Notes under the pieces: model-generated
Told to the model about the DNA's origin: nothing
The model's input: the letters and a program-made list of their open reading frames with translations, nothing else
Database searches by the model: none
Translations under genes and position numbers: made by a program
Shown here: in pieces, positions 1 to 64,000 of the stretch
Layout of the letters: each line of letters opens with the position of its first letter
Numbering within the stretch: position 1 is the stretch's first letter
Origin: Pararhizobium qamdonense
Lineage (GTDB): Bacteria; Pseudomonadota; Alphaproteobacteria; Rhizobiales; Rhizobiaceae
Direction: 5' to 3'
DNA: 64,000 nucleotides
Assembly: GCF_029277445.1 (NCBI RefSeq)
Contig: NZ_CP119566.1
Coordinates: 1,924,001 to 1,988,000 of the forward strand

Positions 1-209
1 AGGCTCGCCTGTTTGAAACATCGCGCGTCGCAGATGGGCTGGCGGCAAGGCGAGGCCTGTCCTGCCTGCGGCGCACGCTGGCGCTGTCTTCCGCTGTCAT
101 CCCTATCGGATTATGATAGGTCTTGATCGCCAGCCGAGTTTCATCCTGGCCAAAGCTCATTCCGGCCAAAGCCCTTCTGGGCGACAGCCAATTTAGGAAA
201 GCGCCCATC
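1..209. other. Window edge, unassigned sequence
   Basis: Two forward frames stay open from the window edge, to about position 113 and to position 126. The second contains a CPAC motif. Neither can be assigned from about 40 residues, so this may be the 3' end of an upstream gene. A short inverted repeat, CCTATC/GATAGG, lies near 103-121, just ahead of kbl. Confidence 0.3.
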
Positions 210-1397
210 ATGACATCAGCCTTCCTCACCCATCTCTCCACCGAGCTTTCCGGGTTGAAATCGTCCGGTCTTTACAAGACCGAGCGGGTGATCGTGTCGA
301 TGCAGGCGGGGGAAATCGAGGTTGCGTCGGGGGCGAAGGTTTTGAACTTTTGCGCCAACAATTATCTCGGTCTTGCCGATCACGCCGAGCTGATCGAGGC
401 GGGCAAACGGGCGCTGGACCGCTACGGCTACGGCATGGCCTCGGTGCGCTTCATCTGCGGCACGCAGGAGGAGCACAAGCAGCTGGAGGCGCGCATCTCG
501 TCTTTCCTGGGGATGGAAGACACGATCCTCTATTCCTCCTGTTTCGATGCCAATGGCGGCCTGTTCGAGACATTGCTGGGCGAGGAGGACGCGATCATTT
601 CCGATGCGCTCAACCATGCCTCGATCATCGATGGCGTGCGGCTCTCCAAGGCCAAACGCTTCCGCTATGCCAATAATGACATGGGCGCGCTGGAGGAGGA
701 ACTGAAGAAGGCGGAAGGCGCGCGCTTCAAGCTGATCGCCACCGACGGCGTGTTTTCGATGGACGGCATCATCGCCAATCTGCAGGGCGTCTGCGATCTC
801 GCCGACCAATATGGCGCCATGGTCATGGTCGATGACAGCCATGCGGTCGGATTTGTCGGCAAGCATGGGCGCGGCTCGGCCGAATATTGCGGCGTCGAGG
901 GCCGGGTGGATATCATCACCGGCACACTCGGCAAGGCGCTGGGCGGCGCCTCCGGTGGTTATACGTCGGCGAAAACCGAGGTGGTGGACTGGCTGCGGCA
1001 GCGCTCGCGTCCCTATCTGTTTTCCAACACGCTGGCGCCGGTGATTGCGGCGGCATCGCTGAAAGTGTTCGACCTGATCGACCATGGCGATGCACTGCGT
1101 GATCGCCTGCAAGCCAATGCAACACTGTTTCGCACTGAGATGAGGAGGCTCGGCTTTACGCTGGCCGGCGAGGGCCATCCGATCATTCCGGTGATGCTGG
1201 GCGATGCGTCGCTGGCGCAGGCCTTTGCGGCGAGAATGCTGGAAAAGGGCGTCTACGTCGTCGGCTTCGCCTTCCCGGTCGTGCCCAAGGACCAGGCCCG
1301 CATCCGCACCCAGATGTCGGCATCCCATAGCGAGGCCGATGTGCGCCGCGCGATTGCCGTATTCGAAGAGGTCGGGCGGGAGCTGGGTGTGATCTGA
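210..1397 (+). CDS. kbl: Glycine C-acetyltransferase (2-amino-3-ketobutyrate CoA ligase)
   Basis: PLP-dependent cytosolic enzyme that cleaves 2-amino-3-ketobutyrate with CoA to glycine and acetyl-CoA, the second step of threonine degradation. The 395-residue product from this ATG has the family's usual length. The frame is open further upstream, but those residues do not resemble the family, so the start at 210 (MTSAFLTHL) is preferred. Recognisable alpha-oxoamine synthase motifs are the glycine-rich NNYLGLADH near residue 50, VDDSHAVGF around 210, and the PLP lysine in [13 protein letters not shown] (about K242). tdh follows 190 bp downstream, the classic kbl-tdh pairing. A RIME-like repeat separates the two, so they may be co-transcribed with an mRNA hairpin between them. 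Confidence 0.96.
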
Positions 1398-1402
1398 ACC
1401 TT

Positions 1403-1540
1403 GACCTCCCCCTTGAGGGGGGAGGTCGCAGCGCAGCTGCGGGTGGGGGTGACCACCGCGAACACGAAGGTCCGTTTGCGTGGGCCGCAGATCACCCCAC
1501 CCCGCCGCTGCGCGCCGACCCTCCCCCTCAAGGGGAGGGT
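1403..1540. repeat. RIME-like palindromic intergenic element
   Basis: Nested inverted repeats fill the kbl-tdh gap. At each end is a short perfect-looking hairpin: CTCCCCC-TTGA-GGGGGAG type at 1403-1426, and CCCTCCCC/GGGGAGGG type at 1518-1540. Between them are outer arms (GCAGCTGCGGGTGGGGGTGA and its near complement around 1490-1514). This layout matches the Rhizobium-specific intergenic mosaic elements known from rhizobial genomes. It is probably transcribed between the two genes. Confidence 0.75.
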
Positions 1541-1586
1541 GGAAGACACCTGTCGCCGCTGACAAGAATAGTCCAAGGAACCACCG

Positions 1587-2621
1587 ATGACCAACATGAT
1601 GAAAGCCCTCGTCAAATCCAGAGCCGAACCCGGCCTGTGGATGGAGCATGTTCCGGTGCCCGAACCCGGTCCCAACGACGTTTTGATCAAGGTGAGGAAA
1701 TCGGCGATCTGCGGCACCGACGTGCATATCTGGAACTGGGACCAATGGGCGCAAAAGACCATTCCGGTGCCGATGGTCGTCGGCCATGAATTTGTCGGCG
1801 TGATTGCTGAGATTGGTTCGGCCGTGACCAAATACCATGTTGGCGAACGCGTCTCGGGCGAGGGGCATATCGTCTGCGGCAAGTGCCGCAATTGCCGGGC
1901 GGGCCGGGGGCATCTGTGCCGCAACACGCTGGGTGTCGGCGTGCACCGGCCGGGCTCGTTCGGCGAATATGTCTGCATTCCCGAATATAATGTCGTTGCC
2001 ATCCCCGACGAAGTGCCCGACGAGGTCGCGGCAATCTTTGATCCGTTTGGCAATGCCGTGCACACGGCGCTGTCCTTCGATGTGGTCGGCGAGGACGTGC
2101 TGGTCACCGGCGCCGGGCCGATCGGCATCATGGGCGCGCTGGTCGCCAAGCGCTCCGGTGCCCGTAAGGTGGTGATTACCGACATCAACCCGGTGCGCCT
2201 CGCGCTCGCCGAAACGATGGGCATCGATTACGTCGTCGATGCGTCAAGGGAAAACCTGTCGGATGTGATGACACGCATCGGCATGACCGAGGGGTTCGAT
2301 GTCGGCCTGGAAATGTCGGGGGCAGCGCCTGCGTTTCGCGACATGATCGACAAGATGAACAATGGCGGCAAGATCGCCATTCTCGGCATTGCATCCACCG
2401 GTTTCGAGATCGACTGGAACAAGGTGATCTTCAAGATGCTCAACCTGAAGGGCATTTACGGCCGCGAGATGTTCGAGACCTGGTACAAGATGATCGCCTT
2501 CGTGCAGGGCGGCCTCGATCTCACTCCCATCATCACCCACCGCATCGGCATCGACGATTTCCGCGAGGGGTTCGAGGCCATGCGCTCCGGCAATTCCGGC
2601 AAGGTGGTCATGGACTGGTAA
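1587..2621 (+). CDS. tdh: L-threonine 3-dehydrogenase
   Basis: Zinc-dependent medium-chain dehydrogenase that oxidises L-threonine to 2-amino-3-ketobutyrate with NAD, supplying the substrate of Kbl. The 344-residue length fits Tdh. Visible motifs are the catalytic zinc segment [13 protein letters not shown] with GHEFVG (residues about 41-70), the structural-zinc cysteine cluster [15 protein letters not shown] (about 97-111), the Rossmann GAGPIG (about 176-181), and the C-terminal [15 protein letters not shown] typical of Tdh. The start ATG follows an AAGGAA ribosome-binding site. A long palindrome just after the stop probably terminates transcription. Confidence 0.97.
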
Positions 2622-2625
2622 GGCC

Positions 2626-2685
2626 CAGAGCCTCGTACGATCAATGAGGCAAGAGAATGCGCCTCACTGATCGTCCGAGGCTCTA
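2626..2685. terminator. Long palindrome between convergent tdh and SH3 genes
   Basis: Arms at 2627-2650 and 2661-2684 are nearly perfect complements (AGAGCCTCGTACGATCA against TGATCGTCCGAGGCTCT) around a short loop. The element lies between two convergent stop codons and probably terminates both transcripts. Its right arm ends in CTA, which is the complement of the TAG stop of the minus-strand SH3 gene. The same arrangement recurs at 35963-35986 and 41710-41733. Confidence 0.75.
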
Positions 2686-3252
2686 GTTCACCACCTCATG
2701 CGGATAGACGCCCCACAGGGCCGTCTGCGCCACATAGCCGGCGAGGCGCGGCTTTTGCACGGCCGCCGCACACCAGCTTCCGCCGCAGCTTTCGATCTTT
2801 ACGAGCACGCCCGGCTGCATGCTGGCGGTGACGGCAGCATTCGGGGAGGGACGGTTTCGCAAGGCGGCACCCTGTTTCAGCCATGGCGCGATCATGGCGG
2901 TGCGCTGGCCCGATAACAGCGCCGCGTGCATCCAGCCCGACGATCCGTCGTGGTCGCGCACCAGCCGCCAGTTACCCCATTCCTCGATCAGTTCCAGCGG
3001 CAGCCCTGCGACCATATAGACGAAACGCACGGCGTAATCGGTGGAGGGGCCGATGCGCATCCGCGCCTTCTCGCTTTTCAGCGACACGAAACGCGGCAGT
3101 TTCAGGCCGGTGACACGGCCGGTGTTGCGGCCGCCGCTGCTCTCAGCCACCGGCACCAGCACCGGCACCGGCGCGGGCTGGTGCGCGGACGAGGCCTCCG
3201 CCGGGTGCGCCATCGCGGCGAATGAGGCAACGGCCATCATCGCCGCCTTCAC
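2683..3252 (-). CDS. Secreted SH3-domain protein
   Basis: Predicted exported bacterial SH3 (SH3b) protein. From the GTG at 3252 it begins with a signal-peptide-like segment (KAAMMAVASFAAMAHPAEASSA). A proline-rich linker and two SH3-like repeats follow: LPRFVSLKSEKARMRIGPST...YMVAGLPLELIEEWGNWRLVRDHDGSSGWMH, then QGAALRNRPSPNAAV...VLVKIESCGGSWC. A further in-frame GTG at 3288 would begin 4 bp after the IalB stop, but it adds a charged stretch ahead of the signal peptide. The gene lies directly downstream of the IalB-family gene, probably in one operon. The role is likely envelope or peptidoglycan related, inferred from the domain only. Confidence 0.85.
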   Translation of the reverse strand: MKAAMMAVASFAAMAHPAEASSAHQPAPVPVLVPVAESSGGRNTGRVTGLKLPRFVSLKSEKARMRIGPSTDYAVRFVYMVAGLPLELIEEWGNWRLVRDHDGSSGWMHAALLSGQRTAMIAPWLKQGAALRNRPSPNAAVTASMQPGVLVKIESCGGSWCAAAVQKPRLAGYVAQTALWGVYPHEVVN

Positions 3253-3292
3253 AAGCCCCGTCTCCCGGCTATCGCCGCTGCCCGGCACGCCC

Positions 3293-3787
3293 TCACTGGC
3301 ACGCGCTTGCGCGTTGCAGAGCGGCGGTGATGCCGTTCAGCGAAAAGTTATAGTGGGTGCTGGTGCCACGGCTGGAGGTTGCCTCGAGCGTCAGCACCGA
3401 TCCGGATTTCATGGCGGCGACCAGCGCATTGTCGCGGTTTTCGCGGCTCGACCAGGCGACGTTTCCGCGCGGCGTCATGGCAAAGGCTTCGTTGCCGACC
3501 CTGGCGGTGACGTCCGACCCCTCCTTGAGGCCGTAGCCCATCTGGGCTTGCGGCATGTAGCCGCCAGCGCCCTTCGGCGCGACCAGCAGGAAATTGTTGC
3601 CGTGATTGACCTCGGCCGGCTGCATCTGGCGCGGCATGGTGAGCGCGTAGCAGGCGGTCTGGCCGTTATTATCGTAGGAATAAACACCCCAATGGCCAAA
3701 GGTCTGGACCATCACCGGCTGCGCGTTTGCAGGCAGGATGGTGATGGCAAGGGCCAGGGCGGCGAGGATATGTCGGTTCAGGGACAT
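3293..3787 (-). CDS. Invasion-associated locus B (IalB) family protein
   Basis: A 164-residue predicted periplasmic protein of the IalB family, named after a Bartonella erythrocyte-invasion factor and widespread in Rhizobiales. The signal peptide is about residues 1-22 ([16 protein letters not shown]). The mature part opens with the family hallmark FGHWGVYSYDNNGQTACYAL. It then has a beta-rich body with a buried VAWSSRENRDNALVAAMKSG segment and a C-terminal cysteine (ASACQ) that could pair with the early one. It is the first gene of a likely two-gene unit with the SH3 protein. Function in a plant-associated or soil bacterium is unknown. Confidence 0.85.
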   Translation of the reverse strand: MSLNRHILAALALAITILPANAQPVMVQTFGHWGVYSYDNNGQTACYALTMPRQMQPAEVNHGNNFLLVAPKGAGGYMPQAQMGYGLKEGSDVTARVGNEAFAMTPRGNVAWSSRENRDNALVAAMKSGSVLTLEATSSRGTSTHYNFSLNGITAALQRASACQ

Positions 3788-4065
3788 CTGATCTCCGTCT
3801 TTGAAGGGGAATGGGCTGACCGGCAGGCGGCCGTGCCGCCTTAGTCAACCGTCCGAAAGTTATCAGAAGGTAAACAGGAGGCTGCTGCGAGCCCGCCTGC
3901 ACCCGGCCGGACCGTGCCGGATCGGCACATCAGCCGGTGCCTGCAAGGGTATTACAGGATGTGGGGCTGCAGGATCACAAGGCGTTCACGTTTGTGTTAG
4001 GTGGCTTCCCATGCGCGCCCGCGCGTGGCAATCGGGGGCCTTCGACAAGCTGATGAGGTTCAAGA

Positions 4066-4755
4066 TTGACTGATTTGAATGTGTCCCGCCGAACCTTCCT
4101 TCAGGCGGGCGGCGCTTTTGCAGCGCTCGGCCTGACCGGCTGCGCCACCACCGCCCGTCCGGTCGCGGTGGCCGAACCCGTCGTGCTGAACCCGGCCGAA
4201 AGCCTGATGTATGGCGCGCGCCCCGACGAGCTGTTTCCGTTGCCGGCCATTCCTTATCAGAGGATCCCGTCGCGCTTCCGCCGCCAGTGGGTCGACAACA
4301 TAACCGGCGAGCGTCCCGGCACGCTGGTCGTCGATACCGCCAATCATTTCCTCTACCTCACCTATGAGAATGGCAAGGCGATGCGCTATGGCGTCGGGCT
4401 TGGCCGCGCCGGTTTCGAATGGGCGGGCCGCGGCGTCATCCAGTACAAGCGCAAATGGCCGCGCTGGACGCCGCCCGATGAAATGGTGGCGCGCCGCCCC
4501 GATCTCGAACCCTACAGCATCGCCAATGGCGGCATGGATCCGGGCCTCACCAACCCGCTCGGCGCCCGCGCGCTCTATATTTTCAGCAATGGCGAAGACA
4601 CGATCTACCGCATCCACGGCTCGCCGGAATGGTGGACGATCGGCAAATCGGTATCGTCGGGCTGCGTGCGCATGCTCAACCAGGATGTGATCGATCTGCA
4701 TGACCGGGTGCCCAACCGCACCGAAATCCTGGTGACAGGCGGCGGGATGGTCTGA
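4066..4755 (+). CDS. L,D-transpeptidase (YkuD/ErfK family), Tat lipoprotein-like
   Basis: Predicted periplasmic L,D-transpeptidase that would cross-link peptidoglycan or attach proteins to it. The N-terminus combines a twin-arginine motif (SRRTFLQAGG) with a lipobox-like LTGC at about residues 22-25. The YkuD catalytic signature is complete: HGSPEWWTIGKSVSSGCVRM with the nucleophile Cys near residue 202, preceded by LGARALYIF. The start is uncertain: TTG at 4066 gives 229 residues, and a GTG at 4081 is also possible and keeps the Tat motif. It is monocistronic as far as can be seen. Confidence 0.92.
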   Translation: MTDLNVSRRTFLQAGGAFAALGLTGCATTARPVAVAEPVVLNPAESLMYGARPDELFPLPAIPYQRIPSRFRRQWVDNITGERPGTLVVDTANHFLYLTYENGKAMRYGVGLGRAGFEWAGRGVIQYKRKWPRWTPPDEMVARRPDLEPYSIANGGMDPGLTNPLGARALYIFSNGEDTIYRIHGSPEWWTIGKSVSSGCVRMLNQDVIDLHDRVPNRTEILVTGGGMV

Positions 4756-4848
4756 CCGGACGCGCTCTTTCAGACGTCGATGACGGCCGGGCCTTGACAT
4801 CGCCGGCCGGCGCATCATCTCTCACAGCTGCAGACTTGGGAGGGTTTG

Positions 4849-5193
4849 ATGATCTATTCGGGAAGCTGCCATTGCGGCGCCATCGCCTTTGAGGTTGAGG
4901 CGGAGATTACGCAGGCAATGGACTGCAACTGTTCGATGTGCAGGCGGCGCGGCGGTCTTCTCGCCTTCGTGCCGCGTGACAAGTTCAAGCTCACGACGCC
5001 GGCGTCGGCCGTGTCCACCTATCAATTCAACAGGCACGTCATTCAGCATCATTTCTGTGCCACCTGTGGAATTGCCCCCTATGCGGATGGCGAGAGCAAG
5101 ACCGGTCCGATGGCCGCCGTCAATGTCCGTTGCCTGCCGGATGTCGATCTGGAAACCCTGACCATCACCAAGGTCGATGGGCGCAGTTTCTAA
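4849..5193 (+). CDS. GFA (CENP-V) domain zinc protein
   Basis: A 114-residue member of the GFA family related to glutathione-dependent formaldehyde-activating enzyme. Zinc-binding cysteines are visible in SCHCGAIAF (about residues 6-14), DCNCSMCRRRG (25-35) and HFCATCGIAPY (68-78), covering the full set for a small GFA domain. The ATG at 4849 follows GGGAGG. Family members of this size mostly have no proven substrate, so a link to formaldehyde metabolism should not be assumed. Confidence 0.9.
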   Translation: MIYSGSCHCGAIAFEVEAEITQAMDCNCSMCRRRGGLLAFVPRDKFKLTTPASAVSTYQFNRHVIQHHFCATCGIAPYADGESKTGPMAAVNVRCLPDVDLETLTITKVDGRSF

Positions 5194-5644
5194 AGGGAAC
5201 GAGGCGGTCTTGCGGGTTGAAGCCCCGGGACAGGTGCAAGCGGAGATTCCTTTGGCCCTTGTCTTTCCATCAACAGTTCCTACATTTCGGCCATGGACTT
5301 GAATCTTTGAAGCCTGAAGTCGGATTCAGTCTTTTTTGCCGATTTGAACGGTTTTTCACCGGAAATGCTTGACGGGACCGAAAATTGTGGGAATCACCAT
5401 TTCTGATACAGTGAGTGAAATGGGTACGGCGGACAGATCCATTATGCAAGTGATGTCGAAACGGCGCTGCTGTCGCAGTCTGCCGGTTTAACTGCGGTGA
5501 CTGCCGTGGTTAATCAGGAATTAAAGATCATCCCGTTACGTCAGGGGTAATGATTCGCGGTGGGAGCGATTGACGCACCCAAGCCTCGAGAGAGTTTTGC
5601 ACCGCGCCCGCGCTGAGTGCTGTCCAAGGAAAGCGACGATATAA
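5194..5644 (+). promoter_or_regulatory. Leader and promoter region of rpoD
   Basis: 451 bp without a credible gene. It presumably carries the rpoD promoter and 5' leader. A CTTGACG near 5368-5374 could be a -35 element, but no convincing -10 lies 17 bp further on. A Shine-Dalgarno-like AAGGAAAG precedes the rpoD ATG at 5645. I see no ORF, tRNA or known riboswitch here. Confidence 0.4.
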
Positions 5645-7696
5645 ATGGCAACCAAAGTCAAAGAGAACGAAGAAGCAGAAGCCGAACGCGAAGGCGCACC
5701 CGACGGCCCGCTTCTTGACCTCTCGGATGACGCGGTCAAGAAGATGATCAAGGCCGCCAAGAAGCGCGGCTATGTGACCATGGACGAGCTGAACGAGGTT
5801 CTGCCGTCCGATCAGGTTGACCCCGACCGCATCGAAGACATCATGGCGATGCTCAGCGAAATGGGCATCAATGTCGTCGAGGACGAGGAAGCCGACGAGG
5901 GCACCGCGGCCGCCGAGGAAGAAGACAACGACGCCGATGGCGAGAGCGAGGGCGGCGAGCTTGCCCCGTCGAGCGGCACGGCGCTGGCAACCGCCAAGAA
6001 GAAAGAACCGACCGACCGCACCGACGATCCGGTGCGCATGTACCTGCGCGAAATGGGCTCGGTGGAGCTGTTGTCGCGCGAGGGCGAAATCGCCATTGCC
6101 AAGCGCATCGAGGCTGGCCGCGAAACGATGATCGCCGGCCTCTGTGAGAGCCCGTTGACGTTCCAGGCCATCATCATCTGGCGCGACGAACTCAACGAAG
6201 GCAATACGCTTCTGCGCGAGATCATCGATCTCGAAACCACCTATTCCGGTCCGGAAGCCAAGGCAGCACCGCAGTTCCAAAGTCCTGAAAAGATCGAGGC
6301 CGACCGCAAGGCTGCCGAGGAAAAGGAAAAGAACCGCAAGCCGCGCGCCGGCGACGACGACGTCACCAATGTCGGCGGCGAAGGCCTGCCGGCCGAGGAA
6401 GAGGAAGAGGACGACGACGAGTCCAACCTGTCGCTTGCCGCCATGGAAGCGGAACTGCGCCCGCAGGTCATGGAAACGCTCGACATCATCGCCGAGACCT
6501 ACAAGAAGCTGCGCAAGCTGCAGGACCAGCAGGTCGAAGCCCGCCTGGCTGCGACCGGCACGCTGTCTCCCGCCCAGGAGCGCCGCTACAAGGAGCTGAA
6601 GGACGAGCTGATCACGGCTGTGAAGTCGCTGTCGCTCAACCAGAACCGCGTCGATAGCCTGGTCGAGCAGCTCTACGACATTTCCAAGCGCCTGATGCAG
6701 AACGAGGGCCGTCTGCTGCGGCTTGCCGAATCCTACGGCGTCAAGCGCGACAGTTTCCTGGAACAGTATTCCGGCGCCGAGCTTGATCCGAACTGGATGA
6801 AGTCGATCGCCAATCTGGCCGCCAAGGGCTGGAAGGAATTCGCCAAGAACGAAGGCACGATGATCCGCAATATTCGCGGCGAGATCCAGAATCTGGCCAC
6901 GGAAACCGGCATTTCGATCTTCGAATTCCGCCGCATCGTCTCGATGGTGCAGAAGGGCGAGCGCGAAGCCCGCATCGCCAAGAAGGAAATGGTCGAGGCC
7001 AACCTTCGCCTCGTCATCTCGATCGCCAAGAAATACACCAATCGCGGCCTGCAGTTCCTCGACCTCATCCAGGAAGGCAATATCGGCCTGATGAAGGCGG
7101 TCGATAAGTTCGAATACCGCCGCGGTTACAAGTTCTCGACCTATGCCACATGGTGGATCCGGCAGGCGATCACCCGCTCGATCGCCGACCAGGCCCGCAC
7201 GATCCGTATCCCCGTGCACATGATCGAGACGATCAACAAGATCGTGCGCACCTCGCGCCAGATGCTGCACGAGATCGGCCGCGAGCCGACCCCGGAAGAG
7301 CTGGCCGAGAAGCTGGCCATGCCGCTTGAAAAGGTCCGCAAGGTCCTGAAGATCGCCAAGGAGCCGATCTCGCTCGAAACCCCGGTGGGCGACGAAGAAG
7401 ACAGTCACCTCGGCGATTTCATCGAGGACAAGAACGCACTTCTGCCGATCGACGCCGCCATCCAGGCGAACCTGCGCGAAACGACGACCCGCGTTCTCGC
7501 TTCGCTGACGCCGCGCGAAGAACGCGTTCTGCGCATGCGCTTCGGCATCGGCATGAACACCGACCACACGCTCGAAGAAGTCGGCCAGCAGTTCTCGGTC
7601 ACCCGCGAACGTATCCGCCAGATCGAAGCCAAGGCGCTGCGCAAGCTGAAACACCCCAGCCGCTCGCGCAAGCTGCGCAGCTTCCTGGACAGCTAG
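5645..7696 (+). CDS. rpoD: RNA polymerase primary sigma factor RpoD (sigma-70)
   Basis: Housekeeping sigma factor that directs RNA polymerase to -35/-10 promoters. At 683 residues it matches alphaproteobacterial RpoD. Region 1.1 ([20 protein letters not shown], about residues 20-40) and region 1.2 ([20 protein letters not shown], about 125-145) are followed by a long non-conserved insertion. That insertion has acidic runs ([11 protein letters not shown], about 250-262). Region 2 starts near residue 449 ([19 protein letters not shown]...[16 protein letters not shown]) and region 4 has the helix-turn-helix at about 641-660 ([20 protein letters not shown]). A strong terminator follows. dnaG, its usual upstream partner, is not in this stretch. 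Confidence 0.99.
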
Positions 7697-7725
7697 GCGG
7701 TCGCATCTGCGCAATGAAGAAAACG

Positions 7726-7757
7726 AACCCGGTCAGTGCAAGCTGACCGGGTTTTTC
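7726..7757 (+). terminator. Rho-independent terminator after rpoD
   Basis: An 11-bp perfect stem, AACCCGGTCAG (7726-7736) and CTGACCGGGTT (7743-7753), with a 6-nt loop, followed by TTTCGTTT. It lies 30 bp after the rpoD stop. Confidence 0.92.
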
Positions 7758-7905
7758 GTTTGTGCAACCGGCATTTTCGTTCAGACAGGCGTTCCTGATC
7801 CGCGACACTTTTCCATGTCCTTGTTGCCTTGCCGGGTTTATACTTCAGGCCTTGGGCGATCTGGCGCAACGCTGCCTTGACGCTCGCGCTGCAGGAGGGG
7901 TTTTT

Positions 7906-8199
7906 ATGACCACCTATGTCATGCTGATCAACTGGACGGAGCAGGGGGCAAGGAATGTCCGCGATACCCCCAAGCGGCTCGACGGCGCCAAGCAATTGCT
8001 GAAAGATATGGGCGGTTCGTTCACGGCGTTTTACCTGACCATGGGCGAATATGATATGGTGGCCGTCTGCGAAGCGCCGGATGATGCGGTGATGGCGCGG
8101 TTTGCCCTGTCGCTCGGCATGACCGGCAACGTGCGCACCCAGACCTTGAAGGCCTTCCCGGAAGCCGCCTACCGCGAGCTTGTCAGTTCGCTGGGATAA
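7906..8199 (+). CDS. GYD-domain protein
   Basis: A 97-residue member of the GYD family, small alpha/beta-barrel (dimeric ferredoxin-like) proteins common in proteobacteria. The start at 7906 (MTTYVMLINWTEQGARNVRD) is preferred over the longer open frame because it is preceded by AGGAGG at good spacing and matches the family N-terminus. The name motif GEYDMV is present around residues 46-51. Biochemical function is not known for the family. It stands alone between the rpoD terminator and the DUF427 gene. Confidence 0.9.
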   Translation: MTTYVMLINWTEQGARNVRDTPKRLDGAKQLLKDMGGSFTAFYLTMGEYDMVAVCEAPDDAVMARFALSLGMTGNVRTQTLKAFPEAAYRELVSSLG

Positions 8200-8267
8200 G
8201 CGGCATTGCCGGTTCGCTGGTATCAGCGATAGTGCAGCCACGATCGAGCCCGCATAAGGAGCGCTCC

Positions 8268-8669
8268 ATGTCCGAAAAGCCAATGTCCGAAAAGCCGATG
8301 AAAATCCCCGGTCCCGATCATCCGATCACCGTCACGGTCAATCCGGCCCGCGTCATCGTGCGGCTGGGCGGCAAGGTCATTGCCGATAGCCAAAATGCCC
8401 TGACCCTGCGCGAGGCTGCCTATCCGCCGGTGCAGTATATTCCCCGCACTGACGCCGATATTGCGTTGCTCCAGCGCACGGACCACGGCAGCTATTGCCC
8501 CTATAAGGGCGAGGCATCCTATTTCAGCATCGAAACCGACGGTGCCCGGCTCGACAATGCCGTCTGGTCCTACGAGGCGCCCTATGACGCGGTTGCCGGC
8601 ATCAGGGATCATTTGGCTTTCTATCCCGACCGCGTGGAGATTACGGTGGTTGACGGGCCAACGGAATGA
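8268..8669 (+). CDS. DUF427 domain protein
   Basis: A 133-residue DUF427 protein. The domain is seen in RVIVRLGGKVIADSQNALTL, then YPPVQYIPRTDADIALLQRT, HGSYCPYKGEASYFSI and the C-terminal HLAFYPDRVEI, all standard landmarks. The ATG at 8268 follows AAGGAG. The N-terminus has a duplicated MSEKP pentapeptide. The domain is a small beta fold of unproven function, sometimes found next to nucleotidyltransferases. The stop codon lies inside the first unit of the palindromic repeat cluster downstream. Confidence 0.92.
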   Translation: MSEKPMSEKPMKIPGPDHPITVTVNPARVIVRLGGKVIADSQNALTLREAAYPPVQYIPRTDADIALLQRTDHGSYCPYKGEASYFSIETDGARLDNAVWSYEAPYDAVAGIRDHLAFYPDRVEITVVDGPTE

Positions 8670-9090
8670 CCGGGCCTGCGACCGATCTCCCACTTCTTCC
8701 CAGCGGGGAGAAGTGCCGAGCGGATGCGAGGTAATGAGGGGGTGGTTCGGCAAATTCCGAGCACTCAGCCCCCTCATCCGCCCTTCGGGCACCTTCTCCC
8801 CGGCGGGGAGAAGAGGGTTCCGGAGTGTGCCGCATAGTTTTTCCTGCTTGCAGGTTCAACGGATGACCGAGCCTGCGCATGATCTCCCCCTTCTCCCCAG
8901 CGGGGAGAAGTGCCGAGCGGATGCGAGGCGATGAGGGGGTGGTTCGGCGCATTCTGAGCGTGTGGCCCCCTCATCCGGCGCTTCGCGCCACCTTCTCCCC
9001 GCTGGGGAGAAGAGGGGCCACGGAGCGTGCCGCACATCCCTTCGCCCCGTTTACGGGGAGAAGGTGCCCGAAGGGCGGATGAGGGGTTTT
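8660..9090. repeat. Tandem RIME-like repeat cluster
   Basis: Two near-identical head-to-tail units (about 8660-8833 and 8858-9033) and a partial third (about 9040-9090). Each unit carries a GATCTCCC...CAGCGGGGAGAAG hairpin, a GCGGATGCGAGG...GATGAGGGGG stretch, its complement CCCCCTCATCCG, and a CTTCTCCCC-GGGGAGAAG hairpin. Related copies occur near 34.7 kb and 49.3 kb. With the sequence to 9284 this forms a 615-bp gap holding no gene. Confidence 0.85.
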
Positions 9091-9284
9091 TGCGGCACCG
9101 ATGAGGGGCTTTTGCAGTCGCAACAAGCAACAGCTCCTCGCTTCAGAATTTTACCCTGGATCGATTCCGCTGCAAACATGCTATACACTCGGCATCTCCC
9201 GTCATCCGTTCAGCCCGGCTGCCGTTTTCCCGTTCATTGTCCACCGGTCACGATCCGGTCAGTATCCGGTTCTATCCACAGTCC

Positions 9285-10535
9285 ATGCAGCAGAATTCGG
9301 AAACACGGTGGGGGACATTCAAGACGGCGCTGGTTGCCTCCGTGGCCGTGCATGTGATTGCCGCAGGCTTCCTGATTTTCGATCTGGCGCCGCAGCAGCC
9401 GGACGAGCCGGAGGCGGTCAAGGTCGAGATGGTGCCTGATCCGGAGAAGAAGCCGGAGCCCGAAAAGAAGCCGGAGCCGATGAAGGAGCCGAAGCCGCAG
9501 GAAGACGTCAAGCCGCTCGAAAAGCCGGTTACCAAGGACGGAGGCGAGCAGGCGCCAAAGGCCAAGCAGCAACAGCAGGCCGAGCAGGTTGTCAAGGAGC
9601 AGGCGGACGCGAAGAAGGCCGAAGCCGAAAAGGCGCAAGCCCAAAAGGCCGAGGCTGAGAAGGCCGAGACTCAGAAGGCGGAAGCCCAGAAATCGGAAGT
9701 CCAGAAGGCCGAAACCCAGACATCGGAGGCCGCAAAGGCGGAAGCGCAGAAACCTGCGGCGCAGCCGATGCAGCCGCAAGCCTTTGAATCCGCGTCCAAA
9801 GACGGCGGCAAGGAGGCGGGGGGCGACCGTCCGTCCGAACCGGAGAAGACGGCCGGGACTGAGCCGCGCACGGAGCGGGCGGCGCCGCTGGCAAACGACA
9901 AGGTGCCCGACGACAATCCGCAGGTGCGAAAGCCGCTGGATATGCAGGCGGACACTCCGGCGGCCGCCAAGTTGCCGGAGGTCGATCTGCCGCAATCATC
10001 CAGTGCCAATCCTGTGCTCAATGAGGGCGAAGCGCTGATCGAGACGGTCCCGGTCCCGAAAGCCAAGCCGCAGGAGCAGCCGGTGGATGTGGCAACGTCT
10101 GATCCGCAAACATCCGCATCGGCCGATGGCGCCGATGCCAGACCCAGCCGCCCGGCATCGGATCTGAAGCAGGCGAGCGAGCTTTATTCGGCCGATACCT
10201 TGTCCCATCCGCGCGTGCGTCAGGCGCTGGGCAAGCTGCCCAAGGACCGGCGGATCGCGCAGATGTGCATGATCGAGACGCTGGAACAGGTTCGCCGTGC
10301 CCGTCCGGATTCCGTGCCGCAGGGCTTGTTCTTTGATCCGCGCAATGGCTCCCCCATCGCCGGGCAGGTGATGACGGCCGGTGGTGCGGCCTACAAGACC
10401 GCGCAGGGCTGGATCGATGTCGATTTCCAATGCACGGTCAATGCCGGCACCGATGGCATCACCGCTTTCCGTTTTGCGGTCGGCAGTCCGGTGCCGAAAA
10501 GCCAGTGGGAGGCGCGGCGGTTTCCGAAAAACTGA
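9285..10535 (+). CDS. DUF930 domain protein with TonB-like N-terminal half
   Basis: Predicted inner-membrane-anchored periplasmic protein. Starting at the ATG at 9285 (416 residues) there is a short cytosolic tip, one transmembrane helix (TALVASVAVHVIAAGFLIFD, about residues 13-32) and a long Pro/Glu/Lys-rich arm. The arm has repeats such as EKKPEP and KAEAQKAE, like the spanning region of TonB. The C-terminal 130 residues form the DUF930 domain (SHPRVRQALGKLPKDRRIAQMCMIETLEQ ... VDFQCTVN), found mostly in Rhizobiales. An upstream in-frame start at 9237 is possible. TonB-like mechanical coupling is only suggested by architecture. No exbBD genes are nearby. Confidence 0.85.
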   Translation: MQQNSETRWGTFKTALVASVAVHVIAAGFLIFDLAPQQPDEPEAVKVEMVPDPEKKPEPEKKPEPMKEPKPQEDVKPLEKPVTKDGGEQAPKAKQQQQAEQVVKEQADAKKAEAEKAQAQKAEAEKAETQKAEAQKSEVQKAETQTSEAAKAEAQKPAAQPMQPQAFESASKDGGKEAGGDRPSEPEKTAGTEPRTERAAPLANDKVPDDNPQVRKPLDMQADTPAAAKLPEVDLPQSSSANPVLNEGEALIETVPVPKAKPQEQPVDVATSDPQTSASADGADARPSRPASDLKQASELYSADTLSHPRVRQALGKLPKDRRIAQMCMIETLEQVRRARPDSVPQGLFFDPRNGSPIAGQVMTAGGAAYKTAQGWIDVDFQCTVNAGTDGITAFRFAVGSPVPKSQWEARRFPKN

Positions 10536-10555
10536 GCGCAGCCCCTCCGTCTCCC

Positions 10556-11017
10556 CTACTTGTAAAACCCCTCGCGCAGATTGATGCCGTGCTCCAGCCA
10601 GGCTTTCATGGCGCAGAGCGCGCCGGTCCAGCCCTCGCAATTGCCGTAGGAGCCTTTCAGCCCGCCTTCTGTCTGATGCCAGCCTTCTTCCGAAATGGTC
10701 ACCAGCGTGCGGCCCGTATCGGCAGGCTCGAAGGTCATGGTTACCGTCGTGTCGTATTTCGGCGTGTCCGAGCCTGGCCCCTCATAGGCGGCCCATTGAA
10801 GGACGATCTTTTCGTCCTTCACCACCTCGATCACCTCAACCGGAAAGGCGCCGGGAAAATCGTGAAAATCCCAGCTGACGGTGGCGCCGGTTTTGAGCCT
10901 TCCCTTGGCACCGCCGGTGGTGAAATAGCGGGACAATTGCTCCGGATTGACCACCGCCTCGAAGACCTCCGATACCGGTTTGGCGATCCGGCCTGCGACC
11001 CTGAATTTCAGTTCCAT
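10556..11017 (-). CDS. SRPBCC (AHSA1-type) domain protein
   Basis: A 153-residue START/Bet-v1-like protein of the AHSA1 subgroup. Typical segments are VAGRIAKPVSEVFEAVVNPEQLSRYFTTGGAKG at the N-terminus, a central SWDFHDFPGAFPVEVIEV, and the C-terminal EEGWHQTEGGLKGSYGNCEGWTGALCAMKAWLEHG. Genes of this type are usually paired with an ArsR regulator, and here that regulator is divergent (start 57 bp away) with a palindromic operator between them. Substrate or ligand is unknown. It is likely controlled by the divergent regulator. Confidence 0.9.
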   Translation of the reverse strand: MELKFRVAGRIAKPVSEVFEAVVNPEQLSRYFTTGGAKGRLKTGATVSWDFHDFPGAFPVEVIEVVKDEKIVLQWAAYEGPGSDTPKYDTTVTMTFEPADTGRTLVTISEEGWHQTEGGLKGSYGNCEGWTGALCAMKAWLEHGINLREGFYK

Positions 11018-11055
11018 CGCTTTTCCTCCTGTTTTTGCTTGTTCTGGGGCTCATT

Positions 11056-11075
11056 ATGTTATAAAAATATAACAT
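11056..11075. promoter_or_regulatory. Palindromic operator overlapping the arsR start codon
   Basis: Perfect inverted repeat ATGTTATA-AAAA-TATAACAT. Its right half runs into the ATG of the arsR-like gene at 11074. It is very AT-rich in a GC-rich setting and lies between the divergent SRPBCC and arsR-like genes, so it is the obvious binding site for the regulator. Confidence 0.8.
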
Positions 11076-11397
11076 GTCAACAGATGAAAAAAACGATAGA
11101 ATCTTCAAGGCTTTGGCCGCATCCAGCCGGCGCGCCATGCTGGATATGCTGAAGGATCAGCCGCAGACGACGGGGGAGCTCTGCGCGCGCTTTCCCGCGC
11201 TCGACCGCTGCACGGTGATGCAGCACCTCAAGGTTCTGGAGGCGGCCGATCTCATTATCGTCAAGCGCGAGGGCCGCGAGCGGTGGAACTATCTCAACCC
11301 GCTGCCAATCAAGGACATTCACGACCGCTGGATCGGGCCCTATGCTGCCCAGGCCGTTACTCTGCTCGGCCGCCTGAAGGACGATCTGGAAGGGTAG
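11074..11397 (+). CDS. ArsR-family winged-helix repressor
   Basis: A 107-residue metal-free-type ArsR regulator. Residues 8-90 hold the winged helix (RIFKALAASSRRAMLDMLKDQ, TTGELCARFPALDRCTVMQHLKVLEAADLI, VKREGRERWNYLNPLPI), and the C-terminal IHDRWIGPYAAQAVTLLGRLKDDLE is typical of SRPBCC-linked members. No metal-binding cysteine pair of the ArsR/SmtB alpha3 site is seen. The start at 11074 has no ribosome-binding site, because the operator palindrome occupies that position. The mRNA may therefore be leaderless. Likely represses itself and the divergent SRPBCC gene. Confidence 0.9.
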   Translation: MSTDEKNDRIFKALAASSRRAMLDMLKDQPQTTGELCARFPALDRCTVMQHLKVLEAADLIIVKREGRERWNYLNPLPIKDIHDRWIGPYAAQAVTLLGRLKDDLEG

Positions 11398-11472
11398 GGC
11401 GCGTCCTGCGCCAGCGCTTTCCACCGGTGCGTCACCGGCGCGCAGAAAAGGCTTGCCAAATGAAAAATATAT

Positions 11473-11502
11473 CGTAAGATATATCTAGTGTTATATCTTA
11501 CG
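11473..11502. promoter_or_regulatory. Inverted-repeat operator of the PadR/ferric-reductase operon
   Basis: Perfect 11-bp arms CGTAAGATATA (11473-11483) and TATATCTTACG (11492-11502) separated by 8 bp, ending 13 bp before the PadR start codon. Position and AT-rich repeat character fit autoregulation by the PadR-family protein. The site would block the promoter or ribosome entry of the downstream pair. Confidence 0.82.
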
Positions 11503-11515
11503 AAGGAAGTTTCCC

Positions 11516-12157
11516 ATGTTTGGACGTCATCGCGGTCACGGGCCGCGCCATCACGATGAAACCTGCCGCGAGCGGCACGCCCATGGAGGTCACGGCGGCC
11601 ATGGCCGTCACGGGCCCGGCCGGTTCGAAGGCGGCTTTGCCTCGCGCGACGGGTTTCGCGCCGGGCGCAAATTGTCCTCCATCGATCTACAATTGCTGAT
11701 CCTGTCGCTCCTTGCCCGCCAGCCCGCCCATGGCTACGAGCTGATCCGCACCATCGAGGAAATCTCCGGCGGCTTTTATGTGCCGAGCCCCGGCATGATC
11801 TATCCGGCCTTGACCTATCTCGATGAAATCGGCCATGCGGTGGCCGAGGCCGATGGCAACAAGAAGCTTTTCAGCATCACCGATGCCGGACGTGCCGCGC
11901 TCGAAGAGGGCCGGGCGGCCGCCGATCGCATCATCGAAGGCCTTGGCCGCATCGGCGCCAAGATGGATGCCGTGCGCGATGTCTTCGAGGGCCGGGAGCC
12001 GGGCGAAGATCCGGAGGCGCACGGCCATCACGCGCTGGAAGTCGCCCGCCAGGCGATCAAGGCCTCTTTGTTTCACAAGCGCGGCTGTTCGTCTGAAGAA
12101 GCCGCGCGGCTTGCGGATATCCTGCGGCGCGCCGTGGACGAGATCAATCGCGGCTGA
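11516..12157 (+). CDS. PadR-family regulator with His-rich N-terminus (YqjI-like)
   Basis: A 213-residue regulator resembling E. coli YqjI, a metal-responsive repressor of the ferric reductase YqjH. The first 40 residues are packed with His and Gly (GRHRGHGPRHHDETC, HAHGGHGGHGRHGPG), a likely nickel or iron-binding tail. The PadR winged helix follows at about 55-130 (LQLLILSLLARQPAHGYELIRTIEE, YVPSPGMIYPALTYLDE, KLFSITDAGRAAL). The C-terminal helices carry HHALEVARQAIKASLFHKRGCSSEEA. The siderophore-interacting protein gene starts 25 bp downstream, so the regulator probably governs both genes from the palindrome upstream. Metal identity is inferred from the E. coli relative, not shown here. 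Confidence 0.9.
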   Translation: MFGRHRGHGPRHHDETCRERHAHGGHGGHGRHGPGRFEGGFASRDGFRAGRKLSSIDLQLLILSLLARQPAHGYELIRTIEEISGGFYVPSPGMIYPALTYLDEIGHAVAEADGNKKLFSITDAGRAALEEGRAAADRIIEGLGRIGAKMDAVRDVFEGREPGEDPEAHGHHALEVARQAIKASLFHKRGCSSEEAARLADILRRAVDEINRG

Positions 12158-12182
12158 AACCGCACAGTTCGAAGGATTTTCC

Positions 12183-12995
12183 ATGACTGAAAGACACGCC
12201 GTCGCGCGCGTCCGCCATGAGTTGCGCCGCCGTCTTCTCACCGTCAAGACGGCCGAGCGGCTCACCCCGCAGATGGTCCGCGTCACGCTGACCGGCGACG
12301 ACCTCGAAGGTTTCGTCAGCGCCGGTTACGACGACCACGTCAAGCTGTGCCTGCCGCTTGACGGGCAGGACAGCCCCGTCTGGCCGGTTGGACCCGATGC
12401 GCCCGCTTTACCGGATGGCATCGTGGCGTCGCCGATGCGCGATTTTACGCCACGCCGCCATGATGCGGAACAGCGCGAGCTGGTGGTCGATTTCGCCATC
12501 CACGCGGCCGGCCCCGCCACGCAATGGGCATCAGCCGCCCGGCCCGGCAGCAGGCTCGGCGTCGGCGGCCCGCGCGGGTCCTTCGTCGTCAGCGATGATT
12601 TCGACTGGTACCTTCTGATCGGCGACGAAACCGCACTTCCCGCCATCGGCCGTAGGCTGGAGGAGCTTCGCGCCGGTGTTCCGGCATTCGTCATCGCCAC
12701 CGTCGCGGGCGCAGAGGAGGAGCAGGTGTTCGAAACGCAAACCCGGCTTGAAACCCGCTGGATCCACCGTCCGCTTAATCACGCCAGTGACCCCGCCTTC
12801 CTGCTTGAGGCGGCAAGATCGATGCCGCTGCCGGACGGAGATGGCTATATCTGGATTGCCGGCGAAAACGACACGGTAAAGCTCCTGCGCCGGTTTTTCG
12901 TCGAAGAGCGCGGCCATAACCGTGCCTGGATCAAGGCGGCCGGCTATTGGCGCAAAGGCAGTGCCGGCTTCCACGAGAACCATAACGAAGGCTGA
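12183..12995 (+). CDS. Siderophore-interacting FAD protein / ferric-chelate reductase (YqjH/ViuB family)
   Basis: A 270-residue cytosolic flavoprotein that would reduce ferric siderophores with NAD(P)H to release iron. The FAD-binding beta barrel covers about residues 18-130 and includes the SIP motif MRDFTPRRHDAEQRELVVDFAIHA followed by GPATQWA and GSRLGVGGPRGSF. The NAD(P)-like half has YLLIGDETALPAIGRRLEEL and the C-terminal GYIWIAGENDTVKLLRRFF with GYWRKGS. The start at 12183 is chosen because the family N-terminus begins there; the longer open frame overlaps the PadR gene. A terminator follows. The pair mirrors E. coli yqjI-yqjH, although here both genes point the same way. Confidence 0.93.
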   Translation: MTERHAVARVRHELRRRLLTVKTAERLTPQMVRVTLTGDDLEGFVSAGYDDHVKLCLPLDGQDSPVWPVGPDAPALPDGIVASPMRDFTPRRHDAEQRELVVDFAIHAAGPATQWASAARPGSRLGVGGPRGSFVVSDDFDWYLLIGDETALPAIGRRLEELRAGVPAFVIATVAGAEEEQVFETQTRLETRWIHRPLNHASDPAFLLEAARSMPLPDGDGYIWIAGENDTVKLLRRFFVEERGHNRAWIKAAGYWRKGSAGFHENHNEG

Positions 12996-13018
12996 GACGC
13001 CTTGAAACCAACGCTGCA

Positions 13019-13063
13019 GCGGCCACGGACAGGCAAGATGTCCGTGGCCGCGATCGTGTTTTT
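13019..13063 (+). terminator. Rho-independent terminator after the ferric reductase
   Basis: 13-bp perfect stem GCGGCCACGGACA (13019-13031) with TGTCCGTGGCCGC (13039-13051), then a T-run at about 13058-13063. Confidence 0.85.
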
Positions 13064-13230
13064 CGCCGTTGATCCTGATCTCTGCGAGGGGTCGAAGAGA
13101 TTCAAGGGCAACTTTTTACGAATTGCAGCCGTACCATCAGCCATGTAGTCAGGTCTTCGGCCGGAACGGTTCCGATCGGCCTGTGCAACGAGACCTAGAC
13201 GAGGAAACCTGGGCAAGGAGACAAGTTGAC

Positions 13231-14472
13231 ATGGCGGTCGTACGGGCATTCGGACAATCATCCGCCGATCAGCGGGAAATCGACCGGCTGGCGGCGCTGG
13301 ACGCTTTCGACCTGCTCGACACGCCGCATGACGAGGGCCTCGACCGGGTGGTCGGGCTGATCAAGGAGATCTTCACCGTCGAGATCGGCATCGTCTCGCT
13401 GATCGATGCCCACCGGCAATGGTACAAGTCCTGCGCGGGCATGCCCGTCGATGAGATGCCGCGCCAGGACACGTTCTGCCGTTATGTCGTCGACAGCGAA
13501 GAACCCATCATCGTTCAGGATGCCACCCGTGATATCCGGTTTTCACAGCACCCCGCTGTCACCGGCGAGGGCCATATCCGCTTCTATGCCGGTGTTCCCT
13601 TGAAGACCAAAACGGGGCACACTATCGGAACGGTCTGCGCCATCGACCGGCGGCCGCGATCGTTTGGCAACCGCGACCTGACTATTCTCACGGAATTGTC
13701 CGGCGTCGCGATGGACCGGATTGCGCTGATGCAGTCGGCCGCCACCGACAGCCTGACCGAGGCGCTGACGCGGCGCGCCTTCAAGCAGGAGGCCGACCAG
13801 CTGATTTCGCTTGCCCTTCGCCACCAGCACGACCTGTCCTGCATCGTGCTCGATGTCGATCATTTCAAACGGGTCAACGACACCCATGGTCATGCCGCCG
13901 GCGACGAGGTCTTGAAAAGCGTCGCTGCCACCTGCAAGGCGGCGCTGCGGGCAGGGGATCTGTTCGGGCGTCTCGGCGGCGAGGAATTCGCCATCCTCCT
14001 GCCGCATGTGGACCGGGAGGGCGCGGTGGCCGCCGCCGAAAAGGTCCGGGCGCTGATAGCCGGACATCACGTCGGCGAACAGGCGTTGAAGGTTACCGCA
14101 AGCTTCGGCATCTCGGCGCTGTCGATCGTCGGCAAGGATATCGAGACCCTGCTCGCCCAGGCAGATGCCGCCATGTACAAGGCCAAGCATACCGGCCGCA
14201 ACCGCTGCGTCTCCTGGAGTTCGCTGCAGGCGGAGCAGACGGAGGGGACACGGCGCCGGGTGCTGAAAGCGGGCTCGATCGTCTTCAACGACCGGCGCTC
14301 GACCATCGACTGCACCGTGCGATCGCTCGGCAGCGACAGCGCCGGCCTGTCGGTTTCCAATTCCGCCGGCATTCCCGCCGAATTCCTGCTGTCGATCAAG
14401 GGCGAAGGCTTCGAGACCCGCTGCCGGGTGATCGCGCAAGACCGGCAAAATCTCGAAGTGGCGTTTCGCTAA
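13231..14472 (+). CDS. GAF-GGDEF diguanylate cyclase with PilZ-like C-terminus
   Basis: Predicted soluble sensor enzyme making cyclic di-GMP. The start ATG at 13231 follows AAGGAG. A GAF domain spans about residues 25-165 (LDAFDLLDTPHDEGLDRVVGL ... YAGVPLKTKTGHTIGTVCAID). The GGDEF domain (about 170-330) keeps the catalytic LGGEEFAI (residues 249-253). It also has an intact RxxD inhibitory site (RAGD, 240-243) at the standard five-residue spacing. Residues about 335-413 look like a degenerate PilZ domain: RRRVLKAGSIVFNDRRSTIDCTVRSLGSDSAG. The product-binding motif there is imperfect. Orphan gene ending in a clear terminator. Confidence 0.92.
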   Translation: MAVVRAFGQSSADQREIDRLAALDAFDLLDTPHDEGLDRVVGLIKEIFTVEIGIVSLIDAHRQWYKSCAGMPVDEMPRQDTFCRYVVDSEEPIIVQDATRDIRFSQHPAVTGEGHIRFYAGVPLKTKTGHTIGTVCAIDRRPRSFGNRDLTILTELSGVAMDRIALMQSAATDSLTEALTRRAFKQEADQLISLALRHQHDLSCIVLDVDHFKRVNDTHGHAAGDEVLKSVAATCKAALRAGDLFGRLGGEEFAILLPHVDREGAVAAAEKVRALIAGHHVGEQALKVTASFGISALSIVGKDIETLLAQADAAMYKAKHTGRNRCVSWSSLQAEQTEGTRRRVLKAGSIVFNDRRSTIDCTVRSLGSDSAGLSVSNSAGIPAEFLLSIKGEGFETRCRVIAQDRQNLEVAFR

Positions 14473-14483
14473 GCCGGATGCCG

Positions 14484-14511
14484 CGCTCCACCGGGACGTG
14501 GAGCGTTTTTT
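14484..14511 (+). terminator. Rho-independent terminator after the GGDEF gene
   Basis: Stem CGCTCCAC (14484-14491) with GTGGAGCG (14498-14505), followed directly by six T. Confidence 0.9.
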
Positions 14512-14686
14512 GCGGAGCAGCCTCTCCAATCTTATTTGAGGAGTGCGCCCAAGACCCGCCCAACATACTTGTCGCCTGGGAGGATGAGGGGCCAGCCTCT
14601 TCAGTTGCCGAAGGCCCGCGCGATTTGGCCGGTTGTTGAAAAAAATATGAATTGAGATTGTTTTGCGAGGGCGATACCCCACTTCC

Positions 14687-14812
14687 CCTCATCCTCGCCC
14701 TTGTGGCGGGGATCCAGTGACCCGACGTCTGTCGGGTCAAAAGACTCTTTCAGCTCAAGGACTTGAGCTGGCTGGATCCCCGCCACAAGGGCGGGGAGGA
14801 GGGAGGATGAGG
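14687..14812. repeat. Large palindromic repeat with internal hairpins
   Basis: Outer arms, about 14687-14717 and 14772-14812, are complementary (CCTCATCCTCGCCC, then TTGTGGCGGGGATCCAG, against CTGGATCCCCGCCACAA and GGAGGATGAGG). Two smaller hairpins sit inside: GACCCGAC/GTCGGGTC and CAGCTCAA/TTGAGCTG. It is a different family from the CTTCTCCCC-type repeats. The gap 14473-14964 holds this element and the terminator but no gene. Confidence 0.85.
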
Positions 14813-14964
14813 TCTCGCTCTTGCGAATAATCCCATTCCAGGGTTTGTCAGCATCCTGATAGGTCGGCTTTCGGCCCTAAGCGGACGAATTCGGTTTAAT
14901 CGATGGGAGGTTTACCTGATTACGCCCGTCACGGCTCGTGACGAGAAAGTAGTGACGACCCTCT

Positions 14965-15756
14965 GTGAAGCGGCAAAGATTTGTATATCGTGCGGTGATG
15001 ATTGAGAACGACGCTGACTGGTTTGACCCTGACATCGCGGCCATGGCCCTTGGCTATGGCGAGAAGGCCGGCCTTCAAATTTATCGGAACTATACCCGGT
15101 CCTTCGAAAAGCGGGCTATTGAGCTATTTGTAACAGCGCTTGATGAACTCCCATTTGACACTGCGGAACTAGAGCGATTCACGTCACTTTTGGTGAGTGA
15201 AGAACCGCGTTTTCTTCCAATAATCACTTGCGCCTTTGCAGATGACCTTCTGGTGGTCGCACACAGGCATGCTATCCCTGATTACGTGCCAGGTGGAAAA
15301 AAAGATCTGTTCGGTGCCTACGGCCCTCTTTCAAGTTTTTCCCAGCGCATCAAGCTTGCAGCGGCCTTCAACGTGGTGTCGCCTGACTTGCCGTTGGAAC
15401 TGGATAAGGTGCGTAGTGTTCGGAATAAGGTCTCCCATTCTTGGGACACCGCTGACTTTAGTGTCCTTTTCCGCGACAGCAAACTCACAACCATTCAGCC
15501 TGTGGAAATTTACATGGCCGAACATGAGCAGTTCAAAGGTCGCATTGCACAACTCGATGACCTGGGGCGACTGCGCCTGCGGCTGGTTTGGATAGTGTGC
15601 CGCCTAGCGTATGAAGCGCACGCCTACCACCGGTGCAAACAAGCCAATTTAAACCCTTCGAAAACCCTTTACGGGAGCCCTGCATCCGCATGGTTGCGCA
15701 CCGTGGCGAGGATTTCCCTAGACGCCAGCAATCGAATTTTGGAAGCGAGCAGATAA
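14965..15756 (+). CDS. MltR-like protein of unknown function
   Basis: A 263-residue protein from a GTG start; an ATG at 14998 is an alternative. The middle part resembles the MltR (mannitol operon repressor-like) fold: FGAYGPLSSFSQRIKLAAAF followed by ELDKVRSVRNKVSHSW. The conserved IRN.xAH-type motif appears as RSVRNKVSHSW. No DNA-binding motif, transmembrane helix or signal peptide is apparent. Codon use is visibly AT-richer than in neighbouring genes, with codons such as TTT, ATT, CTA and GAA frequent, and it sits beside repeats and an IS remnant. Horizontal acquisition is likely. Function cannot be stated; defence-island genes often carry such domains, but nothing else here supports that. 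Confidence 0.7.
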   Translation: MKRQRFVYRAVMIENDADWFDPDIAAMALGYGEKAGLQIYRNYTRSFEKRAIELFVTALDELPFDTAELERFTSLLVSEEPRFLPIITCAFADDLLVVAHRHAIPDYVPGGKKDLFGAYGPLSSFSQRIKLAAAFNVVSPDLPLELDKVRSVRNKVSHSWDTADFSVLFRDSKLTTIQPVEIYMAEHEQFKGRIAQLDDLGRLRLRLVWIVCRLAYEAHAYHRCKQANLNPSKTLYGSPASAWLRTVARISLDASNRILEASR

Positions 15757-15972
15757 TGATGGTGCGGCCCAAAGAATATCCGCCTGGTCAGAATCATCGA
15801 CGTCTGCTTCTGGCGCAAAGCAGACGCAAATTCAGGCTACCATGAAAACGCCCGCAAAATTTTAGGGCCGAACGCTAATCTTGTTCCATTGCCTTGTGCA
15901 GCTGCCGTGTGGTCACCCGTGTTTTCCGGTAGGGTCGGGTGGTTGAAGGCCAAGCTGATCGGAAGACCCTCG

Positions 15973-16059
15973 ATGACCAACGGCATGACGAACCTGCGCT
16001 CGCTCGTCGAAAAGAGCGCAGATCCCGATACGCTGCCCGATATCTCCGCACGGCCATGA
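15973..16059 (+). pseudogene. Remnant of IS256-family transposase N-terminus
   Basis: Reading from the ATG gives MTNGMTNLRSLVEKSADPDT followed by LPDISARP and a stop. The first 20 residues resemble the conserved opening of rhizobial IS256 transposases (MTN...LRALVEKTPDADLLREM), after which similarity ends. The rest of the transposase and the terminal repeats are missing. It is probably an old insertion scar; a chance match remains possible for so short a stretch. Confidence 0.4.
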
Positions 16060-16339
16060 ACACGTGCATCACGCGGGGATGGTGCCGAAGCGCCCGCCAG
16101 CCAGACGCTGCCGCTAACCAGCTGAAACTTCTGGACTTCGCTTGGCCGAAGCGAGACGCCTTTTTCTTCCCTGGCCTGACATCATCCCCGCAAATCCCCG
16201 CCATCGTCCCCCGTGCCATAATCTTTGCGTCCCATCACGGATACACCGGTTTGCGTTGCCGGCGAGATGGGGTCGGTGCCCGGACGGTTTTGCGGAACGC
16301 GCGCAAGATCCCCGGGGCTGCGTGAAAGGTGGTTCTCCT

Positions 16340-16479
16340 CCGGTTCGTTAATGAACCGGGCGTGCCGGGTTCGTCACGCCGTCTTAGGACGGCCCAGGGC
16401 GAAACCCCGCCTTATTGAAAAGCCTGGCGGATAAGCGGCCGGGCTGGGGCATTGGAGGCCTCTCCGTCAAAAGAGAGGC
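16340..16479 (+). other. Cluster of three hairpins, possible structured RNA
   Basis: Consecutive stems: CCGGTTC/GAACCGG (16340-16359), GCCGTC/GACGGC (16378-16393) and GCCTCTC/GAGAGGC (16458-16479), with purine-rich joins such as GGCGAAACCCCGCC. The density of perfect stems in a non-coding stretch ahead of the 16705 gene suggests a structured leader or small RNA. I checked it by eye against cobalamin, TPP, RNase P and SRP RNA signatures and found no match. Confidence 0.3.
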
Positions 16480-16517
16480 GCAGAAGAACCTGAGAAGCGC
16501 GGCAAAAGACACCGAAA

Positions 16518-16573
16518 CGGGGCACATCGCGTGTCACCTACACTTATTACACTGAGGCACCCGATGTGCCCCG
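16518..16573. repeat. 12-bp perfect inverted repeat
   Basis: CGGGGCACATCG (16518-16529) and CGATGTGCCCCG (16562-16573) enclose a 32-bp AT-richer loop that contains a smaller imperfect inverted repeat (GTGTCAC...GAGGCAC). There is no T-run, so it is not a simple terminator. It lies 130 bp ahead of the 16705 start. Confidence 0.7.
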
Positions 16574-16704
16574 GCCGACCCTGCCGCGCCAAAAGCCGGC
16601 AGAGATTGCAGATGACGCAAGCCACGGGCGAAAACCGCGCCGCGTGATGGAAAACGGTATTCATCATTTTGATCGCCTGCATCCATCCGGAAAAGGAGAA
16701 AGAC

Positions 16705-17190
16705 ATGCTGCCGGCCTGCGATCCTGAAAAACTCCCGCTTCACCCCGATTTGTTCGAGTTGCTGTGCCGCACGGCTGTCGCGAGAATGGGAGTTCCCTCC
16801 TTCTGCCGGCTGCGCAAATGCGGCCGGGAGGAGGAATGCACCGGCACGCTGAAGCTGCGGGAAATCCCGCATTGGTTTCGCGGCCTGGCCGATGTCGATG
16901 CGCTGCTGCCGCTATGCATAGCCAATGCCGATGATGCGTGGTTCCGTGAATTCGTCCTTCAATGGATCCTGTGCCGGGAGGATTATCTCGGCCGCGTCCG
17001 CCCGCCCGAAGCGGTTCGCAGCCTGCTTGCCCTTGACGAGCAGTGGCCGGTTTCCATCTATATGGACGAGCAAGTGAAAATACCTGCCGCCGTAAGCGCC
17101 TTGACCGGCGAGTTGCAGATATTGCTCGACGCTCTGAAGGCTTCCCTGGAAAGCAAGTCTTCAGATGTTCAAAAAGGCGCATCTCTTTGA
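16705..17190 (+). CDS. Conserved small protein of unknown function, Cys motif
   Basis: A 161-residue protein starting at the ATG after AAGGAGAAAGAC. Its clearest landmark is FCRLRKCGREEECTGTLKL (about residues 34-52), in which cysteines follow a C-x4-C-x5-C pattern. This resembles the short cysteine motif of small rhizobial proteins annotated only as hypothetical. The rest is helical and acidic (PHWFRGLADVDALLPLCIANADDAWF). No signal peptide or membrane segment. The DUF1428 gene begins 10 bp after its stop, so the two are probably co-transcribed. I do not recognise a function; metal binding by the cysteines is possible. Confidence 0.65.
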   Translation: MLPACDPEKLPLHPDLFELLCRTAVARMGVPSFCRLRKCGREEECTGTLKLREIPHWFRGLADVDALLPLCIANADDAWFREFVLQWILCREDYLGRVRPPEAVRSLLALDEQWPVSIYMDEQVKIPAAVSALTGELQILLDALKASLESKSSDVQKGASL

Positions 17191-17200
17191 GGAGACGGAC

Positions 17201-17554
17201 ATGCCCTATGTTGATGGATTCATCGTCGCCGTTCCGAAGGACAATATCGAGGCCTACAAGGATCTGGCCCGCACGGCAGGCGAGGTCTGGAAGGAATATG
17301 GCGCGCTCTCCTATGTCGAATGCATCGGCGACGATGTGCCCTATGGCGAGCTCACCTCGTTCCCGCGCGCCGTGCAGGCGACCGATGACGAGGTCGTGGT
17401 CTTTTCCTGGATCACCTACCCCTCACGCGAAGAGCGTGACGAGATCAACAAAAAGGTGATGGCCGATCCGCGCCTGAGCATGGACAATTTTTCCATGCCG
17501 TTCGATGGCAAGCGGATGATCTATGGCGGCTTCAAAAGTTTTCTGGACCTGTAA
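17201..17554 (+). CDS. DUF1428 family protein (YbaA-like)
   Basis: A 117-residue DUF1428 protein. The family opening YVDGFIVAVPKDNIEAYKDLA and the closing SMPFDGKRMIYGGFKSFLDL are both present, with VVVFSWITYPSREERDEINK in the middle. The fold is a dimeric ferredoxin-like (alpha/beta) barrel of unknown biochemical role, shared with E. coli YbaA. The start at 17201 follows GAGGAG and gives the usual length; a longer frame would overlap the upstream gene. Likely second gene of a unit with the 161-residue protein. Confidence 0.92.
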   Translation: MPYVDGFIVAVPKDNIEAYKDLARTAGEVWKEYGALSYVECIGDDVPYGELTSFPRAVQATDDEVVVFSWITYPSREERDEINKKVMADPRLSMDNFSMPFDGKRMIYGGFKSFLDL

Positions 17555-17591
17555 TTGAAGCGCCAAGCGGGTGGCGGCTTGAAAGGATATC

Positions 17592-18014
17592 ATGCCCCAG
17601 ACGATCATCACCCTTCAGACCCGTGGTGCCGGTCTCTACGAATTTACCGGCGAGGCGCAAGCGTTCGTGCGCAGCGCTGGTCTGGAGGAGGGGCTTTTGA
17701 CCGTGTTCGTGCGCCACACGTCCTGCTCGCTGCTCATCCAGGAAAATGCCGATCCGGACGTCCAGCGCGATCTCGATGCCTTCTTCAAGCGCCTAGTGCC
17801 GCCGTCTGACGATCCCTCGATGGGTTGGATCATCCACACTGCCGAAGGTCCTGACGATATGCCGGCCCATATCAAGGCGGCGCTGACGCAGGTATCGATC
17901 GGCATTCCCGTCGGAGCGCGCGGCCTGATGCTCGGCACCTGGCAGGGCCTTTACCTCTTTGAACACCGCGACCGGCCGCACCGCCGCGAGGTTGTGCTGC
18001 ATCTGGGTGGATGA
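17592..18014 (+). CDS. YjbQ family protein (UPF0047)
   Basis: A 140-residue member of the UPF0047/YjbQ family. Hallmarks are VFVRHTSCSLLIQENADPDVQRDL (about residues 38-61), AEGPDDMPAHIKAAL and the C-terminal GTWQGLYLFEHRDRPHRREV. E. coli YjbQ has a weak thiamine-phosphate-synthase activity in vitro, and database entries sometimes carry that name, but the physiological role is unsettled. Complete and of standard length. It follows the DUF1428 gene by 37 bp, with its own GAAAGGA-type ribosome-binding site. Confidence 0.94.
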   Translation: MPQTIITLQTRGAGLYEFTGEAQAFVRSAGLEEGLLTVFVRHTSCSLLIQENADPDVQRDLDAFFKRLVPPSDDPSMGWIIHTAEGPDDMPAHIKAALTQVSIGIPVGARGLMLGTWQGLYLFEHRDRPHRREVVLHLGG

Positions 18015-18218
18015 CGAAGACATCGCGACGTTCAACAGGCTGCATGATTGAAATTACGGGAACAAAAACAAATGTTTGGTGTTGTTACAGTTTCAACGCA
18101 AGCGCGGCTTCATCCAAGGTTTATACGCCGCTGAACATCCGCATATCGCTGGGGTTTCATCCCGAATTGTTACCGTTTCCCGGTGCCGCGCACCGCCACA
18201 CAGACACGAGGACCAACA

Positions 18219-18623
18219 TTGACCGACGCGCAGACCATTGCCAGCCGCTTCATGCAGGCCCTGAACGAGCGGGATTTCGACACGATCGGCACATTCCTCG
18301 ACGAGGATGTGGCGCTGGATACGCTGACGGGCCAGCGCACCATCGGTGCCGGTCCCCTGCGCATGGCGGTCATGAGCTATTTCCGTCATTTCGACGAGAG
18401 TTTCAGCGATATGGTGCTGATGCACGATGCGTTCGGCCAGCGCGTCGCTGTCGATTTGACGGCGCGCGGCCATTACCGCGAGAGCATGCCGGGCTTTGCC
18501 GAGGCGAACGGCCAGTCCTATTCGATCCCGAGCGTCTTCGTCTTCGAGTTCGAAAACGGCGCGGTGACCCGGCTCAGCCATTACCGCAATATCCGCGTTT
18601 TCGAAGAGATTCTGTCCCGCTGA
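18219..18623 (+). CDS. SnoaL-like / NTF2-fold protein
   Basis: A 134-residue protein with the NTF2/SnoaL cone fold signature: TIASRFMQALNERDFDTIGTFLDEDVALD at the start, a central MRMAVMSYFRHF-like helix, and the terminal VFVFEFENGAVTRLSHYRNI. The TTG at 18219 after GAGGACC is the better start; the frame extends to 18183 without a ribosome-binding site. Members act as isomerases, cyclases or ligand-binding proteins, and no catalytic pair can be assigned here. It stands between two unrelated genes. Confidence 0.8.
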   Translation: MTDAQTIASRFMQALNERDFDTIGTFLDEDVALDTLTGQRTIGAGPLRMAVMSYFRHFDESFSDMVLMHDAFGQRVAVDLTARGHYRESMPGFAEANGQSYSIPSVFVFEFENGAVTRLSHYRNIRVFEEILSR

Positions 18624-18825
18624 TTCCTTCTGCCTTTTTCTGGCCACTCAGGCACGCTTCTTTTTCAGCCTGAACGCCGGATGAACGGCGGATTCGGGTT
18701 TCGTTCAGCCAGGCCGGATTAGGGTTTTCTCAATGCCCCAGAACAAGGCGGCGCCAAAACAAGGCGGCCGCAAAAACAAGGTGGGCAAACATTTTAGGGT
18801 TTGGATTCTTGAAGGAGAAACAGTC

Positions 18826-19212
18826 ATGAAACAGATTTTTGCAAAGCTCGCCCTTGCCGGCATGATCGGTTTGACCGGCCTTGGTGCCACGCTGACCCCG
18901 GCTGCAGCCGACACGATCACGCTCGGCCTGAGTTCCGGCGGCATCGTCGATGTCCAGTATCGTGATCGCGACCGTTATGGCGACGAACGCGACTGGGACC
19001 GCGACCGCCGTCATCGTCCGGGCTGGGGCCATGAGCGCCGTGGCCGCTGCGATCCCTGGCTTGCCCAGGAAAAGGCCCGCGATTTCGGCATGCGCCGGGC
19101 CCGCGTGGTTGACGTCTCGCCCCGCCGCGTCGTCGTCGAAGGCATGCGCCGTGGCAATTACCGTACCTTGGTATTCGCCAATGCCCGCGGTTGCCCAGTC
19201 ATCGGCCGTTAA
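18826..19212 (+). CDS. Small secreted Arg/Asp-rich protein
   Basis: A 128-residue predicted exported protein. The start ATG at 18826 follows GAAGGAG. The signal peptide runs to about residue 29 (KLALAGMIGLTGLGATLTPAAA). A charged low-complexity stretch comes next (YRDRDRYGDERDWDRDRRHR), then a conserved tail with two cysteines (RGRCDPWLAQEKARDFGM ... RTLVFANARGCPVIGR). Similar short signal-peptide proteins are frequent in Rhizobiaceae and annotated as hypothetical. Its last codons lie in the first unit of a 16-bp tandem repeat. Confidence 0.8.
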   Translation: MKQIFAKLALAGMIGLTGLGATLTPAAADTITLGLSSGGIVDVQYRDRDRYGDERDWDRDRRHRPGWGHERRGRCDPWLAQEKARDFGMRRARVVDVSPRRVVVEGMRRGNYRTLVFANARGCPVIGR

Positions 19213-19245
19213 AGTCATCGGCCGTTAAAGTCATCGGCCGCTGAT
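19198..19245. repeat. Three 16-bp tandem repeats across a stop codon
   Basis: The unit GTCATCGGCCGTTAAA occurs at 19198-19213 and 19214-19229, with a third diverged copy at 19230-19245. The first copy encodes the final VIGR and TAA of the upstream protein, so the duplication has spread downstream from the gene end. Confidence 0.9.
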
Positions 19246-19382
19246 ACAGCGATATCGATTCTTTCCGTCTTGTCTCCCCCGGCCGGCGGAAAGTCTAGCC
19301 CCTCGCGGTTTTACTGCGGGGGGTGCTTTGTTTTGGGCGCAGAGCGCAACGCAGGCTGTGTCGCCACTCCCATCAAGCCCAT

Positions 19383-19411
19383 AAAAAAAATCCCGCCGAA
19401 GCGGGATTTGA
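19383..19411 (-). terminator. Rho-independent terminator of the SIMPL gene
   Basis: On the minus strand, AAATCCCGC-TTCG-GCGGGATTT is followed by a run of T. It begins about 25 bp beyond the stop of the SIMPL-domain gene. Confidence 0.9.
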
Positions 19412-19435
19412 TCGTCCACGGTTGTTGGCAGTGGG

Positions 19436-20185
19436 CTATTCTTGCTTGATCGCGAAGGTGACGTTGACGGTGACGTTATAGCTGTTTTCTCCCGTGGCGA
19501 TCGGCACGGCATCGGCGGCATATTCCTTTGCCATGGCGCGCATCATCGGCATTGGTTCGGGCCGGGATGAGTTCTCTGAAATTTCAACAATACGGCCGAT
19601 CGAAACGCCGGCGGCTTCCGACAGGACCTTGGCCTTGGCAACGGCATCCGTCACCGCCGATTTGCGGGCTTCGGTGATCGTTGCTTCCGGCTTGTCGTTG
19701 GAAAACTGGATCGAACCGCCCTGGTTGACGCCGAGCGTTACCGACTGATCAATGATCTCGCCGAGCTTGGCAAGGTCGCGCACCTTGATGGTCAGCGAAT
19801 TGGCCACCTGGTATCCCGTCAGCACCGGCTGGCGGTTGCCGCCGTCGCTATTGTCCGGATACTGGTATTGCGGATTGACAGCGAAACCGGAGGTCTGCAG
19901 GTCGCGATCGGCAATGCCGGATGTTTTCAGCGCGTTCAGCACATCGGCCATCGCCTTGTTATTGGCGTCGAGCGCTTCTTTTGCAGTCTTGGCATCCTTG
20001 ACGACGCTGAACGACAGGATCGCCAGATCCGGAGCAACGCTGGCGCGGCCTTCGCCCGATACGGTGATCACGGCTTCGCGCGGCGTGGCGGTATCCTGCG
20101 CAAAGGCCGAAGCCCCGGCAATCCCCGCAAAAGCGGCGGCCAGAACGGCGATCTTGAGGCTGCGGGGCAAATAGGTGGATGTCAT
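19436..20185 (-). CDS. SIMPL-domain periplasmic protein
   Basis: A 249-residue exported protein with a SIMPL domain (DUF541), a periplasmic family that includes E. coli YggE. The signal peptide is near residues 1-29 (SLKIAVLAAAFAGIAGASAFAQ). The domain begins with AVITVSGEGRASVAPDLAIL and continues with DRDLQTSGFAVNPQYQYP, GYQVANSLTIKVRDLAKLGEI and the C-terminal YNVTVNVTFAIKQ. YggE has been linked to oxidative-stress tolerance; the role here is inferred at most. The ATG at 20185 follows GGAGAG and is favoured over the longer frame from 20257, which lacks a signal peptide at its start. Confidence 0.93.
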   Translation of the reverse strand: MTSTYLPRSLKIAVLAAAFAGIAGASAFAQDTATPREAVITVSGEGRASVAPDLAILSFSVVKDAKTAKEALDANNKAMADVLNALKTSGIADRDLQTSGFAVNPQYQYPDNSDGGNRQPVLTGYQVANSLTIKVRDLAKLGEIIDQSVTLGVNQGGSIQFSNDKPEATITEARKSAVTDAVAKAKVLSEAAGVSIGRIVEISENSSRPEPMPMMRAMAKEYAADAVPIATGENSYNVTVNVTFAIKQE

Positions 20186-20343
20186 GGACAGTTTCTCTCC
20201 AGTTGTGTTTCGTCCCTGCCACCTTATTGCGGATTGATTGTGTAGGGATTGCGGCAACGTCTTGTGGGAAAATCAGTTTTCCGCTAGAGCCAATCCCACC
20301 CGCGGCCTGCCATTGGCCCGCGGCACCCCGGACACCTCCGGAA

Positions 20344-20419
20344 GGGCCTGTAGCTCAATGGTTAGAGCCGGCGGCTCATAACCGCTTGGTTGGGGGTTCG
20401 AGTCCCTCCGGGCCCACCA
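20344..20419 (+). tRNA. tRNA with CAU anticodon, probably tRNA-Ile2 (lysidine type)
   Basis: A complete 76-nt cloverleaf including an encoded CCA. The acceptor stem GGGCCTG pairs with the 3' CGGGCCC, the D-arm is TAGCTCAATGGTTAGAGC, the anticodon loop is CTCATAA and the T-arm is GGGGGTTCGAGTCCCTCC. The anticodon CAU could mean Met or Ile. The anticodon arm and variable loop (CTCATAACCGCTTGGT) resemble E. coli ileX more than metT, which favours AUA-reading tRNA-Ile after lysidine modification by TilS. Confidence 0.93.
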
Positions 20420-20509
20420 TATTTGTCTATACCGCCCACAGTCGTCTCCCAAATAATTGAATATGCTTTTGGGGCTGCGATTGAATCTGCCTGCACCTAC
20501 AGCCGCGTG

Positions 20510-21364
20510 CTATGCGTGCCTAGGTAGATAACGCTCGATAAAGTCACGCTCCGCACCTCCATAAACGAACTTCTTCGCGTTGATGAGGGACGATTGGTTG
20601 TTCGCCTTGACCACATCGCGAGCGGGCATCCGGGCAAAGTGGTCGATGACATCCGGCGCATCACTGGCGATGAAAAGGTGCGTCGGAGACAACGGTATCG
20701 AGATGGTGGTGCGTGGCTTGTAGAGGTCGCCAACTCGTTCGAAGGGATTGTCCCCGAGGAGCAACCGCCTCGGTCCTACTGAGACGTCTTTGACGAGCCA
20801 GCGCAGATGAATGATACGGTCAATGGCCTTTTCGCTTTGGATCAGATCAACCAGGACCTTCAGTCCCGAATTGGCGACACGGGCAGGCGCGTGCTTAGAA
20901 GCCCACTCGTACAGCGTGTTTTCTGCACTATCGCTTTTCACCGCGTCGAACTCAGGGATCGGTTGGGACAGGTCTTGAGCTATGTGCTCTTGCACTCTCG
21001 CTGTGACCATCTCCACGATATGAGGGACGCGCAACAGTGAGGCGTTAAGGTAGATGGTCCACCAGTATCGCTCTTCAAGCGACAGCTTGGCAGGCCCTTT
21101 GCCAATGAGTTTGTCCAAAACCGGCTTCGCTGCTGTTTCGATTTTCCCGAACAGCTTGATTTCAATTTGCTGTGCCTCTTCGTCGCTAACATGAGTGAGC
21201 GAGTACAGGCCGGGGACGTATGCGGTGGCAGCGGTGGTGACCGGTTTGCAGACGAGCTTGTTGTGGAACGGGATGCGCCCCCACCGGCTGATTTTGCCCT
21301 GTTGATCTCTCCACTTACCCAAGTGGAACTGGGGCACGTAGTGATGATCGCCAGCTTTGCTCAA
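20510..21364 (-). CDS. DUF4238 domain protein
   Basis: A 284-residue DUF4238 protein. The family start is clear (GDHHYVPQFHLGKWRDQQGKI). ERYWWTIYLNASLLRVPHI in the middle and LLLGDNPFERVGDLYKPRTTISIPLSPTHLFI near the end are also typical, the latter matching the conserved SDNPV-type segment. The fold is unassigned and the function unknown. Third codon positions are less GC-rich than in flanking genes, and the gene lies 91 bp from the 3' end of a tRNA, a common integration site. It may be cargo of a former genomic island, but no integrase or repeated tRNA end is seen. Confidence 0.85.
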   Translation of the reverse strand: MSKAGDHHYVPQFHLGKWRDQQGKISRWGRIPFHNKLVCKPVTTAATAYVPGLYSLTHVSDEEAQQIEIKLFGKIETAAKPVLDKLIGKGPAKLSLEERYWWTIYLNASLLRVPHIVEMVTARVQEHIAQDLSQPIPEFDAVKSDSAENTLYEWASKHAPARVANSGLKVLVDLIQSEKAIDRIIHLRWLVKDVSVGPRRLLLGDNPFERVGDLYKPRTTISIPLSPTHLFIASDAPDVIDHFARMPARDVVKANNQSSLINAKKFVYGGAERDFIERYLPRHA

Positions 21365-21558
21365 TCGTCGCCCTCGTGGAGTTACTCTGCAAACATACTC
21401 ACGTGACTTGGGAAATGTCTACAGAAGCCCCAGCAGCCCAATATATGTTGGCATCAGTGTTGATGCCACACCCAAATTGACGTGATAAAACTAGCAATTA
21501 CAATATCTAACCGACTTACATGGGGCCTCCCGCCCCATCTCCCGTCATAGCCTCCAAC

Positions 21559-22746
21559 TCACCCCGGCTTCGCACCAAGCGCATGCAGGATCCCGCGCAG
21601 TTCGGCCAGGCCGCGGAGGCGGCCTATGGCGGGGTAGCCGGGGGTGACGGTTTTTTCGAGGTCGTCGAGCATGCGGTGGCCGTGGTCGGAGCGGAAGACG
21701 ATGGTGTTTTCGCCTGAGCGGCGGCGGTCTTCGGTGACGAGTTCCTTCAGCACCGCGACCATATCGACATCGCCCTCCAGATGGGCGCTTTCGTGGAAGC
21801 TGCGGCCGTCCTTTTCCCGTGCCGTGGCGCGCAGATGGGCGAAATGGATGCGGCCGGCAAAGCGCCGGGCAATGGCCGGCAGGTCGTTGTCTTCGCGCAC
21901 GCCAAGGCTGCCGGTGCAAAAGCACATGCCGTTGGCTTGTGAGGGCACGGCGTCAAACAGGGCGGCGTAATCGTCGGCGGTCGAGGCGATGCGGGGCAGG
22001 CCGAAGAGCGGGCGTGGCGGATCGTCTGGATGCAGGGTCAGCTTGACGCCGAGCGCTTCTGCGGCGGGGGTCACGGCTTCAAGAAATTCGACCAGATGCT
22101 GGCGGAAGCGGCTGGCATCGACCCCTCTATAGGCGGCGAGCCGTTCGCGAAATCCGGGAACCGTCATCGGTTCGGTGGTGGAGCCGGGCAGGGCCGAGGT
22201 GATGATACGGGTGATCTCCGCCATCTCTTCTTCCGGCATCGCCTCGAACACGGTTTTGGCGCGTTCACGGTCTTCGTCCGAATAGTCGTTTTCGGCGCCC
22301 TGTCGCTTCAGCACGAACAGGTCGAAGGCGGCAAAGCGCTCGTGGTCGAAGCGCATGGCGGTGGCACCGGTCGGAGTGACGAAATCCAGTTCGGTGCGCG
22401 TCCAGTCGACCACCGGCATGAAATTGTAGCAGATGATCTTGATGCCGCAGGCGGCGACCGCCTCGAGGCTGGCAATCCAGGCGTCGATCTCGGCTTTGGC
22501 CTTGCCGCCCGTGCGCTTGACGGCATCGGGGATGGGGATGCTTTCGACGACCGACCAGGTGAGCGGCGAGCGCCCGGCGGGCGTGGTTTCGATGAGGTTT
22601 TGGCGCTCGCGCACCTCGCTCTGCGTCCAGGCGCGCCCGATCGGCACATGGTGCAGCGCCGAGACGATATTGGTCGCCCCGGTCTGGCGCACATCATCCA
22701 GCGTCACCGGTGCATCCGGCCCGAACCATCTCCATCCCTGACGCAT
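21559..22746 (-). CDS. uxuA: Mannonate dehydratase
   Basis: A 395-residue UxuA that dehydrates D-mannonate to 2-keto-3-deoxy-D-gluconate using Mn2+ or Fe2+. Conserved landmarks are the N-terminal WRWFGPDAPVTLDDVRQTGA, CYNFMPVVDWTRTEL (around 125-140), the metal-site segments LTLHPDDPPRPLFGLPR and GMCFCTGSLGVR, and IHFAHLRAT. Length agrees with the family. It is transcribed with the upstream GntR gene, divergent from uxaC. With UxaC and UxuB it completes the glucuronate branch of the hexuronate pathway. Confidence 0.97.
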   Translation of the reverse strand: MRQGWRWFGPDAPVTLDDVRQTGATNIVSALHHVPIGRAWTQSEVRERQNLIETTPAGRSPLTWSVVESIPIPDAVKRTGGKAKAEIDAWIASLEAVAACGIKIICYNFMPVVDWTRTELDFVTPTGATAMRFDHERFAAFDLFVLKRQGAENDYSDEDRERAKTVFEAMPEEEMAEITRIITSALPGSTTEPMTVPGFRERLAAYRGVDASRFRQHLVEFLEAVTPAAEALGVKLTLHPDDPPRPLFGLPRIASTADDYAALFDAVPSQANGMCFCTGSLGVREDNDLPAIARRFAGRIHFAHLRATAREKDGRSFHESAHLEGDVDMVAVLKELVTEDRRRSGENTIVFRSDHGHRMLDDLEKTVTPGYPAIGRLRGLAELRGILHALGAKPG

Positions 22747-22785
22747 GCCTGCTTCTTCCTCCGGTTTTATTCAGTTTCTTGGTGT

Positions 22786-23508
22786 TCAGCAAAAATAATC
22801 GGGGTGCATGACCCGCAATTCGGCGACATCGGGGATGACGGCGCTCAGATGGTGCATCATGGCCGCGCGGGCGCCATCAACGTCATGGGCGGCGATGGCA
22901 TTGCGGATCGTCACATGCTCTTCGATCACGCTTTCCATGCGTCCAAGCGCCGGCAAGGTCAGGCGGCGGGCGCGGTCGATCTGGATCTTCACTGTCTTCA
23001 AGATGGCCCAGATGCCGGGATAGCCGGCGATCCCGGCGATCGTCTCGTGAAAGGCCTCGTCCTGCTCGTGGAAAAGCGAGGTCTCGTTATGGGCGGCATG
23101 CAGGCGCTGGCGGGCGATGATCGCGTCCAGCTTGGCAATGTCGGTTTGCGTGGCAATCGCTGTCGCCGATTCCACCGTCGTTCCCTCCAGCGACTTGCGG
23201 ATCACCACCGCCTCGGGAATGGCTGAGACCGGAACCAGCGACACGAAGGTGCCCGACTGCGGGAAGATGTCGACAAGCCCGGCTTCGGCCAGCCGCAGCA
23301 GCGCTTCGCGCACCGGGGTGCGGCTGACGCCGAACTCCTCGGCAATCCGCTTTTCCTGCAGTGGCATGCCGGGCGGCATCTGCAAAGAGGAGATGGCCGC
23401 GTGCAGCCGGTCATAGATCGCCGATCCCGCCGTGACGCGCCGAAGCTTTGCAGCGGACGGCTCTGCGATGCGGGACGCGGCGATGGTGCTGAGGGGCGCT
23501 GATGACAT
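22786..23508 (-). CDS. GntR-family (FadR/UxuR-like) regulator of the hexuronate genes
   Basis: A 240-residue regulator with an N-terminal GntR winged helix (about residues 25-95: AIYDRLHAAISSLQMPPGMP, EKRIAEEFGVSRTPVREALLRLAEAGLV) and a C-terminal FCD ligand domain with likely metal-binding histidines (EQDEAFHETIAGIAG, EEHVTIRNAI, MMHHLSAV). It sits between uxuA and uxaC, so it most likely represses both units and is released by a hexuronate or pathway intermediate. A perfect palindrome in the divergent promoter is its probable operator. Close relatives in enterics are UxuR and ExuR. Confidence 0.92.
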   Translation of the reverse strand: MSSAPLSTIAASRIAEPSAAKLRRVTAGSAIYDRLHAAISSLQMPPGMPLQEKRIAEEFGVSRTPVREALLRLAEAGLVDIFPQSGTFVSLVPVSAIPEAVVIRKSLEGTTVESATAIATQTDIAKLDAIIARQRLHAAHNETSLFHEQDEAFHETIAGIAGYPGIWAILKTVKIQIDRARRLTLPALGRMESVIEEHVTIRNAIAAHDVDGARAAMMHHLSAVIPDVAELRVMHPDYFC

Positions 23509-23539
23509 GAAAGCTCTCGAAGCGTTGACACTGTTGTGA

Positions 23540-23549
23540 ATACTAGTAT
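23540..23549. promoter_or_regulatory. Probable GntR operator in the divergent uxuA/uxaC promoter
   Basis: Perfect 10-bp palindrome ATACTAGTAT located 31 bp upstream of the GntR start and about 50 bp before uxaC. CTAG is rare in such genomes, and the site is centred where a repressor would control both directions. Confidence 0.65.
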
Positions 23550-23598
23550 ATCAGTTTCTCAACGTTGCCAAGACGTGAAGCGGGAGGAGCGACAAGGA

Positions 23599-24999
23599 AT
23601 GGCATTGCACCCCGACAGGCTGTTTCCTGCCGACCCCGGTACGCGGGCGATCGCAAGGCAGCTTTATCAGACGGTTCAGTCACTGCCGATCGTATCGCCG
23701 CATGGCCATACGGACCCGTCCTGGTATGCGCAAGACAAGCCGTTTCCAGACCCGGCGGCGCTGTTCATCACGCCCGATCACTATGCGACGCGCATGCTTT
23801 ATTCGCAGGGTGTGCGGCTGGAGGATCTCGGTGTTGCGCGGCGTGACGGTGCGGCGGTCGAGACGGACCCGCGCACGATATGGCGGCTGTTTGCCAGGCA
23901 TTTTCATCTGTTTGCGGGAACGCCGACGCGCATCTGGTTCGAGCATTCGATGGAGACCGTATTCGGGATTACCGAGCGCCTGTCAATTGAAACCGCCGAT
24001 GCCCTGTTCGACCAGATCGAAGCGGCTATCCCAACGCCGCAGATGCGGCCGCGTGCGCTGTTTGACCGCTTCAATATGGAAGTGATCGCCACCACCGACA
24101 GCGCGCTTGATGATCTCAGCCATCATGATGCCGTACGCGCTTCGGGGTGGCATGGGCGCGTGGTGCCGACCTATCGGCCGGATGCGGTGGTCGATCCGCA
24201 GGCATCAGGATTTGCCGGAAACCTCGAGCGGTTCCTGGGCATGACCGGGGAGCAGGCGACGTTTGCCGGCTATCTGAATGCGCACCGGGCGCGGCGTGCC
24301 TTCTTCAAGGCGCGCGGGGCCACGGCCACCGATCATGGCCATGCCACCGCCCGCACCGAGAATCTTGCGCCAGACGAGGCGGCGCGGTTGTTCGACACAG
24401 TGTTGGCCGGCCGGGCGGACGCGGGAGAGGCCGATGCCTTCCGGGGGCAGATGTTGACGGAAATGGCGCGGATGAGCCGAGATGATGGGCTGGTGATGCA
24501 GATCCATCCTGGGTCATACCGCAACCATAATCCGTCGCTGTTTGCGGATTTCGGTCCCGACAAGGGGGCGGATATTCCCTCTGCCACCAGCTATGTGCAG
24601 GCTTTGAAGCCGTTGCTCGACGTTGCCGGCAATGATCCGGAGCTGACGGTCATCCTCTTCACGCTCGATGAAACCGCCTATTCGCGCGAGCTTGCGCCGC
24701 TTGCCGGCCATTATCCGGCGCTCAAGCTTGGCCCCGCCTGGTGGTTTTTCGACAGCCCGGAAGGCATGCGCCGCTACCGTGAGACAACGACGGAGACCGC
24801 CGGGTTCTACAACACGGTCGGGTTCAACGACGACACCCGCGCCTATCTGTCGATCCCGGCCCGCCACGACATGGCGCGGCGGGTGGACTGCGCCTATCTC
24901 GCCCGGCTCGTGGCAGACCACCGCCTTGACGAGGAAGAGGCATCCGGTCTGGCGCACGAACTCGCCTACGGGCTGGCAAAGAGAGCCTATCGACTGTGA
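23599..24999 (+). CDS. uxaC: Uronate isomerase (glucuronate isomerase)
   Basis: A 466-residue amidohydrolase-fold enzyme that isomerises D-glucuronate to D-fructuronate (and D-galacturonate to D-tagaturonate). The metal motif HGH is seen in PIVSPHGHTDPSWYA near residue 35. Other hallmarks are MRPRALFDRFNMEVIATTDSALDDL, GLVMQIHPGSYRNHN and GPAWWFFDSPEGMRRYRE. The ATG at 23599 follows ACAAGG. It is the first gene of a long unit that continues with the ABC importer and uxuB. No uxaA or uxaB is present, so only the glucuronate branch is complete here. Confidence 0.97.
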   Translation: MALHPDRLFPADPGTRAIARQLYQTVQSLPIVSPHGHTDPSWYAQDKPFPDPAALFITPDHYATRMLYSQGVRLEDLGVARRDGAAVETDPRTIWRLFARHFHLFAGTPTRIWFEHSMETVFGITERLSIETADALFDQIEAAIPTPQMRPRALFDRFNMEVIATTDSALDDLSHHDAVRASGWHGRVVPTYRPDAVVDPQASGFAGNLERFLGMTGEQATFAGYLNAHRARRAFFKARGATATDHGHATARTENLAPDEAARLFDTVLAGRADAGEADAFRGQMLTEMARMSRDDGLVMQIHPGSYRNHNPSLFADFGPDKGADIPSATSYVQALKPLLDVAGNDPELTVILFTLDETAYSRELAPLAGHYPALKLGPAWWFFDSPEGMRRYRETTTETAGFYNTVGFNDDTRAYLSIPARHDMARRVDCAYLARLVADHRLDEEEASGLAHELAYGLAKRAYRL

Positions 25000-25058
25000 C
25001 TATCTGGCAGACGGGCGGCGCAGGAGGCGCCCGCTGCACAACAAGGGAGGAGAACGAC

Positions 25059-26234
25059 ATGAACGTTACGCGCAGGACTTTTGTCGGCGGAGTTGCCGGC
25101 TTGACGGGGCTTGGCCTTTTGCCCGGCCGGCTTTTTGCACAGATCAAGGCGCCGGCAAGCCCGGTCGCGATCACCGTGGTCGATGTTGCCGGCAATCTGG
25201 CTTTGACACAGGGCATGCTGGAGGCCTATGCGGCGGCCAAGCCGGAATGGGTATCGAGCTTTGCCTTCACCAAGGCCCCGGCACCGGAACTGCCCGCCAA
25301 GCTGAAGGCGCAGCAGGCTGCCGGCAAGGTCGATATCGACCTCGTGCTGACCGGAACCGACGTGCTTGCGGCCGGTCTGGACCAGGGGCTCTGGGTCGAT
25401 CTGTCAGCCCATAAGGGCGAGCTGCCCAACCTGGAAAGCATTCTGTTGCCGCAGGCGTTCAAGATGCAGGCGCTCGCCAAGGACCAGGGCGTCGTCGTCA
25501 CCTATTATCCATCGGGACCGCTGATCGAATATATGCCGGACCGGGTGGCGACGCCGCCAACGACGGCTCAGGAACTGCTGGACTGGTCAAAGGCCAATCC
25601 CAACAAGTTCATGTACGCCCGTCCGGCCAATTCCGGTCCCGGCCGCACCTTCCTGATGGGGCTTCCCTATATTCTCGGCGACAGCGATCCGCACGATCCG
25701 GTCAATGGCTGGGCAAAGACCTGGGACTATCTGAAGGCCATGGGTGAAAATATCGAATATTACGGCACCGGCACGACGCAGGTGATGAAGGAACTGGGCG
25801 AGGGCACCCGCGACATCGTCGTCTCGACGACCGGCTGGGATATCAACCCGCGTGCGCTCGGCATCGTTCCGGCCGAGGCCAAGGTCGGCAAGCTCGACGG
25901 TTTCCACTGGGTGACGGACGCCCATTACGCCGTCATTCCCAAGGGCGTGTCCGAGGAGAAGGTCGCTGTCCTGCTCGATATCATCAACTTCATGCTGCAG
26001 CCACAGCAGCAGGCAATCGCCTATGACCAGGGCTATTTCTATCCGGGCCCGGCGGTGAAGGACGTGACGATCGACATGGCGCCACAGGAAAGCCAGGACG
26101 CCATCAAGGAGTTCGGCCGTCCGGAATATGCCGACTGGATCGCCAACAATCCGCTGGAAGTGCCGCTGGACCCTGCAAGGATCGTCGATGCGTTCCGCAT
26201 CTGGGACGAGCAGATCGGCGCATCCAAGGGCTGA
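25059..26234 (+). CDS. ABC transporter substrate-binding protein of the hexuronate locus
   Basis: A 391-residue extracellular solute-binding protein with a Tat-type signal (NVTRRTFVGGVAGLTGLGLL, about residues 2-21). The mature part resembles the family 1 / iron-spermidine class: VAITVVDVAGNLALTQGMLEAYAAAKPEW at the start, then QGVVVTYYPSGPLIEYMP and HYAVIPKGVSEEKVAVLLDIINFM. The ATG at 25059 follows GGGAGGAG. Flanked by uxaC and the rest of an ABC importer that ends with uxuB, it probably binds a hexuronate or a uronate-containing oligosaccharide. That substrate is inferred purely from context. Confidence 0.92.
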   Translation: MNVTRRTFVGGVAGLTGLGLLPGRLFAQIKAPASPVAITVVDVAGNLALTQGMLEAYAAAKPEWVSSFAFTKAPAPELPAKLKAQQAAGKVDIDLVLTGTDVLAAGLDQGLWVDLSAHKGELPNLESILLPQAFKMQALAKDQGVVVTYYPSGPLIEYMPDRVATPPTTAQELLDWSKANPNKFMYARPANSGPGRTFLMGLPYILGDSDPHDPVNGWAKTWDYLKAMGENIEYYGTGTTQVMKELGEGTRDIVVSTTGWDINPRALGIVPAEAKVGKLDGFHWVTDAHYAVIPKGVSEEKVAVLLDIINFMLQPQQQAIAYDQGYFYPGPAVKDVTIDMAPQESQDAIKEFGRPEYADWIANNPLEVPLDPARIVDAFRIWDEQIGASKG

Positions 26235-26290
26235 GCGCTAGCGCCTTGGTAATTTGCCTGGACGCTCCGGGCAAATGCGCAAACGAAATG

Positions 26291-26313
26291 ATCTCCCCCA
26301 TTGAGGGGGAGAT
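26291..26313. repeat. Short palindrome after the binding-protein gene
   Basis: ATCTCCCCC-ATTGA-GGGGGAGAT, a 9-bp perfect hairpin related in sequence to the RIME hairpin at 1403-1426. It lies in the 168-bp gap between the binding-protein gene and the ATPase gene, inside the operon. Confidence 0.85.
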
Positions 26314-26402
26314 ATCACGGACTGACAGTGGCGTGGCAAACCCAGGCTTTGCCCCATCCATACATGCCCCTTGCCGTTGCACGAGACTTGAAGGAGACGA
26401 CC

Positions 26403-27503
26403 TTGAATTTGCCGGTTCAGACCGCAGCGGCGGTGCTTTCGCCCAAACAGACGGCCCGCCTCGAGCTTGATGGCCTGCGCCGTTCGTTTGGCGCCTATAC
26501 AGCGCTTGACGGCATCGATCTTGCCATCGAGCCCGGCGAATTCATCGCGCTTCTGGGGCCATCCGGTTGCGGCAAATCGACGGCGCTGAATTGTGTCGCG
26601 GGACTTCTCGCCCTGTCGGGCGGCGAAATCCGGCTGGGGGGAAAACGCATTGACCAGCTGGAGCCGGAAAAGCGCGGCTTTGGCATGGTGTTCCAGAGCT
26701 ATGCCCTGTTTCCGCATATGAGCGTGCGCCGCAATGTCGGTTTCGGGCTGACCATGCAGGGCATTGGCGGTGCGGAGGCCGACCGGCGCATCGAACAGGC
26801 GCTGGCGCTCGTGCGGCTGGAAAGCCAGATCGACAAGCTGCCGGGTCAGCTGTCGGGCGGACAGCAGCAGCGCGTGGCGATTGCCCGCGCCATCGTCATC
26901 CGGCCGCCTGTCGTCTTGATGGACGAGCCGCTGTCCAATCTCGATGCCAAGCTGCGGCTTGAGATGCGCGCCGAAATCCGCGGCATCCACGATCAGATCG
27001 GCTCGACGACCATTTACGTGACGCATGATCAGGACGAGGCACTGTCGCTGGCCGACCGGATCGTGGTGATGAACCAGGGCCGGATCATGCAGATCGGCTC
27101 GCCGCAGGATCTCTACCAGCGCCCCAATCATATCGACGTCGCCGATTTCATGGGTTTTCGCACGCGCATCAAGGGCCGGGTGACGGCTGTGTCGGGGGAG
27201 GAAGCCCGGATCGAAGTGGCCGGAGCGCAGCTGACAGGCACGATGCGCGAGCCGCTTGCCATCGGCAATGCGGCGGTGCTGTCGGTGCGGCCGGAAGACC
27301 TCGTCGCCGTCGAGGATGGCAGCGGCGTGCCCGCCACCGTCGTCAACATGGAATATCGCGGCCGGGCCTTTTTCGGGCTCGCCAAGTCGGCGGATGGGTC
27401 CGATCTCTATTTTCGCGCCGAACAGGCTTTGCCGCGCGGCGCGCAAGCGACATTGCAGCCGGCGCCGGGCCGGGCGCTGCTGTTCAAGGGAACGGGCGCA
27501 TGA
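26403..27503 (+). CDS. ABC transporter ATP-binding protein (hexuronate locus)
   Basis: A 366-residue importer ATPase of the PotA/UgpC type. Walker A is GPSGCGKST, the Q-loop [12 protein letters not shown], the signature [17 protein letters not shown], Walker [13 protein letters not shown], and the switch histidine lies in [12 protein letters not shown]-terminal TOBE domain follows ([20 protein letters not shown]). The TTG at 26403, preceded by AAGGAG at correct spacing, is chosen. The long frame from 26301 would include palindromic-repeat sequence and has no ribosome-binding site. Its stop overlaps the next permease start by 4 bp. Confidence 0.93.
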
Positions 27504-28378
27504 GCACGCCGTCGCTTCGCTACCGGCTTGCTGCGCGCGGTTTCGACGGCACGACGCTGCTGATCCTGCCGGGGCTTGCGGTCATGCTCGGGCTGTTCAT
27601 CTATCCGTTCCTCTACGGACTTGCCGATTCGGTCATGCCGAAGGAAGGCCCCTGGTATGCCAATTACGTCACCTTCTTCAGCGACCCTTTCCAGTACCGC
27701 ACGATTGCCTCGACGCTCTGGCTGGCGCTGCCGGTCACGATCGTCAATCTCGCCTTTGCCGTGCCGATCGCATTTCGCGTCCGGCTGATGACGCGCCAAA
27801 GGCTGCTGACCACGATCCTGGTGCTGCCGATCACGCTCGGCACGGTGTTCGTGGCCGACGGGCTTTTGACGTTTCTGGGGCCGCAGGGCTGGTTCAACCG
27901 CGTGCTGGTGCTGATCGGTCTTCTGGATGCGCCGATGAAGCTGACCAACAACTATTGGGGCGTGTTTGCCTCGCTGGTCATCACCGGCTTTCCCTTCGCT
28001 TTCCTTTTGACGCTGTCCTACGTGACCGGCATCGACCCGGCGATCGAACAGGCCGCCGCAACGCTCGGCGCCAATGCCCGCCAGCGGTTCATGAAAGTCT
28101 TCCTGCCGCTTCTGGTGCCGGGACTTGCCGTCACCTTCTGTCTGGCTTTCGTGCAGGCCTTTGCGGTCTTTCCCTCAGCCGTGCTGCTCGGTGCTCCGGC
28201 AGGCCCGACGCGGGTGATCTCGATTGCCGCCTATCAAGCAGCCTTCGAGCAATATGACCATTCGCTGGGAACGGCGATTGCGATGGTCATGGGGGCGGTG
28301 GAGCTGGTCGTGGTGCTGATCGTTTTGGGCGCGCGCTCGTTTTTCTATCGCGGGCCGACCGGGGGGACGAAGGGATGA
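27500..28378 (+). CDS. ABC transporter permease 1 (hexuronate locus)
   Basis: A 292-residue inner-membrane permease of the PotB/CysT type with about six transmembrane helices (for example LLILPGLAVMLGLFIYPFLYG near residues 20-40). The EAA-loop region that contacts the ATPase is EQAAATLGANARQRFMKVFLPLLVPG. Translation is coupled to the ATPase gene through an ATGA overlap. With the second permease it should form the heterodimeric channel of the importer. Confidence 0.93.
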   Translation: MSTPSLRYRLAARGFDGTTLLILPGLAVMLGLFIYPFLYGLADSVMPKEGPWYANYVTFFSDPFQYRTIASTLWLALPVTIVNLAFAVPIAFRVRLMTRQRLLTTILVLPITLGTVFVADGLLTFLGPQGWFNRVLVLIGLLDAPMKLTNNYWGVFASLVITGFPFAFLLTLSYVTGIDPAIEQAAATLGANARQRFMKVFLPLLVPGLAVTFCLAFVQAFAVFPSAVLLGAPAGPTRVISIAAYQAAFEQYDHSLGTAIAMVMGAVELVVVLIVLGARSFFYRGPTGGTKG

Positions 28379-28430
28379 CGATCGTGACACATCCTGCGCC
28401 CGATCCCTCATTCTTCCAGGAGAAGCCGCT

Positions 28431-29273
28431 ATGATCCGTGATCAGGGCCTCGTATCGAAAATCTGGCGTTTTGCCGTCTGGGCGGTTGCCGGCCTGTTCA
28501 TTCTCAACCTCATCGGCGTGATTGCCGCCGTGGTGGTGAATTCCTTTGCCACGCGCTGGCTCGGCACCTGGCTGCCGATCGGCCTGACGACGAAATGGTA
28601 TTTCAGCGCCTGGAAGGAATTCCAGCTGTCGAGCGTCGTGCTCGTGACCTTCCAGATCGTCTTCACGGTGGTGCTGATTTCCGGGGTGCTTGGGGTAACC
28701 ACGGCCTATGCGCTGGCGCGGCGGGATTTTCCGGGCAAGCGCGTCGTCGTGCTGCTGTTCCTTCTGCCTTTGCTCATTCCGCCGCTGACCTACGGCATTC
28801 CGCTGGCCACCGTGCTTTACCAGCTTGGTCTTGGCGGCTCCTTCTGGGGCGTCGTGCTGATCAATCTCGTGCCCTCGCTGCCCTTCGTCGTTCTGGTGAT
28901 GATCCCCTTCATCGAGCAGATCGATCCGCGCATCGAGGCGGCGGCGCGCGTCTTCGGGGCCGGGACCGGCAGCCTGTTTCTGCGCATCCTCTTGCCGCTT
29001 TTGCTGCCCGGCATGCTGGCGGCGCTGCTTCTGGTGCTGGTGCGCACCATCGCGATGTTCGAGCTGACCTTTCTCATCGCCGGACCAACAAGCCAGACGC
29101 TGGTGGTTTCGCTCTATTACGCCGTGTTTGCCTCCGGCGTCAGGGCCGGGCAGTCGATCGACGCCATGGCGGTGATCTACATGGTGACGACGCTGTTCTG
29201 GCTGATCCTGGCGCTGCAATTCGTCAATCCCTCGCAGATCGTCGCCCGCGCCAAACAGCAGCCCGCATCATGA
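28431..29273 (+). CDS. ABC transporter permease 2 (hexuronate locus)
   Basis: A 280-residue PotC-like permease with six predicted helices (AVWAVAGLFILNLIGVIAAVV near the N-terminus). The EAA loop is EAAARVFGAGTGSLFLRILLPLLLPG. The gap to the first permease is 52 bp and includes a CAGGAGAA ribosome-binding site. Its TGA stop overlaps the ATG of uxuB, tying transport and catabolism together in one transcript. Confidence 0.93.
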   Translation: MIRDQGLVSKIWRFAVWAVAGLFILNLIGVIAAVVVNSFATRWLGTWLPIGLTTKWYFSAWKEFQLSSVVLVTFQIVFTVVLISGVLGVTTAYALARRDFPGKRVVVLLFLLPLLIPPLTYGIPLATVLYQLGLGGSFWGVVLINLVPSLPFVVLVMIPFIEQIDPRIEAAARVFGAGTGSLFLRILLPLLLPGMLAALLLVLVRTIAMFELTFLIAGPTSQTLVVSLYYAVFASGVRAGQSIDAMAVIYMVTTLFWLILALQFVNPSQIVARAKQQPAS

Positions 29274-30730
29274 CCAGATTATCCAACGCAACCCTGCCGC
29301 ATCTGCCGGAAACAATCGCAAGACCGGGTTATGACGGGGGCAAGGTGACGGTCGGGATCGTGCATCTGGGCATCGGCGCCTTTCACCGTGCCCATCAGGC
29401 GGTGTTTACCGACGAGGTTTTGGCACGCGACCCCTCCTGGGGGATTTGCGGCGTTTCGCTGCGCAGTGCCGATACCCGAGATGCGCTTCAGCCGCAGGAC
29501 GGGCTTTACACGCTGAAGGTTCAGGATGGCTTGGGCGAGACGCTGCGGATCATCGGCAGCGTTGTCGAAACCCTTGTTGCGCCGGAGGACCCACAGACTG
29601 TTCTGGTGCGGATGGCTGATCCGGCGACCCGGATCGTGTCTTTGACGGTCACCGAAAAGGGCTATTGCCACAATCCGGCGACGGGCACGCTGGATGAAAC
29701 CCATCCGGACGTTCTCCACGACCTGCAAAATCCGGGAAAACCGAGATCGGCCGTCGGCTTCATCGTCGAGGCACTGGCTCTCAGGCAGGCGGCGGGCGTC
29801 GAAGCCTTTACGCTTTTGTCCTGCGACAATCTTCCGTCCAACGGCGATGTCTTGAAACGTGTTGTCAGCCGCTTTGCGGAATTGCGCGATCCGGGGCTGG
29901 CGGTCTTCGTTGGCGGTGTCGCCTGCCCATCCACCATGATCGACCGGATCGTGCCGGCAACGGCGGAGAGTGACCGCGCTGCGATTGCATTAGCACTCGG
30001 CGTCGAGGATGCCTGGCCTGTCGTCACCGAGCCGTTCCGGCAATGGGTGATCGAGGATGATTTTCCGCTGGGGCGGCCGCAATGGGAGGCGGCGGGTGCG
30101 GTCTTCGTGCCCGAGGTTTCGGCTTTCGAGACGATGAAGTTGCGGCTTCTCAACGGCAGCCATTCGACATTGGCCTATCTCGGCTATCTGGCCGGGGCTG
30201 AAACCGTGGCGCAGGCCATGGCTCTGCCGGGCATGCAGCCGCTGATCGAAGGGCTGATGCGCGACGAGGTCTCGCCGACGCTGCCGGCGCTTGCGGGGTT
30301 TGATCTGTCTGCGTATCGCGATGCGCTGATCGCCCGCTTCAACAATCCGTCGCTACGCCATCGCACCTGGCAGATCGCCATGGACGGATCGCAAAAACTG
30401 CCGCAACGGCTGCTCGCAACAATCCGCGACCGCATGCGGGCAGGGGCGTCCTATGACCGTCTGGTGCTCGGGGTTGCCGCCTGGATGGTTTACGCGCGCG
30501 GGCTTGATGAGGCGCGACAGGCGATCGACGTTCGCGATCCTCTGGCCGGGCGCATCGCCGCAATGACGCAAGGCCTGGATGATCCCGAAGAGATCGTCGT
30601 AGCGTTGCTGAGCCTCACGGAAGTATTCGGCGGCGATCTCAGCGGCGATGCCGGGTTCAGGGCGAAGCTTGTCGATGCCCTGTCGCGGCTGTTTTCAACG
30701 GGGGCCAAGGCCGAAGTTTCAGCTTGGTGA
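29270..30730 (+). CDS. uxuB: Fructuronate reductase / D-mannonate oxidoreductase
   Basis: A 486-residue member of the mannitol dehydrogenase family that reduces D-fructuronate to D-mannonate with NADH. Conserved parts are the N-terminal VGIVHLGIGAFHRAHQAVFTDE (nucleotide-binding), VTEKGYCHNP, FTLLSCDNLPSNG, PSTMIDRIVPAT, KLRLLNGSHSTLAYLG and the active-site lysine region MDGSQKLPQRLL. The start is the ATG overlapping the permease stop (ATGA). UxuB is slightly favoured over generic mannitol dehydrogenase because uxuA and uxaC are in the same locus. Confidence 0.95.
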   Translation: MTRLSNATLPHLPETIARPGYDGGKVTVGIVHLGIGAFHRAHQAVFTDEVLARDPSWGICGVSLRSADTRDALQPQDGLYTLKVQDGLGETLRIIGSVVETLVAPEDPQTVLVRMADPATRIVSLTVTEKGYCHNPATGTLDETHPDVLHDLQNPGKPRSAVGFIVEALALRQAAGVEAFTLLSCDNLPSNGDVLKRVVSRFAELRDPGLAVFVGGVACPSTMIDRIVPATAESDRAAIALALGVEDAWPVVTEPFRQWVIEDDFPLGRPQWEAAGAVFVPEVSAFETMKLRLLNGSHSTLAYLGYLAGAETVAQAMALPGMQPLIEGLMRDEVSPTLPALAGFDLSAYRDALIARFNNPSLRHRTWQIAMDGSQKLPQRLLATIRDRMRAGASYDRLVLGVAAWMVYARGLDEARQAIDVRDPLAGRIAAMTQGLDDPEEIVVALLSLTEVFGGDLSGDAGFRAKLVDALSRLFSTGAKAEVSAW

Positions 30731-31107
30731 GAGGCGCGCGGATAGACGCAGTTTTTCTAGATTTCACGGACTGAAAGATTGCAATGAAAGATCTTGGTTA
30801 CTTCTAATTGAGAAGTGACTAAATCTATGATTGTAGCTTTTATTTAATGTATATCTATTAGTGTATATTGTTGAGCTGTGTATTCTTTTTACTTGGTTGA
30901 GTCTTGGTACGGTCGGCAACACATTAGATTTGCGTTCGGATTGAACATTGGCTGTTTTCGCCAGCTTTTCGTTAAACTAATGCTTTGATTCATTACGACT
31001 CGATTAACTACCGCTTTTTACCTCCATTTAGAGATTCATCAATACTGTCTAACTCCTGAGGAATACCTCTCCGCCAGCGGGATCTGGTGCAGACAAGGGG
31101 AACGGCA
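30731..31107. other. AT-rich intergenic region
   Basis: 377 bp, clearly more AT-rich than its surroundings, between uxuB and the TadG-like gene. I see no ORF with coding character, no tRNA and no strong hairpin. It probably contains the promoter of the TadG-like gene. Confidence 0.6.
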
Positions 31108-32478
31108 GTGGGCATTTTGAAGACGTTTTTTTCCGATCGCGCGGGCAATTTCGGTATCCTGGGTGCCATTGCCATCGTCCCCATTCTGGGCGCTGCCGGG
31201 ATGGCTGTCGATTTCAGCCGTGCGATGGAGCTGAGATCGAGGCTGCAGATTGCGGCCGATGGTGCGGTGCTCGCAGCGATTTCGGAAAAATCTGCCGGTG
31301 TCACGCAGGCCGTCGGCATGACCAATGATGGCCGCGTGTCGATCAGCGAGGCGGAAGCCAAGTTTTTCTTCGATGCCCAAATGAAAAGCAACAAGAAATC
31401 CACGAAGGAACAGGGGACCGACAGCGAGGACAACTTCTCCCAGGATGTGAAGCTTGATCTCGTCCAGGTGAAGGTCACCAAGGCTGGCAAGGACATCAAG
31501 GCCAACCTCACCTATCAGGCGACCTTGAAGACCTCGTTCCTGCGCGTTCTCGGCAAGGATTCGATTACCGTTTCAGGCAGCGCCAATGCGGTGTTTCAAT
31601 CCGAGTCCTTCATGGATTTCTACCTGCTGCTCGACAATACGCCGTCGATGGGCGTGGCCTCCACGACCGCCGATATCGAAAAGATGATCAAGGCGACGAA
31701 GAACGTTGCCGATTCCGGCTCAAGGAATTGTGCATTCGCCTGTCATATCGTCTCGGAAAAAGGCGTGGTCGACACCGGAAGCAATTATGCCGTCGCCAAG
31801 GCGAACGGCATCTCCATCCGTATCGATGCGGTGGCGAAGGCTGTGGTGGAACTGACCAAGGAAGCCGAAGCCCAGCAAAGCTATCCCGATCAGTTCCGCA
31901 TGGCCACCTACACGTTCGGTGAGACCGCGATGGATACAAAGCTGTTCAAGGTGGAGGGTTTGACCGGCGATCTCTCCAAGGTGAAGAAGACTGCCGAGGG
32001 CATCAAGCTGATGAGCATTCCCAAGCAGGGCTACAATAACGACCAGCAGACCGACTTCGACAATGCGCTGAAGAAGATCGGCGACGAAATTACCGCCGTC
32101 GGCACCGGTCTGACGGCAACCAGCCCGGAAAAGTTCGTCTTCTTCGTCTCCGATGGCGTCGGCGATAGCTACAAGCCGAAGGGTTGCACGGCGAAACTGA
32201 GCGGCAGCCGCTGCCAGGAGCCGATCGATACGAAAAGCTGCACGGCCTTGAAGGCGCGCGGGATCAAGATCGCGGTTCTCTACACGACCTATCTGCCGCT
32301 TCCGAACAATGACTGGTACAACCAGTGGATCAAGCCGTTCCAGACGACGATCGGCACGAAGATGCAGGAATGTGCGTCTCCCGGCTTCTATTTCGAAGTG
32401 CCGCCGTCGCAGAACCTGGAGGGGGCGATGAAGATCCTCTTCAATAAGGTCGTGCATACGCCGCGGCTGACCAGTTGA
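31108..32478 (+). CDS. TadG-like pilus-assembly protein with vWA-like domain
   Basis: A 456-residue membrane-anchored secreted protein. The N-terminal TadE/TadG segment RAGNFGILGAIAIVPILGAAGMAVDFSRA (about 11-39) is a transmembrane anchor after the usual RAGNF motif. A pilin-like beta region follows. From about residue 175 there is a von Willebrand A-like domain with a variant MIDAS (LLLDNTPSMG) and a late FVFFVSDGVGD strand. Cysteines near 220 and 370-435 could form disulfides. The GTG at 31108 after AAGGGGAA is preferred. The other cpa/tad genes are absent nearby, so this is an orphan copy. Confidence 0.9.
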   Translation: MGILKTFFSDRAGNFGILGAIAIVPILGAAGMAVDFSRAMELRSRLQIAADGAVLAAISEKSAGVTQAVGMTNDGRVSISEAEAKFFFDAQMKSNKKSTKEQGTDSEDNFSQDVKLDLVQVKVTKAGKDIKANLTYQATLKTSFLRVLGKDSITVSGSANAVFQSESFMDFYLLLDNTPSMGVASTTADIEKMIKATKNVADSGSRNCAFACHIVSEKGVVDTGSNYAVAKANGISIRIDAVAKAVVELTKEAEAQQSYPDQFRMATYTFGETAMDTKLFKVEGLTGDLSKVKKTAEGIKLMSIPKQGYNNDQQTDFDNALKKIGDEITAVGTGLTATSPEKFVFFVSDGVGDSYKPKGCTAKLSGSRCQEPIDTKSCTALKARGIKIAVLYTTYLPLPNNDWYNQWIKPFQTTIGTKMQECASPGFYFEVPPSQNLEGAMKILFNKVVHTPRLTS

Positions 32479-32516
32479 GCCGAGCCTTCCTCTGACGCTT
32501 TTGTTTCCAGACTGAA

Positions 32517-32549
32517 CGGCATGCGTCCAACACGGACGCATGCCGTTTT
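32517..32549 (+). terminator. Rho-independent terminator after the TadG-like gene
   Basis: 12-bp perfect stem CGGCATGCGTCC (32517-32528) with GGACGCATGCCG (32534-32545), followed by TTTT. Confidence 0.9.
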
Positions 32550-32742
32550 GCCATGTCCATGCCCGGACAGACTTGCGGTTTCGCGCGTTTTTGCACTGCG
32601 GTATCGTGATGCTCTGTACAATTGTCCTTAAGCGCAGTATGAGGGCGCGCATGTATTGGCTGGCGACGTGCCGGCTGCGGAGACTGCGCTTACACTCATC
32701 GACCGAGAAGCGCATGACATCCGAATTCCGAAAGATAAGCAT

Positions 32743-34659
32743 ATGGTAGAGTTAGACGGCATCGCTCCGGCGATCGCCCAGGCATTGAGCAAGCGCGGTT
32801 ATTCCGAGTTGACGCCGGTTCAGAAGGCCGTGTTGGGTCCTGAACTGGAAGGCAGGGATGCGCTGGTCTCGGCACAGACCGGCTCGGGCAAGACCGTCGC
32901 CTTCGGCCTGGCGCTCGCCTCGACGCTGCTCGACGGCAAGGACCGGTTCGGCCAGGCCGGCGCGCCGCTGGCGCTTGCCGTTGCACCGACCCGCGAACTG
33001 GCCTTGCAGGTCAAGCGCGAACTGGAATGGCTCTATGAACTGACCGGCGCGACTGTCGCCTCCTGCGTTGGGGGCATGGACATGCGCAGCGAACGGCGCG
33101 CGCTCGATCGCGGCGCCCATATCGTCGTCGGTACGCCCGGCCGTCTCTGCGACCATATCCGCCGCAGCGGTCTGGATATGACGAAGCTGAAGGCTGTCGT
33201 TCTCGACGAGGCCGACGAGATGCTCGATCTCGGTTTCCGCGAAGATCTCGAATTCATCCTCGAGGCAGCGCCGGCCGAACGCCGTACCCTGATGTTTTCG
33301 GCAACCGTGCCGCGCTCGATCGCCAACCTGGCGAAAAGTTATCAGCGCGACGCCGTGCGCATCACCACGCAGGCCGAGCAGAAGCAGCATCTCGACATCG
33401 AATACCGGGCGCTGACCGTTGCGCCATCCGACCGCGAGAACGCGATCATCAACGTTCTGCGCTTCTATGAAGCCAAGAACGCCCTGGTGTTCTGCTCGAC
33501 GCGCGCTGCCGTCAACCATCTGACCGCACGCTTCAACAATCGCGGTTTCTCCGTCGTTGCGATGTCCGGCGAACTCAGCCAGAACGAGCGCACCCATGCG
33601 CTGCAGGCGATGCGCGACGGACGCGCCCGTGTCTGCATCGCCACCGACGTTGCCGCGCGCGGCATCGATCTGCCGGGTCTCGAACTGGTCGTCCATGCCG
33701 ATCTGCCGACCAATCCCGATACGCTGCTGCACCGCAGCGGCCGCACCGGCCGCGCCGGACGCAAGGGCGTCAGCGCGCTGATCGTGCCCAACAGCGCGCG
33801 CCGCAAGGCCGAACGCCTGCTGCGCGATGCCAATATCAATGCCGACTGGGGCCGTCCGCCTTCGGCCGACGAGGTCAGCCGCCGCGATGACGAGCGGGTT
33901 CTGGCCGATCCGGCGCTGACTGAAGCGATCACGCCTGATGAGGCCGATTTCATCCGCGAACTGCTGGAAAAGCACGGTGCCGAACAGGTTGCCGCCGCGT
34001 TCCTGCGCCAGGCCCGTGCCGGCCGTTCCGCGCCGGAAGATCTGATGGATACACCATCCTACACACCCTCCAGTGACCGCCCCGACCGTGGCGACCGTCC
34101 GGACCGCAGCGAACCAAGGGCGCCGCGTGGCGATTTCGGCGATAGCGTCTGGTTCTCGCTTTCGGCCGGCCGCAAGCAGAATGTCGAGCCGCGCTGGCTG
34201 ATCCCGATGCTGTGCCGCATCGGCAAGATCACCAAGCAGGAAATCGGTGCGATCAAGATGCAGACTGAAGAAACCTATGTCGAGATCGCGCGCGAATGGG
34301 TTGACCGTTTCGTGGAGGCGATCGGCCCGAAGCGGGCGCTCGAAAAGGGCATTACCGTGACGCAGCTTGACGGCATGCCGAACCTTTCCGGCGGTTTTGC
34401 CGGCAAGAAGCCCTATCCGGCCAAGCCGGACTACAAGGGCGACGGCAAGCCGAAGCGCAAGTTTGAGGGCAAGCCTGATTTCGCCGCCGACAACCGCCCG
34501 GCTGAAAAGACCGACAGCAAACCCTGGACGAAGAAGGCCGCCGGCAAGCCGGCTTTCGACAAGCCGAAATTCGACAAGCCCAAGTTTGACAAGCCGAAGT
34601 TCGACAAGCCCGGCACCGAAGGCGTCAAGCGCAAGCCGTTCAAGAACAAGACGAACTGA
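32743..34659 (+). CDS. DEAD-box RNA helicase with DbpA RNA-binding domain
   Basis: A 638-residue ATP-dependent RNA helicase, probably acting in ribosome assembly or RNA turnover at low temperature. Motifs: Q motif around residues 20-25 (SELTPVQKAVL), Walker A AQTGSGKT (44-51), DEAD (155-158), SAT (186-188), and the second RecA lobe with ATDVAARGIDLPGL and HRSGRTGRAGRKG. A DbpA-type RRM follows at about 465-545 (SVWFSLSAGRKQNVEPRWLI). The Lys-rich tail ends in four tandem FDKPK-type repeats. The start is set at 32743 where the family alignment begins; the ribosome-binding site is weak and the frame opens further upstream. The 264-bp leader may serve cold regulation. Confidence 0.95.
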   Translation: MVELDGIAPAIAQALSKRGYSELTPVQKAVLGPELEGRDALVSAQTGSGKTVAFGLALASTLLDGKDRFGQAGAPLALAVAPTRELALQVKRELEWLYELTGATVASCVGGMDMRSERRALDRGAHIVVGTPGRLCDHIRRSGLDMTKLKAVVLDEADEMLDLGFREDLEFILEAAPAERRTLMFSATVPRSIANLAKSYQRDAVRITTQAEQKQHLDIEYRALTVAPSDRENAIINVLRFYEAKNALVFCSTRAAVNHLTARFNNRGFSVVAMSGELSQNERTHALQAMRDGRARVCIATDVAARGIDLPGLELVVHADLPTNPDTLLHRSGRTGRAGRKGVSALIVPNSARRKAERLLRDANINADWGRPPSADEVSRRDDERVLADPALTEAITPDEADFIRELLEKHGAEQVAAAFLRQARAGRSAPEDLMDTPSYTPSSDRPDRGDRPDRSEPRAPRGDFGDSVWFSLSAGRKQNVEPRWLIPMLCRIGKITKQEIGAIKMQTEETYVEIAREWVDRFVEAIGPKRALEKGITVTQLDGMPNLSGGFAGKKPYPAKPDYKGDGKPKRKFEGKPDFAADNRPAEKTDSKPWTKKAAGKPAFDKPKFDKPKFDKPKFDKPGTEGVKRKPFKNKTN

Positions 34660-34692
34660 GGCGGGTTTCGTAATAATCTTCATGGGGGCGGT

Positions 34693-34790
34693 TGCCCCTC
34701 ACCCTAACCCTCTCCCCGCTTGCGGGGAGAGGGGATGACGGAGTTTGCCGTATATCCCTTCGCCCGTTTACCGGGACAAGGTGCCCGCCA
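34693..34790. repeat. RIME-like palindromic repeat
   Basis: CCCCTCACCCTAACC, then CTCTCCCCGC-TTGC-GGGGAGAG hairpin, then a CTTCGCCCG...CGGGACAAGG stem. Same family as the copies at 8.66-9.09 kb and 49.26-49.37 kb. It lies between the helicase and the convergent pcaB. Confidence 0.8.
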
Positions 34791-34852
34791 TTGTTCCCGG
34801 ATAGCGGTGGCGGTGGAGGTGCAGGCCGTGCGCTGGAAAATGTCTGTCCTGG

Positions 34853-35923
34853 TCACCCCTGACCACTGTTTCGGCTGCCAAGCCGCTCGATCTTGCCCGT
34901 CAACTCCCCAGCCAAACGCAAACTCGCGCCACAGGCGATGACCATATGCGGAAGTATCATCCATTCGAGCGTCCAGGCGGCGCCCGAGCGTTCCTGTTCA
35001 TGCACCATCGACTGGTGAATGCCGGAGAGCTGGACGGCGTTGAAGCGGGCGAGCGCGACCAGCGTTTCCGCCGCGACCGGGTTCTGCTTGTGCGGCATGG
35101 CTGAGGAGCCGCCACCACCGGAAAGTTCGATTTCGGTGCCGGATTGAGCGAGCAGGGCGATATCCTGGCCGAATTTTCCAAGACTGCCCGAGATCAGCGA
35201 CAGGAGATGGGCGAAGTCGGCAATGGTTGCGCGCTGACAATGCCATTGCGGGTGGTTGGAGAGCTTGAGGCTTTCGGCGAGTGCCGATCGTACGGCCGAT
35301 GCCTTGCCGTCCAGTTTTTCAAGCGTTCCGGCGGCTCCGCCGAATTGGATCGGGAACGCGGTTTTTTGCAGCTGATCCAGCCTGTCGCGATAATTGGTCA
35401 GCGGCGAAGACCAGGAGGAAATGCGATCAGCGACGGTGATCGGGATGGCGGCCTGCATCCGGGTGTGGCCCATCAGGCGGTTGGCGCCCTCAGTGCCCAC
35501 CAGGTGATCGAACGAACCGATAAGGTTCGCCAGCCGCTTGGACAGTATATTCGAAGCGGCCTTCAGCCGCAGCATCAGGCTGGTGTCGATGACATCCTGG
35601 CTGGTGGCGCCGAAATGAACCTTGTCTGCCGCTTCACCGCCGATTGCCTTGCGCAGTTGCCGGACCAGTTCGGGGATGACTACGCCGTCCGTCGCCACTG
35701 CGTGGCGCAGCGCCAGGACGTCGGGTTGAAATGTGGCGCAGACTTCGGCGATGCGAAGAGACGTTTCTTTTGAGACGACAGCGTGATCCGCCTGCGCTTG
35801 CGCTAACGCTGCCTCGAAGGACAGCATCGCGCGGATATCCGCTTCCGCCGAGAAGAACGCGGAGATTTCCGTGTCGCCGAGAAGGCCTGAGAGATAGGGA
35901 TGGTCGAAGGGCGAAGCGGTCAT
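34853..35923 (-). CDS. pcaB: 3-carboxy-cis,cis-muconate cycloisomerase
   Basis: A 356-residue member of the fumarase/aspartase superfamily that lactonises 3-carboxy-cis,cis-muconate to 4-carboxymuconolactone in protocatechuate degradation. Characteristic segments are HFGATSQDVIDTSLMLRLKAA (about residues 103-123), MGHTRMQAAIPITVADR and the superfamily signature GGGGSSAMPHKQNPVAAETLV (about 268-288). It is the last gene of the pcaDCHGB operon. Its length is typical of rhizobial PcaB, shorter than the Pseudomonas enzyme. Confidence 0.96.
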   Translation of the reverse strand: MTASPFDHPYLSGLLGDTEISAFFSAEADIRAMLSFEAALAQAQADHAVVSKETSLRIAEVCATFQPDVLALRHAVATDGVVIPELVRQLRKAIGGEAADKVHFGATSQDVIDTSLMLRLKAASNILSKRLANLIGSFDHLVGTEGANRLMGHTRMQAAIPITVADRISSWSSPLTNYRDRLDQLQKTAFPIQFGGAAGTLEKLDGKASAVRSALAESLKLSNHPQWHCQRATIADFAHLLSLISGSLGKFGQDIALLAQSGTEIELSGGGGSSAMPHKQNPVAAETLVALARFNAVQLSGIHQSMVHEQERSGAAWTLEWMILPHMVIACGASLRLAGELTGKIERLGSRNSGQG

Positions 35924-35962
35924 GTCTGTCCTTGGTCAAAGGGTGGGGGCCGCTGCTTGAAA

Positions 35963-35986
35963 CCTCATTGATCGAGCAAGGCTCTA
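35963..35986. repeat. Stop-codon-containing 3' end motif (copy 2)
   Basis: A 24-bp segment between pcaG and pcaB that matches the right arm of the 2626-2685 palindrome at 20 of 24 positions by direct comparison. It ends AAGGCTCTA, where CTA is the complement of the pcaG stop TAG. Unlike copy 1 it has only a weak complementary partner. Confidence 0.6.
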
Positions 35987-36598
35987 GATATCGAGGAACA
36001 CGGTTTCCTTCTCGCCCTGCAGATGGATGTCGAATGTATAAACCGATCCTTCGCGCGGCGCGACAAGAGTTGCGGCGCGCTGGCGGTGTTCGATGCGGGC
36101 AAGCAGCGGATCTTCCGCATTGGCGTCCTGTTCGTCGCCAAAATACAGGCGGGTGTGCAGGCCGGTATTGATGCCCCGGGCGACGATCCAGACTGTGATA
36201 TGCGGAGCCATCCTGCGTCCGTCCTTGTAGGGGACGCGGCCGGGCTTGATGGTGTCGAAGGTGAAGATGCCGTCGTCGGGGCTGGTCGGACAGCGGCCCC
36301 AGCCGGTGAAATTCGGATCGGCGGTGCCGCGCAGTTCCGAGGGGCTGTTATAGAACCCTGCAGCGTCGGCCTGCCAGATTTCGACGAGCGCGTCTTTGAG
36401 CGGTGTGCCTGCGCCATCGATCACCCGCCCGCGCACCGTGATGCGTTCGCCGAGCGTGCGGCCGTTGACCATGGCGCTGCCCAGATCGGTGTCGTAGACG
36501 CCGGTAATTCCAGCGAAATTCGGCGTGCAGCCGATATGGACGTAGGGGCCGGCGGTCTGCGACGGCGATTCCTTCAGGTAGCCGAGATCCTGGACCAT
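35984..36598 (-). CDS. pcaG: Protocatechuate 3,4-dioxygenase alpha subunit
   Basis: A 204-residue alpha subunit of the intradiol ring-cleaving dioxygenase. Landmarks are SPSQTAGPYVHIGCTPNFAG at the N-terminus, ITVRGRVIDGAGTPLKDALVEIWQADAAG in the middle, and MAPHITVWIVARGINTGLHTRLYF. As expected for an alpha subunit, it lacks the complete iron ligand set, which is in PcaH. The start overlaps the pcaH stop (ATGA), so the subunits are translationally coupled. The stop TAG lies in a repeated palindromic motif. Confidence 0.97.
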   Translation of the reverse strand: MVQDLGYLKESPSQTAGPYVHIGCTPNFAGITGVYDTDLGSAMVNGRTLGERITVRGRVIDGAGTPLKDALVEIWQADAAGFYNSPSELRGTADPNFTGWGRCPTSPDDGIFTFDTIKPGRVPYKDGRRMAPHITVWIVARGINTGLHTRLYFGDEQDANAEDPLLARIEHRQRAATLVAPREGSVYTFDIHLQGEKETVFLDI

Positions 36599-37347
36599 CA
36601 GTTGCCCTCCATCCGGTTTTCAAACAGCGTCGAGCGTCGGCCGCGCAGGACGATGTCGAACTTGTAGGCACGCGCGTCCATGGGGATGGTATTGCCCCAG
36701 TCCAGCGGTGCGATCAGCTGTTCGATGGCGCGTTTGTCCGGGATGGTCGTGACGATCGGACACTTCCAGATCATCGGATCGCCCTCGAAATACATCTGGG
36801 TGATCAGCCGCTGGGCAAAGCCATGGCCGAAGATGGAGAAATGAATATGGGCCGGGCGCCAGTCGTTGACGCCGTTCGGCCAGGGATAGGCGCCGGGCCG
36901 GACGGTGCGGAAGCGGTAGGTGCCGTCCTCACCGGTAATCGTGCGGCCGCACCCGCCAAAATTGGGGTCGAGCGCGGCGAGATAGCTTTCCTTTTTATGG
37001 CGATAGCGGCCGCCGGCATTGGCCTGCCAGAATTCCAGCAGCGCTCCCGCAACGGGATGGCCGCGCTCGTCCAGCACGCGGCCATGGACGATGATGCGTT
37101 CGCCGATGGCGCTTTCGCCGGGCTTGGCGAAATTGTGGATGAGGTCGTTATCGAGTTCGCCGAGCAGGGAATGGCCAAAGACCGGCCCGGTGATCTCGGA
37201 GATCGTGCCGTCCAGCGACAGCAGCGCCTTTTGCGGGGAGCGCAGCACCGAGGTCTTGTAGCCCGGCGTCAGGGCCGGGGCATGCCAGGCGCGGTCGCGC
37301 TGGAAGAAAGCGCCGGTCTCCGGCTTGGTGTTGGAACGATCGGACAT
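36598..37347 (-). CDS. pcaH: Protocatechuate 3,4-dioxygenase beta subunit
   Basis: A 249-residue catalytic subunit that opens the ring of protocatechuate between the hydroxyls using non-heme Fe(III). All four ligands expected from the Pseudomonas enzyme can be placed: Tyr in GRYRHK, Tyr in [10 protein letters not shown], and both His in RPAHIHFS. The late [13 protein letters not shown] and [15 protein letters not shown] are standard. The start at 37347 ([10 protein letters not shown]) is preferred over an upstream in-frame codon at 37362 that would overlap pcaC. Confidence 0.97.
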
Positions 37348-37358
37348 GTCTCTACGCC

Positions 37359-37763
37359 TCATGCCGCCTGTTCGGCGTCCATCTGTTCGAAGACCTGCTT
37401 GGCGATCTTGATCGCGCGGTTGGCGGCGGGAACGCCGGCATAGATCGCCACATGCAACAGGGCTTCACCGATATCCTCGCGGCTGGCGCCGGTATTGGCG
37501 GTGGCGCGCACATGCATCGCCACTTCCTCGTCATGGCCAAGCGCTGCCAGCAGGGCGATGGTAACGATCGAGCGCTCGCGTTTCGTCCAGGCCGGCCGCG
37601 ACCAGAGGTTGCCCCAGGCGGCTTCGGTGATCAATTCCTGAAACGGCTGGTCGAAATCGGTGGTGGCGGATTGTGCCCGGTCGACGTGACGGTCGCCGAG
37701 CACGGCACGGCGGGTGGCCAGGCCCTGACGGTAACGTTCGGTCGGAACTGCGGCGTCACTCAT
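37359..37763 (-). CDS. pcaC: 4-carboxymuconolactone decarboxylase
   Basis: A 134-residue AhpD-like enzyme that decarboxylates gamma-carboxymuconolactone to 3-oxoadipate enol-lactone. Typical parts are [20 protein letters not shown] at the N-terminus, [29 protein letters not shown] and the C-terminal [22 protein letters not shown]. It lies between pcaD and pcaH. Its start overlaps the pcaD stop by a few bases, consistent with one operon. Confidence 0.96.
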
Positions 37764-38568
37764 GGGCTTTTTCTCCAGACAGGACGATATCGATAAAAGC
37801 GCGCAGCACGGCGGTCAGGGCCTCCGGCTGCTCGACGCAAGGGATGTGGCCTGCATCCTTGATGACTTCGTAGCGGGCGCCGGGGATCAGTTTGGCAGTC
37901 GAGAGAACCAGATCCGGCGGCGTCGATCCGTCCTGGTCGCCGACGATGCAGAGGGTTGGAACCGTTATATGCTTGGCCGCTTCGGTGAAATCGGCATCGC
38001 GGATCGCAGCGCAGGTGCCGGCATAACCGGCGGCCGGCTGGCGGGCGAGCATGTTGCGATAGCCATGCAGGGCGTTGTTTTCCGGGCGGCGGAAGGCAGG
38101 GGTGAACCAGCGTTCGAGGATGCTGCCGGTCATGCCGGCGATGCCGTCCTCATCGACGGCGGCAATACGGGCGTTCCACTGATCGGCCGTGCCGATCTTG
38201 TGGGCGGTGTCGCAAAGGATCAATGCGCGCACAAGGTCTGGCCGGGCGGCATAGAGACCCTGCGCGATCAGGCCGCCGACCGAGAGGCCGCAGATGATCG
38301 CCTGCTTGACGGCCAGGAGGTCGAGCAGGCCGGCGAGATCGGCGACGTGCAGGTCCATCGAATAGGGCATGTCGCCGACATCGGAGAGGCCGTGGCCGCG
38401 CTTGTCGTAGAGAACCATGGCAAAGTCGCCTGCAAACCGCACGATCACGTCGCGCCAGATGCGGAAATCCGTGCCGAGCGAATTGGCAAAAACCAGCACC
38501 GGCTTGTCATTGGCAGCGCCGATGACCTGATAGTGAAGCGTGACGTCGTTGATGCGGGCAAATTGCAC
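37756..38568 (-). CDS. pcaD: 3-oxoadipate enol-lactonase
   Basis: A 270-residue alpha/beta hydrolase that hydrolyses 3-oxoadipate enol-lactone to 3-oxoadipate. The nucleophile elbow is CGLSVGGLIAQGLY (Ser near residue 98), the oxyanion/HG region LVFANSLGTDFRIWRDV, and the C-terminal His in DAGHIPCVEQPEAL. It is the first gene of pcaDCHGB, transcribed from a promoter shared with pcaQ. The later genes pcaIJ and pcaF are not in this window. Confidence 0.96.
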   Translation of the reverse strand: MQFARINDVTLHYQVIGAANDKPVLVFANSLGTDFRIWRDVIVRFAGDFAMVLYDKRGHGLSDVGDMPYSMDLHVADLAGLLDLLAVKQAIICGLSVGGLIAQGLYAARPDLVRALILCDTAHKIGTADQWNARIAAVDEDGIAGMTGSILERWFTPAFRRPENNALHGYRNMLARQPAAGYAGTCAAIRDADFTEAAKHITVPTLCIVGDQDGSTPPDLVLSTAKLIPGARYEVIKDAGHIPCVEQPEALTAVLRAFIDIVLSGEKAHE

Positions 38569-38637
38569 GAAAATTCTCCTCGATTGCAGATTGGAACTTT
38601 AATCTGGTTCGGTAAAATGACATTTTATTGCCTATCA

Positions 38638-38653
38638 TTAACCCCCAAGTTAT
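38638..38653. promoter_or_regulatory. PcaQ binding site in the pcaD/pcaQ divergent promoter
   Basis: TTAACCCCCAAGTTAT, whose complement is ATAACTTGGGGGTTAA. It fits the PcaQ box pattern known from Sinorhizobium/Agrobacterium (ATAAC-N5-GTTAA class). It ends 8 bp before the pcaQ start and about 70 bp upstream of pcaD, so PcaQ could both activate pcaD and repress itself. Confidence 0.82.
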
Positions 38654-38661
38654 GAGTTCTC

Positions 38662-39609
38662 ATGATCGACGCCCGCGTGAAATTCCGCCATTTGCAGACC
38701 TTTGTCGAGGTCGCCCGCCAGAAGAGCGTGATGAAGGCGGCCGATCTTTTGCATGTCAGCCAGCCGGCGGTGACCAAGACCATACGCGAGCTCGAGGAGG
38801 TGCTGGGCGTCTCCGTCTTCGAGCGGGATGGTCGTGGCATCAAGATCACCCGCTATGGCGAGGCCTTTCTGCGGCATGCAGGCGCCGCGCTGACGGCGTT
38901 GAGACAGGGGCTGGATTCGGTGTCGCAGGAGCGCTCCGGCGACGGGCCGCCGGTGCGGATCGGCGCACTGCCGACGGTATCGACCCGGATCATGCCGCAG
39001 GCCATGGCGAATTTTCTCAAGGAAGAAACCGGAAGCCGCATCAAGATCGTCACCGGCGAGAATGCCGTGCTTCTGGAGCAGTTGCGGGTCGGCGATCTCG
39101 ATCTGGTGGTGGGGCGGCTCGCGGCGCCCGAACAGATGAAAGGGTTTTCCTTCGAACATCTCTATTCCGAGCAGGTCGTTTTCGCCGTGCGCAGCGGCCA
39201 TCCGCTGTTGCCGGCACAGCAGCCGGTGTTTGACAATCTCGGCGTCTATCCGGTGCTGATGCCGACCGGCGCCTCGATCATCCGCCCCTTCGTCGAACGG
39301 TTCCTGATCACCAACGGCATCGCCAGCCTGCCCAACCAGATCGAAACCGTGTCCGATTCCTTCGGCCGTGCCTTCGTGCGCGCAAGCGACGCGATCTGGA
39401 TCATTTCGGCGGGGGTGGTGGCGGGCGATATCGAGGATGGGGTGCTTGCGGCTTTGCCGATCGATACCAGCGAGACGAAGGGGCCGGTCGGGTTGACAAT
39501 GCGGGCCAATGCCATTCCCTCGATGCCGCTGGCGATCCTGATGCAGACGATCCGCGAGGCTGCGGCCGAGGTGTCGGCCGCGTCAGCCGGCCTTGCCGAG
39601 CGCCGGTAG
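38662..39609 (+). CDS. pcaQ: LysR-type activator of protocatechuate genes
   Basis: A 315-residue LysR regulator. The N-terminal winged helix (about residues 6-65: FRHLQTFVEVARQKSVMKAADLLHVSQPAVTKTIRELEEVL) is followed by an effector domain (GPPVRIGALPTVSTRIMPQAMANF ... TGENAVLLEQLRVGDLDLVVGRLA). Divergent placement next to pcaD and the PcaQ box between them support the assignment. In rhizobia PcaQ responds to beta-carboxy-cis,cis-muconate and gamma-carboxymuconolactone; that effector specificity is taken from the known family. Confidence 0.95.
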   Translation: MIDARVKFRHLQTFVEVARQKSVMKAADLLHVSQPAVTKTIRELEEVLGVSVFERDGRGIKITRYGEAFLRHAGAALTALRQGLDSVSQERSGDGPPVRIGALPTVSTRIMPQAMANFLKEETGSRIKIVTGENAVLLEQLRVGDLDLVVGRLAAPEQMKGFSFEHLYSEQVVFAVRSGHPLLPAQQPVFDNLGVYPVLMPTGASIIRPFVERFLITNGIASLPNQIETVSDSFGRAFVRASDAIWIISAGVVAGDIEDGVLAALPIDTSETKGPVGLTMRANAIPSMPLAILMQTIREAAAEVSAASAGLAERR

Positions 39610-39714
39610 CGCAGCGAAGCGCCAGGAGCCTGTACGAAATTACCTGCGGCTGATAATCTGTGTTCAACTCCAAGTTTTGGATTTCATTGGCGTATTCTGG
39701 GTCAGAGGCAAAGC

Positions 39715-41700
39715 ATGTCGCATGTAACGGGAGGGCCTGGCGCAAACGGCCAGCCTGCGGTCTGGACCAAGCCGCTGAGATCGCTTCTGGGGCTTGCCAT
39801 GGCGGCGCTGCTGATTGCCGTGTCCGGCACGCTGATCGGCCTCGGTTATGTGCGGGCGCGCGAGGCGGCGCTCATCCGTGCCGAGGCGGACATGCGCGCC
39901 TTTTCCGAGCGGCTGATCGACCGGCTCGGCATTCTTTCGGGACGGACGACGGCGCTGGTGGGGTTTACCGCGTCGATCGCCAATTCCTTCCTGGTGCCGC
40001 CGCCGGAGCGGATGAACGACAAGATCAAGCTGCTGCGCGAGATCATCGCGCAATCCGCCAATCTGGATGGCATTTATGCAGGATACCCCAATGGCGAATT
40101 CATCCAGGCGGTGGACCTGAGAGCAGAGGCCTGGCGCAAAGCGCTGAATGCGCCGGATGCAGCGGCGATTGCCGTCCGCTCGATGCAAACGGAGCAGACA
40201 GGCGACCGGAGCAACCGGCTGATCTTCCTCGACAAGGACGGCAACCAGCTCCTGGAGCGGCGTCTTCTATCGACCGGCTTTGATCCGAGGAAGCGGCCCT
40301 GGTATCAGGCGGCGGTCAACGGCACGATGCCGGCCGCGATCGGCCCCTATACGATGGTGACGACGGGCGCGCTCGGCATGAGCATTTCGCAGGCGCATAC
40401 CGGCAATGGCGGTATCGTCATCGGTGCGGATATCGACCTTGGCACCATTACCGACTTCATGGCGCGCGAACGCCTGACCGCCGATAGCGTCGCCTTCGTG
40501 ATGGATGCGGCGGGAAAGCCGATCATGCATTCCGATCGCGGGCTGATGGCCCGCATGGCAACGGGAAAGGACAAGGGGGAACTCGACGTTTCAAAACCGG
40601 TCGATCCGCTTTTGACCGGCATCAAGGCCAATCTTCCAGCTGGCAACGGAGTGGGGTTCGCCGATATCGACGGCCGCACCTATATCATCCTGGCGACGTC
40701 GGTGAAATCGGTGCTGTTGCTGGCCGGGCACCGCACGGTGGTGGCGGCACCCCTCGACGAGCTGACGGCGGCTGCCAATCGCAACCTTTATCAGGGGCTC
40801 GCCATTGCTGCCGCCATCGTCATTCTCGGCCTGCTGGCGGCGCTGTTCATGGCGCGGCTGATTACACAGTCGCTGAGCCAGCTGACCGCCAATGCCAACC
40901 GGCTGCAGGATCTCGATTTTACCGCGCCAAGCCAGGTCACCTCGCATGTGACGGAGATATCGACACTGGGGCGGGCGATGAACCGGGCGCGCGACGCAAT
41001 CTTCACCTTCGCGCTCTATGTGCCGAAGGAACTGGTGCGAAAGGGCATCGAATCCGGACAGTTTGCGGGCAGGAGCGCACGGCGCCAGGAGGTGACGGCC
41101 TGGTTTACCGATATCTACGATTTCACGACGCTCAGCGAGCAGCGGACGCCCGAAGAGGTGGTGGCGCTGCTGTCGGACTATTTCGACATTTTCAACGAGA
41201 CCGTCAGCGCCCATGGCGGCGAGATCATCCAGTTTCTCGGCGATTCCGTTTTTGCCATGTGGAACGCGCCGGTTGCCGACGAGCGCCATGCGGAAAACGC
41301 CTGCCGCTGCGCGCTGGCGGTGGAAAGAAAACTCAACGTTTTCAATGCTGAGTTGAAGGCGAAAAGGCTGCCGGAATTGCGCACCCGGTTTGGCATTCAT
41401 ACCGGCACGGCGGTCGTCGGAAGCGTCGGCGCCCGCGACCGGCTGCAATATACGGCGATGGGCGACACGGTGAATGTGGCATCGCGGCTTGAGGGCATGA
41501 ACAAGGTCTATGGCACGGCCATTCTGGCCAGCAGCGCCGTGGTCGCCTTGTGCGGCGATGCGATCATCTTTCGCCCGCTCGGCGAGGCGCAGGTCAAGGG
41601 CCGGGCGACGGTGCTGCAGCTGTTCGAAGTCGTCAGCGCAAGGGACCGGCCGGCCTTGCAGGCGGATTGTCTGGAGACGCAGGCAAAGGTGCCAAGCTGA
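39715..41700 (+). CDS. Membrane class III adenylate/guanylate cyclase (sensor-HAMP-cyclase)
   Basis: A 661-residue signalling protein. The first transmembrane helix is about residues 22-46, followed by an extracytoplasmic Cache-like sensor (about 47-350, with RKRPWYQAAVNGTMPAAIGPY typical of dCache). Then come a second helix (about 359-382), a HAMP linker and a class III cyclase domain (about 455-640). Metal-binding aspartates are in FTDIYDFT (D466) and FLGDSVFAMW (D510), and the substrate-proximal QYTAMGDTVNVASRLEGM is intact, so it should be active. cAMP is more likely than cGMP, as in most rhizobial homologues, but the specificity residues were not resolved. Rhizobia carry many such cyclases. 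Confidence 0.92.
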   Translation: MSHVTGGPGANGQPAVWTKPLRSLLGLAMAALLIAVSGTLIGLGYVRAREAALIRAEADMRAFSERLIDRLGILSGRTTALVGFTASIANSFLVPPPERMNDKIKLLREIIAQSANLDGIYAGYPNGEFIQAVDLRAEAWRKALNAPDAAAIAVRSMQTEQTGDRSNRLIFLDKDGNQLLERRLLSTGFDPRKRPWYQAAVNGTMPAAIGPYTMVTTGALGMSISQAHTGNGGIVIGADIDLGTITDFMARERLTADSVAFVMDAAGKPIMHSDRGLMARMATGKDKGELDVSKPVDPLLTGIKANLPAGNGVGFADIDGRTYIILATSVKSVLLLAGHRTVVAAPLDELTAAANRNLYQGLAIAAAIVILGLLAALFMARLITQSLSQLTANANRLQDLDFTAPSQVTSHVTEISTLGRAMNRARDAIFTFALYVPKELVRKGIESGQFAGRSARRQEVTAWFTDIYDFTTLSEQRTPEEVVALLSDYFDIFNETVSAHGGEIIQFLGDSVFAMWNAPVADERHAENACRCALAVERKLNVFNAELKAKRLPELRTRFGIHTGTAVVGSVGARDRLQYTAMGDTVNVASRLEGMNKVYGTAILASSAVVALCGDAIIFRPLGEAQVKGRATVLQLFEVVSARDRPALQADCLETQAKVPS

Positions 41701-41706
41701 CGGTTT

Positions 41707-41733
41707 GAGCCTCATTGCCCGTACGAGGCTCTA
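41707..41733. repeat. Stop-codon-containing palindromic 3' end motif (copy 3)
   Basis: GAGCCTC (41707-41713) pairs with GAGGCTC (41725-41731). The 24-bp segment 41710-41733 matches the copies at 2662-2685 and 35963-35986 and again ends in CTA, the complement of the TAG stop of the minus-strand sulfite-oxidase-like gene. It may also act as a terminator for the convergent cyclase gene. Confidence 0.75.
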
Positions 41734-42387
41734 ATCCTCCGAATACCGCTGCTCGCGCCAGGGATCGCCGAGCATGTGATAGCCGTTCTTCTCCCAGAAC
41801 CCGGCCTGATCGCCCACCAGGAATTCGATGCGGCGCAGCCATTTGGCGCTTTTCCAGAGATAGAGGTGCGGAACGATCAGGCGCATCGGGCCGCCGTGAG
41901 CGCGCGTCAACGGCTCGCCTTCCCAGGCGGTGGCGAGAATGGCGTCTTCGGACGCAAAATCGGCAAGCGGCAGGTTGGTGGTATAGCCGTCATAGCTGGT
42001 CAGCAGGACGAAATTGGCGTCGCGCATCGGCATGACGAGATCGAGCAGATCATGGGTCGAGACACCCTGCCAGCGGTTGTCGTAGCGCGACCATGTCGTC
42101 ACGCAATGGATGTCGGACAGTTTGTTGCTCTGCGGCAGGCGGTGGAACGCGTCCCAATCGAGTTTGACGGGATTTTCGACGCCGCCGACGATGTGTAAAC
42201 TCCATTCCGATGGCTGGATCATCGGCTGCTGGCCGAGATCAAGCACCGGCCAGTTCTTGACCAGATGCTGGCCAGGCGGCAGGCGGTCGGTTTGCGGACG
42301 GGTGATCCGGCCGGTCAGGAACTTGCCTTGCTCGGCCCAGCGCCGCTTGGAGGCCGTCAGTTTCGTCTCCGGGCCTGCATCGGTCAT
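41731..42387 (-). CDS. Sulfite-oxidase-like molybdopterin protein
   Basis: A 218-residue cytosolic protein with the oxidoreductase molybdopterin-binding (SUOX/MsrP-like) fold. The likely Mo-ligand cysteine lies in KLSDIHCVTTWSRYDNRWQG, and other conserved parts are NPVKLDWDAFHRLPQ, TRAHGGPMRLIVPHLYLWKSAKW and the C-terminal GFWEKNGYHMLGDPWREQRY. There is no Tat signal and no dimerisation domain, unlike MsrP or true sulfite oxidases. The start at 42387 (MTDAGPETK) is chosen; an upstream in-frame start adds unconserved residues. Substrate unknown. It follows the APC permease gene on the same strand, separated by a hairpin. Confidence 0.88.
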   Translation of the reverse strand: MTDAGPETKLTASKRRWAEQGKFLTGRITRPQTDRLPPGQHLVKNWPVLDLGQQPMIQPSEWSLHIVGGVENPVKLDWDAFHRLPQSNKLSDIHCVTTWSRYDNRWQGVSTHDLLDLVMPMRDANFVLLTSYDGYTTNLPLADFASEDAILATAWEGEPLTRAHGGPMRLIVPHLYLWKSAKWLRRIEFLVGDQAGFWEKNGYHMLGDPWREQRYSED

Positions 42388-42501
42388 GATCGAACCTCGC
42401 TGGTTGTTTTCTGCCGGTGGGGCGGCATCGCGAAGCGGAAGTACAGTTTCAATCGATCCATGTGTCAAGCACTACGGTGAGGCATCGGCATTTCGAACGG
42501 A

Positions 42502-42535
42502 CAAGGCCCGCGCATTTCTCAATGCGCGGGCCTTG
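42502..42535. terminator. Strong hairpin downstream of the APC permease gene
   Basis: CAAGGCCCGCGCATT (42502-42516) and AATGCGCGGGCCTTG (42521-42535) form a 15-bp perfect stem. The T-rich tract lies on the plus-strand side, whereas the gene it would terminate is on the minus strand, so it may act in both directions or as an RNA-stabilising structure. Confidence 0.7.
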
Positions 42536-42556
42536 TTTTGTTGTGTCAGAACCCGA

Positions 42557-44344
42557 TCAGGCGGGCAGCTGGAAATACGCGTTGGCAGCGAGAACGACGG
42601 CAAGGCCGCCGGCGAGCGCCACATAGGGCAGGATGCCGGCCTTCTTCACGCCGAGATCCTGGCCGACGAGGCCGAGGTCTTCCATGGCACCGGCCGGGAA
42701 CTTTCCGCCGTCGCGCACATAGTGGCGATAGGCAAAGACCGGCAGGATGAGGGCGGCAAAGATGAAGCCGACCCAGAGCGCGTTGGAATAACCCCAGACC
42801 TTGGCGCCGGCGCCGAGGAACAGCGCGTTGACGAAGGCAAGAACCGTGTTGAGGCCGATCAGCCAGGTCGGTGCCTTCCAGGGACGCTGGATTTGGCTGG
42901 AATCCATGCGGTGGATCCAGCCGGCATTGAGATTGAGGAAGTTGAAGATGATATAGCCGACATTGGAGACGGCCAGCACGAAGAAGTAGCCGGCGACATC
43001 CGAGGCGATGGCCAGGAGTATGAGGTTGAAGGCGAAGTCCGTCCACATGGCGCGGGTGGGGGCGCCATGTTCGTTGACGTGGTCGAGATATTTCGGCAGC
43101 CAGCCATCCTTGGAGCCCTGGTAGAGCGTGCGCGACGAACCGGCCATGGCGGTCATGATGGCCAGGAACAGCGCCATGATCATCAGGATGACGAGGATCT
43201 GGGTGACCATGCGGCCGCCATGAACGAGGCTTGCCAAGGCTTCCGCGACACCCGTTCCATCGACGATGCCGGGTGCGAGCATGCCGGCATGACCGAGAAC
43301 GCCCTGGAAGGTGAAGGGGATGAGGAAGAAGAACAGGCAGCAGAGCAGGCCGGAATAGAAGATGGCCTTGAACGTATCGGTCTTCGGGTTCTTCAGTTCG
43401 CGGGTATAGCAGACCGCCGTTTCAAAGCCGTAGGTGGACCAGGCGGCGATATAGAGGCCGCCGAGGAACAGCGTCCAGCCGCCATTGCTCCAGACGCCGT
43501 CAATGCCGGAATAGCCGGCGGTGGGCGGAACGAGATTGGTGATATTGGCGCTATCGATCTGGCCGGAGAAGATCGGATAAAGGCCGATGATCAAGAGCGG
43601 CAGGAGGACGATGATGGCGAGCCATTTCTGGACGCTGGCCGTTCCCTGGATGCCGCGATGCTGGATCGCGAAGATGATGAGCATCAGGATGCCGCCGATG
43701 ACGAAGGTGGCGTTAAGGTTGGCCTTGGCGAGGAAAGGAATGTCGAAGGTGATCAGCGACCAGTTGCGGATCGCCGGCGTCAAGGCCGTGATCGCATCGC
43801 TGGACAGGAGGGCGGAGATTGCGTCCTGCGGTGCCTTGCCGGCATTGGCCGCAAGCCATTCCGCCACGCGCGGGCTGTCCGCCGTGAGCGTCGCCATATT
43901 GGCGTTGATCCATTCCATCACGGCCGGGCTATCGGCGCCGGGAATGGGGAAGAGGGCGTTGAGGATATAGCCTGCCGCAATGGCGCAGCCGAGCGACAGA
44001 ACCGGCGACCAGGCGAACCAGTTGCACCAGACCGAAAGCGGCGCGATGAATTTCGAATAGCGCAGCCAGGCGGTGGCGCCATAGATCGACGCGCCGCCGG
44101 ACTTGTTGCCGAACATGCCGGCGATTTCGGCGTAAGTGAAGGATTGCAGGAAACCCATCACCATGGAAATGATCCAGACCACGAAGGCGAGCTTGCCGGT
44201 CGTGCCGGCAATGCCGCCGATGGAGAAGAGCACCAGCGGCGGTACGCCGGCAGCGACCCAGAATGCCCCTTTCCAGTCCAGCGCGCGGATCAGGCCGGTG
44301 CCGGGCGCAGCGGCCGATTCGTCGGTCTCAACGATAGATGCCAT
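42557..44344 (-). CDS. APC-superfamily permease, probably for a methylated amine or related substrate
   Basis: A 595-residue integral membrane transporter of the amino acid-polyamine-organocation superfamily, with about 12 to 14 helices. Conserved early motifs are FSIGGIAGTTGKLAFVVWIIS, SFTYAEIAGMFGNKSGGASIYGATAWL and GLYIAAWSTYGFETAVCYTREL. An unusually long extracytoplasmic loop (about residues 135-200) separates early helices. The gene is divergent from tdm across 292 bp. By position it could import trimethylamine, TMAO or another methylated amine, but known TMAO uptake systems are ABC or BCCT types, so this is inference only. Confidence 0.85.
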   Translation of the reverse strand: MASIVETDESAAAPGTGLIRALDWKGAFWVAAGVPPLVLFSIGGIAGTTGKLAFVVWIISMVMGFLQSFTYAEIAGMFGNKSGGASIYGATAWLRYSKFIAPLSVWCNWFAWSPVLSLGCAIAAGYILNALFPIPGADSPAVMEWINANMATLTADSPRVAEWLAANAGKAPQDAISALLSSDAITALTPAIRNWSLITFDIPFLAKANLNATFVIGGILMLIIFAIQHRGIQGTASVQKWLAIIVLLPLLIIGLYPIFSGQIDSANITNLVPPTAGYSGIDGVWSNGGWTLFLGGLYIAAWSTYGFETAVCYTRELKNPKTDTFKAIFYSGLLCCLFFFLIPFTFQGVLGHAGMLAPGIVDGTGVAEALASLVHGGRMVTQILVILMIMALFLAIMTAMAGSSRTLYQGSKDGWLPKYLDHVNEHGAPTRAMWTDFAFNLILLAIASDVAGYFFVLAVSNVGYIIFNFLNLNAGWIHRMDSSQIQRPWKAPTWLIGLNTVLAFVNALFLGAGAKVWGYSNALWVGFIFAALILPVFAYRHYVRDGGKFPAGAMEDLGLVGQDLGVKKAGILPYVALAGGLAVVLAANAYFQLPA

Positions 44345-44636
44345 AAACAGTCTCCTCGACCAGTTTTGTCTTGAAGCGCGATGCCGCGCGTCCCCTTTAG
44401 GATGGTTTTCGCTGCGGCGGCTGTGCTGGATGGCGCCTGCGTTTTCGCAGTGTCACCACCTGTTCCCGTTTGAATTTCGCGACCGCAACTTATCTTCATA
44501 GTGAATTTTTTTTCTTCTCGGTCAAGTCTCTCTTTACTTTCGACGGCCTCCCATAGGATAGTTTGGCCATATTGCCGGTGCATAAAGTGGTGCTTATAGA
44601 CACCTGAGCCGACTATGCCTTCGGGCGGGAGCCGAG

Positions 44637-47006
44637 ATGAGCGATTCCGGACAATTTACCGGCACATTGATGCCACCACGCCCGAGCACGATTCTACGGC
44701 CTGGGATGCCAGCACTTGCCGCGGGCGTCGAGCGCTACCGCGTTAAGGGACGTGGAACGACTGTGGTTAAAGTCACGGCCGGTGACCGGATCACGATCAA
44801 GGATATCGAGGGTGGCCAGCTTTGCGAGGTCAGCTTCATCGATGCAAAAGGGCGGTTCAATGCGGCCGGTCTTGGCACTGGGTTCTCGCGTCCTGCGTTC
44901 GGGCTGCAGGAAATCCTTGCGCGGGACGAAGAGAGCGCGCGGCGCACACTGTCAGCTTTGAGGCGGCGCAACGTCGATCCCGCGGATGCGCAGGCGCTGG
45001 TCCTGTTTGGGGAAAAGTCCTCGCCGGGCTCCTCGGCCGATCTGACGATGGCGCTGGACGGCTTGCTGGTTGTCGCGGCACCGGCGCCGCCGATGGATGC
45101 GGAGACGCAAAATACGGCAACAGCACTCGAACTGCGCGTCACCCGCTCGAAGATCGAGCGGACCTATGAGGACTTGCTGCCGGAACCGATGGCCGATCCC
45201 GTGCAGGATCTGCGCATCAAGGCGGCGCGGGCATCGGCCTATTTCGTGCGGGCGGGCGAATTCATCCAGGTCATCGACGTGTCTGGACGGCAATGCACCG
45301 ATTTCCAGGCGTTTTCGGCCCGCAAGGTCGATAAGGGACTGGATCTGGCACTCGATGCGACGGTGACGCGCACGCTTCTCGGACGCAGCTACCCGACCCC
45401 CGGCCTGCCGTCCAAGGCGTTCGACCGGGATTTTGAGCCGCTGGTGGAGATCGTCCAGGATACGGTCGGCCGTCACGATGCCTTCGCCACCGCCTGCAAT
45501 TCGCGCTATTACGACGACATGGGCTATCCGGGGCACGTCAATTGCACGGATAATTTCAACCATGCGCTGGCGCCCTACGGCATTGCGCCGCGCAAGGGCT
45601 GGGAAGCGCTCAATTATTTCTACAATACCAATGTCGATCATCACAACCAGCTCGATCTCGACGAGCCCTGGTCGCGGCCGGGCGACTATGTGCTGATGCG
45701 GGCGCTGACCGATCTTGTCTGCGTTTCCTCGTCCTGCCCCGACGATATCGATGCGGCCAATGCCTGGAACCCGACCGACATTCATGTCCGCACCTATTCG
45801 AACACGGAAAAATTCTCGCGCGCCGTCGCCATCCGAATGACCCCTGATGCAGAGCCCGAAATGACCCAGGAAACCGCCTTTCATCCGCGCCTGTCGGCAC
45901 TGACGCGCAATCATACCGAATATCGCGGCTACTGGTTGCCGAACCGCTTCAACAATGAGGGGCCGATCGAGGAATATTGGGCCTGCCGGGAAAAGGCCGT
46001 GGTCATGGACCTGTCGCCGCTGCGCAAATTCGAGGTGACCGGCCCGGACGCGGAGGCGCTTTTGCAATATTGCTGTACCCGCGATATCCGCAAGCTGTCG
46101 CCGGGGCAGGTGGTCTATACGGCAATGTGCTACGAGAATGGCGGCATGATCGACGACGGCACGGTGTTCCGGCTGGGCGAGAACAATTTCCGCTGGATCG
46201 GCGGCGACGATGTCAGCGGCATCTGGCTGCGCGAGCAGGCGGAAAAGATGGGCTACAAGGCCTGGGTCCGCTCCTCCACCGACCAGATGCACAATCTCGC
46301 CGTCCAGGGCCCCAATAGCCGCGAGATCATCAAGGAGATCATCTGGACGGCACCATCGCAACCGTCGATCGCGGAACTTGAATGGTTCCGTTTTGCCGTC
46401 GGCCGTATCGGTCATTTCGAGGGCGCGCCGGTCGTCGTCTCGCGCACCGGCTATACCGGCGAACTCGGCTACGAAATCTTCTGTCATCCGAAGGACGCGC
46501 TTGCCGTGTTCGATGCCGTCTGGGAGACGGGGCAAAAGCATGGGCTGAAGCCGATGGGGCTGGAGGCGCTCGACATGGTGCGCATCGAGGCGGGGCTGGT
46601 CTTTGCCCATTATGACTTTTCCGACCAGACCGACCCGTTCGAGGCCGGTATCGGCTTCACCGTGCCGCTGAAATCAAAGACCGAGGATTTCATCGGCCGC
46701 GACGCGCTGATCAAACGCAAGGAAAACCCGCGCTACAAGCTGGTCGGGCTCGATATCGACGCCAATGACGCCGTCGGCCATGGTGACCCCGTCCATATCG
46801 GCCGGGCACAGGTCGGCGTCATCACCAGCGCGACACGCTCGCCGCTGCTGAAGAAGACGATCGCGCTGGCGCGGATGGATGTGCTGCATTCGGATGTCGG
46901 CACCGAGGTTGAAATCGGCAAGCTCGATGGCCAGCAAAAGCGGCTGCCGGGGCGGATCGTGCCGTTTGCGCATTACGATCCGCAAAAGCTGAAGCCGCGG
47001 TCGTGA
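44637..47006 (+). CDS. tdm: Trimethylamine N-oxide demethylase (DUF1989-GcvT fusion)
   Basis: A 789-residue two-domain protein matching Tdm, the aldolase that splits TMAO into dimethylamine and formaldehyde. The N-terminal half (about 20-410) is DUF1989-like (VVKVTAGDRITIKDIEGGQLCEVSFID, FIQVIDVSGRQCTDFQAFSARK). It has cysteines in ATACNSRYYDDMGYPGHVNCTDN and CVSSSCPDDID that would bind the active-site metal. The C-terminal half (about 420-785) is a GcvT-like tetrahydrofolate-binding domain (ALLQYCCTRDIRKLSPGQVVYTAM, SRTGYTGELGYEIF). This fusion is diagnostic of Tdm. tmm and the dimethylamine oxidase genes lie nearby, supporting the call. The folate domain may capture formaldehyde. Confidence 0.92.
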   Translation: MSDSGQFTGTLMPPRPSTILRPGMPALAAGVERYRVKGRGTTVVKVTAGDRITIKDIEGGQLCEVSFIDAKGRFNAAGLGTGFSRPAFGLQEILARDEESARRTLSALRRRNVDPADAQALVLFGEKSSPGSSADLTMALDGLLVVAAPAPPMDAETQNTATALELRVTRSKIERTYEDLLPEPMADPVQDLRIKAARASAYFVRAGEFIQVIDVSGRQCTDFQAFSARKVDKGLDLALDATVTRTLLGRSYPTPGLPSKAFDRDFEPLVEIVQDTVGRHDAFATACNSRYYDDMGYPGHVNCTDNFNHALAPYGIAPRKGWEALNYFYNTNVDHHNQLDLDEPWSRPGDYVLMRALTDLVCVSSSCPDDIDAANAWNPTDIHVRTYSNTEKFSRAVAIRMTPDAEPEMTQETAFHPRLSALTRNHTEYRGYWLPNRFNNEGPIEEYWACREKAVVMDLSPLRKFEVTGPDAEALLQYCCTRDIRKLSPGQVVYTAMCYENGGMIDDGTVFRLGENNFRWIGGDDVSGIWLREQAEKMGYKAWVRSSTDQMHNLAVQGPNSREIIKEIIWTAPSQPSIAELEWFRFAVGRIGHFEGAPVVVSRTGYTGELGYEIFCHPKDALAVFDAVWETGQKHGLKPMGLEALDMVRIEAGLVFAHYDFSDQTDPFEAGIGFTVPLKSKTEDFIGRDALIKRKENPRYKLVGLDIDANDAVGHGDPVHIGRAQVGVITSATRSPLLKKTIALARMDVLHSDVGTEVEIGKLDGQQKRLPGRIVPFAHYDPQKLKPRS

Positions 47007-47052
47007 GGGCGATGGCTTTTAGCAGAGCAGCGCTCATCTTAGCATCTTGAAA

Positions 47053-47071
47053 TGCCACCTTTATGGTGGCA
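47053..47071. promoter_or_regulatory. Palindromic operator of the mqsRA pair
   Basis: Perfect inverted repeat TGCCACC-TTTAT-GGTGGCA ending 11 bp before the mqsR start. It is the expected place for antitoxin or toxin-antitoxin autoregulation. The sequence differs from the AACCT/AGGTT site of E. coli MqsA. Confidence 0.75.
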
Positions 47072-47082
47072 TGATTGCTGCC

Positions 47083-47391
47083 ATGGAAAAGAAGCGCCCG
47101 TCTTACGATCTCAAGGCGATACAGCGTGCGCTCGCATCGGTCGAGCAACTGTCCATAACGACGTCTGCGCTTCGGGATGCCGTCGCGATCGGTTTCGATC
47201 GCGCGGCCATTGTTGAAACGATTGAGCTGGTCGAGCCGAGAATGTTTTATAAATCGATGACGACTTTCGCTGATCATCGGGTTTGGCAGGATGTTTATCA
47301 CGTGCCGGCGCGGGGTTTTGTTCTCTACGTCAAATTCCAGGCGAATGTCGTAACGGAGTTTACGGTCATGTCCTTCAAGGAGAAATCGTAA
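47083..47391 (+). CDS. mqsR: MqsR-family toxin (RNA interferase)
   Basis: A 102-residue homologue of MqsR, an RNase of the RelE fold that cleaves mRNA at GC[U/A]-type sites in E. coli. The signature is strong: FYKSMTTFADHRVWQDVYHV (E. coli has FYKSMTTYSDHTIWQDVYRP) and the terminal TEFTVMSFKEKS. The catalytic-site Lys, Tyr and Arg equivalents lie in and beside this block. The start at 47083 (MEKKRPSYDLKAI) matches the E. coli N-terminus MEKRTPH; an ATG at 47071 is possible. The stop overlaps the antitoxin start as TAATG. The toxin-first gene order is that of mqsRA. Confidence 0.93.
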   Translation: MEKKRPSYDLKAIQRALASVEQLSITTSALRDAVAIGFDRAAIVETIELVEPRMFYKSMTTFADHRVWQDVYHVPARGFVLYVKFQANVVTEFTVMSFKEKS

Positions 47392-47810
47392 TGTCGGTTG
47401 AAAAGCTTGCCGGCCAAATGCCTTCGCCGGAAAACGGAGAAATGTTGAAACGAAGCGTTCGCCCTTTCACCGTATCGTACAAGGGCAAAAGCCGCCTGGT
47501 GGATCTTCCTGGATATTATCCAGCCGGAGATGGGGACGGTGTGCATGTCGGCAAGGATATGGACGTCGTGGACCAGGCTCTCAGGGAGATCAAGGAGGAA
47601 GTCGATGGACTTCCATCTCCCGCAACGATCCGTCGCATCCGTACCAAGCTCAAGCTTTCGCAGAGGGAGGCTGGGCAGATTTTTCGGGTCGGTGAAAGCG
47701 CTTTCGACAAATATGAGCGCGGGCTTATCGAACCAAGCGGCCCAACGATTCAGCTTTTCAGAATGTTGGACCGTCATCCGGAGCTCGTCGAGGATCTCCG
47801 GTCGTTTTGA
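47391..47810 (+). CDS. mqsA: MqsA-family antitoxin lacking zinc-finger cysteines
   Basis: A 139-residue antitoxin. The C-terminal DNA-binding domain is well conserved with MqsA/YgiT (IRRIRTKLKLSQREAGQIF, AFDKYERGLIEPSGPTIQLF, RMLDRHPELVEDLR). The N-terminal toxin-binding half keeps the outline of MqsA (PENGEMLKRSVRPFTVSYKGKSR ... DLPGYYPAGDGDGVHVG). Both CxxC zinc motifs of the E. coli protein are replaced, by MPSP and YPAGDG, so no zinc site remains and there is no cysteine in the whole protein. The pair is inserted between tdm and tmm. It is probably functional because both reading frames and the operator are intact. Confidence 0.9.
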   Translation: MSVEKLAGQMPSPENGEMLKRSVRPFTVSYKGKSRLVDLPGYYPAGDGDGVHVGKDMDVVDQALREIKEEVDGLPSPATIRRIRTKLKLSQREAGQIFRVGESAFDKYERGLIEPSGPTIQLFRMLDRHPELVEDLRSF

Positions 47811-47850
47811 TGGCGTAGAAGAGACGGATGCCTCTCCTACGCCATGACCA

Positions 47851-49188
47851 TCAGTTTTTCAGATAAACCTCCAGCGTATCGTCCATCGCTTCCAGCCACG
47901 GCGTATGATGCTTGGGGGCCATCGTCCCGGTCATCAGCGATGCATAGGCGTTATCGCGGAAGCCCATGATGTTTTCGCCCTTGTGGTGTTCCCATTCCAT
48001 GAAGGTCTTGTTGGTGCCCTCGACGTCGAACTTCGGATAGTCGGTGTCTGCAAGCAGTTCGATGACGTAATCGCCCTGGAACCAGATCATCTGTTCGGCG
48101 TCTTCAAGCGTTTCCTCGCGGGCGCGCCAAGTGTCGAAATGCGCCTTCATTTCGTCCTTGGAGGGCAGCTTGATGCGGTCCATGATGACGTCGCGGGCAA
48201 ACCAGGCCTGGGCGTCGAACATGTTGAAGGTGTAGAACTGGTCCTGCATGCCGATATACATCAGCTGCGGATTGTCCTCGTAGACGACGCCCTTGTAGAG
48301 ATTGTCGGACCAGAGCCGGTTGGCGGTCTTCAGGCGCAGGTCGTCTGGCAGGAACGGGAAATGGTGAAGGTAACCGGTGCACAGGATCAGCGCATCGACC
48401 TCCTTGGTCGATCCGTCGGCGAAATGCGCCGTCTTGTTGACAAGCTTCTGCAGGAGCGGCCGTTCCTCGAAGCGTTCCGGCCATTTGAAGCCCATCGGCT
48501 TGGAGCGGTAGCTGGTGGTTACGGATTTCGCGCCATATTTCCAGCATTGCGAGCCGATATCTTCTGCGGAATAGCTGCGGCCGACGATCAGCACGTCCTT
48601 GTCCTTGAATTCCAGCGCATCGCGGAAATCATGGGCGTGCAGGACGCGGCCGCCGAAGGTTTTCACGCCTTCGAAATAGGGGACGTTCGGTGTCGAGAAA
48701 TGGCCGGAGGCGACGACGACATAGTCGAACTCCTCGTCATACATCCGGTCCTCGACGCGATTATGTGCCGTCACTGTGAACTTCTTCGTTGCCTCGTCGA
48801 ACCGCACCATGCGCACCGGTGTGGAGAAGCGCACCCATTTGCGCACGTCGGCCTTTTCGACGCGGCCCTTGATATAGTCCCACAGCACCGCGCGGGGCGG
48901 ATAGGAGCCGATCGGCTTGCCGAAATGCTCCTCGAAGGAATAATCGGCGAATTCCAGGCATTCCTTGGGGCCGTTCGACCAGAGATAGCGGTACATACTG
49001 CCATGGACGGGTTCGCCATATTCGTCGAGCCCGGTGCGCCAGGTATAGTTCCAAAGGCCGCCCCAGTCGGCCTGTTTTTCGAAGCAGACCACTTCGGGGA
49101 TTTCAGCACCCTTCTGGGCGGCGGACTGGAAGGCTCTCAACTGGGCAAGGCCCGATGGCCCCGCGCCGATCACGGCTACTCTGGTCAT
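47851..49188 (-). CDS. tmm: Trimethylamine monooxygenase (bacterial FMO)
   Basis: A 445-residue flavin-containing monooxygenase that oxidises trimethylamine to TMAO using FAD, NADPH and O2. Motifs are [13 protein letters not shown] (FAD, residues 8-20), [20 protein letters not shown], the FMO fingerprint [11 protein letters not shown], the NADPH motif [19 protein letters not shown] and [20 protein letters not shown]. The C-terminal [20 protein letters not shown] is almost identical to characterised Tmm from marine Roseobacter and Methylocella as I remember them. It lies downstream of the dimethylamine oxidase genes on the same strand, separated from them by a palindromic repeat. Confidence 0.95.
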
Positions 49189-49257
49189 GTCTGTCTGTTC
49201 CCTTTGTTATGTCATGGTCAGTTTATTCGGTCGTTGCCGAATGTCTTTATGCCGTTT

Positions 49258-49373
49258 GCCCCTCACCCTAGCCCTCTCCCCGCAGGCGGGGAGAGGGGAC
49301 GACAGAGGTTGCCGCTTGTCCCTTCTCCCCGTGCACGGGGAGAAGGTGGCTGACAGGCCGGATGAGGGGCTTT
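49258..49373. repeat. RIME-like palindromic repeat between the dmm genes and tmm
   Basis: Same family as the 8.66 kb and 34.69 kb copies: CCCCTCACCCTAGCC, CTCTCCCCGC-AGGC-GGGGAGAG, then CTTCTCCCCGT-GCACGGGGAGAAG, and a closing GGATGAGGGGC. It fills most of the 191-bp gap and would lie in the transcript if tmm is read through from the dmm operon. Confidence 0.85.
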
Positions 49374-49379
49374 TTCAGT

Positions 49380-50420
49380 CTAATCCGGATAGATCCCCGC
49401 GCTTGTCGGCGCGCCGTCGTCATATTTCGCCAGCCAGTCGATCATGATCGGGCGGTTGCGGGTCAGGCCCTTGTAGTCGATGATTTCAGGGGGCAGGCTT
49501 TTCAGTACGCGCGGCAGGCGGCGGGCCCATTTCGGCACGGTGACCAGTTCGTCGAGGCTGATCAGGTAGCAGCGGATGACGAAGAGGATGGCGTTGGAAC
49601 GCGGCAGGCGCCACAGGCTCTGCAGTTCGACGCGCAGGTGCATTTTTTCGCCGACATTCTCCGGCGTCACGGTCAGGCGGTCGGGACCCCATTTGTGGTA
49701 GTTTTCCGGAGAGGTATCGAGCCTCGGATTGACGGTCATGGTCCAGTTGAGGCGCCGGGTCGGCTTTCCCTGCTGCAGGTTGAGCAGGAATTTCAGCGCC
49801 CGGTCGAAGACGCCGATCTGGTGGGCGAGCGGCACCGGGCCGTGCCATTCCATGAAGTTCATGCCGATATCGAAATCGAGCGACCAGTCGGCCTGGGTGG
49901 TGACCATGCCGGCATCCATCCACAGATTGTTGTCGCGCTGGTCCACGATGCAGAAATCGCCCTGCGCCTGGCGGGTGATATATTCCATCGGCGGGTAGGG
50001 AAGCGTGGAGGGATCGCCGAAGGTGAAGGTGTCGTCGATACCCAGCGGGCGGTTGATCCAGCGCCAGCGGTCGCCGGTCTTTGTCAGCGTGAAATGATCG
50101 GGATAGTCCTGCGCCTGATGCTCCATCAAGAGTTCCAGCACGTCCCATTGCGCCGCCATCATATGCGGCAGGGCCTGGCAGCGCAGCGGGTCTTCCTTCA
50201 GCACCATCTCCCGGTCCTGCATCTCGGCGACATAGTGCTCGTCAACGTCGATGAGGTTTTCAAAAACGCTATCGGCCTTGCCGCGGATATGCGGCTCCAT
50301 GTTGACGGAATACATGTATTCGTCGCGGTCGAAGGGGAAGGGAAAGCGCCTGATATTGGTAAGGCTGTTGCGGAAGGTGAAGTCGTCGCGGAACGTTTCG
50401 TTCCTGAACGTGATGGTCAT
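49380..50420 (-). CDS. Heme-dependent oxidative N-demethylase (DUF3445), dimethylamine monooxygenase catalytic subunit
   Basis: A 346-residue DUF3445 protein, the family of the heme-containing catalytic subunit of dimethylamine monooxygenase, which converts dimethylamine to methylamine and formaldehyde. Landmarks are RRFPFPFDRDEYMYSVNMEP at the N-terminus, DVLELLMEHQAQDYPDHFTL, FCIVDQRDNNLWMDAGMVTTQADWSL, and MNFMEWHGPVP. It is the third of three genes (DmmA-like, reductase, this one) in tight order. The gene is called dmmC or dmmD in different organisms, so no symbol is given. A gap of 33 bp from the reductase gene contains a GGGGGA ribosome-binding site. Confidence 0.92.
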   Translation of the reverse strand: MTITFRNETFRDDFTFRNSLTNIRRFPFPFDRDEYMYSVNMEPHIRGKADSVFENLIDVDEHYVAEMQDREMVLKEDPLRCQALPHMMAAQWDVLELLMEHQAQDYPDHFTLTKTGDRWRWINRPLGIDDTFTFGDPSTLPYPPMEYITRQAQGDFCIVDQRDNNLWMDAGMVTTQADWSLDFDIGMNFMEWHGPVPLAHQIGVFDRALKFLLNLQQGKPTRRLNWTMTVNPRLDTSPENYHKWGPDRLTVTPENVGEKMHLRVELQSLWRLPRSNAILFVIRCYLISLDELVTVPKWARRLPRVLKSLPPEIIDYKGLTRNRPIMIDWLAKYDDGAPTSAGIYPD

Positions 50421-50453
50421 CTGTCCGGTCCCCCTTCTATCTGTAAAAGATTG

Positions 50454-51419
50454 CTAGAGTTGAAGAACGAGTTGCTGGCCTTTGAACCGCGAGACGCAGA
50501 TCATGACCTTTCTGCCGGACGCTTTTTCCTCGTCCGACAGGTAGATATCATTGTGTTCCAGCGTTCCGTCGCAGGACGAGACTGCGGTTTCGCACTGGCC
50601 GCAGGCGCCGCCACGGCACATGTAGGGGGCGTCGCAGCCATGCGCTTCGGCCGCCTCCAGAATGCTCTGGTGTTCGCCAACGGTCATGTGGATGCCGGAT
50701 TTTTCGAGGAAGACCTGGAACGGCAGGCCGGCGGGTGGCGCCAGGAAGCGTTCCGAATGCAGGTTTTCCTTCGGCCATCCGGCTTTCAGCGCCGTCATCA
50801 GCACACCGTCGATCATGCCGGCCGGGCCGCAGACATAGAGATGCGTGCCCAGCGGCTGGTTGTCGGTGATGGCGGCCACGGGGATATAGCTCTTTTCCTC
50901 ATCCACATAGACCTTGATGCGGCGCGGGCCGTAGCGGTCGATGAGGTGCTGCCAATAGGCGCCGTGCGAGCGCGAGCGAATGGCGTAGTGCAGTTCGAAG
51001 GCGATGTTGTCGCGGCTGAACTGCTCCATCATCGCGATGAACGGGGTGATGCCGATGCCACCGGCAATCAGGATATGCTTGCGGCCGCGATGATCCGGCG
51101 CAAAGAGATTGACCGGTTGGCTGACGGTCAGCTGATCGCCGGGCTTAACCTGTTCATGCATGAAGACCGAGCCGCCGCGGGAATTGGGCACCCTGAGCAC
51201 GCTGATTTCATAGGCGCTGTTGTCGTCGGGATTGGACATCAGCGAGTAGGGATTGCGGCGTAAAAGGCCATTGTCGTTCATCGAGACGACGACGTGGGCA
51301 CCGCCGGAAAAGAACGGCATGGGATGACCGTCCAGCCGCTCGAAGCGGAAGCGTTTGACGAGATCGGTCACCGCAGTGACGTCAGCGACCCGGACGGGCA
51401 TGTCGGTGTTGAGGCTCAC
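50454..51419 (-). CDS. dmmB: Dimethylamine monooxygenase reductase subunit (FMN, NAD(P)H, 2Fe-2S)
   Basis: A 321-residue PDR/VanB-type reductase that would pass electrons from NAD(P)H to the heme subunit. The flavin motif is RRNPYSLMSNP, the nucleotide-binding motif AGGIGITPFIAMM, and the NAD(P) ribose region YVCGPAGMIDGVL. The C-terminal plant-type ferredoxin has the cluster ligands CRGGACGQC and a distal Cys in KVMICVSR. The start overlaps the stop of the DmmA-like gene (ATGA), so the two are translationally coupled. Confidence 0.92.
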   Translation of the reverse strand: MSLNTDMPVRVADVTAVTDLVKRFRFERLDGHPMPFFSGGAHVVVSMNDNGLLRRNPYSLMSNPDDNSAYEISVLRVPNSRGGSVFMHEQVKPGDQLTVSQPVNLFAPDHRGRKHILIAGGIGITPFIAMMEQFSRDNIAFELHYAIRSRSHGAYWQHLIDRYGPRRIKVYVDEEKSYIPVAAITDNQPLGTHLYVCGPAGMIDGVLMTALKAGWPKENLHSERFLAPPAGLPFQVFLEKSGIHMTVGEHQSILEAAEAHGCDAPYMCRGGACGQCETAVSSCDGTLEHNDIYLSDEEKASGRKVMICVSRFKGQQLVLQL

Positions 51420-52021
51420 GGGAACATCTCCTCAGGGGCAGGCGCCGTACCCGGTTCTTCTGCATCGATGTTGACGCCCTGGAAGGCGCCGAGACGTCTG
51501 GAATAGTGGTCGCGCACCAGGAGCGGCAAGCCGCAATGGCTGCAGGCAAAGGGGCTGGTGGTGACGTTATCGGTGATGCCCTTGCAATGCACGCATTGCA
51601 CCCGGCGCGCCGTCGAGCCGCGATGTTCGGTATGGATCGAGTTGAAATCGATGCCGAATTCCAGCGCCACCTGCATGATCTGGCCGATAAAGCCTTCTGT
51701 GCCGGCGATGTAGAGCCGCGTTCCCATCCGGGCCTGCTCCAGACAGGCGCGCAGGCGAAACAACAACGGCTGAAGTGTCGGCGCCTGCCAGAAGATGTCG
51801 GGCGACAGAGCCGAAAGAACCACGTCATAGGCTTTCGGTGCAGCGCCTGCGGCCAGATAGAGGATTTCCGATTTTGCCAGAAAATCCTTGCCCTTCAGGT
51901 CCACCTGGCCGGTGAGGGCGGCCGCCCCTTCGCCCTCGAGGACGAAGAGGTGGCGCTTTGCGTGGGGATCGATGTCGAGCCCCTTATATTCCGGCCTACT
52001 TTTGATCCCTTTTACGAGCAT
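51416..52021 (-). CDS. dmmA: Dimethylamine monooxygenase subunit DmmA-like
   Basis: A 201-residue protein of the DmmA family. The first 150 residues form a Rossmann-like reductase-type half (HLFVLEGEGAAALTGQVDL ... GTRLYIAGTEGFIGQIMQVALEFG). The end has a zinc-ribbon/rubredoxin-like pair of CxxC motifs (RRVQCVHCKGI, FACSHCGLPLLVRDHYSRRLGAFQG). The start ATG at 52021 is 4 bp after the GcvT stop; the longer frame from 52063 would overlap that gene. The position between gcvT and dmmB matches methylamine clusters of other proteobacteria. Confidence 0.88.
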   Translation of the reverse strand: MLVKGIKSRPEYKGLDIDPHAKRHLFVLEGEGAAALTGQVDLKGKDFLAKSEILYLAAGAAPKAYDVVLSALSPDIFWQAPTLQPLLFRLRACLEQARMGTRLYIAGTEGFIGQIMQVALEFGIDFNSIHTEHRGSTARRVQCVHCKGITDNVTTSPFACSHCGLPLLVRDHYSRRLGAFQGVNIDAEEPGTAPAPEEMFP

Positions 52022-52025
52022 GCCG

Positions 52026-53159
52026 TCAGCCTTGCGCCGTCCGTTTCGTCTTTTTCGGATCATCGAAGGTGATCGTGTGGGCGATCGCCGGTGCGTTGAC
52101 CGTCTTTCCCTTCACCTGGAGCTTGGTGCCCTGGACGGCATAGGGAACCTCGACGCGCATGATCGCCATCGAGCGGTTGGTGAGCTTGGAATAGGACGGG
52201 CAGGTGATGACGCCGACTTTTTTGTCGCCATCCCAGACTTCGTCGCCGAGATCGGCCGGTCCGTCGGCCTCGATCAGCAGGCCGAAGATCTTGAAGCGCT
52301 CCTTGCCTTTGAGGCGGGCATGTTCCTCGGCGCCGCGAAAACCGGTCTTACCGGGGCTGACGGTGAAATCGAGGCCGAGTTCCCACAGGCTGTCGCCGGG
52401 CTGCTCGTTGGCGAACGGATACATCTGCGAATTGTCGTAGGGATAGAACAGCAGGTAGCTTTCGACCCGCAGCATGTCGAGAACGCTGAAGCAGACGGGG
52501 ATGATGCCCATCTCCTTGCCTTCATCGACGATCCGGTCCCAGACCATGCCGGCATCCTGGCCGCGCACGAAGATTTCGTAGCCGCGTTCGCCGGTATAGC
52601 CGGTGCGCGAGATCATCACCGGGGCGCCGAACAGGGTCGTCTGCATATGGTGGAAATATTTGAGGTCGCGGATGCCGGGCACGTATTTTTCGAGATAATC
52701 GACGGCAAGCGGTCCCTGCAGTGACAGGTCATGCAGGTCGTCGTCGAACAGCACGGCGCAATTGCGGCCCTGTGCCTGCTTGACGATTTCCTCAAAACCG
52801 GAGCCCGAGCCATGCACCAGCATCCAGGAATTCGGGCCGGTGCGGTAGACGATGCAATCGTCGGTAAAATGGCCGCGATCGTTCAGCATGCAGGCATAGA
52901 CGGACTTGCCGGGATAGACCTTCGTCATGTCGCGGGTGGTGATATATTCCAGGATGGCAATCGCATGCGGGCCGACCAGATGCACCTTCTTCAGGCCGGA
53001 AACATCCATGATGCCGGCCTTGGTGCGCACGGCAATGTGTTCTTCGGAAATATCCTTGTCATAGGTCCAGGCGGTTCCCATGCCGCTCCAGTCTTCAAGA
53101 TTGGACCCCAATGCCCGATGCCGATCGCCCAGGGCGGAGAAACGCCAGCTAAGTGCCAT
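52026..53159 (-). CDS. GcvT-family aminomethyltransferase linked to dimethylamine oxidation
   Basis: A 377-residue folate-binding protein of the glycine-cleavage T family. Segments are IMDVSGLKKVHLVGPHAIAILEYI, GKSVYACMLNDRGHFTDDCIVYR, MISRTGYTGERGYEIFVRGQD and a C-terminal GVITCPSYSKLTNRSMAIMRVE. It is the first gene of the gcvT-dmmA-dmmB-DUF3445 operon. Genes of this type in methylamine clusters are thought to move formaldehyde released by demethylation onto tetrahydrofolate. It is not the housekeeping T-protein, since gcvH and gcvP are absent. Confidence 0.9.
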   Translation of the reverse strand: MALSWRFSALGDRHRALGSNLEDWSGMGTAWTYDKDISEEHIAVRTKAGIMDVSGLKKVHLVGPHAIAILEYITTRDMTKVYPGKSVYACMLNDRGHFTDDCIVYRTGPNSWMLVHGSGSGFEEIVKQAQGRNCAVLFDDDLHDLSLQGPLAVDYLEKYVPGIRDLKYFHHMQTTLFGAPVMISRTGYTGERGYEIFVRGQDAGMVWDRIVDEGKEMGIIPVCFSVLDMLRVESYLLFYPYDNSQMYPFANEQPGDSLWELGLDFTVSPGKTGFRGAEEHARLKGKERFKIFGLLIEADGPADLGDEVWDGDKKVGVITCPSYSKLTNRSMAIMRVEVPYAVQGTKLQVKGKTVNAPAIAHTITFDDPKKTKRTAQG

Positions 53160-53440
53160 GATTTGTTCCCTTATTTATTTCACTCTGTGGAAATAATTAT
53201 TCCTGAGTATATTCGCGTTTTCGGGAACGGCAAGCCCGCGATGTGGATTTCTCGCCGGAAAGTGCGGTGTCGCGGATGGTAAAAGACGTGCCGCTTTTGC
53301 TTCTTCAGGAGCCTCCAGTTGGAGCATTCAACGCCGGAAAAGCGGACTTTTCAAGTGGCGTAATCTGGGAAGGCGAGCACACACGAAAATGCCCGGATCA
53401 GGGATCCGGGCACCGGGGACATTCTAAGATGAAACGGGAA
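53160..53440. promoter_or_regulatory. Promoter region of the gcvT-dmm operon
   Basis: 281 bp upstream of the gcvT-dmm operon. The first 50 bp are strikingly AT-rich and contain the imperfect palindrome GGAAATAATTATTCC (53189-53203), a plausible operator. The remainder holds the DUF982 terminator at 53385-53413. Confidence 0.5.
53385..53413 (-). terminator. Rho-independent terminator after the DUF982 gene
   Basis: GCCCGGATC (53391-53399) and GATCCGGGC (53403-53411) form a perfect stem. On the minus strand it is followed by ATTTTCG, consistent with ending the DUF982 transcript. Confidence 0.85.
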
Positions 53441-53689
53441 TCAGGCGAGCAGGCCTTCTTCCTTCATGGCGGCGATGAACGAGGCCCAGGCTTTCTGCGG
53501 GCTGCGGATGCCGTCGAGGGCGTCCAGGCAATGTTGCAGGGCGCGGCGATAGGCAAGGCCACGCTTGCCGGTCCAGCGGCGCAGGAATTCCACGGCGTCC
53601 CAGGCGGTCGCGATGATGTTTTCCTGGCTCTGCTGGATGACCACTCTGACGGGGGTTGGAAAGCGTTTGTAACTCAACGTCGTCCTCAT
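53441..53689 (-). CDS. DUF982 domain protein
   Basis: An 82-residue DUF982 protein, a small family found almost only in Rhizobiales and often present in many copies. The domain covers nearly all of it: RFPTPVRVVIQQSQENIIATAWDAVEFLRRW, then KRGLAYRRALQHCLDALDG and a closing PQKAWASFIAAMKEEGLL. Function is unknown. The start at 53689 (MRTTLSYKRF) is used because the upstream 42 residues of the open frame are unlike the family. It ends at a clear terminator. Confidence 0.88.
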   Translation of the reverse strand: MRTTLSYKRFPTPVRVVIQQSQENIIATAWDAVEFLRRWTGKRGLAYRRALQHCLDALDGIRSPQKAWASFIAAMKEEGLLA

Positions 53690-53819
53690 GCTGCTTCTTG
53701 AAATTGCAGCACTCAAACGTGCGGGATTCAAGAAGGTTCCAACGGCGGATTCATTTTGGAATCTGCTTGTGAAAGCATGTTCTGAACCACGGCTGAGGCG
53801 TCTTTGATGAACCACGGGA

Positions 53820-54056
53820 TCAGCGCATCGCGCGCATCCGCTCGACCCAGTCAGCCCCGATCTGCCATCGCGTCAGCACATCCAGCGGGTCCTCCGCATC
53901 AAGCCGCGAACAGATGCGATAGACCTCCAGAACCTCGGCACTCATCTCGCCGCGATGATAGATAAAGGTGGCGGCGGCATAGCGGGTGCGGCCGGACCAT
54001 GCGATGCCCAGCGGAGTTTTAATCAAATCCCAGTTCTGGCGTGTTTCCTCGTCCAT
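53820..54056 (-). CDS. Small conserved-looking protein at the end of the flavoprotein operon
   Basis: A 78-residue protein starting at 54056 (MDEETRQNWDLIKTPLGIAW), 10 bp after the stop of the second GcvT-family gene and therefore probably the last gene of that operon. The sequence is soluble and mixed alpha/beta, with SGRTRYAAATFIYHRGEMSAEVLEVYRIC and a terminal DVLTRWQIGADWVERMRAM. I do not recognise a family. It could be a small accessory subunit of the oxidoreductases encoded upstream. The ORF is also open further upstream to 54095, overlapping the GcvT gene. Confidence 0.6.
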   Translation of the reverse strand: MDEETRQNWDLIKTPLGIAWSGRTRYAAATFIYHRGEMSAEVLEVYRICSRLDAEDPLDVLTRWQIGADWVERMRAMR

Positions 54057-54066
54057 ATCGCAACCG

Positions 54067-55287
54067 TCAGAACTGAGCGGGCGGGGAAGCGGCACGGCGG
54101 TCGAGCTTGATGAAAGGGCGCGGCACGATGCGGGCGCGTTTCATCATCTTTTGATATTGCAGTTCGCGCGACGCGTAGATTTCCACCCAGAGATCTTCGG
54201 TCAGACGCGTGCCATAGGGCCGGGTCAGGCTGGCGATGGCGATGTTGCGCTTGGCAAGCGGCGACCAGATTGCGGCACTGACGAGGCCGGCCTCATGCTT
54301 TTTCCGGTGATAGAGGATGGCGCCGTCAGCCGGAATATTGCCTTCAATTTCAAGGCCGACGAGCACATGTTTGAGAGATTGATTCCGCCTGGCTTCAAGT
54401 ATCGCTTGACGTCCGTTGAAGGTGATTTTTTGCGCATCGACCAGCCAGTCCAGCCCGATCTCGTCGGGCATGCGGGCGCGGTCGGCGCGCAGCGCCGTCT
54501 CCGCCGTCATGAAATCGGCATTGGCGACGATGAATCCCGCTTCGATGCGGGCGCGGTTGAGTGCGGCATAGCCGATGGCGCGGATGCCGTGAAGCTGTCC
54601 TGCCGTCCAGAGGCGATCCCACAGGCTGAGCGCGGCATCAGCGGGGACGAACAGTTCGTAGCCGAGATCGCCGGTAAAGCCGGTGCGCGAGATGGTGACC
54701 GTGCCGCCCTCATGCGTGAAGTCTGCGAGCTGGAAGGGTTTCAGCCGTTCGATGCCGTCGAAGCCGGCTTTGGACAGGACCGCGAATGACGTTGGGCCCT
54801 GCAGGGCAAGCCCGGCGATCTCAGCCGTTTCTTCCGCGACGGTAACGTCAAAGCCGATGGCGCTGTCGAGCAGCCAGGGCAGGTGGCGCTCCTGGCAGCA
54901 GAGGCGAAACGTATCGGGCGCGAGCCGGAACAGCGTGCCATCATCAAGCACATGACCGTGGTCGTCGCACCAGGCGGTGTAGTGGACGCGGCCGGTGCCG
55001 AGCTTTGAGACATCGCGCACGGTCAGCCGGTTGAGATAGCGCTCGGCATCCGGCCCGGCGATGCGGTATTTCACCATCGGCGAAATATCGAACAGCGCCG
55101 ATGTCGAGCGGATGGCGAAATATTCCAGTTCCTCGTCGAAGACCGAATGCGGCGCCTTGTAGCCGGACCAGGTGTACCAGTCGCTGGTTTCGCTGAGGGC
55201 TGCGATGCGCGGATGAAACGGGGTCTCGAAGCGTGGCGTGGCAATATGGCTCTGCAGGGCGCGGCGAGTGTTGATCTCCAGCATCAT
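54067..55287 (-). CDS. GcvT-family aminomethyltransferase of the flavoprotein operon
   Basis: A 406-residue folate-binding GcvT-family protein, distinct from the one at 52026. Typical segments are SDWYTWSGYKAPHSVFDEELEYF, RYLNRLTVRDVSKLGTGRVHYT, TISRTGFTGDLGYELFVPADA and GLVSAAIWSPLAKRNIAIASL. The start overlaps the stop of the upstream flavoprotein gene by 4 bp, so translation is coupled. In demethylating systems such proteins accept one-carbon units from N-methyl oxidation. That suggests the operon oxidises an N-methylated or similar compound, but the substrate cannot be named. Confidence 0.9.
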   Translation of the reverse strand: MMLEINTRRALQSHIATPRFETPFHPRIAALSETSDWYTWSGYKAPHSVFDEELEYFAIRSTSALFDISPMVKYRIAGPDAERYLNRLTVRDVSKLGTGRVHYTAWCDDHGHVLDDGTLFRLAPDTFRLCCQERHLPWLLDSAIGFDVTVAEETAEIAGLALQGPTSFAVLSKAGFDGIERLKPFQLADFTHEGGTVTISRTGFTGDLGYELFVPADAALSLWDRLWTAGQLHGIRAIGYAALNRARIEAGFIVANADFMTAETALRADRARMPDEIGLDWLVDAQKITFNGRQAILEARRNQSLKHVLVGLEIEGNIPADGAILYHRKKHEAGLVSAAIWSPLAKRNIAIASLTRPYGTRLTEDLWVEIYASRELQYQKMMKRARIVPRPFIKLDRRAASPPAQF

Positions 55288-56879
55288 GATCTCTCCGAAA
55301 GAATGTGGCGCGCGGCGAGCAGTCCCGGCAGGCCGGAAATGCCGCCGCCAGGATGCGAACCGGCACTGGCGAGGTAGAGGCCGGACAGCGGCGTCGAATA
55401 GCCGGCCGCCGCATTGACCGGGCGGTTGACCAGCAGCTGATCGGCCTGCAGTTCGCCATGATGCCAGTGGCCGCCGGGCAGATGATACTGGGTTTCCATA
55501 TCGGCCGGTGTCATCAGCTGGCGTCCGGTGATGCTCTTGCTCAAGCCCGGCGCGTAGCGCTCCAGCGTGTCGAGGATGATCTTTTCGAAGGCCGGTTTGC
55601 CATTGTCCCAGCCGCCCTTCAGATCATAGGGCGCAAATTCCACCAGGGCGGACAGCGTCGCGCCGCCGGGGGGCGCGAGTGCGGGATCGGCAAGGCTCGG
55701 CAGGGTGATCTCCATCACGGGATCGGGAGAGAATTCACCATATTTGGCCGGGTTGAAGGCATTTTCGACATGGGCGATGGAGCGGGCGATGACCAGCCGG
55801 CCGCGATGGTCATCCGGCGAAACGCCGGTGAAGGCGGGCTGCCGGTCGAGCGCCAGATCGAGCTTGGCGACATTGCCTTTCGAGCGGATATTGCCGACGG
55901 CGCGGACAAAGCCTGTGCCGAGTTCGGCTGCGTCGCAGAGGTTCAGGAATGTCGCCTGCGGATGGATGGCGCAGATGATAACGGGTGCATTCAGCTGTTC
56001 GCCGTTGGCGAGCACGACGCCGGTTGCGGTGCCGCGATCGGCGAGGATGTGCGCGGCATGGGCGCCCGTGCGGATGACGGCTCCGGCAGCGGTTGCGGCC
56101 TTTTCGAACGCCGGGGCAAGGATGCTCATGCCACCCTGCGGCACGCATTGCGCGCCCGTCTTGCCGCCCGTTTCGCCGGTCAGACGGTAATAGAGGCCGA
56201 GAAGAGAGGTCGGTGATCGCGGCCCGAGATGGATGCCGAGCGTGGCGTCGAAGGCAACGAGACCTTTGAGGCGGTCGTCGCTCAGATATTCGTCGGCGAC
56301 ATCGGCGACATTCATCAGGAGCATGCGCAGGAAGTCGCGGCCTTCCTCGCGGCCTTTGGTAATGAGGCTGAGGCCCGCGCCTGCAAAGGCGCCGAGGTCA
56401 CGCATCCCGACATGGCCGATCTCCGGCGGCCGGCGCTTGAGGAAGCGTTTGAGAATGCCCGCCTGGAACATCAGCTTCTTGCGCATGGCCGCAAAGGCCT
56501 TCGCTTCTGCCGGGCTGACGCCGTCGACTGTCTCGCCATAGGCACCACGCAGGACGGCGTGCCTGCCATCCGGCGAGAGCGCCACGGTCGGCAGGGACGC
56601 GCCGGAGGTTTTGGCGGCCTTCAGCTTCAGCAGGTCCTCGACCTCCGGATCGAGCCGGTTGACGATATGGGCGAGGCCGGCGGAGCGGTAGCCGGGATGG
56701 AATTCAAAGCCGCGCATCGCGCCGCCGGTGCTGTCGGCGGCTTCGAGAACGACGACCCTGCGGCCGTTCTGCGCCAGCAGCGTGGCCGCCGTCAGGCCGT
56801 TATGGCCGCCGCCGATGACGATGGCATCGAAGTCTGCGGCGTTGAAATCCGTGGTCCGGGCGAGATCAGATGACGTCAT
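55284..56879 (-). CDS. Phytoene-dehydrogenase-like FAD oxidoreductase 1
   Basis: A 531-residue flavoprotein with the GG-doublet FAD motif IVIGGGHNGLTAATLLAQNGRRVVVLE near the N-terminus, after an 18-residue leader. The C-terminal flavin-binding region is SGLYLASAGSHPGGGISGLPG. This belongs to the NAD(P)/FAD-dependent group that includes phytoene desaturases and vertebrate PYROXD2. It overlaps the previous flavoprotein gene by 14 bp and the GcvT gene by 4 bp. There are no carotenoid genes around, so a carotenoid role is unlikely. An amine or polyamine-derived substrate is favoured by context. Confidence 0.9.
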   Translation of the reverse strand: MTSSDLARTTDFNAADFDAIVIGGGHNGLTAATLLAQNGRRVVVLEAADSTGGAMRGFEFHPGYRSAGLAHIVNRLDPEVEDLLKLKAAKTSGASLPTVALSPDGRHAVLRGAYGETVDGVSPAEAKAFAAMRKKLMFQAGILKRFLKRRPPEIGHVGMRDLGAFAGAGLSLITKGREEGRDFLRMLLMNVADVADEYLSDDRLKGLVAFDATLGIHLGPRSPTSLLGLYYRLTGETGGKTGAQCVPQGGMSILAPAFEKAATAAGAVIRTGAHAAHILADRGTATGVVLANGEQLNAPVIICAIHPQATFLNLCDAAELGTGFVRAVGNIRSKGNVAKLDLALDRQPAFTGVSPDDHRGRLVIARSIAHVENAFNPAKYGEFSPDPVMEITLPSLADPALAPPGGATLSALVEFAPYDLKGGWDNGKPAFEKIILDTLERYAPGLSKSITGRQLMTPADMETQYHLPGGHWHHGELQADQLLVNRPVNAAAGYSTPLSGLYLASAGSHPGGGISGLPGLLAARHILSERS

Positions 56880-58485
56880 GGGCCGGGCTCATTTCTGAAG
56901 GTTTCAGTTTCAGGTCGCGCAGGATTTCCGCGGCGGCATTGCGGCCGGGCGCTCCCATGACGCCGCCGCCGGGATGGGTGGAGGAGCCGCAGAGATAGAG
57001 GCCAGGCACCGGCGTGCGGTATTGCGCGTAACCGGGCACCGGGCGGTTGAACAGCAACTGATCGAAGGTCAGCTCCCCTTGGAAGATATTGCCTTCGGTG
57101 AGGCCAACCTCCGCCTCGATCTCGCGCGGCGTGCGCACTTCCATATGCAGGATGCGGTCGCGGAAGCCGGGGGAATAATCGGCGATCTGGCTGACGACGG
57201 TCTCGGCAAAGGCGTCGCGGTCGGCATCGGTCCAGTCGCGGCCTTCCAGTTGCGGCGGGCAATATTGCACGAAACAGCTCATGAAATGCTTGCCCGGCGG
57301 CGCCATGGTCGGATCGAGCGTCGTCGGGATGACCATATCGACGAAGGGATCGGCGGAATAGCGGCCAGCCTTCCAGTCGTCATAGGCGCGTTCCATCCGC
57401 TCCATCGAATCGGTGAAATGCAGATCGCCGCGAATGCAGGAGGAATTCTTCGGCAGCGCCGGAAATTCGGGCAGGCTGTCGAGTGCGATATTGAGCTTGC
57501 CGGACGAGCCGCGCATTTTGAAGTGCTTGACGCGGTGGACGAAGGCTTCGGGCAGGGCATCCTCCTCGACCAGCTTGAGGAAGGTGCGCTTGACGTCGGC
57601 ATTGGAGACCACGAGATTGCCGCGCACCTCCTCGCCATCGGCCAGCACGACGCCGGTGGCGCGGCCGCTGCGGGTCATGACGCGGGCGACATCGGCGCCG
57701 GTGCGGATCGTGCCGCCCGATGCCTTGAAGGAGGAGGCAAGCGCCTGCGTCACCGCGCCCATGCCGCCGCGCGCATAGCCCCAGGCGCCGACGGAGCCAT
57801 CGACTTCGCCCATGTAGTGATGCAGGAGCACGTAAGCCGTGCCGGGCGACATCGGCCCAAGCGCCGTGCCGATAATGCCCGACAACGCCAGATAGGCCTT
57901 GATGACGTCGGTCTCAAAATATTCGTCGAGGAAGTCAGAGATCGACATGGTCCAGAAGCGCAATGTCTGCGCCATGTCATGGGCGGAGAATTCGCCGAGT
58001 TTTTTGCCGAGATAGAGCAGCTCGGAAATGTCGCGCGGCTTGAAGGAAAACGGGTCCGGTGCGGTGCGCATCAATAGCGGCTGGATGAAACGGCATTGGC
58101 GGGTGACGTCGCGGGCGTAGCGGTCATAGGCTTCGGCATCGCGCTTGGAATAGCGGGCGAATTCGCGGCGGTGGCTGTCATGGTCGCGGTAGGAGGCGAT
58201 ATAGTCGCCGTCGCGGGTAAAGACCGCGCCGCCTTCATAGGCGATGACCTGCAGCCCGTGTTTCGGCAGCTCGAGGTCGCGCATGATTTCTGGGCGAAAC
58301 AGCGAGCAGACATAGGAGCAGTTGGAGTAGAGGAAGCCCGGCGTCAACTCGCGGCTGGTGGCCGCACCGCCCACCCAATCGTTCTTTTCGAGCACCAGCA
58401 CATCAAGCCCGGCGCGCTGCAGATAGCAGGCCGCGACCAGGCCGTTATGGCCGCCTCCGATCATCACCACATCGTATTTCTTCAT
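56866..58485 (-). CDS. Phytoene-dehydrogenase-like FAD oxidoreductase 2
   Basis: A 539-residue relative of the adjacent flavoprotein. The FAD motif is VVMIGGGHNGLVAACYLQRAGLDVLVLEKN at the very start, with a matching C-terminal GLYLCGSSTHPGGGVMGAPGRNAA. A central block LSGIIGTALGPMSPGTAYVLLHHYMG is shared in outline with PYROXD2-like enzymes. It is the first gene of the operon, with an AT-rich palindrome 62 bp upstream and a BetI-like regulator divergent. The two paralogues may form a heteromer or act on successive steps. Confidence 0.9.
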   Translation of the reverse strand: MKKYDVVMIGGGHNGLVAACYLQRAGLDVLVLEKNDWVGGAATSRELTPGFLYSNCSYVCSLFRPEIMRDLELPKHGLQVIAYEGGAVFTRDGDYIASYRDHDSHRREFARYSKRDAEAYDRYARDVTRQCRFIQPLLMRTAPDPFSFKPRDISELLYLGKKLGEFSAHDMAQTLRFWTMSISDFLDEYFETDVIKAYLALSGIIGTALGPMSPGTAYVLLHHYMGEVDGSVGAWGYARGGMGAVTQALASSFKASGGTIRTGADVARVMTRSGRATGVVLADGEEVRGNLVVSNADVKRTFLKLVEEDALPEAFVHRVKHFKMRGSSGKLNIALDSLPEFPALPKNSSCIRGDLHFTDSMERMERAYDDWKAGRYSADPFVDMVIPTTLDPTMAPPGKHFMSCFVQYCPPQLEGRDWTDADRDAFAETVVSQIADYSPGFRDRILHMEVRTPREIEAEVGLTEGNIFQGELTFDQLLFNRPVPGYAQYRTPVPGLYLCGSSTHPGGGVMGAPGRNAAAEILRDLKLKPSEMSPAHDVI

Positions 58486-58870
58486 GCCTCTGTCTCCCTC
58501 ATTGCGAAAAATCTGGCATGAAAAGCAGAATGTTGTCCAGTTATATTGAATGAATATTCAGCAAGTATGTTGCAATCCTCTGATAATGCGATAGGATTTC
58601 GTGTCAAAGGCCATGCGGTGGACATGACGGGATGATCGAAACCTCGATGCGGGAAACGGGATATGGCCAGGCAGGCGCATCGGGCTCCGGTTTGGTGATC
58701 GCGCGACTGTCTGCGTCCGGGCAGGCATGCGGCTCCGTGACCGTGAAGACGGCGCGCACGGGCTATCCTGGAACGGGCATCCGCAGCTTCAAAGCCAAGC
58801 AGAAGGTTCTTGACACCGGGCCGCATTGTCGCGCTCATCTGCCCGGTGAAAAACCGGGCGGGAGCGCATC
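58486..58870. promoter_or_regulatory. Divergent control region between the flavoprotein operon and the BetI-like gene
   Basis: 385 bp holding no convincing gene. Close to the flavoprotein operon lies TGAATGAATATTCA (58547-58560), an inverted repeat with TGAAT/ATTCA arms. It resembles the TTGAA...TTCAA type of site used by BetI-family repressors. The part nearer the regulator is GC-rich and featureless to my reading. Confidence 0.55.
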
Positions 58871-59572
58871 ATGAGCGTCGTTCTCAGCCTGAAGGGCAAG
58901 AAGGTAACGGTGAGAATGAAGGCAGTGTCTGCGGCTGAAACCGGCGAAAACGAAAGGCGTGGCCGCAAGGCTTCGAAGGAAACACGGCGCCAGCAGCTGG
59001 TCGAGGCAACGATCGATTCGCTTGCCAAGCGCGGCTATTCCGAAACGACGCTGGCCGATGTCGCCGATGGCGCCGGCCTGTCGCGCGGCATCGTCAATTT
59101 TCATTTCGAGAGCAAGGAAAAGCTCTTGATTGCCACGCTGCAATTCATGGCCGACGAATATGCGGCGCATTGGGGCGCGGCACTCGATAAAGCGGGCGCG
59201 GCGGCATCCTCGCAGCTCTGGGCGCTGGTGGCGGCCGATTTCGACCGCAAGATCTGCACCAAGCGCAAGCTGGCCGCCTGGTGCGCCTTCTGGGGCGAGG
59301 CGAAATCGCGGCCGACCTATCAGGCGCTCTGCGGCGCCCGCGACACCAAGTACCAGGAGCTGTTCGTGGCGCTCTGCGCGCAGATGAAGGCCGAGGCATC
59401 CTATACATATGACGCCGAAACCATCGCGCTGGCGCTCAGCGCCATGATGGAAGGCCTGTGGTTCCGGCTGATGATGGGCGATGGGCTGACGCGCGAAAAG
59501 GCCCATGCGGCGGCAATCGAATATCTGGTCTCGGTCTTTCCGGGCCATATGACCCATCAGGGTCCGAAATAG
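58871..59572 (+). CDS. BetI-like TetR-family regulator
   Basis: A 233-residue TetR regulator. The helix-turn-helix is ETRRQQLVEATIDSLAKRGYSETTLADVADGAGLSRGIVNFHFESKEKL (about residues 37-85), and together with AAWCAFWGEAKSRPTYQALC it fits the BetI subgroup. BetI itself represses choline-to-betaine genes, but no betAB genes are present, so the effector is probably another amine. The ATG at 58871 is used; an ATG at 58916 would give a more standard N-terminus. It precedes the binding-protein gene by 31 bp. Confidence 0.9.
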   Translation: MSVVLSLKGKKVTVRMKAVSAAETGENERRGRKASKETRRQQLVEATIDSLAKRGYSETTLADVADGAGLSRGIVNFHFESKEKLLIATLQFMADEYAAHWGAALDKAGAAASSQLWALVAADFDRKICTKRKLAAWCAFWGEAKSRPTYQALCGARDTKYQELFVALCAQMKAEASYTYDAETIALALSAMMEGLWFRLMMGDGLTREKAHAAAIEYLVSVFPGHMTHQGPK

Positions 59573-59603
59573 GGAACAGCTGAAAACGGCAAAGGAGACC
59601 GGC

Positions 59604-60686
59604 ATGCGGATAATGGGAATGGTCAGGGATTTGGGCAGGGCCGCGTTGCTGGCCTCGCTGCTGTCCGGCGCGGCGTTTACGGCGCGCGCCGCCGACAATA
59701 TCACCGTCTTTGATTGGTCCGGCTACGAGGATCCGGCCTTCCACCCGGCCTATACCGCAAAGCACGGCACGGAACCGGATTTCAGCTTCTTCGGCGATGA
59801 GGAAGAGGCGTTCCAGAAGTTGCGCTCCGGCTTCAAGGCCGACCTTGCCCATCCCTGTTCGCAGAGTGTCAACAAGTGGCGTGAGGCAGGGCTGATCGAG
59901 CCGCTCGATACGTCCAAGCTGACCGGGTGGAACGATATCCTGCCCGGCATCAAGGCGATGAAGGGCCTGATGACCTCTGATGACGGCACGGCCTGGTTCC
60001 TGCCGTTCGAGTGGGGCAATACGGTTCTGACCTATCGCACCGACACGGTGAAGCCGGAAGAAGTCCAGTCGCTGAAGGCGTTTGCCGACCCGAAATTCAA
60101 GGACCGCGTTTCGATCGGCGACAATGTCGATGATGCCTATGCGCTGGCGAGCCTTGCGATTGGCCTCAAGGACTGGACGAAGATGACCGATGCGCAGTTT
60201 GCGGAAGCTTCCGCTTTTCTGCGCGAGGTGCACAAAAATGTCCGCCTCTACTGGACCGACAATACCGAAGTCAGCCAGGCGATGGCGAGCGGCGAGGTCG
60301 ATCTCGCCTGGGCCTGGAACGAGACCGTGACGACGCTGCAAAAAGATGGCGTGCCGGCCGACGTCAAGCGGGACACGACGGAAGGGCTGTCCACCTGGGT
60401 CTGCGGCTATGTCCGCCTGAAGGGGGCGGAGGGCGACGCGGACAAACAATATGATTTCCTGAATTCGATCAGCGATCCGGCCATCAGTACGTACCTCGTC
60501 AATGACTGGGGTTACGGCCATGCCAATGCCAAGGGCATGGCTGCGGTGGACCCGAAGATCCTTGTGGCGAAAGGATATGCGGATGTCGATAAATTCGTCG
60601 ACAAGACGCTGTTCCAGTCGCCGATGCCGATCGAGCTGCGTCAGAAGATGATTGCCGAATTCGAGAAGATCAAGGCGGGCTATTGA
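59604..60686 (+). CDS. Polyamine-type periplasmic binding protein
   Basis: A 360-residue PotD/PotF-like solute-binding protein. The signal peptide ends near residue 30 (LLSGAAFTARAADN). The mature part starts ITVFDWSGYEDPAFHPAYTA and contains FFGDEEEAFQKLRSGFKADL, WFLPFEWGNTVLTYRTD, and VDLAWAWNETVTTLQKDG, all of this family. Ligand-contact aromatic residues are abundant, as in polyamine and betaine binders. It has the ATPase and permeases as a separate convergent operon (61945-64000). Its stop overlaps the amine oxidase start. Confidence 0.93.
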   Translation: MRIMGMVRDLGRAALLASLLSGAAFTARAADNITVFDWSGYEDPAFHPAYTAKHGTEPDFSFFGDEEEAFQKLRSGFKADLAHPCSQSVNKWREAGLIEPLDTSKLTGWNDILPGIKAMKGLMTSDDGTAWFLPFEWGNTVLTYRTDTVKPEEVQSLKAFADPKFKDRVSIGDNVDDAYALASLAIGLKDWTKMTDAQFAEASAFLREVHKNVRLYWTDNTEVSQAMASGEVDLAWAWNETVTTLQKDGVPADVKRDTTEGLSTWVCGYVRLKGAEGDADKQYDFLNSISDPAISTYLVNDWGYGHANAKGMAAVDPKILVAKGYADVDKFVDKTLFQSPMPIELRQKMIAEFEKIKAGY

Positions 60687-61981
60687 GCGGATATGATGCA
60701 GATGTGATTGTCGCCGGGGCCGGTTTTGCCGGCCTTTCGGCGGCCGATGCCCTGGTGTCGGCCGGTCTCGATGTGATCGTGCTGGAAGCCCGTGATCGTG
60801 TTGGCGGCAGGGTGGAGGCCTCGGCGTTTGCCGATGGCGTTGCGATGGATACCGGCGGGCAGTTTATCTGCGACGAGATGCCGAATGTCATGGCCTTGAC
60901 GCGGCGGTTCAACTTGCCTTTGGCGGAGACGCCGCTGGACGGCGCCTTTCTCGTTGAGCCGCAACCGTTTGAGGCCGGGTCGTCCTTTGCGGAATCCGGC
61001 CGCATCCGCGCCCGTGCCAACCGGATCGATCCGCGCGATCCCGCTATTTCGGGGCTCACGGCGGGGGAATGGCTGGCGCGCCAGAGCGATCCGCCCGGCG
61101 CAAAAGCCAGCTATCAGGCGATGGTCGAGGGCCTCTGGTGCCGGTCGATGAGCGAAATCCCGCTCTGGTACCTGATCGACAATGACAGGCGTACGATCAG
61201 CAACGGCAACGAGCTGCAATATTTCGCCGAGGGTACGATCCATGCTGCGGCCGAAGCACTGGCGGCAACGCTGGGCAAGCGCCTGCGGCTTGAGGCGCCG
61301 GTGTTTCGCATAGGCCGCAGCGAGGGTTCGGTGTCGGTGACAACAGGCGCGGGCGGCGTCTTAACCGCGCGGCAGGTGATCATTGCCGTGCCGCCGGTGA
61401 TGGCTTCGCGCATCGCGCATGTGCCCGATCTCCCCCATGCGCTGAACGGCGCTCTGAGCGCCTGGAAAAGCGGCACGGTGATCAAGGCGCTGGTGCGCTT
61501 TGAGCGGCCGTTCTGGCGTGATCGCGGACTGAGCGGCATGGTGATGTGGCGCGATACGCTGGGGCTTTTCGCCTGCGATGTCAGCAGCCGGCAGGCGTCG
61601 GCGCTGGTGATGTTTGCCGGTGGGCCGGTTGCCGTCGAATGGAGCGCGAAGGGACACGCCTTCATCGAGGCGGAAATCCGCCGCCGGCTGGTGGCGGCGC
61701 TGGGTCCGCAGGCCGCTGCGGTGACGGGGCTGTTGATCCGCGATTGGGTCGGCGATCCCTGGAGCGGCGGTGGCTATAGCGATGTGATCACGGATCTCCA
61801 GGCCTATGATGCCGAAGACATTCTGCGCGCCGGTGCGCCGCCGGTGCATTTTGCCTCGTCGGAGCTATCCCCGTCATTCCCCGCCTATATCGAGGGCGCC
61901 ATCGTTGCCGGACGGGACGCCGCCATGCGGGTGATTGCAGCGCATCAATCGGCCATCGCCACCAGCGCATCCGGATCATAG
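60683..61981 (+). CDS. Flavin monoamine oxidase family protein
   Basis: A 432-residue FAD amine oxidase. The dinucleotide-binding motif is VIVAGAGFAGLSAADALVSAGLDVIVLEARDRVGGR (residues 8-43). Further support comes from FAEGTIHAAAEALA, MVMWRDTLGLFACDVSSRQASALVMFAGG, and the C-terminal FASSELSPSFPAYIEGAIVAGRDAA. A TTG start overlapping the binding-protein stop by 4 bp (TTGA) is the only one that keeps the FAD motif intact. It probably oxidises the amine imported by the neighbouring transporter. Its last 37 bp overlap the 3' end of the convergent ATPase gene. Confidence 0.88.
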   Translation: MSGYDADVIVAGAGFAGLSAADALVSAGLDVIVLEARDRVGGRVEASAFADGVAMDTGGQFICDEMPNVMALTRRFNLPLAETPLDGAFLVEPQPFEAGSSFAESGRIRARANRIDPRDPAISGLTAGEWLARQSDPPGAKASYQAMVEGLWCRSMSEIPLWYLIDNDRRTISNGNELQYFAEGTIHAAAEALAATLGKRLRLEAPVFRIGRSEGSVSVTTGAGGVLTARQVIIAVPPVMASRIAHVPDLPHALNGALSAWKSGTVIKALVRFERPFWRDRGLSGMVMWRDTLGLFACDVSSRQASALVMFAGGPVAVEWSAKGHAFIEAEIRRRLVAALGPQAAAVTGLLIRDWVGDPWSGGGYSDVITDLQAYDAEDILRAGAPPVHFASSELSPSFPAYIEGAIVAGRDAAMRVIAAHQSAIATSASGS

Positions 61982-63033
61982 GCAAGGCGGATCGGCGCGC
62001 CGACCGGAATATCGTCCGCGCCGAAATTATTAGTTTCCGACACGGATAGCGGTTTTTCGAGGCCCGGCACATCGACGATCAGGTGGGTGATCTCGCCAAA
62101 GTAATGACGGTCCACCACATGGCCGGTCACCTCGCAATCGGCCTTGGCATCGTCCCACAGCACCCGCAGGCGTTCCGGGCGAATGCCGATGGTGGCCTCA
62201 CCGTTCTCAGCGGTAAAACCCTTGGGCTTGGCGATGGTGACATTGCCGAAACGGGTGGTCTCGACGGAGAGGTTGAGAGCGCTTTCACCGGTGATCTTCG
62301 CCCGCATGAAATTCATGCCGCCGAGAAAATCCGCGACCTGCCGGGTGAGGGGACGCTGGTAGATTTCCTTGGGCGTCGCCACCTGGGCAATCTTGCCGCC
62401 GAACATCACGGCGATCCGGTCCGACATGGCGAGCGCTTCGTATTGATCATGGGTGACCAGAACGAAGGTGATGCCCACGGCTTTTTGCAAGGTGCGCAGC
62501 TCGACCTGCATTTCCTCGCGCAGCTTCTTGTCGAGCGCCGACAGCGGCTCGTCGAGCAAAAGCACCTTCGGCCGCATCACCAGCGCCCGTGCAAGCGCGA
62601 CGCGCTGGCGCTGGCCGCCGGACAGTTCATGGGCTTTGCGTTTGCCAAGATGCGAAAGCCGCACCTGTTCCAGTGCATTGCCGACACGCTGGCGTTCGTC
62701 GCTTGCGTTCAGTTTCAGGCGCTTGAGGCCGTAGCCGACATTATCCTCGACATTCAGATGCGGGAAGATCGCATAGTTCTGGAAGACCATGTTGGTCGGC
62801 CGCTTGTTGGGCGGCAGGTCGATGGCCGAATGGCCGTCGATGCGGATGTCTCCTGATGTCGGCGTGTCGAAGCCGGCGATCGAGCGCAAAAGGGTGGTCT
62901 TGCCGCAGCCGGATGGTCCCAGCAGGGAGAAGAATTCGCCGGCGGCAATGTCGAGGCTGACATTGTCGAGCGCGCGATAGATGCCGTAATAGCGGCTGAC
63001 GTCATCGATCTCGATCATGGGTGTATCAGCCAT
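61945..63033 (-). CDS. Polyamine-type ABC transporter ATP-binding protein (PotA-like)
   Basis: A 362-residue importer ATPase. Walker A is GPSGCGKTT, the Q-loop MVFQNYAIFPHLNV, the signature LSGGQRQRVALARALVM, Walker B VLLLDEPLSALDKKL, and the switch His in VLVTHDQYEAL. A TOBE domain fills the C-terminus (ATIGIRPERLRVLW). It is convergent with the amine oxidase gene and overlaps it by 37 bp. The permease stop overlaps its start by 8 bp. With the 59604 binding protein it would form a complete amine or polyamine importer. Confidence 0.95.
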   Translation of the reverse strand: MADTPMIEIDDVSRYYGIYRALDNVSLDIAAGEFFSLLGPSGCGKTTLLRSIAGFDTPTSGDIRIDGHSAIDLPPNKRPTNMVFQNYAIFPHLNVEDNVGYGLKRLKLNASDERQRVGNALEQVRLSHLGKRKAHELSGGQRQRVALARALVMRPKVLLLDEPLSALDKKLREEMQVELRTLQKAVGITFVLVTHDQYEALAMSDRIAVMFGGKIAQVATPKEIYQRPLTRQVADFLGGMNFMRAKITGESALNLSVETTRFGNVTIAKPKGFTAENGEATIGIRPERLRVLWDDAKADCEVTGHVVDRHYFGEITHLIVDVPGLEKPLSVSETNNFGADDIPVGAPIRLAYDPDALVAMAD

Positions 63034-63850
63034 GGGCGGCGGCTCCAGCTTTGAGGCGGTTTTCCGCGCGGCGGCGCAGGATTTCGGCGGTGGCGACCAG
63101 GAGGATCGACAGGGCGATCATCAGGCTTCCGAGCGCCAGCACGCTTGGCAGCTTGGCGGCAAAGCGCAGCTGTCCCCAGATATAGACCGGCAGCGTCGGC
63201 TCCGTGCCCGACAGGAAGAAGGCGAGGATGAACTCGTCGAGCGAAATGGTGAAGGAGACGAGCAGGCTGGAGATGATGGCCGGCGCCACCACCGGCAGCG
63301 TCACCCGGCGGAAGGTGCCGATGGCGGTTTCCCCGAGGTCGAGCGAGGCTTCCTCCAGCGAACGGTCGAAGCCATCAAAGCCGGAAATCAGCACCGACAG
63401 CGCATAGGGCAGGCAAAACACCGTCTGGCCGAGAATGACCGTGACCAGCGACAGTTCCAGGCCGAGCTGCAGCACGATCATCAGCAGCGATACGGCCACG
63501 ATGATCTCGGGCAGAAACAGCGGCGCCATCAACAGGCCTGTCGCTGCGCGCTGGCCGCGGAACTTGTAGCGGGTGACGGCGCGGGCGGCGCAGATGGCAA
63601 GACCGGTTGACAGGATTGAGACGCAGATGCCGACGATCAGGCTGTTGCGCGCGGCCGCCAGCATCGCCGCATTGCCCCAGAGCGAGGCGTACCATTTGGT
63701 GGTGAAGCCGGCGAGCGGGAAGGTGGTGGAGGCCGCATTGTTGAACGAGAAGATCGGCAAAAGCAGGATCGGCAGATAGAGAAAGACAAGGTAAGCCGAC
63801 ACATAGACCGGCAGCCAGCGGGATTTTCGAATGCCGTGACGGCCGCTCAT
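63026..63850 (-). CDS. Polyamine-type ABC transporter permease (PotC-like)
   Basis: A 274-residue inner-membrane permease with about six helices (first: VYVSAYLVFLYLPILLLPIF). The ATPase-contact loop is EEASLDLGETAIGTFRRVTLPVVAPA. A conserved early SFNNAASTTFPLAGFTTKWY is typical of PotC. The start overlaps the stop of the upstream PotB-like gene as ATGA, and its own stop overlaps the start of the ATPase gene. Confidence 0.94.
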   Translation of the reverse strand: MSGRHGIRKSRWLPVYVSAYLVFLYLPILLLPIFSFNNAASTTFPLAGFTTKWYASLWGNAAMLAAARNSLIVGICVSILSTGLAICAARAVTRYKFRGQRAATGLLMAPLFLPEIIVAVSLLMIVLQLGLELSLVTVILGQTVFCLPYALSVLISGFDGFDRSLEEASLDLGETAIGTFRRVTLPVVAPAIISSLLVSFTISLDEFILAFFLSGTEPTLPVYIWGQLRFAAKLPSVLALGSLMIALSILLVATAEILRRRAENRLKAGAAAHG

Positions 63851-64000
63851 TTGATCCGCCTCACGAATAGCTTCAGCGCCAGCACCATGCAGCCGGCCAT
63901 GGCCGAAACGATCACCATCGTTGTGACAGAAAGGGCTGCGCCAAGCGGCCAGTTGGCCCCCTTGCCGAACTGCGCCTGGATGGCGGTGGCGATCATCACG
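63847..64000 (-). CDS. Polyamine-type ABC transporter permease (PotB-like), C-terminal part
   Basis: Only the last 50 or so residues lie in the window; the gene continues beyond position 64000. The visible end reads AIQAQFGKGANWPLGAALSV, then a final transmembrane helix (VSAMAGCMVLALKLF) and a basic tail RRIK before TGA. This is typical of the last helix of PotB-like permeases. The stop overlaps the PotC-like start (ATGA). Confidence 0.85.
   Translation of the reverse strand, partial: VMIATAIQAQFGKGANWPLGAALSVTTMVIVSAMAGCMVLALKLFVRRIK

What the first reader, a model, noticed from the sequence alone, without database searches (positions are those of the whole stretch)
53820..58485. Unassigned operon of two PYROXD2-like flavoproteins, a GcvT protein and a small protein
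Two phytoene-dehydrogenase-like oxidoreductases overlap by 14 bp and are coupled by ATGA to a GcvT-family folate protein and then a 78-residue unknown. A flavin oxidase plus folate acceptor is the logic of N-demethylation (as in sarcosine or dimethylglycine oxidation), but these flavoproteins are from another family. A BetI-like regulator, polyamine-type importer and amine oxidase flank them. I know of no characterised pathway with this composition, so it may be a new amine-demethylation system.
Basis: partly seen in the sequence, partly recalled or inferred. Interest (0 to 1): 0.8.

Follow-up and report, generated by a model that had tools for sequence, protein, structure and literature searches.

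The report
Conserved amine-demethylation regulon, substrate unknown
Soil and marine alphaproteobacteria share a tightly regulated gene set that most likely imports an N-methylated amine and strips its methyl groups onto folate using an unusual pair of flavin enzymes; the amine itself is not yet known.

Summary
On the minus strand flavA (56866-58485), flavB (55284-56879), gcvT (54067-55287) and a 78-residue protein (53820-54056) form one operon. Of 80 related loci (the closest found), 78 keep flavA-flavB-gcvT in order and direction, and 79 keep the small gene behind gcvT.

The system is larger than the window. A class III aminotransferase and a GbcA/CntA-like Rieske oxygenase lie 1-4 kb past the right edge and share a palindromic operator with flavA: TGAAYNNNCATTCA occurs at 5 places in the 6.24-Mb genome, 3 in this cluster. 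In 91 genus-level genomes of the family, all 20 with flavA also have both genes.

Best reading (confidence 0.6): the Rieske enzyme, then FlavAB plus GcvT, remove methyl groups from an imported N-methylated amine (CH2 to tetrahydrofolate), and the aminotransferase takes the freed amine. GcvT keeps its main folate-site residues; the flavoproteins have the CrtI/amine-oxidase fold, not that of known folate-coupled demethylases.

Against a simple story: three related genomes keep the core without flavA; the small protein tracks that core; most relatives also carry an N-methyltransferase, eroded here. Substrate unknown; no activity tested.

The parts
56866..58485 (-). flavA, 539-aa FAD-dependent oxidoreductase, CrtI/amine-oxidase fold
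   Evidence: 56-98% identity to 20 chosen relatives
55284..56879 (-). flavB, 531-aa paralogue of flavA (33% identity); FAD motifs kept, but H222-H223 of flavA replaced by mostly Tyr and always Arg
54067..55287 (-). gcvT-like, 406-aa folate-binding aminomethyltransferase, nearest to the C-terminal half of TMAO demethylase
53820..54056 (-). 78-aa conserved protein, five predicted helices, no Pfam or NCBIfam family and no significant fold match
58547..58560 (-). operator core TGAATATTCATTCA, 62-75 bp upstream of flavA
   Evidence: pattern in 77 of 78 upstream regions, 0 of 15600 shuffles; one site in the 64-kb window
58764..58871 (+). remnant (C-terminal 36 residues) of an N-methyltransferase gene that is full length in 66 of 80 related loci
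   Evidence: (61% identity); no comparable copy in this genome
58871..59572 (+). BetI-like TetR regulator, 233 aa
59604..60686 (+). PotD-like solute-binding protein of the importer
60683..61981 (+). monoamine-oxidase-like flavoprotein, matched in 56 of 80 related loci within the held flank
61945..63033 (-). PotA-like importer ATPase
63026..63850 (-). importer permease (BPD_transp_1), called PotC-like here
63847..64000 (-). 3' end of the PotB-like permease; the rest, the aminotransferase (L086:3019-4431 +) and the Rieske oxygenase (L086:4514-5746 -) lie past the window edge

Best explanation
flavA, flavB and gcvT encode a folate-coupled oxidative N-demethylase made of separate subunits. It works inside one BetI-like regulon that also holds an ABC importer, a Rieske oxygenase and a class III aminotransferase. 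Proposed order: import of an N-methylated amine; first demethylation of a quaternary nitrogen by the Rieske enzyme where one is present; oxidation of a remaining N-methyl to an N-methylene iminium by a FlavA/FlavB pair; transfer of that carbon to tetrahydrofolate by GcvT; transamination of the resulting primary amine to an aldehyde. Shown here: gene order, co-occurrence, shared operator, fold classes and kept folate-site residues. Inferred: the chemistry, the order of steps, FlavA-FlavB pairing, regulation by the BetI-like protein, and the substrate class.
For: Conserved, overlapping operon. GcvT residues aligned with T. maritima Asp96 and Glu195 are Asp in 89 of 92 rows (Glu in 3) and Glu in 92 of 92; Arg247 in 92 of 92 (80 of the rows are the closest relatives; residue roles recalled). 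Best sequence relatives of GcvT are TMAO demethylase and aminomethyltransferases. In a class-wide draw of 289 genomes, 9 (own included) have this GcvT at E 1e-60 and all 9 have a flavB-like gene next to it, one at only 27% identity. FlavA and FlavB each form one side of a branch in a 55-row tree. The FlavA model matches carotenoid desaturases and amine oxidases such as NicA2 and MAO (mean pLDDT only 72.6). In 91 genus-level genomes of the family, all 20 flavA genomes have the Rieske enzyme (24 in all) and the aminotransferase (22 in all), hypergeometric p about 2e-16 and 4e-18 if genomes were independent; Rieske and flavA lie on one contig within 25 kb in 20 of 20, the aminotransferase in 19 of 20 (not G669). 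The pattern TGAAYNNNCATTCA has 5 places in 6.24 Mb, 3 of them upstream of flavA, at the Rieske gene and between potB and the aminotransferase; the looser base was chosen after seeing the third site, and with the first pattern it is 2 of 3 places. The Rieske motif C-x-H/C-x-x-H is in 9 of 9 proteins looked at; those scanned are closest to glycine betaine and carnitine monooxygenases. An aminotransferase of one of two kinds is in 6 of 8 distant loci (4 genera; the other 2 are contigs under 5 kb).
Against: No activity, complex or substrate was tested. Three genomes (L116, L117, L118) keep Rieske enzyme, aminotransferase (another kind in L118), methyltransferase, BetI-like regulator, importer and small protein, with no flavA, flavB or gcvT match in the 16-19 kb read and no FlavA at 1e-200 in the genome, so the module is not essential to the core. 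The flavoproteins are not from a family in which N-demethylation is established (recalled). Relatives carry an N-methyltransferase (18 of 91 genomes, all 18 with the Rieske gene; 15 of the 20 flavA genomes), which a pure demethylation pathway does not need. The position of T. maritima Tyr188 is Phe in 91 of 92. Distant loci L096, L097, L099, L100, L101 and L103 show no Rieske match in the stretch read.
Confidence: 0.6

Rival explanations
1. GcvT takes a methyl group directly from an onium compound to THF, as DmdA does with DMSP, and the two flavoproteins carry out a separate desaturation or amine oxidation in the same pathway.
For: The GcvT family includes direct methyl transferases (DMSP demethylase and vanillate/syringate O-demethylase models match below their cut-offs); one relative cluster (L099) has a DMSP-demethylase-like protein next door (349 bits, cut-off 410).
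Against: gcvT is next to flavB in 9 of 9 class-wide hits and overlaps it here; the Asp used in CH2 transfer (role recalled) is kept in 89 of 92.
Confidence: 0.15
2. The flavoproteins are amine or polyamine oxidases and GcvT is only a scavenger of formaldehyde made elsewhere, for example by the Rieske enzyme.
For: Importer and aminotransferase resemble polyamine genes; one distant cluster (L096) has a PuuC-like aldehyde dehydrogenase and a glutamine-synthetase-like protein related to glutamylputrescine synthetase; a MAO-like gene is in 56 of 80 loci.
Against: gcvT goes with flavAB, not with the Rieske gene: L116-L118 have the Rieske enzyme without gcvT in the stretch read. The PotD-like protein has Cys where E. 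coli PotD has Asp in 77 of 77.
Confidence: 0.15
3. The operon is a further arm of the neighbouring trimethylamine pathway (TMAO permease, Tdm, Tmm, Dmm genes at 42557-53159).
For: Direct neighbour; the permease, Tdm, Tmm and one Dmm subunit reach curated NCBIfam cut-offs and the haem-type subunit its Pfam cut-off.
Against: Within the held flank dmmD is in 5 of 80 related loci and tmm in 3 of 80; the operator pattern is found once in the window, at flavA, and not at the tmm/dmm genes.
Confidence: 0.05

Closest known systems
Dimethylglycine dehydrogenase/oxidase and heterotetrameric sarcosine oxidase (SoxBDAG)
   Same: Flavin oxidation of an N-methyl coupled to a GcvT folate domain (recalled); their GcvT parts match this GcvT.
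   Different: Their flavoprotein is of the DAO family (recalled) and GcvT is fused to a larger chain; here two CrtI/amine-oxidase-type proteins and a free GcvT.
TMAO demethylase (Tdm)
   Same: Its C-terminal half is the closest match to this GcvT (245 bits in NCBIfam; 34% identity to the copy at 44637-47006).
   Different: Tdm has a DUF1989 domain and no partner flavoprotein.
Dimethylamine monooxygenase (Dmm)
   Same: Separate GcvT-like subunit in an N-demethylation operon, next door in this window.
   Different: Haem-dependent oxygenase (PF11927), not a pair of FAD oxidoreductases; the two GcvT-like proteins share 29% identity.
CrtI/CrtO carotenoid desaturase family
   Same: Best profile matches and nearest solved folds.
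   Different: Scores far below the curated cut-offs; genome context is amine catabolism.
Glycine betaine and carnitine Rieske oxygenases (GbcA, CntA)
   Same: The Rieske proteins of the regulon match these best.
   Different: Scores far below the GbcA cut-off; substrate unknown.

Membership tests
GcvT/aminomethyltransferase fold family | PF01571 above gathering score | tested here: met
   197 bits against 25.6; the C-terminal barrel PF08669 is just below (24.7 against 25.9)
GcvT/aminomethyltransferase fold family | folate-site Asp and Glu kept | tested here: met
   Asp116 in 89 of 92, Glu211 in 92 of 92; but the Tyr188 position is Phe in 91 of 92; roles recalled
Glycine-cleavage T protein (GcvT equivalog) | TIGR00528 cut-off 235.85 bits | tested here: not met
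   150 bits
TMAO demethylase Tdm | NF053776 cut-off 1100 bits, DUF1989 domain | tested here: not met
   245 bits, only the C-terminal half; a real Tdm is at 44637-47006 (1256 bits)
DMGDH/sarcosine oxidase type folate-coupled oxidase | DAO-family flavoprotein fused or paired with GcvT | tested here: not met
   best Pfam match of FlavA and FlavB is Amino_oxidase; DAO matches only 58 and 37 residues at the FAD motif
DMGDH/sarcosine oxidase type folate-coupled oxidase | oxidative N-demethylation to methylene-THF | not testable with these tools
   needs enzyme assay
crtI family (TIGR02734) | cut-off 238.1 bits | tested here: not met
   135 and 109 bits; fold match of FlavA to 4rep TM 0.74
BetI repressor | TIGR03384 cut-off 201.3 bits; NF001978 cut-off 118 bits | tested here: not met
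   119.4 and 116.6 bits, the second a near miss
PotD spermidine/putrescine-binding protein (NF007048) | cut-off 582 bits | tested here: not met
   79 bits; Cys for Asp in 77 of 77
Glycine betaine monooxygenase GbcA (NF058607) | cut-off 670 bits | tested here: not met
   136 bits for the own Rieske protein, N-terminal half only
Phosphoethanolamine N-methyltransferase family (relatives' methyltransferase) | best sequence similarity to solved PMT enzymes | tested here: met
   E 4e-38 to 5wp4; none of the NCBIfam models shown reached its cut-off; substrate not tested

The most novel reading that the evidence does not exclude
The pathway passes through an N-methylated intermediate that it makes itself: the cluster's methyltransferase methylates the imported amine, and the Rieske enzyme and FlavAB-GcvT then strip the methyls again, so that methylation serves as activation or sorting of the amine before catabolism. 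FlavAB-GcvT would be a further, independently evolved class of flavin/folate N-demethylase within it.
Probability: 0.1. Interest if true: 0.85.

Novelty: new variant of a known kind. Interest (0 to 1): 0.6.

Why it matters
If right, N-demethylation onto folate arose independently in the carotenoid-desaturase/amine-oxidase fold, and a soil and marine regulon for an unrecognised N-methylated nutrient can be assigned. The operator, the importer and three promoters make inducer screening direct, so the open question (which amine) is testable with reporter strains.

Tried and rejected
Reading the operon as part of the TMA pathway: set aside on neighbourhood counts and operator. Reading the importer as evidence for polyamines: weakened by the Asp-to-Cys position. 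Small protein as dedicated partner of GcvT: rejected, since it stays with the core where gcvT is missing (L116, L117, L118), and a homologous stretch is the N-terminal part of a 283-aa protein with a DMSP-lyase-family cupin in Fuscovulum. Its model (pLDDT 96.4) has no significant fold match (best E 2.5). Paper searches: 10 of 10 used, of an open-licence library; I saw listings and abstract starts, and passages only of PMC13390433 and PMC12445004. Substrate guesses (butyrobetaine-like, N-methylated diamines, methylated ethanolamines) could not be separated. The tree has one very long row, B_L102, whose place is unsure.

Genomes G037, G165 and G263 are one genus. The hypergeometric values treat related genomes as independent. 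The operator test used the window and 77 of 80 loci (L017, L045 and L063 left out for want of a full upstream stretch or flavA); shuffles kept base composition only. Four of the 24 Rieske matches carry read-through stops in the match. The family is called Rhizobiaceae from its named relatives, not from a call.
Full report
What is there. On the minus strand four genes overlap or nearly touch: flavA 56866-58485, flavB 55284-56879 (14-bp overlap), gcvT 54067-55287 (4-bp overlap) and a 78-aa gene 53820-54056 (10-bp gap). Divergent on the plus strand follow a BetI-like TetR regulator, a PotD-like binding protein and a MAO-like flavoprotein; then, minus strand, importer ATPase and permease genes. 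The nearest named relative found is Rhizobium sp. Root483D2 (98% identity in GcvT).

Conservation. In 80 related loci, tblastn finds flavB and gcvT in 80, the small gene in 79, flavA and betI in 78, potD in 77, a methyltransferase in 69, the MAO-like gene in 56. flavA-flavB-gcvT keep order and direction in 78 of 80; the 14-bp overlap is exact in 73 of 78 measured. In an even draw of 289 genomes of the class, 9 (own included) carry this GcvT at E 1e-60 or better and each has a flavB-like neighbour, one of them at only 27% identity. In 398 genomes of the phylum FlavA is found at 59% identity or more in 11 (own included), and the next best is 46%.

The system beyond the window. Just past the right edge lie potB, a class III aminotransferase and a Rieske oxygenase. 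In 91 genus-level genomes of the family FlavA is in 20 (E 1e-200), the Rieske enzyme in 24 (1e-100), the aminotransferase in 22 (1e-180), the methyltransferase in 18 (1e-50). All 20 FlavA genomes have both Rieske enzyme and aminotransferase; all 18 methyltransferase genomes have the Rieske enzyme, and 15 of the 20 FlavA genomes have the methyltransferase. Annotated plasmids show the set without the methyltransferase in Shinella zoogloeoides and Rhizobium sp. SL42, and variants of it in Fuscovulum ytuae (with methyltransferase) and Parasedimentitalea marina.

One regulon. Upstream of flavA the palindromic element TGAAYNNTCATTCA is found in 77 of 78 stretches of 300 bp (window and 77 loci), against 0 of 15600 shuffled sequences. 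A matrix built from it finds a site at the Rieske gene (32 bits; it overlaps the start of the longest possible reading frame, so the true start is probably further in) and one between potB and the aminotransferase (14.5 bits) in the own genome, with like sites in L121, L083, L085 and L120; L081, L082 and L096 have no strong site. In the whole own genome TGAAYNNNCATTCA occurs at five places, three of them these promoters; the control pattern gives none. That such sites resemble the BetI operator is recalled, not tested.

Chemistry. The GcvT is closest to the folate half of TMAO demethylase and keeps Asp116, Glu211 and Arg247, though one Tyr of the glycine-cleavage enzyme is Phe. FlavA and FlavB are 33% identical, each one side of a branch in the tree, both with FAD motifs; where FlavA and 11 of 11 background relatives have His-His, FlavB has Tyr in 20 of 22 and Arg in 22 of 22, so the two are likely to have different jobs. 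FlavA's model resembles carotenoid desaturases and amine oxidases. A flavin oxidation, a folate acceptor and an aminotransferase on a primary amine, with a Rieske N-demethylase-like enzyme in the same regulon, make stepwise demethylation of an N-methylated amine the best reading. It is inference from composition.

What does not fit. Genomes G664, G705 and G735 keep the core without flavA and with no flavA, flavB or gcvT match in the stretches read. The small protein goes with that core; no solved fold matches it and a homologous stretch opens a cupin protein of the DMSP-lyase family. The methyltransferase, closest to phosphoethanolamine N-methyltransferases among solved structures, is full length in 66 of 80 loci, but in this window only a C-terminal remnant is left at 58764-58871 and the genome has no comparable copy. 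Why an N-methyltransferase sits in a demethylation regulon is open.

Verdict. A real, conserved and apparently co-regulated system, larger than the finding; the demethylation reading is likely but untested, the substrate unknown. It would work like the folate-coupled demethylases, but it fails the membership tests of TMAO demethylase and of the DMGDH/sarcosine-oxidase type.

Noticed in passing
window 42557-53159: Trimethylamine pathway next door: TMAO permease, Tdm, Tmm and a DmmA-family subunit above NCBIfam cut-offs, a HODM-type haem subunit, a ferredoxin-reductase-like protein and a GcvT-like protein.
   Followed up: partly
window 58764-58871 (+): Remnant of an N-methyltransferase gene that is full length in 66 of 80 related loci.
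   Followed up: yes
L086:13723-18656 (+), past the window: Two adjacent proteins of 829 and 815 aa with fused GcvT domains (SoxA/DMGDH-like), and a Rieske-like match at 19096-19710: a further possible methylamine cluster about 8 kb beyond the Rieske gene.
   Followed up: no
L081:28647-29498: Small-protein homologue as N-terminal part of a DMSP-lyase-family cupin protein in Fuscovulum ytuae.
   Followed up: partly
L045: Mesorhizobium camelthorni locus has no flavA and lacks the start of flavB but keeps gcvT and the small gene.
   Followed up: no
L096, L098: Distant clusters with a glutamine-synthetase-like protein related to glutamylputrescine synthetase; L096 also has a PuuC-like aldehyde dehydrogenase.
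   Followed up: no
window 53441-53815 (-): DUF982 protein between the operon and the dmm genes.
   Followed up: no
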